DNA of 64,000 nucleotides from Bacillota bacterium. Its GTDB lineage: Bacteria > Bacillota > Desulfitobacteriia > Desulfitobacteriales > JAJXUE01. The first letter of the stretch is position 1, and each line of letters opens with the position of its first letter. The notes beneath the pieces are model-generated. The model was not told the DNA's origin and ran no database searches. It worked only from the letters and a program-made list of their open reading frames with translations. This document shows, one piece after another, positions 1-64,000 of this stretch. The DNA lies in contig JAJXUE010000002.1 in the NCBI GenBank assembly GCA_021783135.1, forward strand, positions 36,625 through 100,624. The letters run 5' to 3'. A program made the position numbers and the translations under genes.

Positions 1-232
1 CGCTGTGATTTTTTGATTAAAGTGCAAGGTAGGAGAGCCAACTGCCGAGCTTACCGGCGAAATGAAACGGAGATTGAGATCTATAGTTGGGAAGGGAAGC
101 TTCGTTCCCGGCGGCGCCAGGCCGCCCGCAACCAGACCAGGCGGTGCTACACCTTGTTGCACGCTTCTCCCCCCTTACACACTTTACTACCATATACTAT
201 CCCTGCGCCTACCAGTAAGTAACAAATATAGA

Positions 233-265
233 AAAATTACCACCTCCCAAGGAGACGGTAATTTT
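233..265 (-). terminator. Rho-independent terminator downstream of the 307-903 gene
   Basis: Inverted repeat aaaattacc...ggtaatttt with inner ctcc/ggag stem; T-run follows on the minus strand. Confidence 0.65.
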
Positions 266-306
266 ATCGAACTTTTTTATCGAACTTTATTTAGGTGGCA
301 AAGTAC

Positions 307-903
307 CTATTTCACTTTGCTATCCACAAAGAAAAGCATCGAGCGCTCATTCCCCAAGTTCACACCACCCTGAGGATTAGCTAGTATTCGCACCTGGAGC
401 TGATGTAAACCGGCGTTAGCATTATTGCCATTGGCATCGCCCAATACGGAAAACCTACCGAAATTTAAGTTCACTACACTGCCTGGCGTTATCTCTCGGA
501 GCATGCCTGTTCTTTTTACCGGATTTTGGCCTTCCAAATATAGCGTTACCTCAACCGGAATATTTTGCACAGTTTTATCACTGTTATTTTGCAAGCTTAC
601 CGTGGCCGTGAAATCTTTGCCTTGGAACAACTGCTGGGCCAAAAAGGGAATCCCCTCATAAGTAAGATCGCGCGTAACTGTTTTAGGGCTTAAAGCGATG
701 GAATTAATACTTATTTCCGGAATATCATTCTGAGAAAACGCCGCCTTATTCACTGTGTGCATTGATACTTGCCAGGTCGCCCAACTGGCTAGCGCCAACA
801 CCAGCACCAGACCGACAATACCAAGTTTTCTGCGGTCAACTACATATACCCGCCGCATACTACTACCTCTCCTCTCCACGCCCCCCGCTACTATATAGCA
901 CAA
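307..903 (-). CDS. Membrane-anchored protein of unknown function with a C-terminal beta-sandwich/CARDB-like region
   Basis: ORF with N-terminal TM anchor (LGIVGLVLVLALASWATWQV) and a secreted domain (ATVSLQNNSDKTVQNIPVEVTLYLEG). Confidence 0.6.
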   Translation of the reverse strand: MCYIVAGGVERRGSSMRRVYVVDRRKLGIVGLVLVLALASWATWQVSMHTVNKAAFSQNDIPEISINSIALSPKTVTRDLTYEGIPFLAQQLFQGKDFTATVSLQNNSDKTVQNIPVEVTLYLEGQNPVKRTGMLREITPGSVVNLNFGRFSVLGDANGNNANAGLHQLQVRILANPQGGVNLGNERSMLFFVDSKVK

Positions 904-1009
904 GCTCCATGCTTAGATTTATGCGGGTCTTGTCCTGTATATGCCTACGAAAAGAGAGTAGCTGTAGTAAATAGCTGTATAATAGCTGAACAAATCTAAA
1001 AGGCTTCAA

Positions 1010-1732
1010 TTAAAATTCATTGGCAAAAAATTGCTGAATCTTCTCGCGCATGTCGTCCGTATTTTGCACGAGCTGACCGTTAAATGTGTCTATCGGGGTA
1101 TCTTGCGGCATCGCAATGCTAAGCTTATCGCCGCTCGTGTTAAAATATGTAATATTAAATGAATTAATCAATGCTTTATTATGCTCCGTTTGTAGGCTTT
1201 GATCCGTAGTCATGGCAGCTTGCATTTTTTCCATTATGCAGCTCCACAAAAAGCCAACATTGCTGTCACCTTGGATAAAATCTGCGCCCTGGGTGAAATT
1301 TATCAGTGAATTATTTTTAAGGAATATCAGCAAGGTCAGGTTATTATTACTGTCCACGGTCAAAGCGCCGTCGTGTTTAATATCCTGCGTCGCATACAAG
1401 CTTCCCTGTTGTTCCGCGTAATCAATCCCAGCTCTTACCACAGGGACAAATTTGGTCAAGACGTCATCGTTGCCGGTACTCTGTCCATTTAAACCTACAA
1501 GTCTCTCGTTATCTGCAGGAGTAGTATTGCCTACTTTAACTGAAGGGCTGACCTCATTCTGATCGCCCTCGGTATTGGCTTGTACCGCTGACCCCGGGCT
1601 CGCGTAATCCGCTCTCCGGTTGAGGTCGGTAAAGATGGCCGTAGAACCGCCTACTACCAAGAGTACAATCAGCAAAAAGGACAAGTGTTTGGACTTTTTC
1701 TTACCTTTTTCTTTACTCACAATTTCCAGCAC
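1010..1732 (-). CDS. Membrane-anchored protein of unknown function
   Basis: ORF with N-terminal TM segment (HLSFLLIVLLVVGGSTAIF); in series with the secreted cytochrome genes. Confidence 0.55.
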   Translation of the reverse strand: MLEIVSKEKGKKKSKHLSFLLIVLLVVGGSTAIFTDLNRRADYASPGSAVQANTEGDQNEVSPSVKVGNTTPADNERLVGLNGQSTGNDDVLTKFVPVVRAGIDYAEQQGSLYATQDIKHDGALTVDSNNNLTLLIFLKNNSLINFTQGADFIQGDSNVGFLWSCIMEKMQAAMTTDQSLQTEHNKALINSFNITYFNTSGDKLSIAMPQDTPIDTFNGQLVQNTDDMREKIQQFFANEF

Positions 1733-1767
1733 CCTCTGTTTCTCTCTTGATGTCGCTCGGCATCAGG

Positions 1768-3303
1768 CTAAGGCGTATAAGACTCAGTTACATGGTTATA
1801 ACTGTGACAGCTCAAGGTACAGGCCCAAGTACTGCTTGTTACCGAAAAGTAAATTGGTCCGGTGGTAGTTGACGTGGTACTTGCCGGTCTCGCCTGCCCT
1901 GACGGAAAGCCCACCATATTTGCTAAGTCCGGATTTTCGGCTGCCACCACCCCATGGGGTCTGTGACAATCGTAACATACGGCATTCCCGTAGCCATCTT
2001 GTTGGGCCTGAACTAGATGTAAGTAGTGCAGATCATGAATGGTAGAGCTTGTTGATGTCGTATAAAAGTCGGTGCTGTCGTTGTTTAAACCATTGCCGGC
2101 GGCAAGTTGAGTGGTTTGTTGCGTAGTGTAAGTGCTAAATTGAGTATGGCAAGCGGTACAAACTGTGAAATTGGCCGGGTTGTAAGCCACGGAACCGGTA
2201 GTTGTAGCATACTCTAAATCCTGCCCCGTACCGTTAGCTAAGAATAAATTAGGATTACTTGCCGCATTGCTATGCGGATCATGGCAATTTTGACAACTGA
2301 TAGGTGGAGTGGCAAAGGAACTCTGTCCATGTCCTGTTTGCGTATAAGGACTATTGGTCCCGCCGCCAAAGTAATCCGTGTCTGCTGCCTGTGAGCCATT
2401 ATGACAGACATCACACATGTCCGGTACACTCGTTTGCTGCAGCAAATTTTGCCCCTTAGCGCTATGGGCATTGTGACAAGTAGAGCACTGACCGGTAGCT
2501 ACAATATAATTGCCATGGGGATTGGAAGTTGCATATACACTCGTAGTGAACGACCATGTATACGCCTTTTCTAACTCAACGTTTAATGAACTTGTCACAC
2601 CTGTAGTAACAGTTACAGTGTATTTCGTATTGGGGGCATAGGTATAAGGGGATGTGCCCATAAGCACCGTCGCAGTATTTGTCGCAGTGTCATAACTTAC
2701 ACTGCTCGGACTGGTGTTATTCACCGTTATCCCATTTTGCAGGGTGGCTTGATTCATAGCCTGATTAAATCTTACCGTAATCGTATTCCCGCTACTGGTT
2801 TCAGCCGTACCTACGGTCTGTTCACCATTGGGCGGGCTAACAGAAATTACCGAAGGAGGGGTAGACACCGTCACAGTGGCAGTTGTGGATATCCCCACTT
2901 GAAGGTCATTGGTGTAGCCGATCAAAAAGTATTTATAGGCCGTACCATAAACCATACCATTACTGTCAACATACGCTAGTGGTTGGCCTGAAGATACAGT
3001 AGGAGCGGTGGTCAAAAATACATAATCATCATTACCGGGGCTTCTGTAAACCTCATAGGCAGTTATCCCCGTAGTATCCGGCCAACTCAAATCAACCTGC
3101 TTGTGCACATAATCCAAACTTGCGTTTAGGGAAGAATCTGCTAAGAAAGACAACTGGGGCTGACCTGTTAAGACCAAAGCATCGGCCTTGGCAGGATGAT
3201 AACTAATCACGCAACCGGCAATAATCAGCAATGCTAAAGCCAAAGCAAATTTGACCCAAGCGAAAATCCCTTTTCGTTTTACCGTCGCTATTAGTCGTTG
3301 CAT
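1768..3303 (-). CDS. Secreted multiheme c-type cytochrome with N-terminal fibronectin-III/Big_5-like domains
   Basis: Signal anchor; five CXXCH motifs (CSTCH, CDVCH, CQNCH, CTACH, CYDCH) and one CX3CH (CTLSCH); SD AGAGGTGA before ATG at 3303 (ORF track start is 3321). Confidence 0.85.
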   Translation of the reverse strand: MQRLIATVKRKGIFAWVKFALALALLIIAGCVISYHPAKADALVLTGQPQLSFLADSSLNASLDYVHKQVDLSWPDTTGITAYEVYRSPGNDDYVFLTTAPTVSSGQPLAYVDSNGMVYGTAYKYFLIGYTNDLQVGISTTATVTVSTPPSVISVSPPNGEQTVGTAETSSGNTITVRFNQAMNQATLQNGITVNNTSPSSVSYDTATNTATVLMGTSPYTYAPNTKYTVTVTTGVTSSLNVELEKAYTWSFTTSVYATSNPHGNYIVATGQCSTCHNAHSAKGQNLLQQTSVPDMCDVCHNGSQAADTDYFGGGTNSPYTQTGHGQSSFATPPISCQNCHDPHSNAASNPNLFLANGTGQDLEYATTTGSVAYNPANFTVCTACHTQFSTYTTQQTTQLAAGNGLNNDSTDFYTTSTSSTIHDLHYLHLVQAQQDGYGNAVCYDCHRPHGVVAAENPDLANMVGFPSGQARPASTTSTTTGPIYFSVTSSTWACTLSCHSYNHVTESYTP

Positions 3304-3330
3304 AAAATCACCTCTAACCACGCTAAGCTT

Positions 3331-4263
3331 TTATCCGCCATAGCCTAAAACTTGCACCCTATTATTGGCCCAATCGGCAATATAGATTCGGCCCTGTGCA
3401 CCTACAGTAATGCCGCAGGGAAACTGCAGTTGCGCCGCACCCTTGCCCGGTGCGCCGATAGTAAATAAGTTTTTACCCTGAACCGTCATAAACCGCACTT
3501 GTGAGGCACCGCTGTCGACCACGAGTAAGCGATCAAGGTTGTCTACGGCAATTCCGCGTAGAATATTGAAAGACCGATTGCTCTGGGCAGTGCCAGTAAT
3601 AGTGGTGGCCGCACCACTTGCTAAATCTATAAGCCGGACGAGGTTGTTCCCGGCATCTGCCACCGCCAATTTACCATTGATCATCGCCATACCTTGCGGA
3701 AAACTGAAGCCGGGGTTATAACTATGGAGTATTTGGCCTTGGAAATTTGCCGCCACCACCCTGTTCCCGGCTAAATCAGCAATAAACAGCTCATTTTTTG
3801 TGGCCAACAACATACCTGGTTTAATACCTAGCGAAGCTGGCAGAAAAATCTTAAGAAATTTGCCCTGCAGGCTATACTGCACAATCCGATGATTTAGCAT
3901 GTCGCTGACAAGAATTGTTCCATTCGGCAAAATCGCCAAGCCATACGGAGTTTTAAGTTCAAGTCCCGAGTTTTCCTGCTCCCCAAACGAGAACAGAAAT
4001 TTGCCCTTGGTGTTAAAAACCTGAACTTGATTATTGCCAGAGTCACTCACGTAGATACTGCCATTGTCGGCGATTGCTGTATCCATCGGGTGATTGAGCT
4101 GCACTAGGCCTCCATTAATTGTAAACAGGAGTTTAGGTACATCGGTTAGTTTGTGCGGCAAATGGGCATTACGCATGTTGACTATCAGCCAAACCAGACC
4201 GATTATCAGTACAATGGCTGCACTAGTCGCCACATAAGTGAGATTTCTTTTTTGCACTATCAT
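3331..4263 (-). CDS. NHL-repeat beta-propeller protein, membrane anchored
   Basis: Repeated NHL units (IYVSDSGNNQVQVFN, ILVSDMLNHRIVQYS, IYIADWANNRVQVLG); N-terminal TM. Confidence 0.85.
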   Translation of the reverse strand: MIVQKRNLTYVATSAAIVLIIGLVWLIVNMRNAHLPHKLTDVPKLLFTINGGLVQLNHPMDTAIADNGSIYVSDSGNNQVQVFNTKGKFLFSFGEQENSGLELKTPYGLAILPNGTILVSDMLNHRIVQYSLQGKFLKIFLPASLGIKPGMLLATKNELFIADLAGNRVVAANFQGQILHSYNPGFSFPQGMAMINGKLAVADAGNNLVRLIDLASGAATTITGTAQSNRSFNILRGIAVDNLDRLLVVDSGASQVRFMTVQGKNLFTIGAPGKGAAQLQFPCGITVGAQGRIYIADWANNRVQVLGYGG

Positions 4264-4306
4264 TAATCCTCAATATGTGAAATAATTCGTTAGCTTAAGG
4301 AGATGT

Positions 4307-5614
4307 TCATGGGGATAAAGTAAAGCTGTTAGCTCCTGCTGCCAGCGCATTGCCATTAAGGTCTTTAAGATTAGTGGCTGTGATTGTCAACGGCAGAGTA
4401 GCCGTACCGTTTATTTGCAGCAAAACCTGTTTACCCATCAAACCATTCGGTTCAAGCGAAGCGCTGACGACGGACAAGCCCGACTGCCCGCTCAACGCAT
4501 AATTACTTACCTTCTGCGCCTGCACGCTGTTCATGTAGGTGCTAAACGTCAAGATGGCATAAGTTACATTCTGCTGCGAATTTACCACTAAGTAGGAATC
4601 AGGACTTGACTCTGGCACCGGTGCTACAGTGCTGGGTGACAGGTTATGGCAGTTTTCACATACGCCGCGTTCATCCATCCTCAATAAAGTTGCCGGCCTA
4701 ACAGGAGCCGGAGGATCATATGTCGACGTTGCCACCATTACCGTCGTTCCATGGGCATAATGACACGTCAGACACGTAACGTTGCCAGAGGCCGTAGGCA
4801 ATGCAAAGTTTGTACCATTATAGCCTGTCGCTCCGCTCGCTGCCAAGTTATACCCGTTTTCGGCTACTGGATGCCGATATAAGCCTGTCGTATAAACACC
4901 GGTCGGACCGGTAGTTGTTTGCAGGTAATCCGTATGACAAGCGCCGCAAAAGTTGCTGATAGCACTGTTGTATGTCACGCTCTCACCAGTGGTCGTGTCC
5001 GTAACGTTAATTGTAACACTTGTACTGGTCGGGGTATAAAGCGTACTACTGGTAGTACTGATGGTTTCCCAAGTAGTCCCGTCAGGGCTAAGCACCGGAA
5101 CAACAGGAACCAACAAGCGGCTGTTACCTGTATCGCCATGCGGGTCATGGCAATTGACACAGGTCAGTTCAATTGCTCCATTCGCAGCTTGGCTCCCGCC
5201 GGGAATATTAACCCCTGAACCGTCCGGAGAGTCTACTATGTGTGAGGATGTCACTGGGGCCGTAGCAGCAACCCCTGGCGGGCCGCCAATTGTAGCCATG
5301 TTCTGAAAGCCCCCGGCAGGAGTGGGATATCGATCACCATTGCTCTCTAAAATTTGGCCGTCAACCTCGTCATATTTTGACCCTGTGCCGTCATGACAAA
5401 ATATGCACGTCCGATAAATATAATTTTGATTACCACTGGTCGTAAAGGCAAGCAAATTTGGCGCGTTAGCAGTGTGCGTGCGGTGGCATTGCGCGCAAGC
5501 AGCGGTGTTAGCAGTATAATTGCCGTGGGGACCGACATTATCTGCCAAGGCCGTTGCACCGGAGCACAACAGCAGTATTATTGCTAATCCTAGAATTTTG
5601 CCTAGTTTCCCCAT
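4307..5614 (-). CDS. Secreted hexaheme c-type cytochrome with C-terminal Big_5/Ig-like domain (OmcS-like heme order)
   Basis: Signal peptide MGKLGKILGLAIILLLCSGATALA; six CXXCH (CAQCH, CIFCH, CVNCH, CGACH, CLTCH, CENCH); SD AAAGGAGC before ATG at 5614. Confidence 0.88.
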   Translation of the reverse strand: MGKLGKILGLAIILLLCSGATALADNVGPHGNYTANTAACAQCHRTHTANAPNLLAFTTSGNQNYIYRTCIFCHDGTGSKYDEVDGQILESNGDRYPTPAGGFQNMATIGGPPGVAATAPVTSSHIVDSPDGSGVNIPGGSQAANGAIELTCVNCHDPHGDTGNSRLLVPVVPVLSPDGTTWETISTTSSTLYTPTSTSVTINVTDTTTGESVTYNSAISNFCGACHTDYLQTTTGPTGVYTTGLYRHPVAENGYNLAASGATGYNGTNFALPTASGNVTCLTCHYAHGTTVMVATSTYDPPAPVRPATLLRMDERGVCENCHNLSPSTVAPVPESSPDSYLVVNSQQNVTYAILTFSTYMNSVQAQKVSNYALSGQSGLSVVSASLEPNGLMGKQVLLQINGTATLPLTITATNLKDLNGNALAAGANSFTLSP

Positions 5615-5674
5615 TATAGAAGCTCCTTTTCGCTGCAATTAGACCTACTTTAAAACGCTGCTAAATTAGCAGGT

Positions 5675-6625
5675 TTAGCGGGCAAGCACAGATATCCGGC
5701 TATTCCCCGTTTCTGTTACATAAATACGGTTATTGGGATCAATAAAAATGCCGTTAGGCAACGAGAACTGACCATAAGCATCCCCGGTGACACCAAATTT
5801 CATCAGTGCTTCCCCGTTCGGCGCATAGACCTGAATCCTGTCAGCCAAACCGGAAACCACCCACAAATCACCGTTTTGATCAAAAGCTAATCCCCTCGGT
5901 GTCAGGATGTCCCCTTGACCGGAACTTTTTACGCCGATATACCTGATTACAACAGCTTTGGAGTTGTATACTACGATCCTGTTATTACCTGAATCAGACA
6001 CAAAAACCTTACCGAAGCTATCCACGGCAACACAATTAGGGAAGGTCAGTTGGCCTTGTTGCTCCCCATTGGCGCCAAACGATTGCAGCAAGCTCCCTTT
6101 CGAGTTGAATTCATACACCATATTGCGCTGAACATCTGCTACATACAAATTATTATTGGCAAAAGTAATGCCTGCCGGAGCAGCAAGTACGCCTACTTGT
6201 GTCGGAAACAACCCCACATAATGATCAAGTGCATCAAAAACATAAATCTTACCTGTTACCGTATCCGAGACAAATACGTATGAACCCTCAGTAGCCAAAC
6301 CATACGGTCGACCGAAACTGGCTTTGCCCGGTTTAAGATAGTGTTCGAATTTACCATTGTAATCAAACACTACCACCTTGCCCGTACCGGCATCTGCCAC
6401 ATATATTTGATCGTTGGCCACAATGACAGACATCGGACGATCCAAACTGTACCCGGGGTCATTATTAATAGCATACAAAAAATTAGGCGGCACAGTATAA
6501 TTCGCGGGGTCATCAGAGGTTGCGAAGGCCAATGGGCTTTGTTTAACAAAATAAAAATAGCCAAAAAATACAATGCCTACTATTACAATAGATGCCATCA
6601 TGCCTAAGAGCCTTCTTGCTTTCAT
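5675..6625 (-). CDS. NHL-repeat beta-propeller protein, membrane anchored
   Basis: NHL units (IYVADAGTGKVVVFD, VFVSDSGNNRIVVYN, IYVTETGNSRISVLA); N-terminal TM; SD GGAGG before ATG. Confidence 0.85.
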   Translation of the reverse strand: MKARRLLGMMASIVIVGIVFFGYFYFVKQSPLAFATSDDPANYTVPPNFLYAINNDPGYSLDRPMSVIVANDQIYVADAGTGKVVVFDYNGKFEHYLKPGKASFGRPYGLATEGSYVFVSDTVTGKIYVFDALDHYVGLFPTQVGVLAAPAGITFANNNLYVADVQRNMVYEFNSKGSLLQSFGANGEQQGQLTFPNCVAVDSFGKVFVSDSGNNRIVVYNSKAVVIRYIGVKSSGQGDILTPRGLAFDQNGDLWVVSGLADRIQVYAPNGEALMKFGVTGDAYGQFSLPNGIFIDPNNRIYVTETGNSRISVLAR

Positions 6626-6655
6626 GGTGTCCTCCTTGCCGCAAAACAGTAGAAG

Positions 6656-7300
6656 TTAATTCAATGTCGCCAGGGCTTGCTTGACTCTCCGGTCGGCGGG
6701 GTTAAAACTAAGGGCCGAATTATACGCTGCTTTGGCTTTAGCCTTGTTGCCCATAGCCTGATAGGCTTGTCCCAATTGATAGAGTATGTCAACCTGTCCC
6801 GGTTCAAAGGTGTTGAGCAGTTCAAACTCCTGCACCGCTAACTTGTCTTCGCCCAATTGCCGATATAAAGCACCCAAAGTGGCTCTGACAGACCAGTATT
6901 TGGGGTCCACCCGTTGCAGTGATTCCAAGTCAGTTTTAGCATCCTGTAAATCACCCGTTTGAATTTTAACCAGATCAATATTATACCTGGCAACCTCATT
7001 ACCCGGGTCCAACTGCAATACCATTTGGTACTGAGCAAGTGCCTGGACATAATCATTGTCTTTCACATACTGCCAACCAAGATTTAAATGCGCGTCTACA
7101 CTGCCCGGACTGTCCTTAACTTGCGTCACAGCTACTCTTAAATCATGCGCAGCCTTGCTTTCATGGTCATATACGTTCCAAAAGAAAAGATATCCGACGG
7201 ATAAGCCAATTCCGATTACCAAAGCGAGAGTCGCAAGCAACAAACCCACGGCGACAGACGGCTTGACTGTCTTTGTAGCCGCTCCCGAAAATTTCAGCAT
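6656..7300 (-). CDS. Membrane-anchored TPR protein
   Basis: TPR signatures (VDAHLNLGWQYVKDNDYVQALAQYQMVLQLDPGN); SD GGAGGGAGCC immediately before ATG at 7300 (ORF extends to 7381). Confidence 0.82.
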   Translation of the reverse strand: MLKFSGAATKTVKPSVAVGLLLATLALVIGIGLSVGYLFFWNVYDHESKAAHDLRVAVTQVKDSPGSVDAHLNLGWQYVKDNDYVQALAQYQMVLQLDPGNEVARYNIDLVKIQTGDLQDAKTDLESLQRVDPKYWSVRATLGALYRQLGEDKLAVQEFELLNTFEPGQVDILYQLGQAYQAMGNKAKAKAAYNSALSFNPADRRVKQALATLN

Positions 7301-7538
7301 GGCTCCCTCCACTAACTTTTTAACGTCAGTCGGTAACTCCGAGCTATCATTGTGAACTGGTTCACTTTTGCAAGCAACCACAAAGAGCCATAAAACTTTA
7401 AATTAATTTTACTTACCTACATTTTATCATATTTTTGGTGGACGCATAAATTTTTTTTATGTAATATATTGTAATATGAATGGCAAAAATGACATATTTA
7501 GTAAAGGTGTCATGATTTTCAAGTGAATTAAATTACCC

Positions 7539-8525
7539 CTAGTTTTCACCATCACTTAGCAACTTTCTTCCCAAGTTATAAAGTTTGCGTCCGATTAGGG
7601 TCGATTTTAATAAAGATTTTAGCTTCATAATGGAAATGCCAATAACAAGATTCTTAGCATAGTTTACCAAAGAGATTGTTTTAATGCTTAGTTTTGCCTC
7701 ATTAGCATAGTTGTTTGCCAAACCTCGGGCGCTTTTTGCTGCCTCCGGAACGTCCATAATTTTAAGCTTCAAGGCCAAAGTTAAATAGCACTCGAACTTA
7801 GATTTACTCGAATGTCCGAAAATCTCTTCACACGAGAATTCCTGTAGCGCGCGTAAGTACAAGTCGTTTCTTTCCCGGTAGGTATTGGCAGTCATCGTTC
7901 CCTGTTGCGAATGCAGCCTGATCTTCGCCATGGGCTTGTCCATATACTGAAACTCATACCCTCTTACCAATCTAAACCACATGTCATAGTCTTGCGTAGT
8001 TCTTAACCTTTCATCGAACAACCCACTCGCCGCAAAACACTTTTGGGGAATAAGCATCGTGCAACCGCTTAAAGGAAAGCCCGTTAATAGATCCAACAAG
8101 ATATTGCCGGAATGAGTCACGCGGCACATTCCCAAATATTGCGAGTGAGCGTCAATCCAGGCGTAATCACTATATAAAATAATAGGAGCTTCTGTTTGGG
8201 CAAGCTGTTTAACCTGTTCTTCCAGCTTGTAAGGAAAATACACATCATCGTGGCTTAGCCAAGAAATATAGTCTCCGACCGCCTGTTTAATCCCTAGATT
8301 AAGAGCCGAGGATACCCCGCCGTTTTCCTTCGCAAAGTAACGAATCTTATCCCCGTAGCTTAGCGCAATTGCTTCGGTCCTGCCACCATCGCTTGACCCG
8401 TCATTAACCACAATCACTTCTTTATTCTGGTAGGTCTGGTTCAGAGCACTATCAATTGCTTCGCGCACATAAGCTGATCCATTGAAGACAGGTATGATAA
8501 TGGAGACTTTAGGTTGGTAGCTCAT
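7539..8525 (-). CDS. Glycosyltransferase family 2
   Basis: GT-A signature VSIIIPVFNGSAYVREAIDSALNQTYQNKEVIVVNDGSSDGG; DDVYFP. Confidence 0.9.
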   Translation of the reverse strand: MSYQPKVSIIIPVFNGSAYVREAIDSALNQTYQNKEVIVVNDGSSDGGRTEAIALSYGDKIRYFAKENGGVSSALNLGIKQAVGDYISWLSHDDVYFPYKLEEQVKQLAQTEAPIILYSDYAWIDAHSQYLGMCRVTHSGNILLDLLTGFPLSGCTMLIPQKCFAASGLFDERLRTTQDYDMWFRLVRGYEFQYMDKPMAKIRLHSQQGTMTANTYRERNDLYLRALQEFSCEEIFGHSSKSKFECYLTLALKLKIMDVPEAAKSARGLANNYANEAKLSIKTISLVNYAKNLVIGISIMKLKSLLKSTLIGRKLYNLGRKLLSDGEN

Positions 8526-8526
8526 A

Positions 8527-9612
8527 TTAGCGCAACCAATTTCCTAACACAATGCGAGCAACGGTGTCACTCACGTTATGCGCTAAATATTCCTGTGGCG
8601 GCTGCCAGCGACCATTTTGCAAGAGAGCAACTTTGACGGCATTCAAGATGGCATCCGGCTCGCACCCGGCGATAAAGTTACTGCCGGCCTCCAAGGTTTC
8701 CGGTCGTTCAGTAACATCGCGCAAGGTAACATTGGGTACGCCGTAAATACAGCATTCTTCTTGCACCGTACCACTGTCGCTTAAAACACAGAGGGCATTT
8801 TGCTCTAACTTTACAAAGTCGAACAATCCAACCGGCTCAATTGCTTTAATGCCTTCCCCTTCCATGCTTTTACTTTGTTTATTAAGTTGGGAGCGGGTAC
8901 GGGGGTGAAGACTGCAAATTAAAGGAACTTTATAGGCTTGATACAGCCTGTTAAATGCCGCAATAAACTTGGTCAGCCGCTCTGCCACATCCACGTTTTC
9001 TGCGCGATGCAAGGTTATGAGCAAGTACTTCTTGCTATCCACACCCAACTGATGCAAAATATCACTTTGTTCAATCTGCGGCGCATGGTGTTCAAGCACT
9101 TCAAGGATGGGGTTACCTGTGACGTAAACCCGACGACCCGGAATACCCTCTGCCAAAAGATTAGCCCGGCTGCGCTCTGTATATGGCAGTAAAATATCGC
9201 TGCTGTGGTCGACAATACGCCGGTTAACTTCCTCCGGTACACGGTCATCATAACAGCGGTTGCCGGCTTCCATATGGAATACGGGAATGCCCATCCGCTT
9301 GGCAACTATGGCACAAAGAGCACTGTTGGTATCCCCAAGAATCAGCAGGCGATCAGGTCTTTCTTTAAGCATCACCTTTTCGCACTCTTCCAGGATTCTG
9401 CCCACTTGTCCCATTAAACTATCTGCTTTACTCTCCAACACGTAATCGGGCAACCGTAGTTGCAGTTGTTCAAAGAATATCTCATTTAAAGTGCGGTCAT
9501 AGTTTTGCCCGGTGTGCACTACCACATGTTCGCATAAATTGTCCAGAAGAGGAATAATCCTGCTTAAGCGGATAATTTCCGGACGAGTACCTAAGACTGT
9601 CATAATTTTCAT
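8527..9612 (-). CDS. wecB: UDP-N-acetylglucosamine 2-epimerase (non-hydrolyzing; WecB/CapG/WbvD type)
   Basis: MKIMTVLGTRPEIIRLSRIIP, VHTGQNYD, HMEAGNRCYDDRVPEEVNRRIVDHSSD, LHRAENVD. Confidence 0.9.
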   Translation of the reverse strand: MKIMTVLGTRPEIIRLSRIIPLLDNLCEHVVVHTGQNYDRTLNEIFFEQLQLRLPDYVLESKADSLMGQVGRILEECEKVMLKERPDRLLILGDTNSALCAIVAKRMGIPVFHMEAGNRCYDDRVPEEVNRRIVDHSSDILLPYTERSRANLLAEGIPGRRVYVTGNPILEVLEHHAPQIEQSDILHQLGVDSKKYLLITLHRAENVDVAERLTKFIAAFNRLYQAYKVPLICSLHPRTRSQLNKQSKSMEGEGIKAIEPVGLFDFVKLEQNALCVLSDSGTVQEECCIYGVPNVTLRDVTERPETLEAGSNFIAGCEPDAILNAVKVALLQNGRWQPPQEYLAHNVSDTVARIVLGNWLR

Positions 9613-10673
9613 CGTAGAAACTCACCTTCTTCTTTTAGTTCCTGACCAATTAATAAATTAAACCGGCGCAGGTAGTCGAAGGTTTGTTCCAAGGTCATCA
9701 AGGAGTCGGCAGAGCTGTATTCCTTGGTTAAAGCAGGGTCGCCTTCATGTTCCGTCACTAACTCCGGCAGCATCGCTTTAATGGCATAATAGTCACCCCG
9801 ATCATAGGTGCGCCATGCTTCCTCGTCCGAAACCATGATTTCATGTATCTTTTCCCCCGGTCGAATACCGGTTACAACTAGCTCAATGTCGCGATCTTCA
9901 ATCAGGGCGCGTGCAACATCCATCATGCACGACGCCGGAACACGCGGCACGAACGTTTCGCCGGGTTTGGCATGTTCAATCGCCGCAAAAATTGTATCCA
10001 CCGCATATTCCAACGGCAACAAGAAGCGAGTCATGTCTTCAGTCGTAATGGTTACAGGTCCGCCATGCTTAATTTGTTCGTGGAACAAGGGAATAACCGA
10101 GCCTCTGGAGGCTAAAACGTTACCGTAACGCACACAAATGAACCTAGTCTGTGGTGCGTTGATGTTAGCCCCGATAAAGATCCGCTCCATCATGGCTTTG
10201 GTCATACCCATGACATTTACTGGTTTACAAGCTTTGTCCGTCGAAACACCCACCACAGTTTCAATGTCGAGACCATTTTCACGAATCGCTCGGACGATAT
10301 TTTCCGCCCCGGTGACGTTAGTTTGAACTGCTTCATATGGGAAGTATTCGCAAGAAGGGACTTGTTTTAGGGCCGCAGCACTGATCACGATATCGGCACC
10401 TTTTAAGACGGAACAAACCGAGTGGTAGTCGCGCACATCCCCAATTCGAAATTCCAGTAAGCGCCGGAAATTGTTATAAATAAGTTCATCAGTGGCCTTG
10501 TACTTTTCTTGATACTCCATGCGCATAAAGTGTTGCTTAGCCTCATCGCGGGAGAAGATAATAATTTTTTTTGGGTTGCCCATTTGACCTGACAGCAGGC
10601 GTCTGGTAAGCACCTTGCCAAGAGAACCGGTCCCACCGGTAACTACGATTACTTTATTGTCAAACAGCGACAT
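9609..10673 (-). CDS. capE: Polysaccharide biosynthesis SDR: UDP-GlcNAc 4,6-dehydratase/5-epimerase (CapE/WbjB/WbvB-like)
   Basis: VIVVTGGTGSLGKVLTRRLL, DVRDYHSV, ALKQVPSCEYFPYEAVQTNV, VSTDKACKPVNVMGMTKAMME. Confidence 0.82.
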   Translation of the reverse strand: MSLFDNKVIVVTGGTGSLGKVLTRRLLSGQMGNPKKIIIFSRDEAKQHFMRMEYQEKYKATDELIYNNFRRLLEFRIGDVRDYHSVCSVLKGADIVISAAALKQVPSCEYFPYEAVQTNVTGAENIVRAIRENGLDIETVVGVSTDKACKPVNVMGMTKAMMERIFIGANINAPQTRFICVRYGNVLASRGSVIPLFHEQIKHGGPVTITTEDMTRFLLPLEYAVDTIFAAIEHAKPGETFVPRVPASCMMDVARALIEDRDIELVVTGIRPGEKIHEIMVSDEEAWRTYDRGDYYAIKAMLPELVTEHEGDPALTKEYSSADSLMTLEQTFDYLRRFNLLIGQELKEEGEFLR

Positions 10674-10700
10674 ATGATTACCCCCTTTGTTTATGTCTCT

Positions 10701-11585
10701 TTATTTTTGCTTGTAGTTAAAACTTAAGAACTCCTGATGCATAGCCGCAACCAGTTGCGGCCAAGACGGTGGGTGATAGCCGGTTGCTTCCCTAAAGCGA
10801 CTGGAGTCTAGGGAACGGTCCAAACAGAAATCAGCATCTGGTTCGATCTCAATATTCTTAGCGTAGACATTACCAACTATTTTCAAGAGTTCATACTTGT
10901 TAATCGGGTCGGAGGAAACTTGCCACAAACCGTGTAATTCCGGTTTTGGCAGCACATACCGGTCAATAATTGCTGCTATTTCCACGGTGGGAAAACCGGT
11001 GTAAATTGCTTTGGTAAAACCCCTTATTTTACCGGACTGTGCTAGAAACCAGTCGATTAAACCAAAACTGCTTTTTAATTCATGCCCTATAATCGAAGTG
11101 CGCAAGGTGATTGTATGCGGATAAGCAACCTCACCTAAGAATTTTGTCCTGCCGTATAAGTCGGTAGCATTGGACTCATCAGCTTCCGTATAGTTTCCCT
11201 TAACTCCGTCAAATACACAATCCGTGCTAATGTGAATCATCCTGGCTCCGGCAGCCTGACAAAGCTTAGCTATGCGGTGCGGCAGTAAAGCGTTAGTGTT
11301 AATAGTGGTAATGGGATCTTGGGCTGATGGCAACTGCTTGATTATGCCGATGCAGTTAATTACAACATCAGGTTTAGTTTCAGCGATAGCACGAATAACA
11401 GTATCAAAATTGTCCACGTCCACATTACCAATGATATTAGACATAAGTTCAGGCGCAAAAAACTGCTCCAAGCCTGACATACTGCGCGCCGTTGCATAAA
11501 CTTCATGCCCTGACGCCGCAAGCCGCGCCAACAAAGTGTGCCCCAACATACCGGTGGCGCCGAGAATTAATATCCTATCTCCCAT
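10701..11585 (-). CDS. RmlD-like NDP-sugar reductase (WbvR-like)
   Basis: ILILGATGMLGHTLLARL, ISTDCVFDGVKGNYTEADESNATDLYGRTKFLGE; SD before ATG at 11585. Confidence 0.8.
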   Translation of the reverse strand: MGDRILILGATGMLGHTLLARLAASGHEVYATARSMSGLEQFFAPELMSNIIGNVDVDNFDTVIRAIAETKPDVVINCIGIIKQLPSAQDPITTINTNALLPHRIAKLCQAAGARMIHISTDCVFDGVKGNYTEADESNATDLYGRTKFLGEVAYPHTITLRTSIIGHELKSSFGLIDWFLAQSGKIRGFTKAIYTGFPTVEIAAIIDRYVLPKPELHGLWQVSSDPINKYELLKIVGNVYAKNIEIEPDADFCLDRSLDSSRFREATGYHPPSWPQLVAAMHQEFLSFNYKQK

Positions 11586-12837
11586 TGATACCAGCCTTTC
11601 TGCGCGCAATAACATCTGTATACAGCGCTAATATTCGATCGACGTGGGTGTTTACATCGTAATGTTCGCGGGCTAACGCGAGGGCCTGTTCTCCGATTTG
11701 CCTTCTTGCGTCAGGATTATTAATTAAATTTTCCAATTCAGCACATAGGGCAGCCGCATCTCCTTTGGGTACTGCTACTCCACCCTCAGGAGCAAATGTG
11801 ACCTCAGGCAAAGCAGTTCCTTCAAACGTTATTACGGGCTTACCGCACGCCATTGCCTCAATTGCCATCATGCCAAAGGCTTCTCCCATTGAAGGCATAA
11901 GGAAAACATCACTCGCATTATACGCTTGTACAGTCAATGCGTCATCATTTACCCAACCCAAATCTATTATCTGATATTTGCCGCGAAACTCGTCAGCTAA
12001 TCCACGAACATTGAACGTAAGCAGACAAACTGGTTGCTTAACTTCAAGTTTACGTAGGCATTCTTTAATAAAAGAAAGACCTTTAAACTCACCTTCTACC
12101 GCTCTAAACGTTACAACAATGCTACCTGGAAATATGCCCAACCTTTGCTTAGCGTCCTCATTGTCCATTGGTTTAAACTTATTTAAATCGATACCAAAAG
12201 GTATAAGGTGTAAACGGTGTTCCGCCAATAATGGGCTGGCCTGAGCTAGTTTCAACATCCACTTCGATGCCAACACAATATCCACCGGAGAATGTTTATA
12301 TAAGAATTTTTTCATCCGCCACATGCCTGCTGTGGTATCCCTGCGTATTGGAAACAGTGTATTGAGATCGGGACATTTACCGCATCCTGTCTTCCATTTT
12401 TCACAACTGAAAGGGTGAACACAGTGGCCGGTAAGAGCCCAGGGATCATGTAAAGTCCATACGCTGGGTTTTAGATGAGTCAACCACGGAAAACTGGCAA
12501 TACTAAAATAACCACTATGTATAAGATGATAATGAACTAAATCTGCTGACCTAAACCGTCTATTAAACGGTAACTGCCAAGAAAAAGGGTAAAGTAAAGA
12601 TTGAATAGACATGGCGTTCTCGGCAAGCGATGCAACTCCTGATATTAGTCGCCGGGCTTTACCGTCAGCTAACTTCCAGGTTAGTTCGTCATCTGAATCT
12701 TTTTTAAGCACACAGTTTTGCGACTCAATCCCACGTAACAGAAGTTGTTTATGGAGGTCATGTCCATTAAATCTAGTGCCCATTAAGTCTGTGTACCCTA
12801 GTTGCAAAGTCCGCATTACTTTCACTCCATTATTCAT
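11575..12837 (-). CDS. Glycosyltransferase family 4
   Basis: GT-B C-terminal motif PSMGEAFGMMAIEAMACGKPVITFEGTALPE. Confidence 0.85.
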   Translation of the reverse strand: MNNGVKVMRTLQLGYTDLMGTRFNGHDLHKQLLLRGIESQNCVLKKDSDDELTWKLADGKARRLISGVASLAENAMSIQSLLYPFSWQLPFNRRFRSADLVHYHLIHSGYFSIASFPWLTHLKPSVWTLHDPWALTGHCVHPFSCEKWKTGCGKCPDLNTLFPIRRDTTAGMWRMKKFLYKHSPVDIVLASKWMLKLAQASPLLAEHRLHLIPFGIDLNKFKPMDNEDAKQRLGIFPGSIVVTFRAVEGEFKGLSFIKECLRKLEVKQPVCLLTFNVRGLADEFRGKYQIIDLGWVNDDALTVQAYNASDVFLMPSMGEAFGMMAIEAMACGKPVITFEGTALPEVTFAPEGGVAVPKGDAAALCAELENLINNPDARRQIGEQALALAREHYDVNTHVDRILALYTDVIARRKAGINGR

Positions 12838-14056
12838 TTGTACTTAACGGGACTAGAAAATCAGCAGAAACTTGTAAAAAATCAGCTAAACTTTGTCGCA
12901 TTGAAGAGAGGGAAAGATATTTTTCAAACGCTTGTGACCCTTTAAAGGCAACATTCACATATAGATTGTTGTCACTAAGTAGCAAGCTGAGTTTCGCTAT
13001 GATTTCTTCCTTTTGTAGCGAGCAACAGCATACTGCAGCTCTGTTTTCTTTGAGGAAACGAGCGGGCGATGCATATTCTGGGCCGTGAAAAAAAACAGGA
13101 CGTCCCGCCGCTAAGTATGTAGTTAATTTAGATGGAAAACTCAAACGTGATTCCGTTTCGAATTGCTTACTAAACCAATATGGACAGTATAAAACATCCA
13201 TCTCACTCATCAACTTAATTGTGTCCTGTTGGGTTGCCCAGCCTAGAAATTCAACATTCATCAGGGCATTTGCTTCTACGTTAAGCCTTCGCCCTAAAAT
13301 TCTTATTTTAATATTTTTACCCTCTATTTTCCAATTGACAGAATCAAGAGCCGCAACCAATGCCATCCATTCTTCCGAGGCATATATTTGCCCCGCTATG
13401 CCAATGGTAAATTCTTTACCGCAATTAAGTCCCTGGGCAGGTTGTAGGGCTAAACTTGTATTAAGACTGGGAATTAGCGGTATAGACCTTACACCATAAT
13501 CATGTTGATATCTCTCGGCCATTGCCCAAGAGGCTGCAGCACATGTCGCACTGTGCCGTATCGCTCGTTCAAATTCACGTACTACTTGAGATTGGGTGAA
13601 TTTATCTACGCCATTTTCCCTTAACCACCAATAGGGAGGATCCCACACTTCTGTTAACAACGGAACTCCTAAGCCTTTAGCAACAGGTCGCGCCAATCTG
13701 ATCATAGTCTGTCCCTCAAGGACACACCAAACCATGTCAACTCCCAATGATTTACCTAATTTGATAGCTTTATTAACGATTTTTCTATGTTCAACTTTCG
13801 CATAGGTATTTTCCATAAATAGAGATATTGCTGTACTTAAGATGGATGGAGAGAATAACCAAGTTTCCCTCGGTCGATTAAAATATTCAAGCGGAACCCA
13901 GTCTAGATCATCCGAAACCTGCGGCTTAAGATATGGATTAACAACAGCAAAACAAGCTACTGACCCTTGCGGCAGAAACCTGCACAACTGATCCAATACT
14001 AATCCTGCTGTATAGTTTTTACACGGCGGCATTCCCGTCAATAGTAGTATCTTCAT
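12830..14056 (-). CDS. Glycosyltransferase (GT-B fold)
   Basis: GIAGQIYASEEWMALVAAL...LSFPSKLTTYLAAGRPVFFHGPEYASPA. Confidence 0.72.
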   Translation of the reverse strand: MKILLLTGMPPCKNYTAGLVLDQLCRFLPQGSVACFAVVNPYLKPQVSDDLDWVPLEYFNRPRETWLFSPSILSTAISLFMENTYAKVEHRKIVNKAIKLGKSLGVDMVWCVLEGQTMIRLARPVAKGLGVPLLTEVWDPPYWWLRENGVDKFTQSQVVREFERAIRHSATCAAASWAMAERYQHDYGVRSIPLIPSLNTSLALQPAQGLNCGKEFTIGIAGQIYASEEWMALVAALDSVNWKIEGKNIKIRILGRRLNVEANALMNVEFLGWATQQDTIKLMSEMDVLYCPYWFSKQFETESRLSFPSKLTTYLAAGRPVFFHGPEYASPARFLKENRAAVCCCSLQKEEIIAKLSLLLSDNNLYVNVAFKGSQAFEKYLSLSSMRQSLADFLQVSADFLVPLSTNE

Positions 14057-14096
14057 TGCGAAACTCCTCTAGTCTCTTTTGCTTACCGAACCACGT

Positions 14097-15293
14097 TCAA
14101 TTATTATTCAACAACTTGATAAATTGTTGAGCAACAATGTTAACATCAAATTCCTGTTCCGCGACTTCTCGCGCTCGCCGTGCCAAATTCTCCTTCAATG
14201 TATCATCTAAAATTATTCGCTCAAGTGCAATCTGAACTGCAGTTGAATCATCCTCGTTTACAACGACCCCGCATTCGTTTTTCTCAAAAAACCAACTTAA
14301 AAATGAATCAGGCGGTGCGTGCACTAGGATGGGCTTGCCCATAGCAAGATATTCCCCTGTTTTACCAGGTGCTGACGTTTTTATTACCTCATTAATAGCT
14401 GATTTAAAAGCCAAAGGAAGAAACAAAATGTCTGCCTGTCGGAGTACTTTAGGTACTTCTGCACCCGCAATATGTCCATGATATACAACCATCTCGCCAA
14501 TAACACCGTTTTCAACAAGTTTTGCCTTTGGCTGAGAGGTATAAAGGTGCAATTTTATCGTCTTATGTTCTACATTACGAATTGCAGCTATAATATTGCG
14601 AAATGCGTCATAATGAGCATGGTAAATGGAACCAGTATAAACAATGTTAACTTCTCCTGTATTAAATATCTTGGGTTCTTGATCCAATTCTGACAAATTA
14701 GGTAGGATTGTAGGATTTCTGAGAATTTCACTGTCAACACCGTAGCGGAGTAGGTATTCGTTCCGCATATTTTCATTGGGAACAATAACCGTATGCGCGC
14801 CTTTTATTATTTTCGGTTCAAGCAACTTGGCTGCAGTACGCTCTAAACCTATCCACTGGTAGGCATAATCATCAAAAACATATGGTATAAGTAATATTTT
14901 GGTCCATTTAGTTGCCAAGTAAGCAGCCGGGAGGTCAGCAAAATCGCCTGTACACGCCACTAAAACCTCACATCTTTCCATCCTTATAAGCGCGACAAGT
15001 TGCTTAGCACGTGAAATTATAGTTATTGTCATATTTATCGCATTGCGAAGCTTGAATAAATTCCAGCGTGTTGGCCTAGATAATTGATAAGGTGGTTTAA
15101 AAACAATATAGTTTCCTGGGAGACAGCTGGATTCTGTGCTCGAACAGCAATCATACTTTACCGATGAAATCAAACAGTATGCTGCCGAATTTAGTTTTTG
15201 CAATAAACGGTATAATACTATCGCCTGACCGGATGGATCCGGTGGCAATGCGTGTGATAGTATGGCCATTTTTTTTAACGCAGTTTCCACCAT
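14097..15293 (-). CDS. Glycosyltransferase family 4-like
   Basis: NIVYTGSIYHAHYDAFRNIIAAI...APGKTGEYLAMGKPILVHAPPDS; SD GAAGGA before ATG at 15293. Confidence 0.78.
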   Translation of the reverse strand: MVETALKKMAILSHALPPDPSGQAIVLYRLLQKLNSAAYCLISSVKYDCCSSTESSCLPGNYIVFKPPYQLSRPTRWNLFKLRNAINMTITIISRAKQLVALIRMERCEVLVACTGDFADLPAAYLATKWTKILLIPYVFDDYAYQWIGLERTAAKLLEPKIIKGAHTVIVPNENMRNEYLLRYGVDSEILRNPTILPNLSELDQEPKIFNTGEVNIVYTGSIYHAHYDAFRNIIAAIRNVEHKTIKLHLYTSQPKAKLVENGVIGEMVVYHGHIAGAEVPKVLRQADILFLPLAFKSAINEVIKTSAPGKTGEYLAMGKPILVHAPPDSFLSWFFEKNECGVVVNEDDSTAVQIALERIILDDTLKENLARRAREVAEQEFDVNIVAQQFIKLLNNN

Positions 15294-15344
15294 AGTGTAT
15301 CCTTCTTCATTTAACAATTTCTTGCAATATTTTACGATTCATGT

Positions 15345-16508
15345 TTAGACCTTTTTATATGCCCCAATCACTTGCGGTTGCACGAACGGATAATCAATCC
15401 GCGTCCTAAGCATTTCTAGGTTATGTTGAGCCGCTTGGTCGACAAGCTCGTCATCATTCAGGGCACGCTTCAGTGCATTGGCAAACCCTACCGCATCTTC
15501 CGGTTGCGCCAGAAACCCGTTCACGCCCCCTTCAATCCACTCTGCCGTAGACACAGTGTCCGATTGAATGGGGAATGAACCCATTACCATGGCCTCGAGC
15601 ATGGAATTAGGTGTCCCGTCACTAATGCTTGACGCCAGTGATACTCGTGCCTCGCCAAATAGTTTTAGCATCGCCTCGTGGGGACTATAAGGCATAATTT
15701 CCAACTCCACTTGCATTGCTTGCAATGTTTTGGTGGCAAAATCGATAAGCTCTTGACTTCCCGGCAAGTAAATCACGATCTTATACCCTTGTAATTCTGC
15801 GGCGCATAATGCAAGCGCTTGGATGATGGTAAACGGACGATAAACCCATCCGTCATATCCCTTAACCACAATGCTGCGTCTTTGTGAGGGCCTCACACGG
15901 GAGGTAAGCTGCAGCATGTCGTCGATTTTGAAGCCTCCGACGCCGGGAAATACCCCCAATAATTCACCCGTAAAGCCATATTTATGGGCAAGCTCCACAT
16001 CACGCTGACAGTCAGTAAATAAATAGTCACAGTTTGCCAGGACTTGCTTAATTCGCTCCATGTGATCCGGCAGGTATTGAAAATAGTAAATGTCACTGCC
16101 CCAACAGGAATAGATCCAAGTCGGTAACCTTTTTAGCCATGCCTTAGCCTCATAGGTCAGATATGCCGCATGCTGCATTTCTAGTGAGTGAACAACATCA
16201 GGTTTAATCTTTTTAATTAAACGCGCCAGCCAGTAGGCACGGTTTTCCGTAAACGGCAAAAGCTTGGCGACAAGCTTGCGCAACCGTGTACCCTGGCGCA
16301 ATGGGTATAAATTATAGGCTTCTGCCATGCGATTTGCCGGCAAACTAGGATTATTAACAAAGTAAACTTGTACATTGGACAAATCTACATGTGGCAAATC
16401 ATAATCATAAACTGCAAAAAGGTGTATATCCCAGCCTTGATCAGCCAGTTGACTAATCCAACGTGCCGTATGCACACTATTATGCATGGCGACAAACAAT
16501 ATTTTCAT
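15345..16508 (-). CDS. Glycosyltransferase family 4
   Basis: MKILFVAMHNSVHTARWISQLADQGWDIHLFAVYD...SSISDGTPNSMLEAMVMGSFPIQSD. Confidence 0.82.
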   Translation of the reverse strand: MKILFVAMHNSVHTARWISQLADQGWDIHLFAVYDYDLPHVDLSNVQVYFVNNPSLPANRMAEAYNLYPLRQGTRLRKLVAKLLPFTENRAYWLARLIKKIKPDVVHSLEMQHAAYLTYEAKAWLKRLPTWIYSCWGSDIYYFQYLPDHMERIKQVLANCDYLFTDCQRDVELAHKYGFTGELLGVFPGVGGFKIDDMLQLTSRVRPSQRRSIVVKGYDGWVYRPFTIIQALALCAAELQGYKIVIYLPGSQELIDFATKTLQAMQVELEIMPYSPHEAMLKLFGEARVSLASSISDGTPNSMLEAMVMGSFPIQSDTVSTAEWIEGGVNGFLAQPEDAVGFANALKRALNDDELVDQAAQHNLEMLRTRIDYPFVQPQVIGAYKKV

Positions 16509-16529
16509 TGTATTAAAGCCTTCCACGAC

Positions 16530-18257
16530 TCAGATTGGGACATCTGTCCACTCTGCAGTTGTTTCTGCAGGAATATCTAAAAATGGTTTTCCGTCAATTA
16601 CCCTATCCACCAGAGTCCCAAACATAGGGTCACGCTGGGGCCATAAAAACTTTAAGTCTTTAAAATATGGCCTGGTTAAATACTCAATCTTTGTCCTGTG
16701 TAAAAATGGTATCCTGATAATTTGACGGAAGAACCTTAGGTAAGTAAACTTGACAGCTAACTCTTGTTCGGATGGAGTTAAATCCCTGTCCCAAGTTTTT
16801 TCCAGCAATTCATACATGTGTTGCCTATTGGCGACATCCAGAGTAAAGCCGTGTTCACGGTAGTAAACTTCCCCGGCAACCCAAACCTTTCTCCCTTGTA
16901 CCGCAAGTTCATATCCAAGGGAGGTAGTGTAAACTCCTACAGCATCGGCTATCTTGGCCAAAGTGTAAGAGTAGGCGTCATCCTCGGGACCAACTATGAC
17001 GATATTGTCAGGTAAAGTTTCATATTTTTGTCGGATACATTGTTCCACGCCAAAAACAGTATGCGCCCATTCAGGTAATTTTTTTTCGGCCGGATGCACC
17101 CGGACTACTAACTGCGAATCTGCTTCATTTCTAACAAACCAATCTATCAGCGCATATACCCATTCCATCATGCCGTTAAACCCTACATCACGATCCAAGC
17201 AGGAGCTGTCCCATATAACATTAGTGAACGCTAAAAACGTCTTTTTGTGGTCTGCGATATGCAGCCTCTGGCGTAGCCCATCAGCCGAAGTTTCAGGTGT
17301 TGGGTGATAATTAATATCACCTATGGTTCCTTTACGCCACCCTGCTAAAAAATTGTTAACATTATATTCCTGTTCATGTGTTAGTGGGTTTACTTTTTCA
17401 GCCGCCCAAATGGCTTTGTCTACATAACCAAGTACGGATGGTTCTACTTGAGAAAAAATAAATGAGTCTTCAAATGGCGGATAACCATCCCAAGTAATTG
17501 TTCTAATTCCATGCGATGTGAAGCAGGTATAGCCGGCCCGGGTATGAAACATCTGACCATTATTTGTTACGACAACCTTAGGATCATAATCAAGCAAAAG
17601 ACGTTCCGCAAATCTATATATTAACAAATTACCTTGGAGAATGCGCGTAAAAACATCAAAAGTAGTTGCATTAAATTCTACCTCACCGAAATAATAATAC
17701 TTAAGTAATTCGTTGGAAATACGCCCAACCTCATAACTATTCTCTCGGAGCTCAAGTAAATCCATATGAGCTGTACGCATTATTTCCGAGTGAACCCTAG
17801 CAATTTCTTCTGTAGACACATAATCAGAAAGTCTAATATATGGCAACTTAAATTGTTTCATCATGTTTACGGTTGCTTGTCTGCATTTATCACATGTTGG
17901 TCTAGGATGGCGAGCAAGTTCATATGGACAGTGTGGCAATGGTTGGTCACACACTGCAAACAATACCCGCCAACCACGTAGTTGCATTGCTAATCCCAAT
18001 AAAAATTGGATATAGATGTGAGGGGCGGCTACTTGAGGAGCCCAGAAAAGAGCCAAATCCGGATTTTTAGTTATGTTATCCGGGATATAAGGCGCTACAT
18101 CCCGTTTAATCAGTTTTTGCATGTACTTCATCCATTTATCCTGTCCAGATGCAATGGGTTTGCCATATGCAATTTTTTTCAATTTGACAACTAATTGTTT
18201 CGGTAACATTGGTTTAATTGTCCGAGCAACCTTGTCTACTAACTCCAAAATGTTCAC
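16530..18257 (-). CDS. Capsule/surface-glycan biosynthesis protein of unassigned family
   Basis: 575-aa ORF within glycan operon; LVVRVHPAEKK and GVYTTSLGYELAVQGRKVWVAG resemble KpsC/KpsS-like transferases; Cys-rich CPYELARHPRPTCDKC. Confidence 0.6.
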   Translation of the reverse strand: MNILELVDKVARTIKPMLPKQLVVKLKKIAYGKPIASGQDKWMKYMQKLIKRDVAPYIPDNITKNPDLALFWAPQVAAPHIYIQFLLGLAMQLRGWRVLFAVCDQPLPHCPYELARHPRPTCDKCRQATVNMMKQFKLPYIRLSDYVSTEEIARVHSEIMRTAHMDLLELRENSYEVGRISNELLKYYYFGEVEFNATTFDVFTRILQGNLLIYRFAERLLLDYDPKVVVTNNGQMFHTRAGYTCFTSHGIRTITWDGYPPFEDSFIFSQVEPSVLGYVDKAIWAAEKVNPLTHEQEYNVNNFLAGWRKGTIGDINYHPTPETSADGLRQRLHIADHKKTFLAFTNVIWDSSCLDRDVGFNGMMEWVYALIDWFVRNEADSQLVVRVHPAEKKLPEWAHTVFGVEQCIRQKYETLPDNIVIVGPEDDAYSYTLAKIADAVGVYTTSLGYELAVQGRKVWVAGEVYYREHGFTLDVANRQHMYELLEKTWDRDLTPSEQELAVKFTYLRFFRQIIRIPFLHRTKIEYLTRPYFKDLKFLWPQRDPMFGTLVDRVIDGKPFLDIPAETTAEWTDVPI

Positions 18258-18261
18258 CTAC

Positions 18262-19533
18262 CTAAATTCTAGTGTGTTTAAAAGTATATGAAGGAATAAT
18301 GTAGGGCCGACTTACAACCAATTCATTGCGCGGCAATTGATCTGAGGGAGTTATTTCTAAAAAAACCCCATTAATGTCCCAAATATCATAGCATATATCA
18401 TACATCACACTATCTGTAATACCAGTATAAATTCCATATAAGTTGGGGCCCAAATCATTTACGTCAATTTGGAATTCTATTTCCCCTTCGCCTTCAATAA
18501 AGCTAATAGGGTCAACTGAGGTTGTTGCTGACAACACGATTACCATTTCACTTCTGCTCGCATCGCGCAGGGCAGCAAAAAAACGAGGATTTTCAATTTT
18601 TTCTTTACAAGTATATCTACCTATAATCTTGATACGATTTGTACCGAAAGAAACATGGTCAATGGCGGTACCATTCATATCAGTAACGGTTACAGTCGAA
18701 AATCTGGCCTGGCCAGTACCACGCCTAACATGTGACTGGTCGTGACCATAGTGTTGCAAAGCATCCTTTTGATGCGCGTTGCTCACTTGATGATATGCCA
18801 ATAATGCATCGTCAACATTGCCGTAAAATATCGGTTTACTTTGATCCAAACAAATACCATGTTTGCACACAGATTTAATATGCGAATCGCTATGTGACAC
18901 AAAAACTATGGAAACACCGTTTCTTTGTAGTTCCTTTATTTTGTCCATACACTTAATCTGGAATTGGTAATCTCCAACTGCCAATACCTCATCGATTAAG
19001 AGTAAGTCGGGTACACAGTTAATAGCAATAGCAAACCCTAGGCGAACATACATGCCGCTAGAATAATGTTTTACTGGCGTATCAATAAAATCAGCGATGC
19101 CCGAAAAATCCAAAATGGCATCAAACTTTTGGTCTATTTCCCTTTTACTCAGTCCTAAAATAGAGCCATTAACATAAATATTTTCACGTCCAGTGAGCAT
19201 TGGGTGAAAACCGGCGCCAACCTCAATCAGGGCTCCAACACGGCCGTCGATTCTAACCCGCCCTTTATCCGGAGTGTATATGCCGTTAATGACTTTTAAG
19301 AGGGTACTCTTTCCTGAACCATTTCTACCTATCAAACCAATAGATTCTCCCTGCTTTAACACGAAGCTAACGTCATCAACCGCCCAAAACTCTCCGTCCC
19401 TGAGTTTGGTACTATTTGTTTTTACCCCAAAAAAATCGCGTGTAATATCCGCCGCTCCGTGCAACATCACATGCTTTAGCGACTTACTAAACTTCTTTGA
19501 TGCATTTTCAACTTTTAAAATAGTTTTATCCAT
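18262..19533 (-). CDS. wzt: Polysaccharide ABC exporter ATP-binding protein with C-terminal Wzt-like domain
   Basis: Walker A GRNGSGKSTLLK, signature HYSSGMYVRLGFAIA, Walker B LLLIDEVLAVGD; extended beta-rich C-terminus. Confidence 0.9.
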   Translation of the reverse strand: MDKTILKVENASKKFSKSLKHVMLHGAADITRDFFGVKTNSTKLRDGEFWAVDDVSFVLKQGESIGLIGRNGSGKSTLLKVINGIYTPDKGRVRIDGRVGALIEVGAGFHPMLTGRENIYVNGSILGLSKREIDQKFDAILDFSGIADFIDTPVKHYSSGMYVRLGFAIAINCVPDLLLIDEVLAVGDYQFQIKCMDKIKELQRNGVSIVFVSHSDSHIKSVCKHGICLDQSKPIFYGNVDDALLAYHQVSNAHQKDALQHYGHDQSHVRRGTGQARFSTVTVTDMNGTAIDHVSFGTNRIKIIGRYTCKEKIENPRFFAALRDASRSEMVIVLSATTSVDPISFIEGEGEIEFQIDVNDLGPNLYGIYTGITDSVMYDICYDIWDINGVFLEITPSDQLPRNELVVSRPYIIPSYTFKHTRI

Positions 19534-19534
19534 A

Positions 19535-20383
19535 CTAAATTTTCTCCACTATTCTAGCTATAGCTATGGTGTAAAAGCGCCAACCAAACAAAAATATAAT
19601 TAAACTAATAGCTGCAAAAATCAAGAAATTGGCCGGGCTGTCATTCGCACCGAAAAAAAACAGGCTTCGTGGAACGTCCAGTAGACTTGTCAAAGGGTTA
19701 ACCTTGGCAATCCTGCCTAAAATTCCTCCTCTGCCTACAGTAGGATATATCACTGGACTAACAAACATTAAAAAACTAAATGCGATGGTCACCATATTAG
19801 TCAAATCCTTAAAAACTACACTGACAATTGACAACATCAGACCGCCTCCAATAGCGAACAATATAAGCGGCAATATAGCCAAAAATGCGATCGGTATATT
19901 AGTAAAATTTGGTACAGTCTTAGTCATAAGCATCACTACAGCAAGGAGCAAAATCCTAATGCAAAAGTCAACAAAAGTCATAATAACGGGCGAAAAAACT
20001 AAAGAAATGCGTGGGAAATTAATCTTGCTAACCATCTGTCCTACACTGGAGACAGCGTTCATAACATTAATGGTTAACCCCGTAAATAAATTCCATAGAG
20101 TTAGGCCAAACAGAGCGTAAACAATATAGGGTATCTTTGTGTTTCCCACGTTTAAAACCCCTGATGCATTAAGTATGACAAAGGTGCTGACCGTAAATAG
20201 CGGCATCAATACAACCCATACCAATCCAAACAACGATTGGCGGTACTTGGCAGAGAAATCGCGTTTAAATAGCCTTAGTCCCAGTTCAGTGCCGTTTCTT
20301 AGTTCTAAAACCATACCTCGCAAAGAACCGAGTATGCCTTGATTCAAATTCATATTACGTTCATATACCTTTTGGTTATCCAT
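19535..20383 (-). CDS. wzm: Polysaccharide ABC exporter permease
   Basis: ABC-2 permease: FKRDFSAKYRQSLFGLVWVVLMPLFTVSTFVIL, multiple TM; adjacent to wzt. Confidence 0.9.
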   Translation of the reverse strand: MDNQKVYERNMNLNQGILGSLRGMVLELRNGTELGLRLFKRDFSAKYRQSLFGLVWVVLMPLFTVSTFVILNASGVLNVGNTKIPYIVYALFGLTLWNLFTGLTINVMNAVSSVGQMVSKINFPRISLVFSPVIMTFVDFCIRILLLAVVMLMTKTVPNFTNIPIAFLAILPLILFAIGGGLMLSIVSVVFKDLTNMVTIAFSFLMFVSPVIYPTVGRGGILGRIAKVNPLTSLLDVPRSLFFFGANDSPANFLIFAAISLIIFLFGWRFYTIAIARIVEKI

Positions 20384-21071
20384 GCTTCACCCACTGCACT
20401 AGATTATCTGCCATAAATAAATCAAATTCGCTGTCAATATCGCAAGAGCGCTCCTGTGGCATGACAAAGCCCGCTGTGGCTTCATTCACAAAGCTTTTCC
20501 ACTGCGCCAGACACTCGCAATGCGCAACATATACTGCGCCGTTGAGCCGATATACCTCCGGCAAATCTTGCCTTCTGGCACCAACCTGTTCTTGTTTTAG
20601 CAGTTGCACCAGTCTATCGTCTGTATTTTGGGTATACATCCAATACGGGTTTTCCGCTACCTCGGTAATGGAGACACATACAGGATGTGAGCCACCAACA
20701 CATTTCGCAATACATCCGTCAATATCATCCACACTCCGCAAAGGAGAGGTCGGCTGTAGCAGTACCACATAATCATACCCCGGCACGGCAGTGATAGCGT
20801 GCAGTACAGGCGCAATTCCCGGTGTATCGTCTCGGGCCAATTCAGCCGGTCGGACAAACGGAATCTCACACCCCAAACGTTGTGCGAGCGCGATAATTTC
20901 CGCATCATCCGAGGATAAGATCAAACGGTCAATATATTGGGATTGCTTAGCTGCCTCGATGGTCCAAGCCAACAATGGTTTACCACCCAAGTCTCGCAGA
21001 TTCTTACGTGGTACACCTTTGGACCCGCCCCGCGCCGGAATAACAGCCAAAACGGTCTTGCCGTCAATCAC
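20376..21071 (-). CDS. legF: CMP-acylneuraminate/CMP-legionaminate cytidylyltransferase
   Basis: VLAVIPARGGSKGVPRKNLRDLGGKPLLAWTIEAA; LLQPTSPLRSVDDID. Confidence 0.85.
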   Translation of the reverse strand: MIDGKTVLAVIPARGGSKGVPRKNLRDLGGKPLLAWTIEAAKQSQYIDRLILSSDDAEIIALAQRLGCEIPFVRPAELARDDTPGIAPVLHAITAVPGYDYVVLLQPTSPLRSVDDIDGCIAKCVGGSHPVCVSITEVAENPYWMYTQNTDDRLVQLLKQEQVGARRQDLPEVYRLNGAVYVAHCECLAQWKSFVNEATAGFVMPQERSCDIDSEFDLFMADNLVQWVKHG

Positions 21072-22123
21072 ATGAATACCTCCGTATACTCACCGTTGGC
21101 CTTTTCAAAATCGCTCATCTGCCCCACATCGAGCCAGTATTCCCGAATCGGAAAGGCCGCTGTTTGATACTGTTGACTGATAAGTTGCTCAAACAAGGTC
21201 GGCATATCATAAAATAAGTCGGTAGGAATCAATTTAAGTACCTCCGGTTCCAATACATAAATACCGGCGTTGACAAAGAACTTCTGCATCGGTTTTTCCT
21301 CCACTCTGGTCAAGTGGTGGTTTTGCACCTGAACTACCCCAAAGGGAACTTGAAATTGATATTCCCGTACACACATCGTCGCTTTAGCGGTATGTTCGGT
21401 GTGAAAGTTCAAAAGTTGGGCCAAGTTGACTTTTGTCAGCAAATCCCCATTCATAATTATTAAAGCTTGGTCAGGCTGCTCAGGCAGTAGTCCTAAAGCG
21501 CCGGCGGTTCCCATACGCTTGGTTTCATAGATATACTTAATTTGGATGCCCCATTTGGACCCATCCCCAAAATACGCTTCAATCATCTCAGCTTTATAGT
21601 TGACGGAAAAATAAAACTTTCTAAACCCATAGGCGATAAAGTTCTCCAAAATAGTTTCTAAAATAGGTTTACTGCCCACCTTCAGCAAGGGCTTAGGACA
21701 TTCATTAGTTAACTTGCCCAAACGTGTTCCCATGCCACCGGCCATCAATACAACCCAATTGTCCCGTTCCCGCGAACTGAGCATCTCATCCAAGATTTCT
21801 AAGCCGATGACCTTACCCTGCTCGTCGATAACCGGAATTTGGCGCAGCTTTTTTAGTTTCATCTGGTCTAAGATAGTATCCCTGTCGGCGTTGGCCTGTA
21901 CCGTCGTCGGATTACTGTTCATCACCTTTTGCACGGTATCCTCAAGGGAAATACCCTTTAAGATTGCACGGCGAATATCACCATCCGTAATCGTCCCTTT
22001 AAGGATGTTATTCTCGTCTACTACCAACGCAATTTGCAGCGAACTGACATCAATCTTGCGAATAGCCTCTAAAATTGGCATAGACTCTAAAATCAAACTC
22101 TTTTTCCAGCTAATCATTGCCAC
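21068..22123 (-). CDS. ptmE: Nucleotidyltransferase with N-terminal CBS pair (PtmE/GlcN-1-P guanylyltransferase-like)
   Basis: CBS region then VVLMAGGMGTRLGKLTNECPKPLLKVGSKPILE. Confidence 0.78.
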   Translation of the reverse strand: MAMISWKKSLILESMPILEAIRKIDVSSLQIALVVDENNILKGTITDGDIRRAILKGISLEDTVQKVMNSNPTTVQANADRDTILDQMKLKKLRQIPVIDEQGKVIGLEILDEMLSSRERDNWVVLMAGGMGTRLGKLTNECPKPLLKVGSKPILETILENFIAYGFRKFYFSVNYKAEMIEAYFGDGSKWGIQIKYIYETKRMGTAGALGLLPEQPDQALIIMNGDLLTKVNLAQLLNFHTEHTAKATMCVREYQFQVPFGVVQVQNHHLTRVEEKPMQKFFVNAGIYVLEPEVLKLIPTDLFYDMPTLFEQLISQQYQTAAFPIREYWLDVGQMSDFEKANGEYTEVFM

Positions 22124-23198
22124 TCACCCTTATGACCTCATCACAGGCGTAATCGCGCTCCGCAATCCTGCCCAAAAATTCCCAATATTTTGTTGGGGAA
22201 ATCCCGGTGCCGGGACGTTTTACCGTTAAGTTGTGCTCGGTAAATATCTCTCCCTGCTTGATTGCTTGCGCAGCCACCAAGCTTTTGCGCGCAATCGGGA
22301 TATTTTTCATTTCGCTGCGTCCCGGCAGCTTCCGGGCTGAGCCTAAGGCCAACTCCACTTGCCGAATCGCCTCTACCATTGCTTTGAGTTCACTTGGCTC
22401 CAACGAGGCTTGGTGATCCGGTCCGGGCAAATTGCGATCTAAGGTAAAATGTTTTTCAATTATCACCGCTCCCAGAGCTACTGCTGCCGTAGGTATGGCT
22501 ATACCCTGCGTATGATCCGAGAGTCCCACCGGCAGCCCAAAAGCAGCTCGTAAGGTAGCCATAACTCTGAGGTTAATCTCACCATAGGGCGCCGGATATT
22601 CGGTGGTACAGTGCAATAACTTGACGTTCTTATGCAGGCTGTCCTGCCCTTCTTCGGAAAGATACGCTTGTCTAATCTCATCTGAGGTTGGCCGGTGATT
22701 TGAGTTGGTATACCCGAACGCCAAAACTGCCAAGGCATACTCAATTTCTCCCAGGGTACTCATGCCGGTAGAAAGAAGCACCGGTTTATTGGTATGCGCA
22801 AACTTTAATAACAAGGGAGCATTAGTTATTTCCCCCGAGGGGATTTTCAGCTTGCCAAGCTGTAGCTTATTAGCCAGCAAATCTACGCTTTCACTGTCAA
22901 ACGGCGTGGACAGAAATTCGATACCCACTGCTTGACAATGCCGCAGTAATGCCTGGTGATCGGCATCAGTCAATTCAAGTCTTTGCACCATCTCTAATTG
23001 CGATTCTGCGGTGGCGGTTGCTTTAAGTTGATAATCCGCTTTTTCTGCCCATTTGCTAATAACTTGAGCTGACTTGAAGGTTTGAAATTTCACAGCGTCA
23101 GCACCAGCCGCTGCTGCCGCGTCAATCAGACGTAAAGCCATAGTCAGCTCGCCGTTATGATTGACGCCTGCTTCCGCTATGATGTAGGTATTGTCCAT
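22110..23198 (-). CDS. legI: N-acetylneuraminate/N,N'-diacetyllegionaminate synthase with SAF domain
   Basis: YIIAEAGVNHNGELTMALRLIDAAAAAGADAVKFQTF; VGLSDHTQGIAIPTAAVALGAVIIEKHFT; C-terminal antifreeze-like domain. Confidence 0.87.
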   Translation of the reverse strand: MDNTYIIAEAGVNHNGELTMALRLIDAAAAAGADAVKFQTFKSAQVISKWAEKADYQLKATATAESQLEMVQRLELTDADHQALLRHCQAVGIEFLSTPFDSESVDLLANKLQLGKLKIPSGEITNAPLLLKFAHTNKPVLLSTGMSTLGEIEYALAVLAFGYTNSNHRPTSDEIRQAYLSEEGQDSLHKNVKLLHCTTEYPAPYGEINLRVMATLRAAFGLPVGLSDHTQGIAIPTAAVALGAVIIEKHFTLDRNLPGPDHQASLEPSELKAMVEAIRQVELALGSARKLPGRSEMKNIPIARKSLVAAQAIKQGEIFTEHNLTVKRPGTGISPTKYWEFLGRIAERDYACDEVIRVSGND

Positions 23199-23236
23199 TA
23201 CCTAAATACCTCTCGCTTCCAAGTATCGACTTTTGC

Positions 23237-24400
23237 TTACGTTAAATCATAAAAGGACTTGAAGACAATATTGCCTAAATCAACTGTTTTTAAATAATGC
23301 TTGATTTGGCTTGCCGTATTACCGCTTGAGTATACTGGCTCAACTTCCCGCACAGTCGTTTGAAACTCCTCAGTTAATGCGGTTTGAATCGCGTGTGTTA
23401 TGGCAGCGCTGTTTTCCTGACAGTCAATAATTGATGCGGCTTGCAACCTGCCTTTTTGGCGATCACCAATATTTACGGTCGGTTTGTGCAGCGCCGGTGC
23501 TTCCGTGATGCCACTGGAGGAATTGCCGATTACGACACTGCACTGCTGCATCGCGCTTAAATACCTAAGCTGACCCAACGAGGTACTGGCATATACGCGA
23601 TTTGGGCGGGTAGCTGCATAGTTGTCGATTAGCTCGATTAAGCTTCTGCCACCGCTATCGGCATTTGGTTTAGTAATCAGCACTTTAGCAGCCGGGAAAC
23701 TATCTAAAGCCACAAAAAGTTGGTGCAGGGCATCGCCGGGGTCTGCTGCACTCAAGGTTACCGGGTGATAGGTGACCAAGAAATAGAGCGCTCCCAAGGC
23801 AAAGTTGAGTTCAGTTTCTAACTCCTGCAGGGACAAAAGCTTAAGGCGAGTTATATTTTCCAAGCCGGGATGACCGAAATTAAACACTCTGGCCGGGTTT
23901 TCACCCAGTTGAATGACCCGCTTGCGGTAAGGCTCAGCGGTTACAAAGTGGATTTGGGCCATTTTGGTCAGAGCATGCCTGATCGCTTCATCTATTGCCC
24001 CTTCCGTAGCCTCACCTCCGGCAATATGGGCAATTGGAATACGCGCGACCAAAGCTGCCTGAGCAGCAGCCAGAATTTCAAACCGATCACCCAGCACCAC
24101 CACAAGATCCGGTTGTAGAGCCGCAAAGGCATCGGCAAAACCAATTACGCCTAAGCCGATAGCTTTGGCAACCCCAACCTCAGTGTCACTCGACAGCAAC
24201 ATTTCTACCTTGTGAGCAAGCTTAAAGCCATCCTGCTCAATGGCCTTATAAGTAAGCCCAAACTCTGGTGCCAAATGCATTCCCGTTGCGACAAGCTGCA
24301 GTTCCAAGGCGTCATCTGAGCTGATTTCCCGCAACAGCCAATAGAGTAACCCATACTCGGCGCGGGTGCCGGTTACTACGCATATTTTACGCCTAACCAT
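23237..24400 (-). CDS. legG: UDP-N-acetylglucosamine 2-epimerase, hydrolyzing (LegG/NeuC)
   Basis: RKICVVTGTRAEYGLLYWLLREI; HIAGGEATEGAIDEAIRHALTKMAQIHF; GNSSSGITEAP. Confidence 0.87.
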   Translation of the reverse strand: MVRRKICVVTGTRAEYGLLYWLLREISSDDALELQLVATGMHLAPEFGLTYKAIEQDGFKLAHKVEMLLSSDTEVGVAKAIGLGVIGFADAFAALQPDLVVVLGDRFEILAAAQAALVARIPIAHIAGGEATEGAIDEAIRHALTKMAQIHFVTAEPYRKRVIQLGENPARVFNFGHPGLENITRLKLLSLQELETELNFALGALYFLVTYHPVTLSAADPGDALHQLFVALDSFPAAKVLITKPNADSGGRSLIELIDNYAATRPNRVYASTSLGQLRYLSAMQQCSVVIGNSSSGITEAPALHKPTVNIGDRQKGRLQAASIIDCQENSAAITHAIQTALTEEFQTTVREVEPVYSSGNTASQIKHYLKTVDLGNIVFKSFYDLT

Positions 24401-25571
24401 GTACTTCTCCTAAACTGGCACTGCTCGGAATGTTAACCAACCTTCGGGCTAAATCCTCCGCAGCTGCCAAATCCATCTTCGGACACGCCTTAAACATAGG
24501 GAGCGTATGCAGCAAATCCCACGCCGGACGCAGCATGATACCCTGATCATTGCCCGTCTCCAACAGGGCATCGCGCACGCTCGCCATATCCTCATCCAAC
24601 AGTAAGGTATTAAGCCAGTAGTTGCTGTGGGCAAACTCCGGTTCGGTCACAAATTGCACGCCGGACACCTTAGCAAATACCTGCGCATATCTTAACGCTA
24701 AAGCCCGCTTACGGTTTAAAAATCCGGGCAATTGCTCGAGTTGAGCACAGCCTAAGGCCGCATTAATATTGGGCAGTCGGTAATTATAACCAATCATATC
24801 GTGATAAAATTCCCAGCGGTGCGGCACCTTAGCCGTAGTGGTTAAGTGTTTGGCTAATTGCGCTAATTTAGCATCGTTCGTCAGGATTGCCCCGCCTCCG
24901 CCGGTAGTCACCACTTTATTACCGTTAAAGCTCAGAGCGGCAACCAGCCCAAAACTGCCGGTATGTTTGCCCTGATAATAGGACCCGAGCGATTCTGCCG
25001 CATCCTCCACCAGTTGCAACTGAAATTGCTGACAAACCTCAACTAATGGATCCAGATCCACCGGGTGCCCAAACGTGTGCATGGGCACAACCGCTCTGAT
25101 ACGCCTATGGGTAATGCGGTTATAACAATTGCCGTCTTTTACTTCAGCGATCTCTGCCAGGTACTGCCTCAGCTTGTGCGGATCAAGCCCCAGGGTCTTG
25201 TACTCACAGTCCACGAAATGGGGTATGGCGTTGCAGTAAGTCACGGCGTTGGCGGTAGCGACAAAGGTTAAATCCGGCAGCAATACTTCGTCTCCGGACT
25301 CCACTCCGGCCAATTTCAAGCAAATGTGTAACGCCGCCGTCCCATTACCGGTAGCTACGGCATGCGCAATGCCGGTATATTCTTGCAGCATTGTCTCAAA
25401 GCGGTCCACGAATTTACCAACAGAGGAAACCCAACCGGTAGTGATACATTCAGTTACATACGCCTGCTCATTACCGACAAAGTACGGTTCATGCAACGCA
25501 ATAAAGGGCTTATCCGGCAAGGTATCCTGCAGCAAACGCACAATTGTTTGAACGCGCGAGTCAGTATTCAT
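24393..25571 (-). CDS. legC: LegC-family aminotransferase (DegT/DnrJ/EryC1)
   Basis: YVTECITTGWVSSVGKFVDRFE; VEDAAESLGSYYQGKHTGSFG; SFNGNKVVTTGGGGAI. Confidence 0.87.
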   Translation of the reverse strand: MNTDSRVQTIVRLLQDTLPDKPFIALHEPYFVGNEQAYVTECITTGWVSSVGKFVDRFETMLQEYTGIAHAVATGNGTAALHICLKLAGVESGDEVLLPDLTFVATANAVTYCNAIPHFVDCEYKTLGLDPHKLRQYLAEIAEVKDGNCYNRITHRRIRAVVPMHTFGHPVDLDPLVEVCQQFQLQLVEDAAESLGSYYQGKHTGSFGLVAALSFNGNKVVTTGGGGAILTNDAKLAQLAKHLTTTAKVPHRWEFYHDMIGYNYRLPNINAALGCAQLEQLPGFLNRKRALALRYAQVFAKVSGVQFVTEPEFAHSNYWLNTLLLDEDMASVRDALLETGNDQGIMLRPAWDLLHTLPMFKACPKMDLAAAEDLARRLVNIPSSASLGEVHG

Positions 25572-26578
25572 ATATTGTAGAAATCGGCTTTATAGTTTTT
25601 GAGGTTTTCCGGATTGGTAAACCACTCAGCCGTTTCCGCTATCCCCCTCTTTAAACCGGTTCTGCTGCCATACTCTGGCTCCCAGCCCAGCAGTTTACGC
25701 GCTTTGGCATTATCCGCCCAGAGTCGTTCAACTTCACTTTTCTCCGGTCGCAAGCGCTCCATTGCGGTCTCCAGTTCGATCTCGACTTGCATCGTTTCAG
25801 CGATTAAGGTTACAAGCTCACCAATGGAAATTTCGTAATTGCTTCCTATATTAATTACCTCGCCCACGGAAGCCTCCGACTCTGCCACAGCGATAAAACC
25901 TCGCACCGTGTCTTGTACATAGTTAAAGTCGCGGGTTGGGTGTAAGGCACCCAGTTTAAGCTTAGTGCAGCCTGCGGCTATTTGGGTAATTACGGACGGG
26001 ATAACCGCGCGCGCGGATTGGCGCGGCCCATAGGTGTTAAAGGGACGAATAATGGCAACCGGAGTGTCAAAAGAACGGTAAAAGGACAGTGCCAACTGGT
26101 CTGCACCGATTTTAGTCGCGGCGTACGGGGACTGACCCTGTAGCGGGTGCGCTTCTGTTATCGGCACAAACTGGGCTGTACCGTACACTTCACTGGTGGA
26201 AGTATGGACGACTTTAGCCACCCCGAGTTCTCGGGCAGCTTGCAACACATTGAGAGTGCCCTTGATATTGGTATCAATATAAGTAGCAGGGGAGTGGTAG
26301 GAGTACGGTATCGCAATTAGGGCAGCCAGATGCAACACTACATCACAGCCCTGCATCGCCTGCTTAACGCCATATGGATCACGAATATCTCCGGCAAAGA
26401 CCGCCAAGTTTTGTTTGATGTCAACAGGCGAAGAATCAAGCCACCCCCACGAATTGAACGAATTATAATAGACAAAGGCTTTGACAGCATGTCCGCGGCG
26501 AACCAGTTCTTCCGTCAAGTGTGACCCGATAAAACCATCCGCGCCCGTGACAAGAATTCTTTTACCTTCTAACTGCAT
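25568..26578 (-). CDS. legB: NAD-dependent 4,6-dehydratase LegB
   Basis: ILVTGADGFIGSHLTEELVRRGHAVKAFVYYNSFNSWGWLD; overlaps legC. Confidence 0.87.
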   Translation of the reverse strand: MQLEGKRILVTGADGFIGSHLTEELVRRGHAVKAFVYYNSFNSWGWLDSSPVDIKQNLAVFAGDIRDPYGVKQAMQGCDVVLHLAALIAIPYSYHSPATYIDTNIKGTLNVLQAARELGVAKVVHTSTSEVYGTAQFVPITEAHPLQGQSPYAATKIGADQLALSFYRSFDTPVAIIRPFNTYGPRQSARAVIPSVITQIAAGCTKLKLGALHPTRDFNYVQDTVRGFIAVAESEASVGEVINIGSNYEISIGELVTLIAETMQVEIELETAMERLRPEKSEVERLWADNAKARKLLGWEPEYGSRTGLKRGIAETAEWFTNPENLKNYKADFYNI

Positions 26579-26604
26579 TGCTTTCCCTCTTAACTTGCTA
26601 AATT

Positions 26605-27978
26605 TCAACCGAGCATCTTTTTCAAAGTATCCGCCCCGGAAGTGGGGTTTTTCACGCCGGTGGCTTGTTCGCGGTGCAAAACTACCCTGATCGTCTGCAA
26701 TAATATTTTGACATCGAGCGCTAAGGAATAGTTCTTCAGATACATTAAGTCAAACCTTAGCTTATCCTCAACTGTGGTACTGTATTTAGCCATTACTTGG
26801 GCCAAGCCGGTTATTCCGGGCTTGACACATAAACGTGAAGCATAATGCGGCATTTGGTCTTGAAACTGCTCAATAAAATAAGGACGCTCCGGGCGAGGAC
26901 CCACTAAACTCATATCCCCTTTTAACACATTGAGCAATTGCGGCAGTTCATCCAGCCGTGTAGCCCGAATAACGCGCCCGATGCGCGTGATGCGTGGATC
27001 TCTCTCTACGGCCAGTACCGGGCCGGTACGTACTTCAGCATCTTGAACCATACTGCGGAATTTAAGAATATTATACGGCACAAAATCCCTGCCCAAGCGT
27101 TCTTGTTTATATAAAGCAGGTCCGTCCGAGGTTAGCGGTATTAAAATATATAAGGCAATCAGGACCGGGCTAGCCACCAACAGGGTCACAAACGAAACCA
27201 CAAGGTCAACTAAGCGTTTAAGGAGTGCTTGGCTTGCAGCTAGACCAGGGGGCTGCACGGATAACACCGGCATGTCATCCACTTGCTGTGCTTCTGAGCC
27301 TAACACAAACAGCTCATACATACTGGGTACGAGCAAAGCCTCCTTGCCGACACGGGCACACGCATTTAAGACGTAAACCTTGTCCCTAAGATTAGGACTA
27401 ATCAAGGCGACATCAATATTTTGCAATTTGCTTTCGACCTGGTTTAGCTCGTACTCTGTTACATAGTCTTGCAGTACAAACCAACCCTGGTCATGCGCAT
27501 GAAACTTTTCGGCAATGCTTGTGGCATCAGCAGCATCAGTGGCTACAATTAATACCCTTCTGCGTCCGTAAAGTCTTTTGTCACTAACCCAAATGGTAGC
27601 ACGACTGAGAATTAACAAGGTTGCTTGCACAAACGGCATGGTGATAATAACACTACGTGGAAAGGAAAAGGTTCGGTGCCAAAAAGTAAGTGCCATCGTA
27701 CACAAAGTAAGGGTCAAAACAGCCAGTACTATGGCATAGATTAGGTTATACACGCTCTTACGCCGCCAATCCGCGTAGAGGTCAAACATGTAAAATACAA
27801 TCAGTGCTGTCCCAGACAGCCAAGGAATGAGTTGTACATACGCCGAAAAGTTAAAATTTGGTACAGGAAAACCAAACCGCACGCCAAAGGCCGCGATAAT
27901 TCCTAAGTTGACCAGTAAAATATCTAACAAGGCAACCAGCAATAATGAAATTTTATTGTAGCGCCTGCCCATGTCCAT
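26605..27978 (-). CDS. Undecaprenyl-phosphate sugar phosphotransferase (WbaP/WcaJ-like)
   Basis: Multiple N-terminal TM; C-terminal YKQERLGRDFVPYNILKFRSM...TRLDELPQLLNVLKGDMSLVGPRPERP. Confidence 0.9.
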   Translation of the reverse strand: MDMGRRYNKISLLLVALLDILLVNLGIIAAFGVRFGFPVPNFNFSAYVQLIPWLSGTALIVFYMFDLYADWRRKSVYNLIYAIVLAVLTLTLCTMALTFWHRTFSFPRSVIITMPFVQATLLILSRATIWVSDKRLYGRRRVLIVATDAADATSIAEKFHAHDQGWFVLQDYVTEYELNQVESKLQNIDVALISPNLRDKVYVLNACARVGKEALLVPSMYELFVLGSEAQQVDDMPVLSVQPPGLAASQALLKRLVDLVVSFVTLLVASPVLIALYILIPLTSDGPALYKQERLGRDFVPYNILKFRSMVQDAEVRTGPVLAVERDPRITRIGRVIRATRLDELPQLLNVLKGDMSLVGPRPERPYFIEQFQDQMPHYASRLCVKPGITGLAQVMAKYSTTVEDKLRFDLMYLKNYSLALDVKILLQTIRVVLHREQATGVKNPTSGADTLKKMLG

Positions 27979-27999
27979 TGCTCCTTTATCAACTGCGTT

Positions 28000-28914
28000 T
28001 TATGGTTTACTGTAGTAACTGATAGTTTCTTGCAAACCTTGCTCCAAGGTAAAGCGCGGTTGCCACCCTAATCCCTGCGCAGCTTTACGGTTATCCAGAT
28101 AACTGTGCAGGATATCACCGTGCCGGGCAGCCTGATACTCAGGGCTAAGTTGCGTGCCGCAAATTGTTTGCATGGCAGCCAAAAGAGAGTTCACATCGGT
28201 AGCATGATTACAACTGATGTTATAAATAGCATTATCACCCTGCTGCAATGCTGCTAAGTTAGCCAGCGCAATATCCTTCACATAAATAAAGTCCCTTGTT
28301 TGCTTACCATCCCCGAAAATTACCGGCTGGACACCATTAAGTAACCGATGCGTAAATATCGCCACTACTCCACCCTCGCCGCGCGGATCTTGGCGCGGGC
28401 CGTAAATATTGGCATAGCGTAAAACAGTAAATTTTAATCTGCTAAGCTCAGCATACACCTGTAAGTAGTGTTCCGGAGTATGCTTGGAAATGCCGTAGCC
28501 AGACATCGGTTTAAGCGGGTGCAGTTCGTCCACGCCCAAATATTCCGGGTTACCGTACACTGCAGCAGAAGATGCATAAACAACTTTTAGCACCCCGTAT
28601 TTGACACAACATTGTAGCAAGTTGATGGTGCCAAGAATATTAGCTTGCGCATCAAACAATGGTTCTCGGATGGAAGTTTGCACATCGATTTGTGCGGCAT
28701 GATGAATTACAAAATCGGGACGCTCATTTTGAAAAATTTGTTCTAAATTCGAGCTTATTATGTCCTCATTATAAAATTTCGATAAGGGATTAAGATTTTC
28801 CTTCTTTCCTGTCGAAAGGTTGTCGACTACAACAACTTCATGAGTATTTTCCAGCAATAAATCTACAATATGGGACGCCACAAAGCCGGCGCCGCCTGTA
28901 ACCAGTACTTTCAT
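28000..28914 (-). CDS. galE: NAD-dependent epimerase (UDP-glucose 4-epimerase-like)
   Basis: MKVLVTGGAGFVASHIVDLLLE...SSAAVYG...YGISKHTPEHYL. Confidence 0.82.
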   Translation of the reverse strand: MKVLVTGGAGFVASHIVDLLLENTHEVVVVDNLSTGKKENLNPLSKFYNEDIISSNLEQIFQNERPDFVIHHAAQIDVQTSIREPLFDAQANILGTINLLQCCVKYGVLKVVYASSAAVYGNPEYLGVDELHPLKPMSGYGISKHTPEHYLQVYAELSRLKFTVLRYANIYGPRQDPRGEGGVVAIFTHRLLNGVQPVIFGDGKQTRDFIYVKDIALANLAALQQGDNAIYNISCNHATDVNSLLAAMQTICGTQLSPEYQAARHGDILHSYLDNRKAAQGLGWQPRFTLEQGLQETISYYSKP

Positions 28915-28937
28915 TGTAAACCTCCCGCAGCTCTTAA

Positions 28938-30086
28938 CTATAGTCTAGGTTGCAAAGCGCGCGTATAAATTTGTGCCATTTTTTTAAGCACATTTTTGAC
29001 GTCATACGCTTGAACCCTTTGTCGGTTTGCCTCACCCATCCGCGCACGCAAGCTCGCATCATTTAGTAAGCGTGCCAAAGCTGCCGCTGTGTCGGCATTA
29101 TCATGCACGGAAACGAGATACCCGCCCGTGCCTTCGTGCACTAAGTCACGACTCCCGCGAATATTCGTCGCTACAATAGGCTTGCCTGCCGCCATGGCTT
29201 CCATTAATGCTTTAGGCAGTCCTTCGCGCCGGGAGGTTAACGCCACCACATCGCTCGCCGCCAATAGTTCCGGCACGTCGCGGCGAAAACCCAGTAAAGT
29301 AACCTGCGTTGCAAGCCCACGGGTAGTGATTTGCGATGCTAGCCAATCGTAATCCTCACCCTCGCCCACTAAAAAACAGCGTAACTCAGGGTGTGTGCTA
29401 ACTAAGCTTTGCACCGCGGCTATGAGCTGAATTTGGTTTTTATTGCGGTTTAACTCCGCGACGCACAGTACACAGATATCACTCGGCGCTAGGTTTAATT
29501 CCAGTCGTGTCTCCGCCCGCTTCTCATCGACCTGGTAATTGGCGATATCCAGCCCTATGCCGTGGATATACTCCACTTCCCGTCGCACGCGAAACTTAGT
29601 GGCCAGCGCAAAGTCTTCTTGGTTGAGCGTAATCAAATAGTCCGTAAGCCGAGCACTTAGTCGCTCCAGCGGATAATATATCAACCAGTCCAACATCGGT
29701 CCGCCACGCCTAAAGTGAAACCCGTGCACAGTGTAAATAACTGCGGGTACCTTGGCTTGCCATGCTGCTATGCGGGCGACGAAGCTCGCAATAGGGGTAT
29801 TGCAGTGCATCATCGCAAACCCCTGCGCCGCAAACTCCTGCCTTAACTGGCGCATTACGCCAAAATTACCTAAGGCTAGCGCACTGCGGCGAAAATTGGC
29901 AGTATGACACACAACCCCATGAGTTTCAAGCTCCGACTTAGCGTGATCAGCACCGGCATAGGCGTGTACCTCATATCCCATGTCTTGCAGGAGCTTGATA
30001 AACGGAAGGTGAAACGCTGCTAGATGTCCATACACTCTGGCGACAAAGGCAATTTTACCAGATGAGCTATCAACCATGCTTCCCAC
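28938..30086 (-). CDS. Glycosyltransferase family 4
   Basis: VTLLGFRRDVPELLAASDVVALTSRREGLPKALMEAMAAGKPIVATNIRG. Confidence 0.88.
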   Translation of the reverse strand: MGSMVDSSSGKIAFVARVYGHLAAFHLPFIKLLQDMGYEVHAYAGADHAKSELETHGVVCHTANFRRSALALGNFGVMRQLRQEFAAQGFAMMHCNTPIASFVARIAAWQAKVPAVIYTVHGFHFRRGGPMLDWLIYYPLERLSARLTDYLITLNQEDFALATKFRVRREVEYIHGIGLDIANYQVDEKRAETRLELNLAPSDICVLCVAELNRNKNQIQLIAAVQSLVSTHPELRCFLVGEGEDYDWLASQITTRGLATQVTLLGFRRDVPELLAASDVVALTSRREGLPKALMEAMAAGKPIVATNIRGSRDLVHEGTGGYLVSVHDNADTAAALARLLNDASLRARMGEANRQRVQAYDVKNVLKKMAQIYTRALQPRL

Positions 30087-31119
30087 CTGCGCATTCCCGA
30101 TAAATCGCTAATATTTTTGCCATATACGCCTTGGGGTCAGACAGTTGCACAGCACGCAACTTGGAGGCCGACGAAAAAACTTGCCACAAATCTTCATTCT
30201 CCAGCAATTGTGTCGCCCTTGTCGCAAACTCGGCCGTACCGCGGCACCAAAAGCCGTTCACCGTATCTTGCACGAGATCGACTAAACCACCGACCGGGCT
30301 ACACAGTATAGGTAACCCTAAAAGCATGGCCTCAAGTGCCACCAGCCCAAAACCTTCCCAACGCGAGGGCATAACCAATACTTTGGCCTGCCGCATGTAA
30401 ACATAAGGATTAGCAACGAAGCCGGTAAGTGTTACGGTTTTTTCTAAAGCAAGTTGCTGTAGCAGAGCACGGCACTCTGCTACAAGCTCACCTTGCCCTA
30501 CCATGATGGCCTTAACCTCAGGCCTAACTTCTTTCACTGCCTGTACAATTTTTATAAACGCAAGCGGGTTTTTTTCGCGGCATAGACGACCTACAAAAAG
30601 TAAATCACACTCGTCAACATTATTTTCCGCTGCTAATTTAAGCACCGCACTGTTATCGACAACGTTAGGCAAGGCAATGAACTTGGGTTTAATTAATCTT
30701 CTCGCAATATGTTCGTTAAGCACAGACTCAGACACCCCAATAATTTGAGAAAACCCTGGCACGGAAGCAGCATAGATTAACGCCTTAAAACCAAATCGCA
30801 TATTAGCAGGCGCATTGTTATGCAAATGCGAAATAACAGGCGGCCGATGGCGTAGCATTGCTGCAAGTACGCTGGCGCGATAGTCGTGCGCATGTATGAT
30901 ATCCGGGCGGTCCTGCCTGCACGCAGCAGCAATTTCCCCGGTTGACATTCTCTCTAAACCATGAAACGAAATTTGATTGAGTTTAAGTTCGTCCGCGATA
31001 CTTCCTTTCGGTGAAGCATAAACAAATTCGACGCTATCGCGCAAGCCAGTGCAGATGTTAATCGCGACTCGCTCCGCACCACTTAGTTCGGAACTGGACA
31101 ATAGATGCAATACCCTCAC
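30070..31119 (-). CDS. Glycosyltransferase family 4
   Basis: VTLTGFVANPYVYMRQAKVLVMPSRWEGFGLVALEAMLLGLPILCSPVGG; SD AAAGGAG before GTG start. Confidence 0.88.
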   Translation of the reverse strand: MRVLHLLSSSELSGAERVAINICTGLRDSVEFVYASPKGSIADELKLNQISFHGLERMSTGEIAAACRQDRPDIIHAHDYRASVLAAMLRHRPPVISHLHNNAPANMRFGFKALIYAASVPGFSQIIGVSESVLNEHIARRLIKPKFIALPNVVDNSAVLKLAAENNVDECDLLFVGRLCREKNPLAFIKIVQAVKEVRPEVKAIMVGQGELVAECRALLQQLALEKTVTLTGFVANPYVYMRQAKVLVMPSRWEGFGLVALEAMLLGLPILCSPVGGLVDLVQDTVNGFWCRGTAEFATRATQLLENEDLWQVFSSASKLRAVQLSDPKAYMAKILAIYRECAGGKHG

Positions 31120-31249
31120 TGAGGTTACTCCTTTAACATATGCACAAGCATGTTAATGATCATGCACAAGCATTAACTCATTAATACGTTTCTCAGCTAA
31201 TTCTACAATTAAATTCAACCCTTGGCAATTTGGCAGCATAATTACAAAA

Positions 31250-31274
31250 TGGTGCCGGACAATAGTCCAGCACC
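31250..31274 (-). terminator. Rho-independent terminator of the 31295-32668 cytochrome gene
   Basis: tggtgccggac-aata-gtccagcacca hairpin followed on the minus strand by TTTTG. Confidence 0.65.
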
Positions 31275-31294
31275 ATAAGTGAAATAACTAAATG

Positions 31295-32668
31295 TTACTT
31301 CATTAATTGGGTAACTGCGTTTACAGAGTAAGCGCCGTCTTCTTTGTCGTGACAAGCTTCGCAAACACCCATGTTTGGAAGACGTTTCAGACGGGAGCTA
31401 CCAGCAGTTTCAGCTGAGTTGTAAGCAGCAATTCCGGAAGTAGTTGCACTTATAGCCCAACGACTTTGGTCAACACCATGAGCAAAGTGGCAGGTTAAGC
31501 AAGTAACAGTATTTGCTTGTGCAGTTTGACCATGATCTGTGTAGCTTTGGAATTTCAAGGTTCCGGCAGGAATAGCGCCAAAGAACTGATAGCCAACGGC
31601 GTGACGGGTATGTTGACTATAAGTACCGTTGAGATTGCTTACCGAGGTATTACCACCTGGAAGATTTGTTGTGGCTAAATAGATAGCCTCTGTATCATAG
31701 TCAGTGTGGCATGCGCCGCAGAAGGTATTGATACCATAGTTGTAAGAAACTGTTTCTGCAGACGTGAGTTTATTCGCAATCGTAAAGTTTACTTGGAGTA
31801 CCGGAGTAAATATGGCAGTAACAGTATCAGTCGGACTACTGGAGCCTTGAATACCCCAAACTACAGGAACTGTAGTGTCGGTACTAAAGCGAAGTTTAAT
31901 TGTGCTGTTTGTGGTTCCACCATCCTTGAAAGTTACACCATACGGGTATCCGAGTATCGGACGTTCAGAAGCGGGGAACACCCAGCCAGAATTAGTTCCA
32001 TCAATTGTAGTGCTCCAAGTTAATGTAATGGTAGTAGTAGAGTTAACATCGTTCGGGTCTGGAGTAAGAATACGGGAATTACCACCTTGACCGTGCGGTG
32101 AATGGCAAGATGTGCAGTCGAAAGTTCCATCCCAACTACCATTGGAGTCAGCAGTAGCAGTTGTTGCACCACCGAAAGCAGCTCCGCCGATAGTTAAGCC
32201 GCTGAATACGTTGTGTTGGGAAGCACTGTCAGCCGTAGCTTGTGCGCCGTCTTTGTAGATTGCAAACAGACCACCGTTGCTAGGAGTAGAAGTGTTACCA
32301 ACAGTACCATTAACTACGTTATAAGTAGCGGTAACTGTGCCATCATGGCAAGCGAGGCAGACGTTCGTCAAGCCAGCACTATTGCTGAAGGTATCCCATT
32401 GGGTCAAAGAATCACCGTTCGCGGTGTGAGGTGCGTGACAAGCAGCGCAAGCATCAGTGTTGGCTGTGTAGTTACTATGAATTGCAGCGTAGCCAGGTGC
32501 ACCGCCACTACCTGGTGGCAAATAAATTTGGCCAGTAGCGCCCATTGAATAGGTACCGTCAGCACTAATACCAGCATTGTTCGGATGGCTAATGTCGGCG
32601 AGAGCAACTGCTGAAAAAGCGCCGACCATTACCAGAGCGAGAACCAAAATAAGACTTAATTTTTTCAC
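31295..32668 (-). CDS. Secreted hexaheme c-type cytochrome (OmcS-like heme order)
   Basis: Signal peptide (M/V)KKLSLILVLALVMVGAFSAVALA; six CXXCH (CAACH, CLACH, CTSCH, CGACH, CLTCH, CEACH). GTG at 32668 has SD GGAGGG; ORF track start 32719 also has an SD-like AAGGGGG. Confidence 0.88.
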   Translation of the reverse strand: MKKLSLILVLALVMVGAFSAVALADISHPNNAGISADGTYSMGATGQIYLPPGSGGAPGYAAIHSNYTANTDACAACHAPHTANGDSLTQWDTFSNSAGLTNVCLACHDGTVTATYNVVNGTVGNTSTPSNGGLFAIYKDGAQATADSASQHNVFSGLTIGGAAFGGATTATADSNGSWDGTFDCTSCHSPHGQGGNSRILTPDPNDVNSTTTITLTWSTTIDGTNSGWVFPASERPILGYPYGVTFKDGGTTNSTIKLRFSTDTTVPVVWGIQGSSSPTDTVTAIFTPVLQVNFTIANKLTSAETVSYNYGINTFCGACHTDYDTEAIYLATTNLPGGNTSVSNLNGTYSQHTRHAVGYQFFGAIPAGTLKFQSYTDHGQTAQANTVTCLTCHFAHGVDQSRWAISATTSGIAAYNSAETAGSSRLKRLPNMGVCEACHDKEDGAYSVNAVTQLMK

Positions 32669-32814
32669 TTTTTTTCCCTCCATATGTGTGCTTTTGGATA
32701 TTAGCGATTGATGTCTCATACATACACCCCCTTTCTGAGACTAATTGGGCTAATATAGTAAAGTGGATATTCCACAGTTACCCTGGAGGAAGGTTTTATG
32801 TAAGGGTCTATCAG

Positions 32815-33821
32815 TTAATTTTGATAGACCATGATCCGCTGATTCATGGAGTCCGCAATATAAATTCGACCTTCCGGGTCAACACACAATCCATCCGGCA
32901 AGGCAAACTGGTTATTAGCATCCCCTAAGGAGCCAAACGGTGTATACGCTCTGGCATACTTAGTGGTATCAAATCCATACACCATATCCGTCAGGTTGCT
33001 GACCACATACAGCGTACCCCTTCCGTCAACCGCAATACCGCGCGTATTGACAAAAGCAGACTGGGTCTGACCCGGGTTGCCGTTAATTATCGCCTGGAAC
33101 TTACCGCTCGGGTCAAAAGCTTCTACCCGGTCATTGCCGGTATCCGAAACATAGATATGGCTAGGCGTAACTGTAACAAAATTAGGCGATTGAAACTGCC
33201 CCGGACCCGCGCCACGTGTGCCGAACTGCAAAACTTTTTTGCCATTAGAATCAAAAGCAAATACTTGGTTTTTATCCACATCCGTCACATAGAGCCTACT
33301 GTTATAGAAGAATAACCCTGCCGGCTTTTGTAACGTTTTAGAACTGGTACTGACAAAGTCTCTCACAAACTTCCCTGATGAAGTGAATACTTGAATATTG
33401 CTGTTGTAAAGATCTGCCACATATACTAAACCATTATTGTCAACCGCAATACCGTAGGGAAATTGGAATTGCCCATGACCTGTACCTTGCGTGCCAAAAG
33501 TATATAAAGGATGCCCGTCATAGTCAAACACCACCACGCGCTTGTTATTGGTATCGGTCACATAAATCTGACGGTTGTAGTAAGCAACACCCATCGGCTT
33601 ATTAAGCGGCCCCACTGTGCCACTGCCGTACATACCAAATAAAGGTGTGGGCTGGGTTACGGGACCAATATTGTTCGATATAATACCAGTCAAACTCTGA
33701 CCCTTGATGAAAAATAACCGAATATCGCGGCTAAGGCCACAAAACTGATGACTATCGCGAACCTAAGCTGCTTTACGCTAATTTGACGCTGGCTTACTTG
33801 CGGCGAATTGACATTTGCCAT
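32815..33821 (-). CDS. NHL-repeat beta-propeller protein; apparent frameshift separates the TM anchor from the propeller
   Basis: ORF 32815-33693 encodes NHL units; upstream ATG at 33821 encodes MANVNSPQVSQRQISVKQLRFAIVISFVALAAIFGYF in another frame; one extra T in the T5 run at 33710-33714 restores a single ORF. Confidence 0.78.
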
Positions 33822-33887
33822 ATTTTAAGTTGATTTAACCCGAGAGTTAAACCATTCACCCACTTTCCTACAATTTTAGGCGACACG

Positions 33888-34595
33888 CTATTTGTTGAGA
33901 AGTTTACCTACACGAGCATAAGCTTGCTGTGCCTCGGTGTACTTAGGATCAAAATTTATCGCTGCCTGGTATTGCAAATATGCGTCCTTATAATCTTTTT
34001 GTTGCTCGTATATATAGCCTTTCCAGTACATACTCTCCGGGTCACCTGGGTCATACTTGTAGGCTAATGCTAACTCTTGCATCGCTGGTTGATATTCTTT
34101 GATTTTAGCATACGACACTCCGAGATTAAGGTGCGGCGGTGCAGTATTGGACGCAATTGCAATAGCTGCTTTAAGTTCGACAATCGCCCTATCCCACTGT
34201 TGCTGACTCATATACGCTAACCCAAGGTCATAATCTGCTGCATAGTTTTTCGGATCCAGCGACAAAGCTTGCTTGTACTGAGCCTCGGCTTGATCATACT
34301 GTTTTGCCAAGAAGTAACTCCAGCCCAGTTGCACGTGAGTTTCCGGGTCGTTGGGATTACTCTGAACTGCCGCCTGGTTCTGGGCAAGTTGGTTTTGCGT
34401 ATAGGTCAACTTATTGTAATTGTCCCAGAAGAACAATTTTCCCACACCAACTCCTACAGCGGCAAAAATGGCAATAAATACAACAAGAATGACTATAGCC
34501 TTAACTAAAGAAACCCCTTCATTCTTGGTTTGGTTCTCAGGTTGCACTGGGCCGCCCGTTTCTGGTTGAGACGGTGCCATGCTTACATCGGACAT
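33888..34595 (-). CDS. Membrane-anchored TPR protein
   Basis: TPR motifs (PETHVQLGWSYFLAKQYDQAEAQYKQALSLDPKN), N-terminal TM; SD AAAGGAGGAG. Confidence 0.87.
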   Translation of the reverse strand: MSDVSMAPSQPETGGPVQPENQTKNEGVSLVKAIVILVVFIAIFAAVGVGVGKLFFWDNYNKLTYTQNQLAQNQAAVQSNPNDPETHVQLGWSYFLAKQYDQAEAQYKQALSLDPKNYAADYDLGLAYMSQQQWDRAIVELKAAIAIASNTAPPHLNLGVSYAKIKEYQPAMQELALAYKYDPGDPESMYWKGYIYEQQKDYKDAYLQYQAAINFDPKYTEAQQAYARVGKLLNK

Positions 34596-34648
34596 TGTGC
34601 TCCTCCTTTAGTGAGTTCATATTGTTTAGGGTGTTTATCGCGTTTACG

Positions 34649-35755
34649 TTAATGTCGCGGCACTGCGTGACACACCAAACAGCCTGAAGAACTGTGACAT
34701 TGAAAGCACATTGCCTCCAAGCCGGTAGGCGGAATTGTCACTGGATGGCTTTGTTCAAGTTGCTCCGTATGAGTGTTATTGTGACATTTCATACAAATGA
34801 TTGTGCTCGGAGCATTATCTGACGAACTGTCGCCGTCCTCATCATGGCACACCAAGCAACCTGCCTTGTCTGTCTTAGCAAAGTTTTCGTGATCTTTCTT
34901 CCAATACGCATCGTAGTGGCTAAGCGGTTCCTTCGCGTGGCAAGTATTGCAAAAGGTGTTTGCTCTGGCATACGTTGCTGCGGTCAATTCCGTTGGAGCA
35001 TAGTCACCTAAATTCGAGGTGTTGGCGTGACATTTGTCACAAGCGGCCACATTTTGCTCCGCTAGCTTACCGTGCTCACTCAGCCAATTTAGACTGGTGT
35101 GATTAGCCGGTTTCACAATTTTGGTATGACAAGTTTCACACGTGACCGGTGCATTCCCGTCCTCATGACAGGAGATGCATACATTCATGGAAATCTTACT
35201 GAACCCGGCATCGATGTACGCCTTGCCAACTACGGCATTCCATTTATCATAATTCGTTAAAGCCGTAAAACCTTTTTCTTCGATATTTCCATGTGCAATT
35301 CCACTATGACAATCCACGCAGTTAACCCCGTTAGCCAAGTGAGTCAGATGGGGAAACTTGATATCTCCTGGGGCATTAGTAATCCTATTGTCCATGTTGT
35401 GGCACTGTTCGCAGGTCGAGTTAGGAATAGGTTCTGTCAATGATATTGGTTTAGGAAACGTCCCGGTTACATGAAAATAAAGTTGCTGCAATGATTCAAC
35501 CTTGTGCTCTAACTCATTTTTCAAACCCGGTTTAACGTGGCAATCTACACAAGGTATCTTGCTGTGCGACGATGCCATCCACGTGTAGTATTCGGGGCTC
35601 ATCTCGTGACACAAGGAGCAAAATACCGGAGTATTACTAATTACCAAAGCTCCGGCGCTAAGTGTGACTAATAGAATTGCCGAACCGGAAACTAGAATCA
35701 GCACTTTAAGCTTGCCTTCGGTGGTTGCGAATAGAGCCTTCAAACGTTTGAGCAT
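34649..35755 (-). CDS. NapC/NirT-like dodecaheme c-type cytochrome, membrane anchored
   Basis: N-terminal TM then CSLCHEMSPEYYTWMASSHSKIPCVDCHVKPG; twelve CXXCH motifs counted. Confidence 0.88.
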   Translation of the reverse strand: MLKRLKALFATTEGKLKVLILVSGSAILLVTLSAGALVISNTPVFCSLCHEMSPEYYTWMASSHSKIPCVDCHVKPGLKNELEHKVESLQQLYFHVTGTFPKPISLTEPIPNSTCEQCHNMDNRITNAPGDIKFPHLTHLANGVNCVDCHSGIAHGNIEEKGFTALTNYDKWNAVVGKAYIDAGFSKISMNVCISCHEDGNAPVTCETCHTKIVKPANHTSLNWLSEHGKLAEQNVAACDKCHANTSNLGDYAPTELTAATYARANTFCNTCHAKEPLSHYDAYWKKDHENFAKTDKAGCLVCHDEDGDSSSDNAPSTIICMKCHNNTHTEQLEQSHPVTIPPTGLEAMCFQCHSSSGCLVCHAVPRH

Positions 35756-36023
35756 TTTTTCACCTTCAATTACGCGCAACTACTCGACCCACCTGTTAAA
35801 TTCTCGCGCTTCTTTAAGGTATACTGGTTTAATTTGCGCCTGCTCTCCTACATTTACTTTCTACATGAACATCCTTTTTCCTTCTTTTATTTCCTTTTAA
35901 TCTGGCTTTTTTGATTATTTTGTGTCTTCTATGGCTACGAGCACCAATAATACCCTACAGTATTTCTTATTCGACTTCGATTGGCAATTTCCTACTCGAA
36001 AAATGCTTTTGTGCAAAATTTAA

Positions 36024-37577
36024 CTAATTATTTTTTACTTTCTCTGATGGTGCCTTTTCAACTACCGAAACGCCAATTCCGAACAAAATCCAGAATATTA
36101 CCGAGGTTCCTGTTGTCGGGTCATTAAATAAAGCTTGCACCAAGAAAGCGAGCCAACCAACAAATAAAGTTGTTACCAGCGCCGCTCTTTCCCCGCATAG
36201 CGGCGTGGTGAACTGTTTACCAAAGGCCCAGATATGGCGGAAAATCAAGAGTAAAAATGCCATTAAGGCAAAAACTCCTGCCCCATACGCAAAGTCAAGG
36301 TACATGTCGTGTGGTTTGTCGACTACGACGTTAGGATCGTAAATACCAGAGGCTTTAGTCGGGTCATCCTGCGGAAAGGTATAAGTGAGCGTATCCATGC
36401 CATATCCTAGAATCGGCTTCTTTTCGATAAGTTGAGCTGTCTTGAGCCAGATATAGGCTCGCCCGGTACCTGCAGCCCATTTTTGCGGCGGCAGATTAAA
36501 TTCAGGCAGGCTTGCCTGGGGTTGAGCTACGCTAGGTTGGGCTGGCGCTGCTGGTTTTGGTGCTGCCGTGCTGCTGACCGCATTCCGATTACCGAGGAAA
36601 AACCCCATGCTTTTATTCCAGACGCGCTGGTCATGCGAACTAATAATGCTAAATAACAACACGAAGCAAACCAAAGTCACACCTGCGGTGATTATGCCCG
36701 CCTTACGTTGTTTGTTGAGCAACATTACAATAATAACCACAGGCGAGAGGACTACCAAAGTAAAAAAACCACTAGTAGCAAAGGAGGTGATAATAATGGC
36801 AAAACACAACAGTGCAACAACCCCGCTCACGATGCGTCGGGCAAGAGTGGTGTCCAAGATTGCTTTAGTCAAAAACATCAGAGTGAGCACTCCGGCGATA
36901 CCGCTGACAAAGTCCGGGTTACTCAGGGTAGAACTAATATAGGAACTGGGGCTTAATTTGCCAGTTAGGTCGCTGGATACGATTATAGAGTAGAAAAATT
37001 GCGAGTGCAAAATATTAATACCATAAAAATAGACCAAGCCCAGTGCGGCATTAATAAGAATCAAAGGGTAGAGAGCGTAAAAGAACCACTTAATTTGCTT
37101 CGTCGGATAGGTAAGATTGGCGGTAACGAAAAATAATAGTAAGTAGGCTAGATAAGACAGGGTTCCTTCATGCTGATCATATTGTCCAAAGAGACTCAAG
37201 GTCTTGTACTGGGCAAATGCCCCAGATAGTGCTATCAATAAGAACAACGCGCCGACAAAGATATTAATGTAGCTGGCCGGCAACTCATACTTTTGCATAA
37301 TCAGCTTATACAGAAAAAGTCCCAATACAATAACTGCGCCAATGATGGTAACGAGCATTTGATAATATGAGAAAAACTCTGCCGCTTTGCCGGCATCAAT
37401 CGTGGTTCCTGTGATGTGGGGGCTGATGTGGTCAATAAATGCCATGTGTACTATAATCGGCGCAATAGCCAAAGTGAGTAAAATGGTGATGAGAATCGAC
37501 AGGTCAATGGTACTCATTTTGGCCTTGTCAGTAAGTTGCTGTGCAGGCGGAGAGGCGAGTTTCCTTTTCTTTGCCAT
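36024..37577 (-). CDS. O-antigen ligase/Wzy_C-like polytopic membrane protein
   Basis: Multiple TM; loop GTGRAYIWLKTAQLIEKKPILGYGMDTL...DKPHDMYLDFAYGAGVFAL typical of Wzy_C. Confidence 0.85.
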   Translation of the reverse strand: MAKKRKLASPPAQQLTDKAKMSTIDLSILITILLTLAIAPIIVHMAFIDHISPHITGTTIDAGKAAEFFSYYQMLVTIIGAVIVLGLFLYKLIMQKYELPASYINIFVGALFLLIALSGAFAQYKTLSLFGQYDQHEGTLSYLAYLLLFFVTANLTYPTKQIKWFFYALYPLILINAALGLVYFYGINILHSQFFYSIIVSSDLTGKLSPSSYISSTLSNPDFVSGIAGVLTLMFLTKAILDTTLARRIVSGVVALLCFAIIITSFATSGFFTLVVLSPVVIIVMLLNKQRKAGIITAGVTLVCFVLLFSIISSHDQRVWNKSMGFFLGNRNAVSSTAAPKPAAPAQPSVAQPQASLPEFNLPPQKWAAGTGRAYIWLKTAQLIEKKPILGYGMDTLTYTFPQDDPTKASGIYDPNVVVDKPHDMYLDFAYGAGVFALMAFLLLIFRHIWAFGKQFTTPLCGERAALVTTLFVGWLAFLVQALFNDPTTGTSVIFWILFGIGVSVVEKAPSEKVKNN

Positions 37578-37589
37578 GTCTTGTCTCCT

Positions 37590-38090
37590 TTATTTCTTAG
37601 TTGTAGCCGCATTGATTTGGTTTAATAAAGTAGTAAGGCCCGTTGCTACCGTAGGATCATTATTAAACGTTTGCGCCCGCAACACATATTGCTTCGCCGT
37701 CGTAAGCTCCCGCAAATTAGCATAATTTAAAGCTGCCGCGTAAAGATATTGTGGGTTGTTGACAATAAATGGCCTTTCCAGCCTGGTTGCGGTGTACCAA
37801 TGCTCCGCTTCACTGAACTTGCCTTCTTCGGTGAGACAGTACGCATATTGCCACATTAGCATGTAGCTGTCCGGATGCGATTCAAGCAGGGAGCTGAAAA
37901 TCGGGGCAGCATCGGCAACTTTGCCCTGCTGGATCATACCGTTGGCCTGCTGATAAAGGTTATAGTAATTGGTGTATTGTGCATCCTGCTGTTGACCTAT
38001 TTCGCTGGCAACAATTAAGCAGACGATTCCGATGCAAATTAGTACAAAGAAAACTAAATTACGTGTTTTACCATTTACACTAAAATTCAT
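37590..38090 (-). CDS. Membrane-anchored TPR-like protein partnered with the Wzy_C protein
   Basis: N-terminal TM, TPR-like helical repeats; paralog of 44494-45039 (shared GQQQD motif after TM). Confidence 0.75.
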   Translation of the reverse strand: MNFSVNGKTRNLVFFVLICIGIVCLIVASEIGQQQDAQYTNYYNLYQQANGMIQQGKVADAAPIFSSLLESHPDSYMLMWQYAYCLTEEGKFSEAEHWYTATRLERPFIVNNPQYLYAAALNYANLRELTTAKQYVLRAQTFNNDPTVATGLTTLLNQINAATTKK

Positions 38091-38258
38091 ACCTAGCTCC
38101 TTATTGTAAGATTTGACACGATATATGGTCTATACTGACTAACATAATTCTTTTCGACATTTGTTGCTAATTTCCTTCCCGAAGTTTAAGTCCAAATTCT
38201 TCTTAGAGCAAACCTTAATAAGACCCGCGACTAAGACTCGAAAGGTGGCATTAAAAAA

Positions 38259-38298
38259 TTAAGGACCCATTCCCACCTTGATGGTAATGGGTCCTTAA
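38259..38298 (-). terminator. Rho-independent terminator of the 38314-39447 cytochrome gene
   Basis: ttaaggacccatt...aatgggtccttaa stem, followed by TTTTTT on the minus strand. Confidence 0.8.
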
Positions 38299-38313
38299 TC
38301 ATATTGTTGCGTG

Positions 38314-39447
38314 TTACGAGCCGAACTTATTGCCGTGACAGGTACTACAGTATACCTTATTAACCATTTGCGTAGTCGGCCTATCGGTTATGAGCCTGTC
38401 AATGCTATTGCCATTGTCTTTTACAGCTGTACTCTTGCTCGCCTCCGCTGACGTGGCTGCAGAGGCAACCCCGGGTCGAATGTCGTGGCAAGCCAAGCAG
38501 TTTTGGATGCCTTTTTCCTTCTCAATCTGGCCGTGTGCCGCAATCCACGGAGTTTGATTAGCTTCTGTGCCATGATTGGGCGGCCGCTTGGTATGACAGT
38601 TCAAGCAGAATACATTTTCCCTGGCATATTGATCGACGGTCAGATTCTGATCTTGACCGGGATTCAGGAAACCATAGGAGTGGCATTTGTCGCACACCTT
38701 AATGTCCTTCTCCGCCTGAATACCGTGGTTATCGAGCCAATTAGGCATGTTCCTATGGCTGGCCGGTATCCCAATCTGACTATGGCAAGTAGTACAATTG
38801 GTTGGTTCACCCCGCTGCACATGGCACGCAATGCACGTGTCCATACGCGGACTAGAGTATGTTGGCACCATTTCTTTGGCCGCGAGCGCCACTGTCCAGT
38901 CATCAAACGGAATTACAGATGCCTTGCTCACACCACGTTCTGAAATCATGCCATGCGTTACACCCTTGTGACAATTAATACACAATACCCCTTTAGCAAT
39001 GTGCTTATCGTGAGGTATGATGATGTCCCCCGAGGGCGAGTACTGGCGATTTGCGGAGTGACACTGCAAACAGACGAGATTAGGAATGGTTTCTTCATCC
39101 CACGGATACTTAATCGGACTCGAATAGGTATGCGTGACATGCTGGTAAACCTGAACCATGGCATGCAGTTTATCTTTGATTAAATTTCCTATACCGGGAG
39201 CAATATGACAGTCAACACACGCTATCTGACTGTGGGCCGAGGCTTCCCAAGTCGTATATTCTGGACGCATTTCGTGACAGGTATTGCCGCAAAAACTTGA
39301 CTGCATCGTATATTCCAAAGCTCCTACCATTACAGCGCCAACAACTATGATGAAACCGCTGATTAGAATAATAAGCTTTAGTTTATCCTCTGTCTTTGAC
39401 AGGTCAAATTTCGGTATTTTACTTGTCATCTTTCTACCAACGGACAA
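38314..39447 (-). CDS. NapC/NirT-like decaheme c-type cytochrome, membrane anchored
   Basis: N-terminal TM, CGNTCHEMRPEYTTWEASAHSQIACVDCH; nine CXXCH plus one CX3CH; strong SD AAGGAGGTG before TTG start. Confidence 0.87.
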   Translation of the reverse strand: MSVGRKMTSKIPKFDLSKTEDKLKLIILISGFIIVVGAVMVGALEYTMQSSFCGNTCHEMRPEYTTWEASAHSQIACVDCHIAPGIGNLIKDKLHAMVQVYQHVTHTYSSPIKYPWDEETIPNLVCLQCHSANRQYSPSGDIIIPHDKHIAKGVLCINCHKGVTHGMISERGVSKASVIPFDDWTVALAAKEMVPTYSSPRMDTCIACHVQRGEPTNCTTCHSQIGIPASHRNMPNWLDNHGIQAEKDIKVCDKCHSYGFLNPGQDQNLTVDQYARENVFCLNCHTKRPPNHGTEANQTPWIAAHGQIEKEKGIQNCLACHDIRPGVASAATSAEASKSTAVKDNGNSIDRLITDRPTTQMVNKVYCSTCHGNKFGS

Positions 39448-39483
39448 TTAATTCACCTCCTTTTAATATTGCTTTTTATAAAA

Positions 39484-39499
39484 TGTGCAAATGTGCACA
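39484..39499. promoter_or_regulatory. Possible CRP/FNR-family operator
   Basis: Perfect 5-6-5 inverted repeat TGTGC-AAATGT-GCACA, 37-52 bp upstream of the 39447 start. Confidence 0.45.
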
Positions 39500-39676
39500 A
39501 ATCTTTATAAAAATTAAAATCAACTAGCAAAGGTTGAAGCGACTTACTATATTCTCCACTTTTGCAACAAAATCCTGCCATTACCATCAACTAATTATTT
39601 TTAGTTACTTATGCCAACAATAACTACCATACTATTATTTACTATTCGTCAAACTACCATAAAACACCTGCCCTGT

Positions 39677-40807
39677 TCAATGTGTAACAGTGACATTAGT
39701 AACCGTAGTATTGCCGGCATCGTCTTGCACTTTGATAGGCAACAAGTTGGTGCCGGAGGTCAATTGCCAAACATAATTGATACTGCTTGCAGTCACTTTC
39801 TGCGGGGCTTGCGAGCCAAAGGTTACTAATAGGCCGTTGGCTAAATCGGCGTCTTGCAGTAAAACCTTCAAGGTGAGACTGGGTGAATTAGTGGTACTGG
39901 GTAACGGCATAGGCGTGTCGAACAGACCCAGTTGCGCAATATTAACCTGGGGCGGAGTTACATACGTAACTGCGGCTTGCTTCTCATCGTAGTAGAAACC
40001 CCAGTCTGGATACCTTTCATCCACTATAATTTGATTGTAACCCGGGTATGTAAGCGGTACTGTTGCAGCATAAGTGCCGTCTGCGCCCACACTTGCTGAT
40101 ACGCTGCCGTTAATAATCAGGCTCGCATTGGGTACTCCTCGGCCGCTCACGATAACACTTGCCTTATTGGTGACATTGGGCACGGTGACGGTCAAGTAAG
40201 GCTTTGGGGCGGACTTATTAACGGAAACTGTCGGGCTGTACCCCCCCACAGGCAGCTTTTGACCGACAATTTGCTTGCTTTGAACGGGCTGATACGGGTT
40301 GATCGGCTTTACCTTAGGCAACTGGGGCACGATATCCGGAGGCGGGGGGGGTATGGTTGGTAGCCCGTCTCGGGCCGATATGTTGGGGGGAATGATGTCC
40401 AAGTCCGCCACATCTTCCACACCAGCGGTGCTAATGGCTTCTACCCGCATAATCTGGCTGACAATGGTTCCTTTATAGGTCTGCGTAAATGTTCCATCCG
40501 CTTGCACAGCAACAGAGACCCCATTGATCAATAATGTGGCACCGGGATCAGTGCTGCCGGAAATCACCATGGTGGTATTGTTGACATATTTGGGGTCTGC
40601 CAGATGCAGACTGGGCGGAGTAGGTTTGACTATTATGGGCTTTGGACGCAACACAAAAAAACCTACTGCGAGGCAAACGATAACGACAAATCCAAGTAAG
40701 AATTTATGCTTTTTAAGCCATTGCGGAAACTGCCGCGGAAATTGTTTTATATTAGCCATTTTTTGTTTAAATGAGTTTACGATTGTGCCAAAAGGCATTA
40801 ACTTCAT
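39677..40807 (-). CDS. Membrane-anchored protein with bacterial Ig-like domains
   Basis: N-terminal TM; two Ig-like units (TTMVISGSTDPGATLLINGVSVAVQADGTFTQTY; ASVIVSGRGVPNASLIINGSVSASVGADGTYAATV). Confidence 0.75.
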   Translation of the reverse strand: MKLMPFGTIVNSFKQKMANIKQFPRQFPQWLKKHKFLLGFVVIVCLAVGFFVLRPKPIIVKPTPPSLHLADPKYVNNTTMVISGSTDPGATLLINGVSVAVQADGTFTQTYKGTIVSQIMRVEAISTAGVEDVADLDIIPPNISARDGLPTIPPPPPDIVPQLPKVKPINPYQPVQSKQIVGQKLPVGGYSPTVSVNKSAPKPYLTVTVPNVTNKASVIVSGRGVPNASLIINGSVSASVGADGTYAATVPLTYPGYNQIIVDERYPDWGFYYDEKQAAVTYVTPPQVNIAQLGLFDTPMPLPSTTNSPSLTLKVLLQDADLANGLLVTFGSQAPQKVTASSINYVWQLTSGTNLLPIKVQDDAGNTTVTNVTVTH

Positions 40808-41095
40808 CAGTATTCACCAAATCTTTTCTTATTCAGTAATTTTATGCCATTGTTGCGATAAGATTTATTGCTCTCACAAACCAAGACGGCATTGTTCGCG
40901 AATTTTTTTGACTGTAGCATAGCTAGTGAATTATTCGACTCCAAAAACTAATATCCTGCAACTAATTTTGGCGGGATTTTGGCCAATAAAAAACGCGCGC
41001 TCCTTTTTTAATCTGCAGCGCACGCATTCTAATACCAATGTTCGATATACTCGGCTATGGTTGTCAATTCTTTATCTAGCTTGAACCGGACAAAT

Positions 41096-42016
41096 TCACT
41101 TTTTGTTCTCACGTGCTAAGTAGTTGGCCAGGCGAATATCTTGTTCCACGCAAATTTTGTAGATACGGCACATTTGCAAGATGCGGGATGAGGTGCGGTC
41201 CCCTAGGTATTCACCCAATTCATAAATATCCAGATTAGTGGTAATAATGGTGGGCAACTGATAATTCATCCGGTAATTAACAATTGAATAAATACGGTTT
41301 TTCGTCCAATCAGTGTAATTGTGCGCGCCCAAATCATCCAAAATCAAAACTGGCACAGTCCGAGCCGCGTCCAATAAGTCTTGCTCAGAATTTTCGGCAT
41401 CCTTGCGGCCAATACTTGCCCGCAATTCATCTAACAGATCGGGCACTACTAAAAAAAGCAGGTTTTTGTCAGCTGCCATGAGCGCGTTGGCAATGGCACA
41501 GGCCAAAAAAGTTTTACCGGAGCCCACCGGCCCGGTAAACATCAAGCCCAAGGCTGTGCCTGTTTGCAGATAATCGTTAACAAAGTCCTGGGCCCCGTGT
41601 AAGGCCAACCTGGCAGATTCATAGTAGGAGCGGTTTTTTTCGTCGTCAGCCAGACAACGCGAATAATATTCGAGTACAAAAGTGTCAAAGGTATGCTGCA
41701 TCATGTTCGGGGAGATGCGAGCGTACTTAAATTTATTATATAGCTCTTTTTGTTGCATACACTGACACGGCCGCGCTAAATTCTCCTCGATTACAATGCC
41801 CCGATCCAAACATATCGGGCAATTGAATGCACTCATCCGCCTACCCTCAGAACGAGCATCATGTTGACTTGGTAGCATTGCTTTTGGCAGCATGGCAGCC
41901 TGGATTACAGCTTCTTGTCTTGCAGTTTCTTGTGTTGCAGTTTCTGGTGTTGCAGCTTCTGTTGTAGCACCTTGGGTCGTATGCTTAGCTAGTATATCCT
42001 TAATCGATTGCATCAT
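41096..42016 (-). CDS. dnaI: DnaC/DnaI-like ATPase (putative helicase loader)
   Basis: CPICLDRGIV zinc-finger-like; Walker A GPVGSGKTFLACAIANAL; Walker B PVLILDDLGA. Confidence 0.85.
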   Translation of the reverse strand: MMQSIKDILAKHTTQGATTEAATPETATQETARQEAVIQAAMLPKAMLPSQHDARSEGRRMSAFNCPICLDRGIVIEENLARPCQCMQQKELYNKFKYARISPNMMQHTFDTFVLEYYSRCLADDEKNRSYYESARLALHGAQDFVNDYLQTGTALGLMFTGPVGSGKTFLACAIANALMAADKNLLFLVVPDLLDELRASIGRKDAENSEQDLLDAARTVPVLILDDLGAHNYTDWTKNRIYSIVNYRMNYQLPTIITTNLDIYELGEYLGDRTSSRILQMCRIYKICVEQDIRLANYLARENKK

Positions 42017-42022
42017 TCACCT

Positions 42023-42826
42023 CTATAAGTAGATGTCCTTATATTTATCCTTGAGCGACGGGCCTTTGGCTGGGCCGGTGCGCGGTTTTGCGGTCTTAGC
42101 TTGAGTCTGGCGGCTGGCTTGGAATCTGGCATCATCGGCAAATACTTCCTGGAGGCTGTGAAAATTCTTCTTATACCACTGCTGCAAAATCGAATTTATA
42201 TAGCGCCAATTCGTGGTTTGATTCAGTACCGCTCGCTTGAGGGCTTCTAAAATAAGTTCGGACGGCAAATGGCAACCTTCGTGCCACTCAATAATATTGC
42301 TGCATTCAATTTCGGTCAAAGGGCGGCCAAATTCCTTTTCAAAGGACTTAACCAACATACCTGTGCCTGCGTCAAGTTTGCTGCTGCCTGAAACGGATTC
42401 AGGCACTTCAGCGGTGCTCTTGCTACTTTTGGCAACCTTAGTGCGTTCGAGCCAAGCCTTCGCTTTTTCCTGGGCCCAAATTTCAGACAATTTTTCCATC
42501 AACCCAATCATACTATAGGCCGGTACCAAGGTGTGGTCTTCCGGCTCCAGTACTTTTTCCACACTCAGGAACTCTTGTTCTATCAGGCGGCCCAACATAT
42601 TTTCTACCCGCTCCGCTTCGGTTCCGAGCAGTTCCGCCAAGGTAGCCGGCGTCGGATAAGGCATTCTTTCCCGTAAACCAATGAGTTGTAACAGTAAAAT
42701 AAATTCCCCGTCTTGCAGGCCCAAGCGGGTATAATTTTGGAGTAAGAGCTTTGGGACTGCTACTGTCCCGTACGTCAAATCAGCGCCAAAGCTACCGCAG
42801 TGATCTTTCCCGGCCATTTCAATCAA
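42023..42826 (-). CDS. dnaD: DnaD-domain replication protein
   Basis: Winged-helix N-terminus (TRLGLQDGEFILLLQLIGL) and DnaD C-terminal motif (LKRAVLNQTTNWRYINSILQQWYKKNF). Confidence 0.85.
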   Translation of the reverse strand: MIEMAGKDHCGSFGADLTYGTVAVPKLLLQNYTRLGLQDGEFILLLQLIGLRERMPYPTPATLAELLGTEAERVENMLGRLIEQEFLSVEKVLEPEDHTLVPAYSMIGLMEKLSEIWAQEKAKAWLERTKVAKSSKSTAEVPESVSGSSKLDAGTGMLVKSFEKEFGRPLTEIECSNIIEWHEGCHLPSELILEALKRAVLNQTTNWRYINSILQQWYKKNFHSLQEVFADDARFQASRQTQAKTAKPRTGPAKGPSLKDKYKDIYL

Positions 42827-42922
42827 TCCTTAAATCAAGTCTGAGTATGAAATATTCGCGAACACCGGGCATTCTCCTGCCTGTAAATACTGCCATAATA
42901 AATTAGTAAATTGTAACTTGGC

Positions 42923-43435
42923 CTATTCCTGCCGAACCTCGATACTGCTGGCACCGGCAGAGATATTAAGGTCAACCGTACTGGCTGCGGTGGCGTAATT
43001 AGCCGATGTATAGACAAAATTTGAGTTGCATGTCCGCGGCACCCGTGTTTAATTCCAGCGTGTTGACTTTAAGGTGAGACAGATCCAGCATTCCTTTTGC
43101 CGCTCCGGTATTAATCGCTAAATCAAGCGGTATTTTGTCGGTCAATTGCAATGCAAGTTTTTCGCCGCGCACATTGCCGGCAGTAAGCCGTCTAGGGCTG
43201 TTGAGAGTGAGCTTGGCAGTATTCATTTCCGGCACAAAGCTAACCGTTGGTCTGCCGCTGTAGGTGGTGAAGCTGCCTTGTGCAAAGCCTTGGTCAGTAG
43301 CACCAAGATTTAGTTCCGCGCCCAGAGCATTGATCTCCACACTGCCGCGACTAATCGAAGAGGAAAGCGGATAGTCCAGGTTTACGGTTGCGGCTGACTT
43401 TTGCCCCTACGGGAGCGATACAGACGTTTTGTCAT
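42923..43435 (-). pseudogene. Decayed PspC/DUF4097 (toast-rack)-like envelope stress protein
   Basis: ATG at 43435 with SD gives MTKRLYRSRRGK (PspC-like N-terminus), then a frame break; ORF 42999-43340 encodes a toast-rack-like beta repeat; a further +1 shift in TTTT leads to VYTSANYATAASTVDLNISAGASSIEVRQE*. Confidence 0.6.
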
Positions 43436-43673
43436 GCAGCAGTTTCTTCCCTTCTCTTCAATGTGTGGCACCTCATTGTGCGCCCAGACGTTATGTCCAT
43501 ATTTTACCATAACTCACCAATAAAGAGTCTTTTTTTGAAGAATTTTTGGGTTATTTTGGGGTGATTTCAGTGAAGGTATTTTCCGTGCTAAGGTTAATTA
43601 AGCAGTAGGGCTAACTAACTCTTGTATTTTATGCAAGCGGCAAAGCCGGTAACACAAAAGGAGGGGTTAAACC

Positions 43674-44264
43674 TTGACTCACCGCGAGACGATTGCGCAG
43701 TTTATTCATAAAGTTGGTCTGCATCCTGCCTGGGGCGTCAATCATTGCCAGCGTGTCTACCACATGATTCCGGAAATTTGCGGCACTCATGCTTATGATG
43801 ATGAAGTAATCTTTATAGCAGCCATGCTGCATGACGTGGGCTCCTACCCAGGCTACGCCCTGCCCAACATGGATCACGCCTTGCGTTCCAAAGGCATAGT
43901 CGGCAATCTGCTTAATGAGCTCCATTATCCAGGCGAAAAAATTCCTTGTGTTTTAGAGGCAGTTGAAAGCCACATGTTTTATTCCGAACCTGGCCGCTCG
44001 ATTGAGGCGATCCTGTTGCGCGATGCCGACATCCTCGATTTTTTAGGCAATATCGGGCTAGTCCGCTTGCTCAGTTTAGTCGGCCTTGATGAATGGGCGG
44101 CAACCCCGGAAGAAGCGTTGGAGCGAGCCAAAACTTTTGCTGAAGCGTTGCCGGGCAAACTGCAAACCAGAATTGCCAAGCGCATTGCGCTCAAACGCCG
44201 CGAAGAAACCTTGCGTTTCTTCAACGGCCTCAAACGCCAAACCGTTAATTACCTGTATCTGTAA
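43674..44264 (+). CDS. HD-domain phosphohydrolase
   Basis: HPAWGVNHCQRVYHM, AAMLHDVGSYPG, RDADILDFLG; SD AAAGGAGGGG before TTG start. Confidence 0.87.
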   Translation: MTHRETIAQFIHKVGLHPAWGVNHCQRVYHMIPEICGTHAYDDEVIFIAAMLHDVGSYPGYALPNMDHALRSKGIVGNLLNELHYPGEKIPCVLEAVESHMFYSEPGRSIEAILLRDADILDFLGNIGLVRLLSLVGLDEWAATPEEALERAKTFAEALPGKLQTRIAKRIALKRREETLRFFNGLKRQTVNYLYL

Positions 44265-44493
44265 CAGGAAGTACAACTATAAGTCCAACATCCGGACTCA
44301 CAACTGTGTAAATATTAGGTGCAGCGAGTTGGAAAGACTGCACCTAACCCCCTGTGACGCAGGAAATTAGATAAATTTGTCGAAACACTTCGGGATACTG
44401 TCGAGTTACTTATCGAAGTGCTTATCGAAGTACTTATCGAAAAATATTTTCCGAAGCATTATTTCCAAGCGTCAAGTTTATATGGGGGTCGAC

Positions 44494-45039
44494 ATGAATT
44501 TTCCGCAGTCGAGTAATCGTCACATCTCTGCCAAAGGGCGCACCACGTTGGTCAGCGCTTTGCTTGTAGGAGTATTAGTTGTATTTACAATTACTTTGCA
44601 CTTAGGTCAGCAGCAAGACAGCGTTTTTCTCAATGATAACAATCTGTTTCAAACGGCTTTGTCAGTCCAGACCCAAGACCCAACCCAAGCGGAGCCGTTG
44701 TTGCGACAATTGCTGGTGACCCATACTGACAGCTATTTACTCTTATGGGACTTGGCCGACGTCCTGGCGGCAGAGCACAAGTATGCTGAAGCGGCGCAAT
44801 ATTACACCTTGGCCCGCCACGCACGGCCGATTCTAGTATCCGACCAACAATATCTTTTGTCATATGCCACCACCCTGTTTAACCTAGGTGAGCTTAAACT
44901 AGCGCAGCAGTATTTGAGCCACGCCGGGCCCAATGTGTTCAGTTCTAACGATAACCCTCAGCTTACCCAGCAAGTTAACACGCTGCAACTGCAGATTGAC
45001 AAAACGCTTGCCAGCTCGATTGGAGGTGCCAAGCGATGA
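44494..45039 (+). CDS. Membrane-anchored TPR-like protein partnered with the Wzy_C protein
   Basis: Paralog of 37590-38090; ATG at 44494 after ATATGGGGGTCGAC (ORF track start 44377 probably too early). Confidence 0.75.
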   Translation: MNFPQSSNRHISAKGRTTLVSALLVGVLVVFTITLHLGQQQDSVFLNDNNLFQTALSVQTQDPTQAEPLLRQLLVTHTDSYLLLWDLADVLAAEHKYAEAAQYYTLARHARPILVSDQQYLLSYATTLFNLGELKLAQQYLSHAGPNVFSSNDNPQLTQQVNTLQLQIDKTLASSIGGAKR

Positions 45040-46562
45040 AACGCAAGATGAAACCTGATATCTTCATCGGCGACCGATTAATTGTCAATATCCTATTGTT
45101 GTTCCTCAGCGTATTCCCGTTAATCATGCATCCGGCACAATCTTTTATAACCAGCCCCCTCATAGTTTCTAACTGGCTAAATTCAGGTACTAAAAGCGAG
45201 TTTTATGTTCACTATAAGTTCATATTTTTACTCATAACCGCCGCTATTTTGGTCATGCTTTTCTTAGTTAAACTGTACCGAGATAACTATGAGATTACAG
45301 CTAATTACAGCAATCTTCCGTTGTTTATCTTAGTATGTGTTATTGCACTATCGGCCCTGTTTGCCAAATACAAAACTGTGGCTCTGTTCGGTCTTTGGGA
45401 TCGACATGAGGGTGCACTGACATATTGCATTTACTTTGCCTTATGCTTCATCGCTGCTAATGTACTCCCGAGTCAAAGGCAGCTAAAATTGCTTGTGTTC
45501 ACATTAACTCCATTGATTGTACTTAATGCTATGACCAGTGTCGGAGCTATTTACGGGCACAATGTTTTGCAACTACAACCGTTTAACTCGCTTTTACTCG
45601 GCAATGCTTCCGCAGGTACTATCTTTATTACAACTTTGGAAAACCCTGATTACTTAAGCGGGTTTGGCGCAGTATGCTGTGCTTTGTTCACTGTTAAGAC
45701 CTTGCTTGCGGCAAACTGGGAAGATACCGCAATTAGCCTGGTATTTACGACTCTTGCCTTCGCGATGATTCTGGCCGCAACCGCCACGAGCGGCTTTTTG
45801 ACCCTGATTGTCCTTATCCCACTTTTCATCGCCCTGATGTGGCGTAGTGGTAATCGCAAAAGGTCTGTCATTAATGGCGTCCTAATACTAGTCTGCTTTA
45901 GTTTGGTTTTGTCTCTGCTCAGTCAGCAAAATCCCACGGTGTGGAATAAGTCATTCGGATTTTTCGGTGCAACAACTGTATCGCTTGAGTCTTCACTTAA
46001 GGCGCCGGCCATTCGTACCTCGCCTCAGGCAGCTTCAGTTGCATTCTCCAAAACAACCGGTACTCAAGGAGCTGCCTCTCGAACCGGTTCACCCCCCCCA
46101 GACGACTATGCTAGCTTACCTCAGCCTGGCATGTCAGCCGGAACAGGTCGCCTGTACATCTGGCGCAAGACTATTCCCATGATTAAGCGCCACCCCCTAT
46201 TTGGCTATGGCTTAGATACCTTGGGCTATTACTTCCCCCAAAACGATCCGGTCGGAATTGCGGAAGACTTTGGCCAGTTGCAGGAAAAACCGCACGACAT
46301 GTATTTAGATATTGCCTTTGGCGCAGGTCTAATCGCCCTGTTCGCCCTTATTTACCTCTTTATCCGTCATTTCTTAGCCAATCTTGTCCTATTGCGCCAC
46401 CCGATTCAATCCGAGCAAACAGTGGTCCTACTCAGTTTGTTTGCCGGGTGGTGTGCTTATTTAATCCAAGGTTTGTTTAATGATTCGGTGCTTAGCACCG
46501 CACCCCTATTTTGGATTCTATTTGGCTTTGGTATCAGCCTACTCCGACATCGGCCTGAATAG
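45036..46562 (+). CDS. O-antigen ligase/Wzy_C-like polytopic membrane protein
   Basis: Multiple TM; GTGRLYIWRKTIPMIKRHPLFGYGLDTLGYYFPQ...EKPHDMYLDIAFGAGLIAL; paralog of 36024-37577. Confidence 0.85.
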   Translation: MKRKMKPDIFIGDRLIVNILLLFLSVFPLIMHPAQSFITSPLIVSNWLNSGTKSEFYVHYKFIFLLITAAILVMLFLVKLYRDNYEITANYSNLPLFILVCVIALSALFAKYKTVALFGLWDRHEGALTYCIYFALCFIAANVLPSQRQLKLLVFTLTPLIVLNAMTSVGAIYGHNVLQLQPFNSLLLGNASAGTIFITTLENPDYLSGFGAVCCALFTVKTLLAANWEDTAISLVFTTLAFAMILAATATSGFLTLIVLIPLFIALMWRSGNRKRSVINGVLILVCFSLVLSLLSQQNPTVWNKSFGFFGATTVSLESSLKAPAIRTSPQAASVAFSKTTGTQGAASRTGSPPPDDYASLPQPGMSAGTGRLYIWRKTIPMIKRHPLFGYGLDTLGYYFPQNDPVGIAEDFGQLQEKPHDMYLDIAFGAGLIALFALIYLFIRHFLANLVLLRHPIQSEQTVVLLSLFAGWCAYLIQGLFNDSVLSTAPLFWILFGFGISLLRHRPE

Positions 46563-46631
46563 AGAAACGCTAGCACGAGGTACATCAAGAATTTTAACCT
46601 AGCGTTCGGACAGACGAAGAAAGGACTCAAT

Positions 46632-46672
46632 AAAAAAGGAGCAGGATCGATTTTGATTCTGCTCCCTTTTTT
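46632..46672. terminator. Bidirectional Rho-independent terminator
   Basis: aaaaaaggagcagga...tctgctcccttttt hairpin between convergent genes. Confidence 0.8.
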
Positions 46673-46696
46673 GCGCTAACAAGTTGTCCGTTAATT

Positions 46697-46957
46697 TTAG
46701 TCTGCAATAGTTTTAAAACCCACAACGAGCTCACTTTTGGCCTGGTGACCCAATTTCTTCAATTCGGCCTCACGCGAAAGCGCATCTCCTTTGCTCGCAT
46801 ACTCTTCCCAGTATACAAGCTCCACGGGGCGTCGGGCTCTGGTGCATTTCGAAGCTTTACCCGCTTGGTGGGCAGCAAGACGTCGGCTTAGATCAACTGT
46901 ATACCCGGCATAAAAACTGCCATCGGCACAGCGTAACAGGTAGGCGAAATGACTCAC
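46697..46957 (-). CDS. GIY-YIG nuclease superfamily protein (UPF0213-like)
   Basis: FAYLLRCADGSFYAGYTVDLSRRLAAHQAGKASKCTRARRPVELVYWEEY. Confidence 0.9.
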   Translation of the reverse strand: MSHFAYLLRCADGSFYAGYTVDLSRRLAAHQAGKASKCTRARRPVELVYWEEYASKGDALSREAELKKLGHQAKSELVVGFKTIAD

Positions 46958-48636
46958 TTTTGTCTGCCGTGATGTATTTTGGTCTCTACTAAGTCAGTCA
47001 TGGCTTGTAAATCTTCTAAAACCGCATTCATATCTTGCTCATGCTGATCTTTAGCCATCATGTCTTTAATCCGGCCGCGCAGTTTCATTAAGGCCTTGTT
47101 TACCTCAGCATGTGTAGGTTGATGTCGCTTTAATTGCGGCTGCTGAGTCTGGCGTGTATTCTGGCTAACTGTGGGATGTTCGCGCGTCAGGGCTTCATCC
47201 TCCGCGATCATTTCCGGTGACGGGGCAATCCGCTTGATACCAGTGTCCACCCATTCAAAGGTTTCTCCCAAGACCGGAATCATTGGCTCAATGCCGCTTT
47301 GGGCCTTAATCTTTTCCGCTAAAACTGCCTGTGCTTCCGGCTCGCCATGGATTAATATAATACCTTTAGCTTTGGCACCTGTACAAGCAACCCACTCCAG
47401 CAGTCCTTGCTGATCAGCATGCGCCGAAAAGCCATCAATATTTTCAATGTGCGCTTTGACTGCAATTTCCTCACCGTGAATTGTTACTTGCTTTTCCCCT
47501 TCCACCAGGCGACGGCCTAAAGTACCTTCTGCTTGGTAGCCGACAAATAATACTGTTGCCTCCGGCCGCCACAAATTGTGCTTCAAATGGTGTTTGATCC
47601 GTCCGGCATCAGCCATACCGCTGGCGGAAATGATGATGGAACGGCTTACCTCATTCAAACCAATTGATTCTTGTACGGACTGGGTCAAGTGCAAGCGCGG
47701 CAAGTTAAAGGGATTTTCGCCTTTACGGATTAATTCTCTGGTCTCATCGTCAAAATACGGTAAGCTTTTCTCAAATATTCCAGTGGCAGCAACCGCTAAA
47801 GGGCTGTCAACGTAGACATTAATCGGCGGAATTTGCTTACTATCGTTCAAGAGATTGATATAATACAAAAGGTCCTGAGTTCTTTCAATCGCAAACGAGG
47901 GGATAACCAGATTGCCACCCCTGTTATAGGTTGCATTAATGATATTTTTCAGCCGTTCCATCCGGTCTGAAGTATCCTCGTGCAAGCGGTCGCCATAGGT
48001 CGACTCCATAACGATATATTCCATATCGGGAACACAACTGGGATCTTGGATAAAGGGTTGATTTTTATTGCCGATATCCCCGGAGAACACGATCTTATAC
48101 AGCTTGTCCCCTTCAGTTACGCGTACTTCAATCATCGCCGAACCAAGAATATGACCGGCATCATGATAAATAACTTCTATGCCTGGAAACAATTGGATGG
48201 TTTGGTTATACTCAATTCCTTGGAAGTATTGCGTACACTCCGTTGCCTCGTCCGCGGTATAAATAGGCGTGAGCGGCGGGGCGCCTGCTCTGGTGCGTTT
48301 GCGGTTTTTACGTTCAACTTCCATCTCCTGAATGTGTCCGCTATCAGGCAACATAATTTTACACAACTCGACCGTGGCTTTGGTGGTTAAAACAGGGCCG
48401 CGATACCCGTCGCGATAAAGCTTGGGTACTAACCCGGTATGGTCGGTATGCGCATGGGTCAGTAGGCAGTGGTCAATCTCTTTCACATCAAAGGTGAATT
48501 GGTTATAGTTTCTCTCCTTAAGTCGGCGATTGCCTTGGTACAAACCGCAATCGACCAGGATTTTTTTGCCGTTGGCCTCCAACAGGTAACAAGAACCCGT
48601 AACAACTTTCGCTGCTCCAACAAAATGTACTTTCAA
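46954..48636 (-). CDS. MBL-fold beta-CASP protein (RNA/metallo-hydrolase family)
   Basis: LLTHAHTDHTGLVPKL, beta-CASP ESTYGDRLHEDTSDRMERL, GFSAHADQQGLLEW. Confidence 0.88.
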   Translation of the reverse strand: MKVHFVGAAKVVTGSCYLLEANGKKILVDCGLYQGNRRLKERNYNQFTFDVKEIDHCLLTHAHTDHTGLVPKLYRDGYRGPVLTTKATVELCKIMLPDSGHIQEMEVERKNRKRTRAGAPPLTPIYTADEATECTQYFQGIEYNQTIQLFPGIEVIYHDAGHILGSAMIEVRVTEGDKLYKIVFSGDIGNKNQPFIQDPSCVPDMEYIVMESTYGDRLHEDTSDRMERLKNIINATYNRGGNLVIPSFAIERTQDLLYYINLLNDSKQIPPINVYVDSPLAVAATGIFEKSLPYFDDETRELIRKGENPFNLPRLHLTQSVQESIGLNEVSRSIIISASGMADAGRIKHHLKHNLWRPEATVLFVGYQAEGTLGRRLVEGEKQVTIHGEEIAVKAHIENIDGFSAHADQQGLLEWVACTGAKAKGIILIHGEPEAQAVLAEKIKAQSGIEPMIPVLGETFEWVDTGIKRIAPSPEMIAEDEALTREHPTVSQNTRQTQQPQLKRHQPTHAEVNKALMKLRGRIKDMMAKDQHEQDMNAVLEDLQAMTDLVETKIHHGRQK

Positions 48637-48799
48637 CTAGCTCAGTCCTTCCCGTTAACTTAGTAGATAATAACTATATTTACTATTATGGTCTATAACA
48701 ATTAAGCGGTAATCATTTTTTGTCAGAATGATTACGAAAATGTAATTGTTAAATACGTAAATTCGCCTTTTAGGCGAGCTATTCCTGCCTAAATCCCAA

Positions 48800-48836
48800 G
48801 AAAAGCGCGCATCGGTTTCCTCTGAGCGCGCTTTTC
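48800..48836 (-). terminator. Rho-independent terminator (distal of a tandem pair)
   Basis: gaaaagcgcgc...gcgcgcttttc hairpin. Confidence 0.7.
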
Positions 48837-48903
48837 CTCGTACTATCTTCCGCTGTCTTCGCCTAGTTGGCGAGGTTAAACTTTCAGATAGTGTAAATAA
48901 GCC

Positions 48904-48946
48904 AAGGACGGACTTCGCTTGAGTAAAACAAGCAAAGTCCGTCCTT
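48904..48946 (-). terminator. Hairpin/terminator proximal to the 48994-50142 gene
   Basis: aaggacggactt...aagtccgtcctt stem with inner gcttg/caagc. Confidence 0.6.
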
Positions 48947-48993
48947 GCGCAATTTGTCCGGCAACCAATTCAAATGCGTGTAGTAACGTTTAT

Positions 48994-50142
48994 TTAATTT
49001 TTGGTGCGGGTGCGATGTAGGATTCTGGCAACCCGCCGCGGATTTACACCTGAATCCCTATCTATGGTTGCATATTTTAGCCCGGACTCTCTGCTTAACT
49101 CCTGTTTTATCGCCAGTTCATCCGTCTCAGGTGCTTGATCTACTTGATCAAGCAGTAGCTGTTGTTCCGGCAGATAAAAGGCGAAATTAACCCCTTCCAG
49201 CGCGTAATTTTGCAGAATTTTACTGTTGGGAAAAATGATTTGTAAGCTTAGCCCCAGTCCGCGCGAGGGCCTTTGCGTAACTTGCACTGGTGCGTCGATA
49301 GGTGCTAAGGTTGTCTGCGACTGAGCTTCAGGTTCGGCAGTAACAGCAAAAACTGCGACAGAGTCTACCTCATTCTCTACCTCATCTTCTACCTCATCTT
49401 CTACCTCATCTTCTACCTCATCCTCTATCTCATTCTCTATCTCATCCTCTATCTCATCCTCTATCTCATCCTCTATCTCATCCTCTATCTCATCCTCTAT
49501 CTCATCCTCTATCTCATCCTCTATCTCATCCTCTATCTCATCCTCTATCTCATCCTCTATCTCATCCTCTATCGCATCCTCTATCGCATCCTCTACCTCA
49601 TCCTTACCCTTATCCTCTGCGATTGTCTGGGTGCTCTGGTTGCTCTGTGTGCTCTGCTCGCTCGACGCGAGTGGCGGCTCTGAGGTCACCACAGCAGGCT
49701 GTACATTGCTGAGCTCTAGTACCAATTCATCCTCAACTGACTCATCAAGCTCAACTACAGTTGGGTCCTCAATTGGCAGTTGCGTTATTACCGCTTCACC
49801 TTGCGGCGTAAAATCACTCGCTGGCTTTTGTTGATGTGCGACCAAGCCTATTGCCAAGATGCGCTCTAATTCTTGCGCAAAAGTTCCCAAACTCTGTTGT
49901 ACTTGGGCATCGGGCAACTTTTGGCTGATTATCTGATGCAAAATTTCCGGTAGGTAATCGTCTTGCACATCAAGCAGATCTTTCAGGTTTTGGCTCATCT
50001 GCGCTATCAAGTCGACTCCCCGGTTGACTTCCTTGTCCCGGGCACCATTTTGCAATAAACTGGCTGCAAGTGCACATTCAATTATCCGTTCCGTTGCATC
50101 GAGAATTTTCTTTTCTAAATCACGCGAATTGTTTTGGCTCAT
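48994..50142 (-). CDS. Protein of unknown function with a long acidic (IEDE)n repeat linker
   Basis: ORF with SD GGGGTGA; 20 in-frame 4-aa units [IV]E[DN][EAV] separate helical N- and basic C-terminal regions. Confidence 0.7.
   Translation of the reverse strand: MSQNNSRDLEKKILDATERIIECALAASLLQNGARDKEVNRGVDLIAQMSQNLKDLLDVQDDYLPEILHQIISQKLPDAQVQQSLGTFAQELERILAIGLVAHQQKPASDFTPQGEAVITQLPIEDPTVVELDESVEDELVLELSNVQPAVVTSEPPLASSEQSTQSNQSTQTIAEDKGKDEVEDAIEDAIEDEIEDEIEDEIEDEIEDEIEDEIEDEIEDEIEDEIEDEIEDEIENEIEDEVEDEVEDEVEDEVENEVDSVAVFAVTAEPEAQSQTTLAPIDAPVQVTQRPSRGLGLSLQIIFPNSKILQNYALEGVNFAFYLPEQQLLLDQVDQAPETDELAIKQELSRESGLKYATIDRDSGVNPRRVARILHRTRTKN
49367..49606. repeat. 12-bp in-frame minisatellite, 20 units (240 bp)
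   Basis: acctcattctct/atctcatcctct units; lines 49441-49500 and 49501-49560 are identical. Confidence 0.95.
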
Positions 50143-50222
50143 TGACCTTCACCCCACAGCTTTTCTCATCAATTTGTATGCCGCAAAGGACAACTTTATG
50201 TGAGGCAAAAAAAAATATCCGG

Positions 50223-52262
50223 CTAGCCGGATAGATGTAGGTCTTGCAGATATTGTCTAACTTCGCCTGCTAAGGCTTGAGCCTGCGCAATGCTGCTGGG
50301 AATATCGATCGGTCCGCAACACGCACCGAGTGGGAAAATCCCTGATTTGGCCGTTGCCGTTAAAAACCCGTCCCGATTTAGCTCCATACCGCTTAACGCC
50401 GCAAGCTTAGTAATACCCGCAGGCGGGATTAAAGCCGGCGCCAAAACCAGCAAATCATACGCGCCCTGGATATCAGTTAGCCCTTCCCCTAGCGCATATT
50501 GCACGGTTAAGTAATCAAAGGGATAACGAAATACTTTGGCTGGGATGGCTCGAATAAATTTGATTTGCTCCAGATGCCGTCCTGTTTGCCAAAAACGCGT
50601 AAAATCAGACCCCACGCCTTGCATATCTTGATAAAAAACGTCAATGTGCACTTCAGGTTTGTGATAACGCAATAATCTGGTCAGTTCAATTGTATGCTTG
50701 CAGCACACTCCGGAACAATAGTTATGACCGATATGGGAATTTCGGCTCCCGACACACTGGACAAAACCTACCCGTTTTACCTCGGGGCCAATGACCTGTT
50801 CTATACTGCCGGTGCGGCTGAGCTCACGCTCCAAGTCTTGGGAGGTTATTATATTTTTATGAACGCCATAGCCAAATTCGCGCAACCGGGATGCGTCAAA
50901 TAAGTCAAAGCCAATCGCCATAACCACTGCATTGACCTCAAGGGTGGTTTCCACTCCCAAATCTGCACCGCGTGAACCATGGGTAAAACGCACGTCAACC
51001 GCCAGCTTGCCCCCTTCCCCGCGCATCCGCGCAACCTCACTATGTAGGACAAGCTTGATGTTCGGGTTGGCTTCAACCTGGGTTTTGAGCTCATGCGCCA
51101 CGCACGCAAAGCAGTGTGTACAACTCTCGACAGCTTTACAGTGGTAGTTGAGCGTTGAACCGCCAATTGTTTCTGCTTTGTCAACAATAAAAACTCCACA
51201 GCCCGCCCGTGCCAATTCCAGGGCTACTGACATTCCGGCAATTCCGCCTCCGATTACCAATACCTTCGCGCCGGCGATGCTGTGGTGTGACACCTTGACC
51301 ATGGGACGCGGTGAAAGATCGGCTGTGCTCCCCGAGGCATAACGCGCTAAATGGGTAGCAGCTACACGCGCTTCAATCAACTCGTTCACGTTGTTGGTGT
51401 GGCCATGGCATGTGCCGACAAAGTAAATTCCCTGTCGGGTGGAGCGACCGGGTGCTAAATGGTTGGGATCGGTTCGAAAGAAGCCGCTAGGTTCTATTTC
51501 CGTCTGCAAAATGGCGTTTAATGCTGCTGTCTGGGGGGCAGGTATGTCCAGCTCAGGTGCCACTAGTACGTCAACCAAAGCACGTACAGACTGATTTAAT
51601 CCGGCATCCTGGTAAGTAACACTTACTCCCAATACATTGACATGTACCTCCAACTTGCCTACGTAGCGATTAAACCGCACGCCGGCTTGACGGGCCCGCT
51701 GATACAAAAACTCTTGGTCAGGGGCTGCCACTTGGAGCTCCTGAAAAAAGAATTCTATTTTAGCTGCAAATTTCTCGCGCAGTTCCAAGGCAAGCTGAAG
51801 TGCCTTAGCTGTGGTTTGAACATCCTGGGTCCCGCACTCGCCTAAAACAAAGGCCACGGCACGTTTAGCCCAATTCTTCTCGCTGTCAAAACTGCTAAGT
51901 CCGCAGATTTCGGGTGACTGCGGCAGGTCTAGCGCAGGGTCAATTATTTTGGGTGCGTTTAAGGCTACGACAATGCCGCCTACACCAAATTTGAGCTCGC
52001 CACCCGTTCCGCTCAAGGTAACCCAAAAGCGTCCGGCTTGACCTTTGAGCGCCGTAACGCGATACCGAGGCAATTGCGTTACGCCCGCAGCTGTGGGCAA
52101 GGTACCTTCGTCCACCTGAATCACCGGTTGTTGGCACCGGATCACCTGGGCTGCAGTCATTGCGGCTGACCCGTTGCCAATTACAAGTATGCTGGAGTAT
52201 ACTTCAAGCTTTTGTTCCGGTGGCGGTTGCAAACCGGAACAAGCTAATTGCGGGTCTAGCAT
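50223..52262 (-). CDS. hdrA: HdrA-like FAD/Fe-S oxidoreductase
   Basis: VLVIGGGIAGMSVALELARAGCGVFIVDKAETIGGST; GFVQCVGSRN...NYCSGVCCKHTIELT; SD GGAGGTGG before ATG at 52262. Confidence 0.85.
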   Translation of the reverse strand: MLDPQLACSGLQPPPEQKLEVYSSILVIGNGSAAMTAAQVIRCQQPVIQVDEGTLPTAAGVTQLPRYRVTALKGQAGRFWVTLSGTGGELKFGVGGIVVALNAPKIIDPALDLPQSPEICGLSSFDSEKNWAKRAVAFVLGECGTQDVQTTAKALQLALELREKFAAKIEFFFQELQVAAPDQEFLYQRARQAGVRFNRYVGKLEVHVNVLGVSVTYQDAGLNQSVRALVDVLVAPELDIPAPQTAALNAILQTEIEPSGFFRTDPNHLAPGRSTRQGIYFVGTCHGHTNNVNELIEARVAATHLARYASGSTADLSPRPMVKVSHHSIAGAKVLVIGGGIAGMSVALELARAGCGVFIVDKAETIGGSTLNYHCKAVESCTHCFACVAHELKTQVEANPNIKLVLHSEVARMRGEGGKLAVDVRFTHGSRGADLGVETTLEVNAVVMAIGFDLFDASRLREFGYGVHKNIITSQDLERELSRTGSIEQVIGPEVKRVGFVQCVGSRNSHIGHNYCSGVCCKHTIELTRLLRYHKPEVHIDVFYQDMQGVGSDFTRFWQTGRHLEQIKFIRAIPAKVFRYPFDYLTVQYALGEGLTDIQGAYDLLVLAPALIPPAGITKLAALSGMELNRDGFLTATAKSGIFPLGACCGPIDIPSSIAQAQALAGEVRQYLQDLHLSG

Positions 52263-52290
52263 CGAAACCACCTCCAGCACAATTTAAGTA

Positions 52291-52319
52291 AATCCCCAGC
52301 CGCAGTGCGACTGGGGATT
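52291..52319 (-). terminator. Intercistronic hairpin between acsE and hdrA-like gene
   Basis: aatccccag-ccgcagtgcga-ctggggatt stem; no strong U-tract, so it may be an attenuator or processing hairpin. Confidence 0.45.
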
Positions 52320-52346
52320 AAAACGGCTTGAGTCCAGCCGGGTGAC

Positions 52347-53159
<813 letters not shown>

Positions 53160-53182
53160 TTAATTTGCTGTGGTTAAACGTT

Positions 53183-54151
53183 TTAGGCGTTAGAAACCAT
53201 CAACTCATCGATATTCTTTTTAACGAGACGTACTGCTTCCGGGTTGCGCATTAACAATAAACTTGCGCCAGTTTGCAGCAAGGTAGTTGCAGTCATAGCT
53301 TCCCAGAGAATGGCCCGATCTTTGAGCTCGCCCCAACCGGGGAATTCGTCGACATCGACATTTGCTTCTTTGGCACGGTTAGCCTCATAGCCAACAGTAC
53401 AAACCATCGGCATGGCTAACATTTTGTCATTAACCAAAGAACCCAAACGAGCACGCTCCATAATGGAATATGCATATTCGATACCAAAGCCCAGACCGCC
53501 AATCATCGGGTCAATAACAATTTTGTCCAGTGGTAAACCCATTTCGTTAATTAGAATGTTGAGCTGCTTGCAGATGTTAATATCCAACGGCGAGCGTGCG
53601 ATAATGGAATGTTTGTGAACCATGCAGGCTGCAACAATGGACTTATAGTTATCTTGCTGTGCTAAACCTAACAGCAGGTTTTCACCTGCGGCTGCCTCAG
53701 CAACTGCGGCCATTACCTCATTGTCTTTGTCGTCATCTTCGCAGCCAACAATGACCAAAGGAACGCCTACTGCCGCCAAAACGTCTTTTACGGTTTGGGC
53801 GCACTGCTCAGGGGTACGGTTTGCTCCTTCCGGATGAGCTCCGGTTAGTTTGAGGTAGATTAAGTCGGCCCCAAACTCCTCAACACATTTTTTCGCCCAA
53901 GCGGCGGGATCATTGATGACATCCATAAACGGCTCCTTGAGGAGGGGATGCCAATCAGGCTCGACATCATTTACTTCCATGGCTACAGCCGGACGATTGA
54001 CTACTTCACCTTCAAAGTGGAGGAAAGGTAAGGTGCTGTCGCCGCCAATAGTGATGGTGTGGGTACGTGTCCCCCCTTGTTCCGGGGTGGCTCCGATAAC
54101 TACCTGGCCAACACGGCTCTGCCACTTCTCTTTAACAATAGCTACTGCCAT
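53183..54151 (-). CDS. acsD: CO dehydrogenase/acetyl-CoA synthase corrinoid iron-sulfur protein, small subunit
   Basis: [57 protein letters not shown]. Confidence 0.93.
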
Positions 54152-54182
54152 ATACTGCTCTCCTTTCTTATGTGAGATATTT

Positions 54183-54938
54183 TTATAATCTTGCCTTTTG
54201 GATCATTCTTGCCACTGACTGTACGGCAATTGAGGTATCGGGTAGGTCAAACAAGGGCTTACCTTGTACGTCTTGAGATACAATTAAGGGATCAAGTGGC
54301 ATGTCACCGATTAATTCCAGCCCGGTTTTGCCAATTTCTTCATCTAATTGGTCCAAAGCACCTTCCGTCGTCTTAGTGACCACCAGATAAACTTCCTTCA
54401 CGGCGGATTTGAGACCTTTAATTAAGTCATAAACCCTTCCGGCCGAACGAATGCCTCGCGCCGAACAGTCGCTAATTACAAACATTACATCAATTTGTGG
54501 TATGGTGCGCCGGCTGATATGCTCTAGACCGGCTTCCGTATCCACCACCACATAGTCGTAGTTACTGCTTAAATTTTCCAAGTGTCGGCGCAACAGGTCG
54601 TTAGCGTAACAGTAGCAGCCCGGTCCTTGTGGCCCGCCCATTACCAACAGGTCGATTTGTTTGGATTCCACCAAGGATTGATTGAGTCTGTATTCCACAA
54701 ACACATCCTTGGGCATTCCTTCCGGAATAGCCTTGGGGTCTTTAGTTTGTTCCAACAACTCGGAGATGGTAATATCTACGTCCATACCCAAGGCTTCATT
54801 CAAATTAGCATTGGGATCGGCGTCGACGGCCAAGATTGAGACTCCTTTGTTACTGTGAACTAAATATTTCAACATTAAGGAGGTAAAGGTAGTTTTACCT
54901 ACTCCACCCTTCCCGGCTACTGCAATATACTTGGCCAT
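54183..54938 (-). CDS. cooC: CooC-like nickel-insertion/maturation ATPase
   Basis: [47 protein letters not shown]. Confidence 0.87.
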
Positions 54939-54955
54939 AAGTCTCCTCCTTTAAT

Positions 54956-56866
54956 TCAACCTTCCACCGTCGGAAAAAGAGAAAGATCGGTGTGCGGTAA
55001 AAATAGTGCCGAAACAAACTCATCCATAAAATCATTTCCTGCTGAAAGCTCAAGATAGGTCATTTTCTTACCTAACTCTTCCGCTTCCTTCCAGGCGGCC
55101 CGCGAAAGCAGGGCTAAATGGGCACCCTTAACGGAACTATTGCCGATAAAGTCATACTTTTCCACAGGCAAGTCCGGCAGTAAGCCGATTTGGACCGAGT
55201 CTTTGACGTTAAGATAATTACCAAAACCACCGGCAATGACAATCTTTTCGATCATCTCCACCTCTAAGCTCACCATCCGCAGTAAAGAACGAATCCCCGC
55301 GTAGATTGCTCCTTTGGCTCGAATCAAATTCTTGACGTCGTTCTCGGTGATAACTATATCCTTATCACCTGGGGTCTGATGCGCCCATGCCAGAACAAAT
55401 TCCTTATCCTCATGTGTTTGTCTATAACGCGGTGTTTGCAAGTCCTTCTGGAAATTGCCGGCGCGGTCGATGATACCTGCTTCGCGCAGCTTCGCCAGGC
55501 AGTCCACCAAACCCGAGCCACAGATGCCAATTGGCTGTTTGCCACCGACAACTTTAAAGGTTACATCAAAGGTTTGGGCATCGATTTCTACCCGTTCAAT
55601 TGCACCGGGCATAGCGCGCATGCCAAAGGTAATTCCGCCGCCTTCAAAACAAGGTCCGGCCGAGCAGGCACAGGCTACCATCCAATCCCTGTTGCCGAGC
55701 ACAATTTCCCCATTGGTGCCAATATCGATGAAGAGAATTAAATCATCGCCATTGGACATATCCGTCACCAGAGCTCCGGAAACAATATCGCCGCCGACAT
55801 AACTTGCGACTGAGGGGAAATTAAGCACAGCACCGTGGGGATTCATGTGTAGTCCCAAGTCCGCTGCTCGAAGCGGCGGTACAGAATTCATCGTGGGAAT
55901 GTACGGTTCAAGCCGCACGTATTTGGGCGATACTCCCAAGAAAAGCTGGGTCATTGTGGTATTGCCGGCTGCAACTGCCCCGACAATTTCCTCCGGCTTA
56001 ACTTGATATTTGGTGCAAAGGGAATCGACAAGTTCGTTAATCGTACCAATTATCGCAGCTTGAATTTCCGCCAAGTTACCCGGGGCGTCCACAGCATAGA
56101 CAATGCGGGTGATAACATCATCGCCGTAGCGAGCCTGTTTGTTATACGTACCCTGTTTGTCAATAATTGCTCCGGTTGCCAGATTAACCAAGTACACCAC
56201 CACTGTCGTAGTACCGATGTCGATAGCTAGTCCATACGGCGGGTTAACTTGTTCTCCCGGCTCCACATTAACCAACTCATAGCGGTCATTAAGTTCGACT
56301 AAGGTTGCCGTAACTTGCCATTTGCCGACGCGCAACGCGTCAGGCAGCTGCCGCAAAACACCCAAGGGAATATCAATTTTCCCTTCACCTAAATGTTTTT
56401 TTAGTTCAATGTTCAGCTTGGGCCAGTCTGCACCGTTTTCAGTCAGGGACGGCTCCGGTAGGTGGACAGAAATCTTGCGGGCGAGGGGCGTTAGCCCATA
56501 TTGACTCAACAGATTTATCTCTTTTTCGCTGAGTAAGCCGTTGGCAGAACCCATGAGCACTTGGTGCTCGGCTAAACGCGACTCCAGCGGAACCTCAACA
56601 GTGATGTCCCCCATAATCTTCGTCTTACAAGCCAGGTGAACCCCGGCATCAATTTTTTCACGCGAAAGATTTCCGGTAGACTCTACTTCAACCTCACCTG
56701 ACACCAATATGACCTTACAGGCCCCGCAAGTCCCTTTGCCGCCACAACCGGATTTTAATTGGATGCCGGCTTTACCGGCTGCCAGCAAAATTGTGGTGGC
56801 AGACGAAACCTGAACTGTCAAGTTGTCGGGTAAGAAACGAACATTACACTGGTCCACAGCTCTCAC
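54956..56866 (-). CDS. acsV: Reductive activator of corrinoid/iron-sulfur protein (2Fe-2S + ASKHA ATPase)
   Basis: N-terminal ferredoxin motif LKSGCGGKGTCGACKV; AIDIGTTTVVVYLVNL; IDIGTNGEIVLGN; between acsC and cooC/acsD. Confidence 0.9.
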   Translation of the reverse strand: MRAVDQCNVRFLPDNLTVQVSSATTILLAAGKAGIQLKSGCGGKGTCGACKVILVSGEVEVESTGNLSREKIDAGVHLACKTKIMGDITVEVPLESRLAEHQVLMGSANGLLSEKEINLLSQYGLTPLARKISVHLPEPSLTENGADWPKLNIELKKHLGEGKIDIPLGVLRQLPDALRVGKWQVTATLVELNDRYELVNVEPGEQVNPPYGLAIDIGTTTVVVYLVNLATGAIIDKQGTYNKQARYGDDVITRIVYAVDAPGNLAEIQAAIIGTINELVDSLCTKYQVKPEEIVGAVAAGNTTMTQLFLGVSPKYVRLEPYIPTMNSVPPLRAADLGLHMNPHGAVLNFPSVASYVGGDIVSGALVTDMSNGDDLILFIDIGTNGEIVLGNRDWMVACACSAGPCFEGGGITFGMRAMPGAIERVEIDAQTFDVTFKVVGGKQPIGICGSGLVDCLAKLREAGIIDRAGNFQKDLQTPRYRQTHEDKEFVLAWAHQTPGDKDIVITENDVKNLIRAKGAIYAGIRSLLRMVSLEVEMIEKIVIAGGFGNYLNVKDSVQIGLLPDLPVEKYDFIGNSSVKGAHLALLSRAAWKEAEELGKKMTYLELSAGNDFMDEFVSALFLPHTDLSLFPTVEG

Positions 56867-56906
56867 TTCCTAATTAACGTGCTGCTACGGGTAAAGGGTT
56901 TTTTAT

Positions 56907-58238
56907 CTAAGCGCCAAAGTTACTTTTAGCAAACGAAACAATCCCGGAAGCTTCGCGCGGTCCTACCACTACTTTCCAGCCTGATAGTTCTTGCAGCTTA
57001 CCGGAGATAACGGCAACGTAGCCTGGAATTACCACGTTTTTGTGGTTAACCTTGTCAGCTACTTCGAATTTTTGCATAAGTTCAGCTACCTTTTCCGGCT
57101 CAAACTTACCTGCGGCATATGCTGTGAGAACGGAGGTTCCATCCGTATCCACGGCGAGAATATAGCTTGGAATCCGGGTTGCTTCAACTTCCCCTTGTAC
57201 TGTGTAGTACGTAAGCGAGAAATTAGTTGTAACGTAAACCGGAGAATCCGCACTGACTTCGCCCACTGCGTGCAGTTTAGGTTCAACCTGAATCGGTTTT
57301 TGTGGATCAGTGTAGAGGTTTTGTCTGATTGTCAGTAAGGGCAGGATGTGTTCCTTCTTGCTGGCATTCAGCACAACCATGCTGGCATACTTAGCTACAT
57401 AAACACCGGCTTGAATAATCTCATCCAAGGGGTTTTCCTCTTGCGTAAATGCAGCTGCCGGATAACCGAAAAGACGGAATTTCTTTTTGATGGCCTGACG
57501 GCGCAGTTGTGTCAGATCAGCCAAGACTCTGGAGGTGGTACGGCTGCCCGAATCAAGTACCAGGTCTTTATAGCCCAAAGCAGTAATTTTCTCAACCAGC
57601 TCGGCCAAACTATCCAAGTTTTCGCCGCGTACAAGTAACGGTACTCCGGCTCCTTTAGCTACTTCAACCATTGCTTCATAGTTAGCAGCTGTGGCAACAC
57701 CAACTAGTGGCTTGCGATCAGCAATTGGCGCCAAGGCGCTTTTTAATGCAGCAGCATCTTCGGTCAGTAAGACCAAGGATAGTTGCGAATTTGCGGCTAC
57801 CTCTTGCACAGCAGTGGCAAATTTGGCGGCATCGCCAGACTCGTTGTCAATGGCAATACCCTGAACGGTATACTGTAAACCTACCCGTTCGAAAGTTAGG
57901 TCGTTAATCTCAGCTACTTTGGCCGCAATTTCAGCCTGGGAAAGTTTGTCCGAAACTCGCACTACGATGGTAGTTTCATGAAAGAACGTTTTTTCGTGGC
58001 GGAACATTACGGTCTCATCACCCAGCGCAGCTCCCGCACCAAATTTAATAAGTTTAATTGGCGGAGCAGAAGCGGCATCGAGATTTTCTTTAGCTTCCGC
58101 GGAAACGTAAGGGCAACTATCCAAAGCAGCTTTACCGGAAGCTAACGCCATGGCAAATGCTAAACAAGTCGGCGGGCCGCACTCCCCGCAGTTTTTTTTC
58201 GGCAACTGCTTATAAATGTCCAATCCTGTTAGAGCCAT
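56907..58238 (-). CDS. acsC: CO dehydrogenase/acetyl-CoA synthase corrinoid iron-sulfur protein, large subunit
   Basis: MALTGLDIYKQLPKKNCGECGPPTCLAFAMALASGKAALDSCPYVS 4Fe-4S motif. Confidence 0.93.
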   Translation of the reverse strand: MALTGLDIYKQLPKKNCGECGPPTCLAFAMALASGKAALDSCPYVSAEAKENLDAASAPPIKLIKFGAGAALGDETVMFRHEKTFFHETTIVVRVSDKLSQAEIAAKVAEINDLTFERVGLQYTVQGIAIDNESGDAAKFATAVQEVAANSQLSLVLLTEDAAALKSALAPIADRKPLVGVATAANYEAMVEVAKGAGVPLLVRGENLDSLAELVEKITALGYKDLVLDSGSRTTSRVLADLTQLRRQAIKKKFRLFGYPAAAFTQEENPLDEIIQAGVYVAKYASMVVLNASKKEHILPLLTIRQNLYTDPQKPIQVEPKLHAVGEVSADSPVYVTTNFSLTYYTVQGEVEATRIPSYILAVDTDGTSVLTAYAAGKFEPEKVAELMQKFEVADKVNHKNVVIPGYVAVISGKLQELSGWKVVVGPREASGIVSFAKSNFGA

Positions 58239-58355
58239 TAGTTCTAACTCTCCTTTCTCCCTAGTCACAATTTTTTATTTAGGCTCAGCTTGGCAGCGGT
58301 TGACCGTCTTGCCGACAGCCAACCACCCCCAAGCGAGTCTTACCCGCAAATTGAA

Positions 58356-60533
58356 TTACATCAATGGTTCCATGGTTAAGGCCGGATGTCCTTTTTCTTC
58401 TAAGAACGGCAAAATCTCTTCTACCGTGCTGCCGACAGTTTCGTCAGCAATCTTATCAATAAAGTCTTCCCCTAAGCCTTCTTCTTTAGCCCGCTCGACA
58501 AAATCATCATGCAAGAACTCTTTTAATTCTTTCGGCATCCAGATGATGCGAGCCATCCCGCCGTCAGCGGGGATAAACTTCTTACTTACCAGGTAAGTAC
58601 GACCTATACCCATGAAGCCTGGTGTTTGCAAGCCACCGCCTACGGTGCCGGCCAGGGTGGAGAAGGTCATGCCACAGGGAGTCATCCCGCTGTGCTCACG
58701 CGTGGTAATCATCAGGCCGTTAGCCTCAGGCACGATAGCCATAATAGCTTCGAAACAACCGCAAGAGGTCATGGGCCGATCCATCAGGGTGTAGAGATTT
58801 ACTTCTTCCAAAGTATTGTTAGAAGCTGGACGCAGATACTCATTGACAGATTGCCACATACCGCGTTCATTGTCGATAGCTGTCCCTTTAAGGATTGGCT
58901 GGTTAGGTCCGGTTGGGGTAATTTCGAAGGCAGCTTTGGCATCGAGCCAAGAAACTGCGCCACAGAGTCCAACCCGCTCAGGGGTTACCACACAGACGTG
59001 GTTTGGCGCAAAGGACTGGCAGAGGAGACAGGAATAAAACTCTTCAACTTTGTCGTCAGTAAGCGTTTTCATACGAGCATCACGCGCACGATAGCGCTCC
59101 CTGGCGAGTTTAATCTTTTCGTCCACTAAGGCTTGGTCCGTGATTAAGGTTACTTGGACGCGGTCAACGATTGAAGGAAATTCTTGCTTATATTTGTGCA
59201 ACAACAAGGTTCCTAAATCTGCAATCTTCCAGCCTTTGGCCACAGCATCTTTGCTGAAACGTAACCAGCAGAGATCACGCTGCGCAACGTGCCATATACC
59301 TTCGCCATAGTTGGAGAAGTAGTGAACCCGACGTTCCAGCACGCCTTCAAAGTCTTCTTGCATTTTACGACCGTAAATATCAATCATAATGCCAAGCGGC
59401 AATTTGTCGCCTTCTTTGATATCCGTGATTTCCGGTCCGATAACAGTAACCTTGCCATCTTCGATTTCGTCCGGGCCAACCATATGCACTAATTCAAATG
59501 CTGTGGTGCGGCCACCGCCGAATTCAACATAAGTGTCACCTTTACGGATAGTCTCACCCTCAAAGGCCGGACCTACGTTAACCGGTACAGGAACATCAAC
59601 GCTGGTTAACTTGATGCCGCGCACTTCAAAGGCCAACGGTAAAATCTTATCATAATCAGGCTCTGAGATATACCAGTCGTTGAGCTGCATATCCTTCGAA
59701 AGTTCCTGGTCGGTAATGACCGGGAAGCCCATGAAGATAGTGCCCATTTCGGCAGCGATTTTAACGTCATCCAACTCACCTAAATGGAGGATAAAGGCTA
59801 AAACGCGACGGCGTTGATAGTCGCGGTGCAGCTCACGTTCGCCGGGAGCAACCCCACCGAAAGCCATACCGGCCCGGAAAGCATAGTTGGCAGCGTGCAC
59901 TACTTGGGTAAAGTTACCGACTGGGAAAGCGATGTAGTCGATACCCAACTTAGCGTTTTGCTCTAACAATTGCTCAATAATTTCATCCGATAAGAACATC
60001 ATGAAACCTTGGCCCATCAGCTTATCGACCAATTTCTTGGCCGCTGCACTGTCTTTGGCACGACCCAGGATTACGGCCACACCAGGGATGGTCCAGTCCA
60101 CCATTTTGATCCCGAACTTACGAACTACCGGGTCACCCAAAAAGCCCGTCCAAGGACCTGCCTTAGGCTCCTCACCCCGCAAGTAGTTCAGCACTTCAAT
60201 CGTTTCAGCTGCGTATAAAACTGCTTCGCCCCACAGCATGGCGTTTTCCATGTTCAAGCCGGATTTGACCTGTTCCCGCATCCGACTCATGATGGGTACC
60301 AACTCACCCAGCTTGGTAACCGCTTCTCCGGATAGGCAACGCATAACAGGGAGATAGTAAGCGGTATCAGGATAGCTGATCGCCGCGTTCGGTCCAAACT
60401 CCTTCAGGGCCTGAGTCAGGAGAATTTCGGCGTAACTAAGTGCAATCACAGTTCCGTCGTAAGCCCGTTTAAATAACTTAATAGGTTCTTCGCCTTCTTT
60501 AACAGCGCCCTCGTAAATTTTATCTAAAGCCAT
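58356..60533 (-). CDS. acsB: Acetyl-CoA synthase subunit
   Basis: 725 aa; SCLLCQSFAPNHVCVVTPERVGLCGAVSWLDAKAAFEI (A-cluster motif); MDRPMTSCGCFEAI. Confidence 0.95.
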   Translation of the reverse strand: MALDKIYEGAVKEGEEPIKLFKRAYDGTVIALSYAEILLTQALKEFGPNAAISYPDTAYYLPVMRCLSGEAVTKLGELVPIMSRMREQVKSGLNMENAMLWGEAVLYAAETIEVLNYLRGEEPKAGPWTGFLGDPVVRKFGIKMVDWTIPGVAVILGRAKDSAAAKKLVDKLMGQGFMMFLSDEIIEQLLEQNAKLGIDYIAFPVGNFTQVVHAANYAFRAGMAFGGVAPGERELHRDYQRRRVLAFILHLGELDDVKIAAEMGTIFMGFPVITDQELSKDMQLNDWYISEPDYDKILPLAFEVRGIKLTSVDVPVPVNVGPAFEGETIRKGDTYVEFGGGRTTAFELVHMVGPDEIEDGKVTVIGPEITDIKEGDKLPLGIMIDIYGRKMQEDFEGVLERRVHYFSNYGEGIWHVAQRDLCWLRFSKDAVAKGWKIADLGTLLLHKYKQEFPSIVDRVQVTLITDQALVDEKIKLARERYRARDARMKTLTDDKVEEFYSCLLCQSFAPNHVCVVTPERVGLCGAVSWLDAKAAFEITPTGPNQPILKGTAIDNERGMWQSVNEYLRPASNNTLEEVNLYTLMDRPMTSCGCFEAIMAIVPEANGLMITTREHSGMTPCGMTFSTLAGTVGGGLQTPGFMGIGRTYLVSKKFIPADGGMARIIWMPKELKEFLHDDFVERAKEEGLGEDFIDKIADETVGSTVEEILPFLEEKGHPALTMEPLM

Positions 60534-60557
60534 CTTAATTCGTCCTCCTTTCCTTCC

Positions 60558-62576
60558 TTAATATCCCTGAGCCAGAGATGTTGCGTACTTTTCGGCAGCG
60601 TCTCTGTGTACGCCGAGTTTCCAGCTTCTATATTCCAGGGCATTAATCAGTTTCTTGGCCGCAACTTCGGAATCCATTTCCAGGATAAAGTGTCCGCCAA
60701 AAACGTCATGGGCAATTTGAGTAGCTACACCATATACCAGGTCACTGCCTTCCAATGGCGGCATGGTGCCGACATGAACCGGCAGACCCATGGTGACAGC
60801 CCAAGTACCGATGGAAATTGATTTTTCATGGGTTGCTTCCGGTGCGCTGGCTACAAACGGAACCTTAGGCACATCCACACCTAGTTCATTGGCCATAGCA
60901 GTAACCAAATCTGCAGCACGGGTATTGTCAACACAAGCACCCATGTGGAATACCAACGGCAGTCCGCCGGTAGTCAACTTATTAGCTGCTTCTACACGCT
61001 TCGTGAACGCTTTGAGGCCAGGACCGGCATATTTATCTACTGCATCAGGTGCCATTAATCCGGCCTTAGCGGCGGCGCCAGCTGAGCAACCGGTGGCGAC
61101 CATCAACACGTCGTTAGCAGCCAACTCTTTCATAATGGTCAAGTGGCTCTTATCTTGGAACTGCTTCAAGTTGTTGCAGCCTGCCAAGAGGCACACACCC
61201 TTAATTTCGCCGGAGAGGATAGCATCAGTCAAGACGCTGATTGGGCGGTCCGGATTGATGGCTGCAAATAAATCGAGCATGGCTTCCAGACTAAAGCCTG
61301 CCACAACTTTATTTTTGTGCTGCGGAATGTGAATTTTGTTTAAATCACGATTTTTGAAGTTATCAATGGAGAGCCTGACTATCGCCATCGCATCTTCCAT
61401 TGCGGTTGTTTCATCAAACGGGTAGTGGATAGCGCCCGGGAATTTGGCAATTTCGTTCGTGGTAATGATTCTGGTATGGAAACATTCCGCTGCCGTAGTC
61501 ACGGAAGGCATCATACATTGAATGTCGAGTACCATCGAATCTAAGACCCCGGTCATAATCGCCAACTCTTGGCTGGATTGGTTAGTTGCAATATACACGC
61601 CTTTACGCATCAAAAGCTCATGACCGGTACAGCACAGACCGACGATATTGATGCCCTTGGCACCTGCTGCAATGGCTTCGCTTTCCAGCTTGTGGGCAGC
61701 GGATACTACCATTTCACTGACCAACGGGTTGTGACCGTGTACAGCGATGTTAATTTTGTCTTCCTCAAGCACGCCTAAGTTAGCTTCCGAAACAAGGGGT
61801 TTCGGGGTGCCAAACAATATATCCGAAATATCTGTGGCAATGTGCATACCGGTGTAGTCGGCCAAGGAAGCCTTCAGCCCGCCAAAAATGATATTAACAG
61901 GGTCAGAGTCAACACCCATAGCAGTTTGGGCCAACAATTGCACAACGGAACGGTCAATTGCAACCGGTCCAACGTTGGTGGCCTTAAATTTATCTTGGCG
62001 CCCTTTAGTAATAGTTGTAGTCAAGAAAGTACAGGTTTGATCGCCGTAACGACCATAATCGTCCAACGCTTCAATGGCGACTTCTTTGGCAATTTCTATA
62101 TCTGTTTTGCCTTCAGTGGTAATACCGATGCGCTTGGCTACAGCTTGTAGTTTTGCGGGATCTGCGATCTTGTAGTCCGGCGCTTCGCCGTCTGCCAAGT
62201 GCAAGAGGGTGCGGGCGATGTGGCGGCCATGGTCGGAGTGGGACGAAGTACCGCCGGCAATAAACCTGACGAGGTTTCTTGCTACAATCGTATTGGCATC
62301 AGCTCCGCACATACCGCGGCTGGCTGGGCCGTCATCCGCTTTGATCCGGCAGGGTCCTTGAATACAAATCCGGCAGCAAATACCTTTATAACCGAATTGG
62401 CACTGGGGTTGTTGGGCTACGGCCCGGTCATAGGCTGTATAAACACCATGTTCTTGGGCAACTTTCAACATTTCCAAAGCTGCCGGGTCAACTGTCCGCT
62501 CACGATTTTTCGGTTCCTCCACGCGGGGCACGCTACTGCTTCTGGCCGTAAAGTCCAGATCACTAAATCTTGGCAT
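60558..62576 (-). CDS. acsA: Carbon monoxide dehydrogenase catalytic subunit
   Basis: CQFGYKGICCRICIQGPCRIKADDGPASRGMCGADANTIVARNLVR; INIVGLCCTGHELLMRKG. Confidence 0.95.
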   Translation of the reverse strand: MPRFSDLDFTARSSSVPRVEEPKNRERTVDPAALEMLKVAQEHGVYTAYDRAVAQQPQCQFGYKGICCRICIQGPCRIKADDGPASRGMCGADANTIVARNLVRFIAGGTSSHSDHGRHIARTLLHLADGEAPDYKIADPAKLQAVAKRIGITTEGKTDIEIAKEVAIEALDDYGRYGDQTCTFLTTTITKGRQDKFKATNVGPVAIDRSVVQLLAQTAMGVDSDPVNIIFGGLKASLADYTGMHIATDISDILFGTPKPLVSEANLGVLEEDKINIAVHGHNPLVSEMVVSAAHKLESEAIAAGAKGINIVGLCCTGHELLMRKGVYIATNQSSQELAIMTGVLDSMVLDIQCMMPSVTTAAECFHTRIITTNEIAKFPGAIHYPFDETTAMEDAMAIVRLSIDNFKNRDLNKIHIPQHKNKVVAGFSLEAMLDLFAAINPDRPISVLTDAILSGEIKGVCLLAGCNNLKQFQDKSHLTIMKELAANDVLMVATGCSAGAAAKAGLMAPDAVDKYAGPGLKAFTKRVEAANKLTTGGLPLVFHMGACVDNTRAADLVTAMANELGVDVPKVPFVASAPEATHEKSISIGTWAVTMGLPVHVGTMPPLEGSDLVYGVATQIAHDVFGGHFILEMDSEVAAKKLINALEYRSWKLGVHRDAAEKYATSLAQGY

Positions 62577-62637
62577 TGATGTAACCTCCTCTAGGTTAAT
62601 TTCTTCTTTTACACTCCGTTCCTGTTACCCTAACCCC

Positions 62638-63414
62638 TCATTTTCCACCCCCAGCAGCCTCTGCCACAATCTTACGAAAAATATCCTCTAAAGCAGACCC
62701 TAAAGCACCACCCGGCAAATCCAGGTTTCCTTCTTCTAGAGCTGCATCAGCGAGGTCGTCGCTATAGGGCAAAACCCCTAAAAGTTCGCCCGGTTCCAAG
62801 CTGGCTTGGAGAAAATCAGCTTCCTTTTGGTTTCTAATCTTATTGCCAATTACTCTAACCTTAGGAACTCCCAGTTCCTTGGCGAGTTGTTTAACAACCT
62901 TTGCGGTTTGCACGCTTACTTTGGTAGGCTCAGTTACTATGAATAGAGCATCGACTCCGCGTGCGGTACCCCTGGTTAACTGTTCAATACCTGCCCCCAT
63001 ATCGAGAATGACTGTTTCCTTGGCGCCAAGCAAAAGCGAGTTAACTAAAGCGTGTAAAAAGGTGTTCTCCTTACAGTAACAAGCCGTGCCGCCTTGTTTG
63101 ACATTGCCCATACGCAAAAAGTGAATATGACCCATGGCCACGCTGTGACTAATGAGTAAATCATCTACCTTGGGGTTTAGAGGGAAAAAAGCACCTTCCG
63201 GGCCCATTCTCTCGGCAATCAATTCCTGCATGGCCACAACCGGTTTGAGCTTGGCCAAGATTTCCTCCGGCAGACCCAAAGTTGTACCCAGGCTGGCATC
63301 GGGGTCAGCGTCGACGGCGTACACCTCGTAACCTTCCCGGGCAAATAGTTTAGCTAAATTTGCGGAAAATGTAGTTTTACCCACTCCGCCTTTACCGGAT
63401 ACTGCAACTTTCAC
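62638..63414 (-). CDS. cooC: CooC-type nickel-insertion ATPase
   Basis: [67 protein letters not shown] before GTG. Confidence 0.92.
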   Translation of the reverse strand: MKVAVSGKGGVGKTTFSANLAKLFAREGYEVYAVDADPDASLGTTLGLPEEILAKLKPVVAMQELIAERMGPEGAFFPLNPKVDDLLISHSVAMGHIHFLRMGNVKQGGTACYCKENTFLHALVNSLLLGAKETVILDMGAGIEQLTRGTARGVDALFIVTEPTKVSVQTAKVVKQLAKELGVPKVRVIGNKIRNQKEADFLQASLEPGELLGVLPYSDDLADAALEEGNLDLPGGALGSALEDIFRKIVAEAAGGGK

Positions 63415-63450
63415 TGTAACGCCCTCCTTCTACCGCCAGGCAACGTCTCG

Positions 63451-63496
63451 TAGTTAGTAATAGTAGTTAGTAATAGTAGTTAGTAATAGTAGTTGG
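63451..63496. repeat. 13-bp tandem repeat (about 3.5 copies of TAGTTAGTAATAG) in the cooC 5' leader
   Basis: Three consecutive exact 13-bp copies from 63451 plus a partial copy. Confidence 0.9.
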
Positions 63497-63580
63497 TTCA
63501 TTAATGAAGTTTCCGAGGCAAATTAAACAACTAATAATATTTAGTTTTGCACATATATTCGTGACGGTCAAGCATTATCC

Positions 63581-63596
63581 TTCTGAAGTTTCAGAA
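63581..63596. promoter_or_regulatory. Perfect inverted repeat TTCTGAA-GT-TTCAGAA in the CODH/ACS leader
   Basis: 7-bp perfect arms with 2-bp spacer. Confidence 0.4.
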
Positions 63597-63788
63597 AATT
63601 TACTTTTTTCTTCTATGGTTGATTTTTGGAGGTGAGCGGTACTATTGTTCTGATTAACGGTTTCTACTTATGAATGCTTCCTTCCTGCTTAGTGAAAAAA
63701 AAGACTTAGTTTTTTATCTATTATGAATTATTTATAAATTAAAATTAATCACATAAAGTTTAATTTTCCACAGCAAAAATGCACAAAA

Positions 63789-63820
63789 ATAAAAGGCCTC
63801 TCAATTAAGGAAGAGGTCTT
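63789..63820 (-). terminator. Intrinsic terminator of the SAM riboswitch expression platform
   Basis: Minus strand AAGACCTCT-TCCTTAATTG-AGAGGCCTTTTATTTTT. Confidence 0.85.
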
Positions 63821-63836
63821 AAAGTCTGAGTCGTCC

Positions 63837-63945
63837 TCTTCTCATCTTGCAGAATCTTGCTCTGTAGGATATGGCACCAATTCACATTTCATGCGGGTTG
63901 CCGGGCTTCACAGGGCCAATACCTCCACCGCACTTGATAAGAAGA
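63837..63945 (-). ncRNA. SAM-I (S-box) riboswitch aptamer
   Basis: Minus strand TCTTCTTATCAAGTGCGGTGGAGGTATTGGCCCTGTGAAGCCCGGCAACC...GGTGCCATATCCTACAGAGCAAGATTCTGCAAGATGAGAAGA; 10-bp P1 with one G-U; 3' P1 GAAGAGG can pair with CCTCTTC of the terminator. Confidence 0.93.
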
Positions 63946-63964
63946 ATTCTATTTAACTAGCTAT

Positions 63965-63992
63965 ATTATAGAATATTTACTTTATTTGTCAA
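63965..63992 (-). promoter_or_regulatory. Sigma-A promoter upstream of the SAM riboswitch
   Basis: Minus strand TTGACA - 16 bp - TATAAT, both perfect consensus. Confidence 0.85.
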
Positions 63993-64000
63993 CTGCGTTT

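Follow-up and report, generated by a model that had tools for sequence, protein, structure and literature searches.

Wire-type hexaheme cytochromes and a probable Ig-stalked partner at a candidate extracellular electron transfer locus of a Bacillota bacterium

The window analysed here, a stretch of 64,000 nucleotides from a Bacillota bacterium (GCA_021783135.1 JAJXUE010000002.1:36625-100624), is read as containing, at slightly better than even odds (about 0.55), a locus for extracellular electron transfer in a Gram-positive cell, with cytochromes of two kinds: wire-type hexahemes, one bare (the 31295 protein) and one with a C-terminal Big_5 domain (the 4307 protein), and a separate Ig-stalked partner (the 1768 protein; the numbers are the lower gene coordinates). 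The two hexahemes are likely OmcS/CwcA-type subunits that would join head to tail into wires conducting electrons through or past the cell wall; the Big_5 domain of the 4307 protein, on a flexible tail at the heme-6 pole, would most likely stick out as a spacer or as an arm for binding, leaving the subunit able to stack. The 1768 protein would be a short heme rod, MtrA/DmsE-like, whose heme-1 end is tightly attached to an FN3-Big_5 stalk, and would fill the slot held in relatives by larger Ig-headed multiheme proteins. What the analysis establishes directly is domain order, homology, and the conservation of gene order and of ligands; that the hexahemes polymerise, that they cross the wall and that the Ig domains serve as stalk or spacer is what we infer. 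As a way for electrons to get through the thick walls that Gram-positive metal reducers have, an OmcS-like hexaheme wire (CwcA) has been proposed, as yet unseen.

All three cytochrome reading frames lie on the minus strand where the preliminary description had placed them (Table 1), and the one that it had called a bare hexaheme protein (31295-32668) was confirmed as such, with six heme motifs and no Ig domain. The pattern TGYN6TGYCAY occurs 48 times in the window against 5.0 times expected from shuffles, so that heme motifs are far more frequent than by chance. The 4307 and 31295 genes belong to different cassettes about 26 kb apart; a region for glycan synthesis lies between them. The NapC/NrfH-like cytochrome of the second cassette is likely the quinol-side entry point for electrons.

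Table 1. Features of the three cytochromes and of their neighbouring genes (window coordinates; all on the minus strand).
Feature	Position	Strand	Basis or remark
Small protein with N-terminal hydrophobic segment, weak Ig-like (Transglut_C) similarity	307..903	-	
Secreted or anchored protein without Pfam family	1010..1732	-	35 bases past the 1768 cytochrome gene
FN3-like + Big_5 + six-heme cytochrome (1768)	1768..3321	-	517 aa (GTG start) or 511 aa (ATG start at 3303); short representative of a multiheme family in which Ig/FN3 heads prevail
FN3-like region of 1768	2866..3144 (approximate)	-	sequence pattern; beta strands in low-confidence model; no Pfam hit
Big_5 domain of 1768	2542..2865 (residues 153-260 of 517)	-	PF13205 E=1.2e-13; ends 8 residues before first distal His
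Six heme motifs of 1768	CxxCH 2487-2473, 2415-2401, 2295-2281, 2160-2146, 1977-1963; CxxxCH (CTLSCH) 1821-1804 (span 1804..2487)	-	extra His after last motif
NHL beta-propeller protein separating the 1768 and 4307 genes	3331..4263	-	Pfam, gene order
OmcS/CwcA-type hexaheme cytochrome with C-terminal Big_5 (4307)	4307..5638	-	435 aa from ATG at 5614
C-terminal extension of 4307: Pro/Ser/Thr-rich tether, then Big_5-like Ig domain	4310..4645	-	Pfam and low-confidence model
Six CxxCH motifs of 4307	5497-5483, 5407-5393, 5161-5147, 4948-4934, 4774-4760, 4660-4646 (span 4646..5497)	-	all six distal His present
NHL beta-propeller protein upstream of 4307	5675..6625	-	Pfam, gene order
TPR protein with hydrophobic N-terminal segment, opens the 4307/1768 cassette	6656..7381	-	Pfam, gene order
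Bare OmcS/CwcA-type hexaheme cytochrome (31295)	31295..32719	-	six CxxCH; profile and tree
NHL protein, second cassette	32815..33693	-	Pfam, gene order
TPR protein, second cassette	33888..34595	-	Pfam, gene order
NapC/NrfH-like 12-heme membrane cytochrome, second cassette	34649..35779	-	Pfam, gene order

The 4307 and 31295 proteins, with six CxxCH motifs apiece, share one core. A hexaheme profile (A1) built from 17 aligned hexahemes of the window and its relatives matched OmcS (6ef8) with E=3.4e-18, aligned over hemes 1-5, and OmcE with E=5.8e-6; the 4307 protein, searched as a single sequence, matched OmcS with E=0.0013. Like OmcS of Geobacter sulfurreducens (6ef8, 6nef), both proteins have six CxxCH motifs and their distal histidines in the same order; OmcS differs from the set in the window by the lack of an Ig domain and by its Gram-negative host, and the 1768 protein fits it poorly. 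The twelve histidines (six of the heme motifs, six distal) are complete in the 4307 and 31295 proteins and nearly invariant in 76 cores, bare, C-terminally Big_5-tagged and N-terminally FN3-tagged alike. An OmcS subunit provides 11 of its axial ligands itself and takes one from a neighbour; the heme stack runs in sequence order, and the exposed hemes lie close to the intersubunit interface (PMC6584659). Since all twelve histidines are kept in the bare and in both tagged forms, neither fusion has lost an OmcS-type bridging ligand. For the same reason this argument is independent of which OmcS residue crosses to the neighbouring subunit, presumably the histidine of the heme-1 CxxCHxxH motif.

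The nearest described counterpart of the 31295 protein is CwcA of Thermincola (Tfer_0075 / TherJR_1122), likewise a Gram-positive hexaheme, which has been presented as an OmcS homolog, modelled on OmcS and proposed to form a peptidoglycan-crossing polymer; unlike the 4307 protein, CwcA has no Ig fusion in the available part of its description (PMC7911101). Its kinship with the 31295 protein is drawn through OmcS and context, not from CwcA's own sequence. OmcS homology and the CwcA polymer proposal (PMC7911101) together make a polymerising role of the hexaheme core plausible. As a caveat, the physiological role of OmcS filaments is disputed in published work even for Geobacter (PMC11077965).

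The domain order that the preliminary description gave for the 4307 protein (4307-5614), a Big_5-like domain after the hemes, was upheld. Taken alone, this domain matches PF13205 with E=0.005 and 18.0 bits, under the cut-off of 23.6 bits; the cut-off is passed by the ortholog at another locus (L053:9720-11042, E=9e-9) and by two clade members found in other families (E=2e-7 and 4e-5), with scores of 36.4 bits for the L053 ortholog, 32.1 for the L117 protein and 24.6 for the L116 protein. The Pro-, Ser- and Thr-rich tether between hemes and domain spans roughly 10-20 residues, and no conserved histidine that could replace a neighbour's ligand was found within the Big_5 extensions. An AlphaFold2 model from 3 sequences was unusable over the heme region (mean pLDDT 36.5); the C-terminal extension was mostly beta, with a local pLDDT of about 52-79.

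For the 1768 protein, the claim of FN3/Big_5-like domains N-terminal to the hemes (1768-3303) stands for the Big_5 part, which scores 52.1 bits against PF13205 (gathering threshold 23.6); the FN3 part is a call by sequence pattern, and neither fn3 (PF00041) nor any other Pfam family matched that region above cut-off. AlphaFold2 modelling from 4 sequences (mean pLDDT 40.5) left its heme region unusable. The further assumption that all three proteins share a hexaheme core probably does not extend to the 1768 protein, which matches patchily: a core-only hexaheme profile gave 395.7 bits for the 31295 protein, 276.0 for the 4307 protein and 59.5, in three pieces, for the 1768 protein, scores that favour the first two, which are among the rows building the profile. 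Only the first three hemes of the 1768 protein were placed by hmmalign on the hexaheme core, and its branch in the 77-row tree is 5.7 changes per column long. The best BLAST match of its heme region was a 14-heme, 1516-residue FN3/Big_5-headed protein (E=4e-19), followed by a headless 9-heme protein of the same locus (G083; E=3e-18); an FN3-like-headed 8-heme protein was matched with E=1e-13, and hexahemes ranked well below these multiheme proteins. Its best relatives are for the most part FN3/Big_5-headed proteins carrying 7-31 hemes. The 1768 protein and both G083 proteins have in common a C-terminal module, CxxCHRPHG..ENP..VGFP..CxLxCHxxxH. An FN3/Big_5 head, doubled CxxCH repeats and a CxxxCH last motif, the traits of an Ig/FN3-headed multiheme family that is defined here from the relatives and not from the literature, and in which some members are missing the head or the CxxxCH motif, are all found in the 1768 protein; in the recurring gene order it occupies the slot of that family, after the second NHL gene.

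The nearest solved structure to these multiheme relatives is chain A of 6r2q (MtrA; E=1e-6 and 7e-5), part of the MtrCAB complex (PMC12203936). The family resembles the NCBIfam DmsE-type decaheme (best E=1.6e-25, under cut-off); the 1768 protein itself scored 31.7 bits with TIGR03508 against a cut-off of 192.2, a resemblance only. In contrast to MtrA/DmsE-type decahemes, the family has a variable heme number, an Ig/FN3 head and, in several members, a CxxxCH last motif, and the genome has no Omp85. Given the weak profile fit, the long branch, the BLAST ranking, the shared C-terminal module and the MtrA-like relatives, the six hemes of the 1768 protein most plausibly make up a short form of a multiheme rod that varies in length and mostly has an Ig head, and the core of this protein probably differs from that of the 4307 and 31295 proteins. 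Because the 1768 protein fits the profile only in part, sits on a long branch and has better relatives elsewhere, the view of the three proteins as versions of one hexaheme was rejected. The 1768 protein may still be a hexaheme that has diverged strongly, since the 59.5 bits of the hexaheme profile and the 50.1 bits of the Ig-headed multiheme profile for its heme region are about equally weak, and since its motif order, H..CxxCHxxH..CxxCH three times over, is like that of the hexaheme core.

The cassette of NapC-like 12-heme cytochrome, TPR protein, NHL protein and hexaheme is repeated phylum-wide; a hexaheme match with E<1e-30 occurred in 28 of the 398 genomes of a phylum-wide draw, and the viral contigs searched yielded no relatives. 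In several loci the cassette goes on with another NHL gene, in many cases also a hexaheme that bears an N-terminal FN3-like tag, and an Ig- or FN3-headed multiheme protein of up to about 30 hemes; the start positions of the relatives' reading frames were set mechanically, and their family membership was taken from relatedness codes. The order of the window (TPR, NHL, C-terminally Big_5-tagged hexaheme, NHL, Big_5-headed cytochrome) was found in another family (L116) and recurs with extra genes at L053, where the last cytochrome is Ig-headed. NHL and TPR genes adjoin multiheme cytochromes in the extracellular electron transfer clusters of Dethiobacter alkaliphilus as well; the available part of their description, unlike the window, gives no account of Ig-tagged hexahemes or of a fixed cassette order (PMC10376724).

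Six of the seven C-terminally Big_5-tagged hexahemes fall in one clade (SH-aLRT 96) that spans at least three families, and the seventh (L129) was apparently gained independently; these labels come from a reading of the extensions, with a Big_5 Pfam match in 5 of 7. The N-terminally FN3-tagged hexahemes (18 rows) group apart, with two changes on the tree, and are labelled by a linker motif; the short N-terminal domains have no Pfam hit and the longer heads show fn3, so that 'FN3' is partly a pattern call. Both architectures recur alongside bare hexahemes at the same type of locus. Since the one forms a clade and the other a separate group, the tagged forms likely have distinct, old and conserved roles; to this extent the division of labour suggested in the preliminary description holds, whereas its assignment of capping or anchoring subunits finds no support. 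In a further clade of 11- to 12-heme proteins, the C-terminal end of the hexaheme is fused to a half (E=4.3e-38) that resembles the terminal reductases OcwA and OmhA (6i5b, 6qvm) and is missing from the proteins of the window. The phylum-wide cassette thus comes with natural fusions that tag either pole, the heme-1 end carrying FN3-like domains and the heme-6 end either Big_5 or a half similar to terminal reductases, and these are ready constructs for probing polymerisation, direction and wire termination. The open-access literature yielded no description of Ig-tagged OmcS-type hexahemes, which is weak evidence of novelty.

Both tagged proteins could instead be relay cytochromes that stay monomeric at the wall-facing side of the membrane, forming no polymer and carrying Ig domains as generic extracellular decoration. 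The high variety of the fusions would suit this reading, N-terminal extensions of 522-1732 residues occurring at five loci (L121, L125, L122, L132, L112); it is nonetheless unlikely in view of the OmcS homology with complete ligand conservation, and of two main architectures that are phylogenetically stable and unscattered.

Attachment of the cytochromes by their Ig domains to peptidoglycan, wall glycans or an S-layer is likewise doubtful. Big_5 and FN3 domains are frequent on surface and wall proteins, and the glycan-synthesis region sits between the two cassettes; Foldseek searches with the models gave weak Ig and S-layer-like matches, including the S-layer proteins SbsC and EA1, but none at E<0.001. 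The 1768 protein has a lipobox-like IAGC in its signal region, with which a lipid anchor would be compatible; this site may be due to chance, however, and no lipobox was seen on inspection of that region in five Ig-headed relatives. The wall- or surface-anchoring subunits of the preliminary description find no counterpart in the SLH and LPXTG searches: SLH domains are absent from the whole genome and LPXTG motifs from the three cytochromes, on which grounds anchoring of these two types was rejected, and Pfam detected no known wall-binding domain. The absence of SLH domains and of Omp85 from the whole genome fits a monoderm cell.

In a third alternative, the bare hexaheme polymerises, and the cytochromes with an N- or a C-terminal Ig tag terminate the wire, either by sealing its two opposite poles or by docking it to base and tip. 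Because the OmcS stack follows sequence order (PMC6584659), the N-terminus would be close to the pole of heme 1 and the C-terminus to that of heme 6; homology then predicts fused domains near opposite poles. The tagged architectures are of old date and are found together with bare hexahemes, and the OcwA/OmhA-like fusion of the related clade (E=4e-38) shows that the heme-6 pole can bear a terminal module. N-terminal domains are tightly joined (in the 1768 protein, the first distal histidine comes 8 residues after Big_5), so that an N-terminal head would be geometrically easier to picture as a block than the C-terminal domain; the non-motif histidines of the 1768 protein, one of them after the last motif, exceed the need of its six hemes, and it need not borrow a ligand. 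Capping is nevertheless rather improbable: C-terminally Big_5-tagged and N-terminally FN3-tagged hexahemes retain every ligand, the subunit-crossing one included, the 1768 core is probably a different one, and the 4307 and 31295 genes stand in separate cassettes. With its complete ligands, its tether and a Big_5 domain devoid of conserved histidines, the C-terminal fusion resembles a plug less than it does an arm, carried by a subunit that is able to stack. Quite improbable is the related proposal that the tags mark wire polarity, in which tag position sets start and end, N-terminally headed proteins such as the 1768 protein forming the membrane-side base and hexahemes such as the 4307 protein, with their C-terminal Big_5 domain, the outward tip.

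The reading of two stackable hexahemes and a separate Ig-stalked partner is preferred over these alternatives. At one related locus (L052, 7137-7724), a protein resembling the small, weakly Ig-like protein of the window is placed after the C-terminally Big_5-tagged hexaheme.

The 11- to 12-heme proteins of one clade in relatives (loci L093-L113) unite an OmcS-type hexaheme with a half resembling the terminal reductases OcwA/OmhA; this clade is a natural wire-to-reductase fusion. Very long proteins are terminated by the hexaheme core at loci L112 and L132.

Within the genome that contains the window, the gene of an eight-heme protein with an Ig-like head is convergent with a further NapC-TPR-NHL-hexaheme cassette on contig C62, and a third bare hexaheme has two neighbours, one resembling histidine kinase genes and the other of cyclic-nucleotide-binding/CBS-like type.

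Hexaheme-associated features in the window and at other loci (L-numbers)
Feature	Coordinates	Remarks
11- to 12-heme fusion protein, example	L098:4653-7400	
Long N-terminal extension, hexaheme core last	L112:2648-10138	1732 residues ahead of first heme
Long N-terminal extension, hexaheme core last	L132:2431-6918	1220 residues ahead of first heme; FG-GAP repeats
Long head of Ig-like repeats plus eight hemes	L009:10093-13683	1196 residues; own genome, C62
Shorter relative of the L009 protein	L051:13334-15694	
Third bare hexaheme, without NHL/TPR cassette	L010:8307-9758	own genome, contig C4
Small anchored protein, weak Ig-like similarity	window 307-903	counterpart L052:7137-7724

The small anchored protein lies downstream of the hexaheme with C-terminal Big_5 domain at both of these loci (window and L052). 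In the 1768 protein (window 1768-3321), the signal region includes a lipobox-like IAGC (residues 34-37, 517-residue numbering), by which a lipid anchor is possible. The two cytochrome cassettes are separated by a long series of glycosyltransferase-like and polysaccharide genes (window 7539-31119); glycosylation has been reported for OmcS and OmcE filaments (PMC9473688).

Follow-up and report, generated by a model that had tools for sequence, protein, structure and literature searches.

We found that a SAM-I riboswitch (S-box) with its own sigma-A-type promoter stands upstream of the CODH/ACS operon in the draft genome of an uncultured anaerobe. The riboswitch class is known, and the novelty is its position before this operon. 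Our tentative explanation is that this CODH/ACS-CFeSP operon is under the SAM riboswitch in its role as a methionine operon, because in this lineage CFeSP would be the methyl donor of the methionine synthase MesB. As to the mechanism, we consider the case evenly balanced for SAM-OFF attenuation of an added promoter, which would boost CFeSP and AcsE at low SAM. The window, that is, the whole 64-kb stretch of DNA analysed, corresponds to positions 36625-100624 of contig C51 in a genome (G000) of 2.71 Mb, 67 contigs and 96.7% completeness.

All parts of a transcriptional attenuator are present (Table 1). The promoter is the sole exact match to TTGACA-16-TATAAT in the window, where 0.05 matches are expected from shuffles. 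The aptamer covers the RF00162 model completely (1-108) and scores 74.9 bits against a gathering score of 44.4; with a local model it scores 93.9 bits, and the alignment behind that model includes the aptamer itself. The P1 helix has about 11 bp and a free energy of -13.8 kcal/mol. By pairing, the P1, antiterminator and terminator helices are mutually exclusive. Taken alone, the terminator hairpin is no stronger than shuffles. The first-pass annotation had described the promoter, a complete S-box with a 10-bp P1, the GAAGAGG/CCTCTTC antiterminator, an intrinsic terminator and the order of the genes downstream. Our analysis reproduces this description, apart from the slightly longer P1.

Profile searches with the open reading frames of the window place cooC-acsA-acsB-acsC-acsV-cooC-acsD-acsE directly after the S-box leader, all on the minus strand. 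The first cooC has orthologs with 83-84% identity in the sister genomes. On the same strand, degV (PF02645) lies upstream of the S-box, just beyond the window edge. Immediately 3' of acsE there is a gene for an HdrA-like flavoprotein (50223-52280), likely in the same operon, and the 382-aa protein encoded at 48994-50142, in which acidic, DEIE-like repeats form a long run, gave no NCBIfam match. Farther away, the window encodes a multihaem c-type cytochrome with many CxxCH motifs (38314-39447). Near it are two look-alikes of membrane O-antigen ligases, each beside a small TPR-like protein (36024-38090 and 44377-46562).

Table 1. Features of the S-box, the leader and the acs operon (positions within the window)
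Feature	Position	Strand	Evidence or remark
Sigma-A-type promoter TTGACA-16-TATAAT of the S-box transcript	63965..63992	-	exact consensus
SAM-I riboswitch aptamer (S-box)	63839..63943	-	RF00162, full model
3' P1 / antiterminator strand GAAGAGG	63835..63841	-	perfect complement of CCTCTTC 63816-63810; duplex -11.2 kcal/mol
Intrinsic terminator	63785..63820	-	6 bp + mismatch + 3 bp, then U-rich tail; -8.2 kcal/mol
Non-coding block conserved with the sister genus	63554..63715	-	78% identity
Sigma-H-type promoter AGGA-N17-GAAT, AGGATAATGCTTGACCGTCACGAAT	63557..63581	-	167 nt upstream of cooC; inside the conserved block
Perfect 13-nt tandem repeat, x3.5	63450..63494	.	leader; follows the sigma-H-type promoter, precedes the cooC ribosome-binding site
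cooC/acsF-type P-loop ATPase, operon gene 1	62638..63414	-	Pfam CbiA/ParA; precedes acsA
acsA (CO dehydrogenase)	60558..62576	-	TIGR01702
acsB (acetyl-CoA synthase)	58356..60533	-	NF040764
acsC (CFeSP large subunit)	56907..58268	-	NF003195
acsV-like corrinoid reactivation protein	54956..56866	-	NF040756, 706.9 bits, under its cut-off of 800
Second cooC-type ATPase	54183..54938	-	profile match and Pfam
acsD (CFeSP small subunit)	53183..54151	-	NF003376
acsE (methyl-THF:CFeSP methyltransferase)	52347..53156	-	NF005719

The other S-boxes of the genome belong to methionine genes. There are three S-boxes in the whole genome: that of acs, one before hom and the gene of a 355-aa protein (contig C35), and one before metY (contig C56). 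The distance from S-box to start codon is about 74 nt for hom and about 143 nt for metY. Neither the MetH-type domain PF02574 nor the MetE catalytic domain PF01717 had a match in G000 or in the sister genomes G001 and G002, and the controls matched. A methyl-THF pool common to AcsE and methionine synthase, as supposed in the first-pass annotation, loses its ground, since no MetH or MetE was found in the genome.

The 355-aa protein shares 64-66% identity with its sister homologs and has no match in Pfam, NCBIfam or PDB. A profile of the family matched neither PDB nor a core-MetE protein. The protein carries Ser15, His232-x-Cys234, Asp253 (19 residues on) and Cys328, that is, the zinc ligands H-x-C, D and C together with Ser15 that characterize MesB. 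The published MesB positions are 15/214/216/235/311, the third zinc ligand being Asp instead of Glu (PMC7857596; PMC7005905). Residue spacing, genome context and the absence of alternatives suggest that this protein is MesB. MesB is a folate-independent methionine synthase, and its predicted methyl donor is CFeSP (AcsC/AcsD), a prediction based on distribution and on apparent mesB-acsCD operons in some methanogens (PMC7857596). In Desulfitobacterium, to which the named relatives in this study are related, MesB is likewise the one candidate methionine synthase (PMC7857596, PMC7005905). Methyl-CFeSP is a more likely branch point between acs and methionine synthesis than methyl-THF. If CFeSP is the MesB donor, then acsC, acsD and acsE are methionine genes, and the S-boxes of hom-mesB, metY and acs would form a single methionine regulon. 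SAM control of acs is plausible because the organism seems to draw the methyl group of methionine from an acs-encoded protein.

We compared the locus with those of relatives. Upstream of cooC, degV occurs in 28 of the 35 named relatives with enough upstream sequence, and the degV-acs synteny is, judging by this gene order, old. A local model from 26 S-boxes detected none at 40 named cooC loci, each searched over up to 6 kb upstream. Among the S-boxes listed, none lies within 10 kb upstream of acsB in about 118 other AcsB-bearing genomes (drawn from 61 relatives plus another 80 genomes selected for AcsB or cooC). This comparison of coordinates was made by eye, weak matches are lost by the fast filters, and some genomes are limited by contig ends. 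The search for an S-box upstream of cooC/acsA in relatives, proposed with the first-pass annotation, thus yielded none in those that can be judged. The nearest same-contig S-boxes among those listed are 11 to 49 kb from acsB; in G137, the S-box 11 kb downstream of acsB heads an hcyB-type operon. The statement in the first-pass annotation that no established example is known of an S-box before CODH/ACS agrees with our search of open-access papers, which gave no S-box with a Wood-Ljungdahl, CFeSP or CODH/ACS operon.

In the sister G001, the stretch from degV to cooC can be joined from contigs C4 and C60, which share an identical overlap of 126 nt. This interval contains no S-box. A degenerate S-box was rejected, since Rfam gave no match there even at E values up to 5. 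Where our genome has the S-box, contig C4 (L132) shows a -10-like element and a strong hairpin with a run of T's after it (GGCCTTTTCCGCACGGAAAGGCTTTTTATTTT), which is possibly the terminator of degV or a novel leader. The contig of the sister G002 begins about 240 nt upstream of cooC, and the S-box site is outside its sequence. An assembly chimera in our genome is unlikely because in G001, too, the site lies between degV and the cooC-proximal block. Since the S-box was seen once, in one genome, and in none of the judged relatives, a lineage-specific gain is the best reading, and the acs S-box is probably a recent extra control.

We also assessed whether the switch is intact. The residues for SAM contact, P1 and the kink-turn of the SAM-I riboswitch are listed in PMC3764141. 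Those of SAM contact and P1 (A6, U7, G11, C44, A45, U57, G58 and U88) are unchanged, as are the kink-turn G.A pairs (G19/A20/G35/A36). Positions of tertiary contacts are changed: A12U (J1/2), G23U and A62U (P2b-J3/4). With both G23 and A62 replaced by U, the A62-G23-C29 triple, which ties J3/4 to P2b, is lost. A12 and this triple are highly conserved in SAM-I and not strictly defining, and the three changes may lower the SAM affinity, with class membership by covariance model unaffected. The acs S-box departs six times from columns that are at least 92% conserved (five times in the core), and it has the lowest score among the full-length S-boxes listed in the 61-genome set. Its terminator is weaker by about 7 kcal/mol or more than those of five other S-boxes of the family, which range from -15 to -20 kcal/mol. 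In the same genome, the values are -18.5 kcal/mol for metY and -17.3 kcal/mol for hom; in the sister they are -15 to -20 kcal/mol. P1 and the antiterminator duplex of the acs S-box are strong. The weak terminator and the two altered tertiary contacts make decay a real rival, and the acs S-box is a leaky switch or a decaying one.

It is therefore necessary to consider a decaying orphan: a copy of a metY-type S-box, or an S-box whose met gene was lost, lying between degV and acs and producing a short RNA with no effect on acs, which the sigma-H-type promoter described below would drive. We consider this unlikely, yet it carries weight. Besides the departures from the conserved columns, the weak terminator and the absence from the acs site of relatives, it is favoured by the origin of the element, whose closest relative is the metY S-box of the sister (80% identity; 74% to the metY S-box of its own genome). 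In addition, metX and the hcyB-type (COG1900-like) operon, each headed by an S-box in G001 and G002 (L070, L069), had no match in G000. An orphan does not readily explain why the promoter keeps the exact consensus and why P1, the antiterminator complementarity and the SAM-contact residues are intact, nor why the S-box precedes the operon that encodes CFeSP, from which the only candidate methionine synthase is predicted to take methyl groups. A met gene lost between the S-box and cooC, named in the first-pass annotation as a sign of an orphan riboswitch, was looked for and rejected: the downstream half of the intergenic region is the ancestral acs leader, and since only about 80 AT-rich nt are left up to the terminator, no gene remnant fits.

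The leader from the terminator to cooC is 382 nt long, without a credible gene. A structured RNA in its part with the conserved block is not indicated, as this folds worse than shuffles (z +1.67). The block contains a sigma-H-type promoter, assigned by AGGA and GAAT with a spacer of 17-18 nt and by conservation upstream of orthologs. AGGA-N17-GAAT is found in the 400 nt before cooC in 28 of 39 relatives, versus 3% of shuffles; when the intergenic region of our genome was shuffled 5000 times, 58 of the shuffles contained it. In Sporomusa sphaeroides, SigH promoters have been mapped at Wood-Ljungdahl genes, acsA among them, and in Moorella, Carboxydothermus, Thermacetogenium and others the motif precedes Wood-Ljungdahl clusters whose carbonyl-branch genes are in the same order (PMC12456013). 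The motif and its conservation make it very likely that the acs operon is transcribed from a promoter of its own, located 3' of the S-box terminator. Several Desulfosporosinus cooC loci (e.g. L090, L092, L094 and L099) have a first AGGA-N17-GAAT near -95 and a second about 330 nt upstream of cooC, which suggests tandem sigma-H-type promoters. The 13-nt tandem repeat of the leader is absent in the sister.

Because this conserved promoter stands between the switch and cooC, the S-box is at most an auxiliary input and no gate. The promoter is compatible with S-box read-through as an added input. We detected no second terminator between the S-box and cooC, so read-through from the S-box would reach acs. 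The first-pass annotation had taken the S-box as the main gate of the carbonyl branch, coupling acetyl-CoA synthesis to SAM via shared methyl-THF. Its account of placement and anatomy stood, including the strand, the gene order and the lack of an intervening terminator or gene. The gating itself became improbable: the conserved sigma-H-type promoter lies between 63430 and 63780, where by its own account a separate promoter would refute the idea, and counts against exclusive control by the S-box (compare PMC12456013), the terminator is weak, the S-box was not found at this site in any relative that can be judged and no methyl-THF-dependent methionine synthase was found. Very improbable, in our view, is that the short S-box RNA left by termination works as a trans-acting small RNA, or that the S-box promoter mainly interferes with the sigma-H-type promoter by read-through. 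The promoter, aptamer and terminator do form a free-standing unit, and antisense and interfering SAM riboswitches are known (PMC9943018), but the orientation is sense to acs and there is no conservation. Control of an unannotated short peptide, suggested by a leader that is long in comparison with hom and metY, is hardly credible, as the longest same-strand ORF of the leader has 34 aa and a TTG start, and the sigma-H-type promoter accounts for the conserved block.

We return to the reading of the acs S-box as an added methionine control. The old intergenic region between degV and acs would have gained, in this lineage alone, a SAM-I riboswitch with its own sigma-A promoter. At low SAM, the 3' strand of P1 would pair with the 5' arm of the terminator, and the polymerase would pass 63790, read the leader into cooC-acs across the sigma-H-type region and raise CFeSP and AcsE. 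At high SAM, P1 would close, and the weak, probably leaky terminator would cut the read-through. The sigma-H-type promoter would maintain a SAM-independent supply for carbon metabolism. The purpose would be methionine, not acetyl-CoA, with a MesB-like synthase fed by CFeSP (AcsC/AcsD) that is charged by AcsE. The complete S-box, the exact promoter, the exclusive helices, the intact SAM-contact residues and the clear path through the leader support this reading; against it, the sister G001 has the same MesB-like setup without an S-box at acs. The sequence itself shows the anatomy, the sigma-H motif, the lack of the S-box in relatives and of MetH/MetE matches, and the targets of the other S-boxes, whereas SAM binding, read-through into acs, the identity of MesB and its use of CFeSP are inferred.

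Should transcripts indeed read through into acs, central carbon metabolism would be coupled to the SAM status, which is sensible only if CFeSP feeds methionine synthesis. It would be the first riboswitch link of the Wood-Ljungdahl carbonyl branch to SAM. It would also be regulatory evidence for the CFeSP-to-MesB hypothesis, a prediction for MesB organisms (PMC7857596), on which the acs locus gives a concrete genetic handle. The conserved promoter downstream of the terminator is also a caution that an S-box before an operon need not be its main switch.

In comparison with known SAM-I attenuators (RF00162), the S-box here has the common aptamer fold, P1, exclusive antiterminator and terminator, and a promoter directly upstream. 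It differs from them in its target, the CODH/ACS-CFeSP operon in place of an annotated methionine gene, and in its long leader, weak terminator and second promoter in between. The SAM riboswitch of the C. acetobutylicum ubiG-mccBA operon (PMC9943018) is likewise in an unusual place, but it is antisense and at the 3' end, whereas the S-box here is sense and upstream. The sigma-H-type promoter resembles those of the Sporomusa sphaeroides Wood-Ljungdahl clusters (PMC12456013) in the AGGA/GAAT motif, the 17-nt spacer and the position upstream of an acs cluster of the same order; unlike them, it is known from sequence and has an S-box promoter added upstream. As in the published MesB systems (PMC7857596, PMC7005905), the zinc/homocysteine residue pattern with Asp belongs to the sole methionine synthase candidate of a Wood-Ljungdahl organism. 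Unlike in those systems, for which we found no such report in the literature, there is an S-box here at each of three loci: hom-mesB-like, metY and the acs operon.
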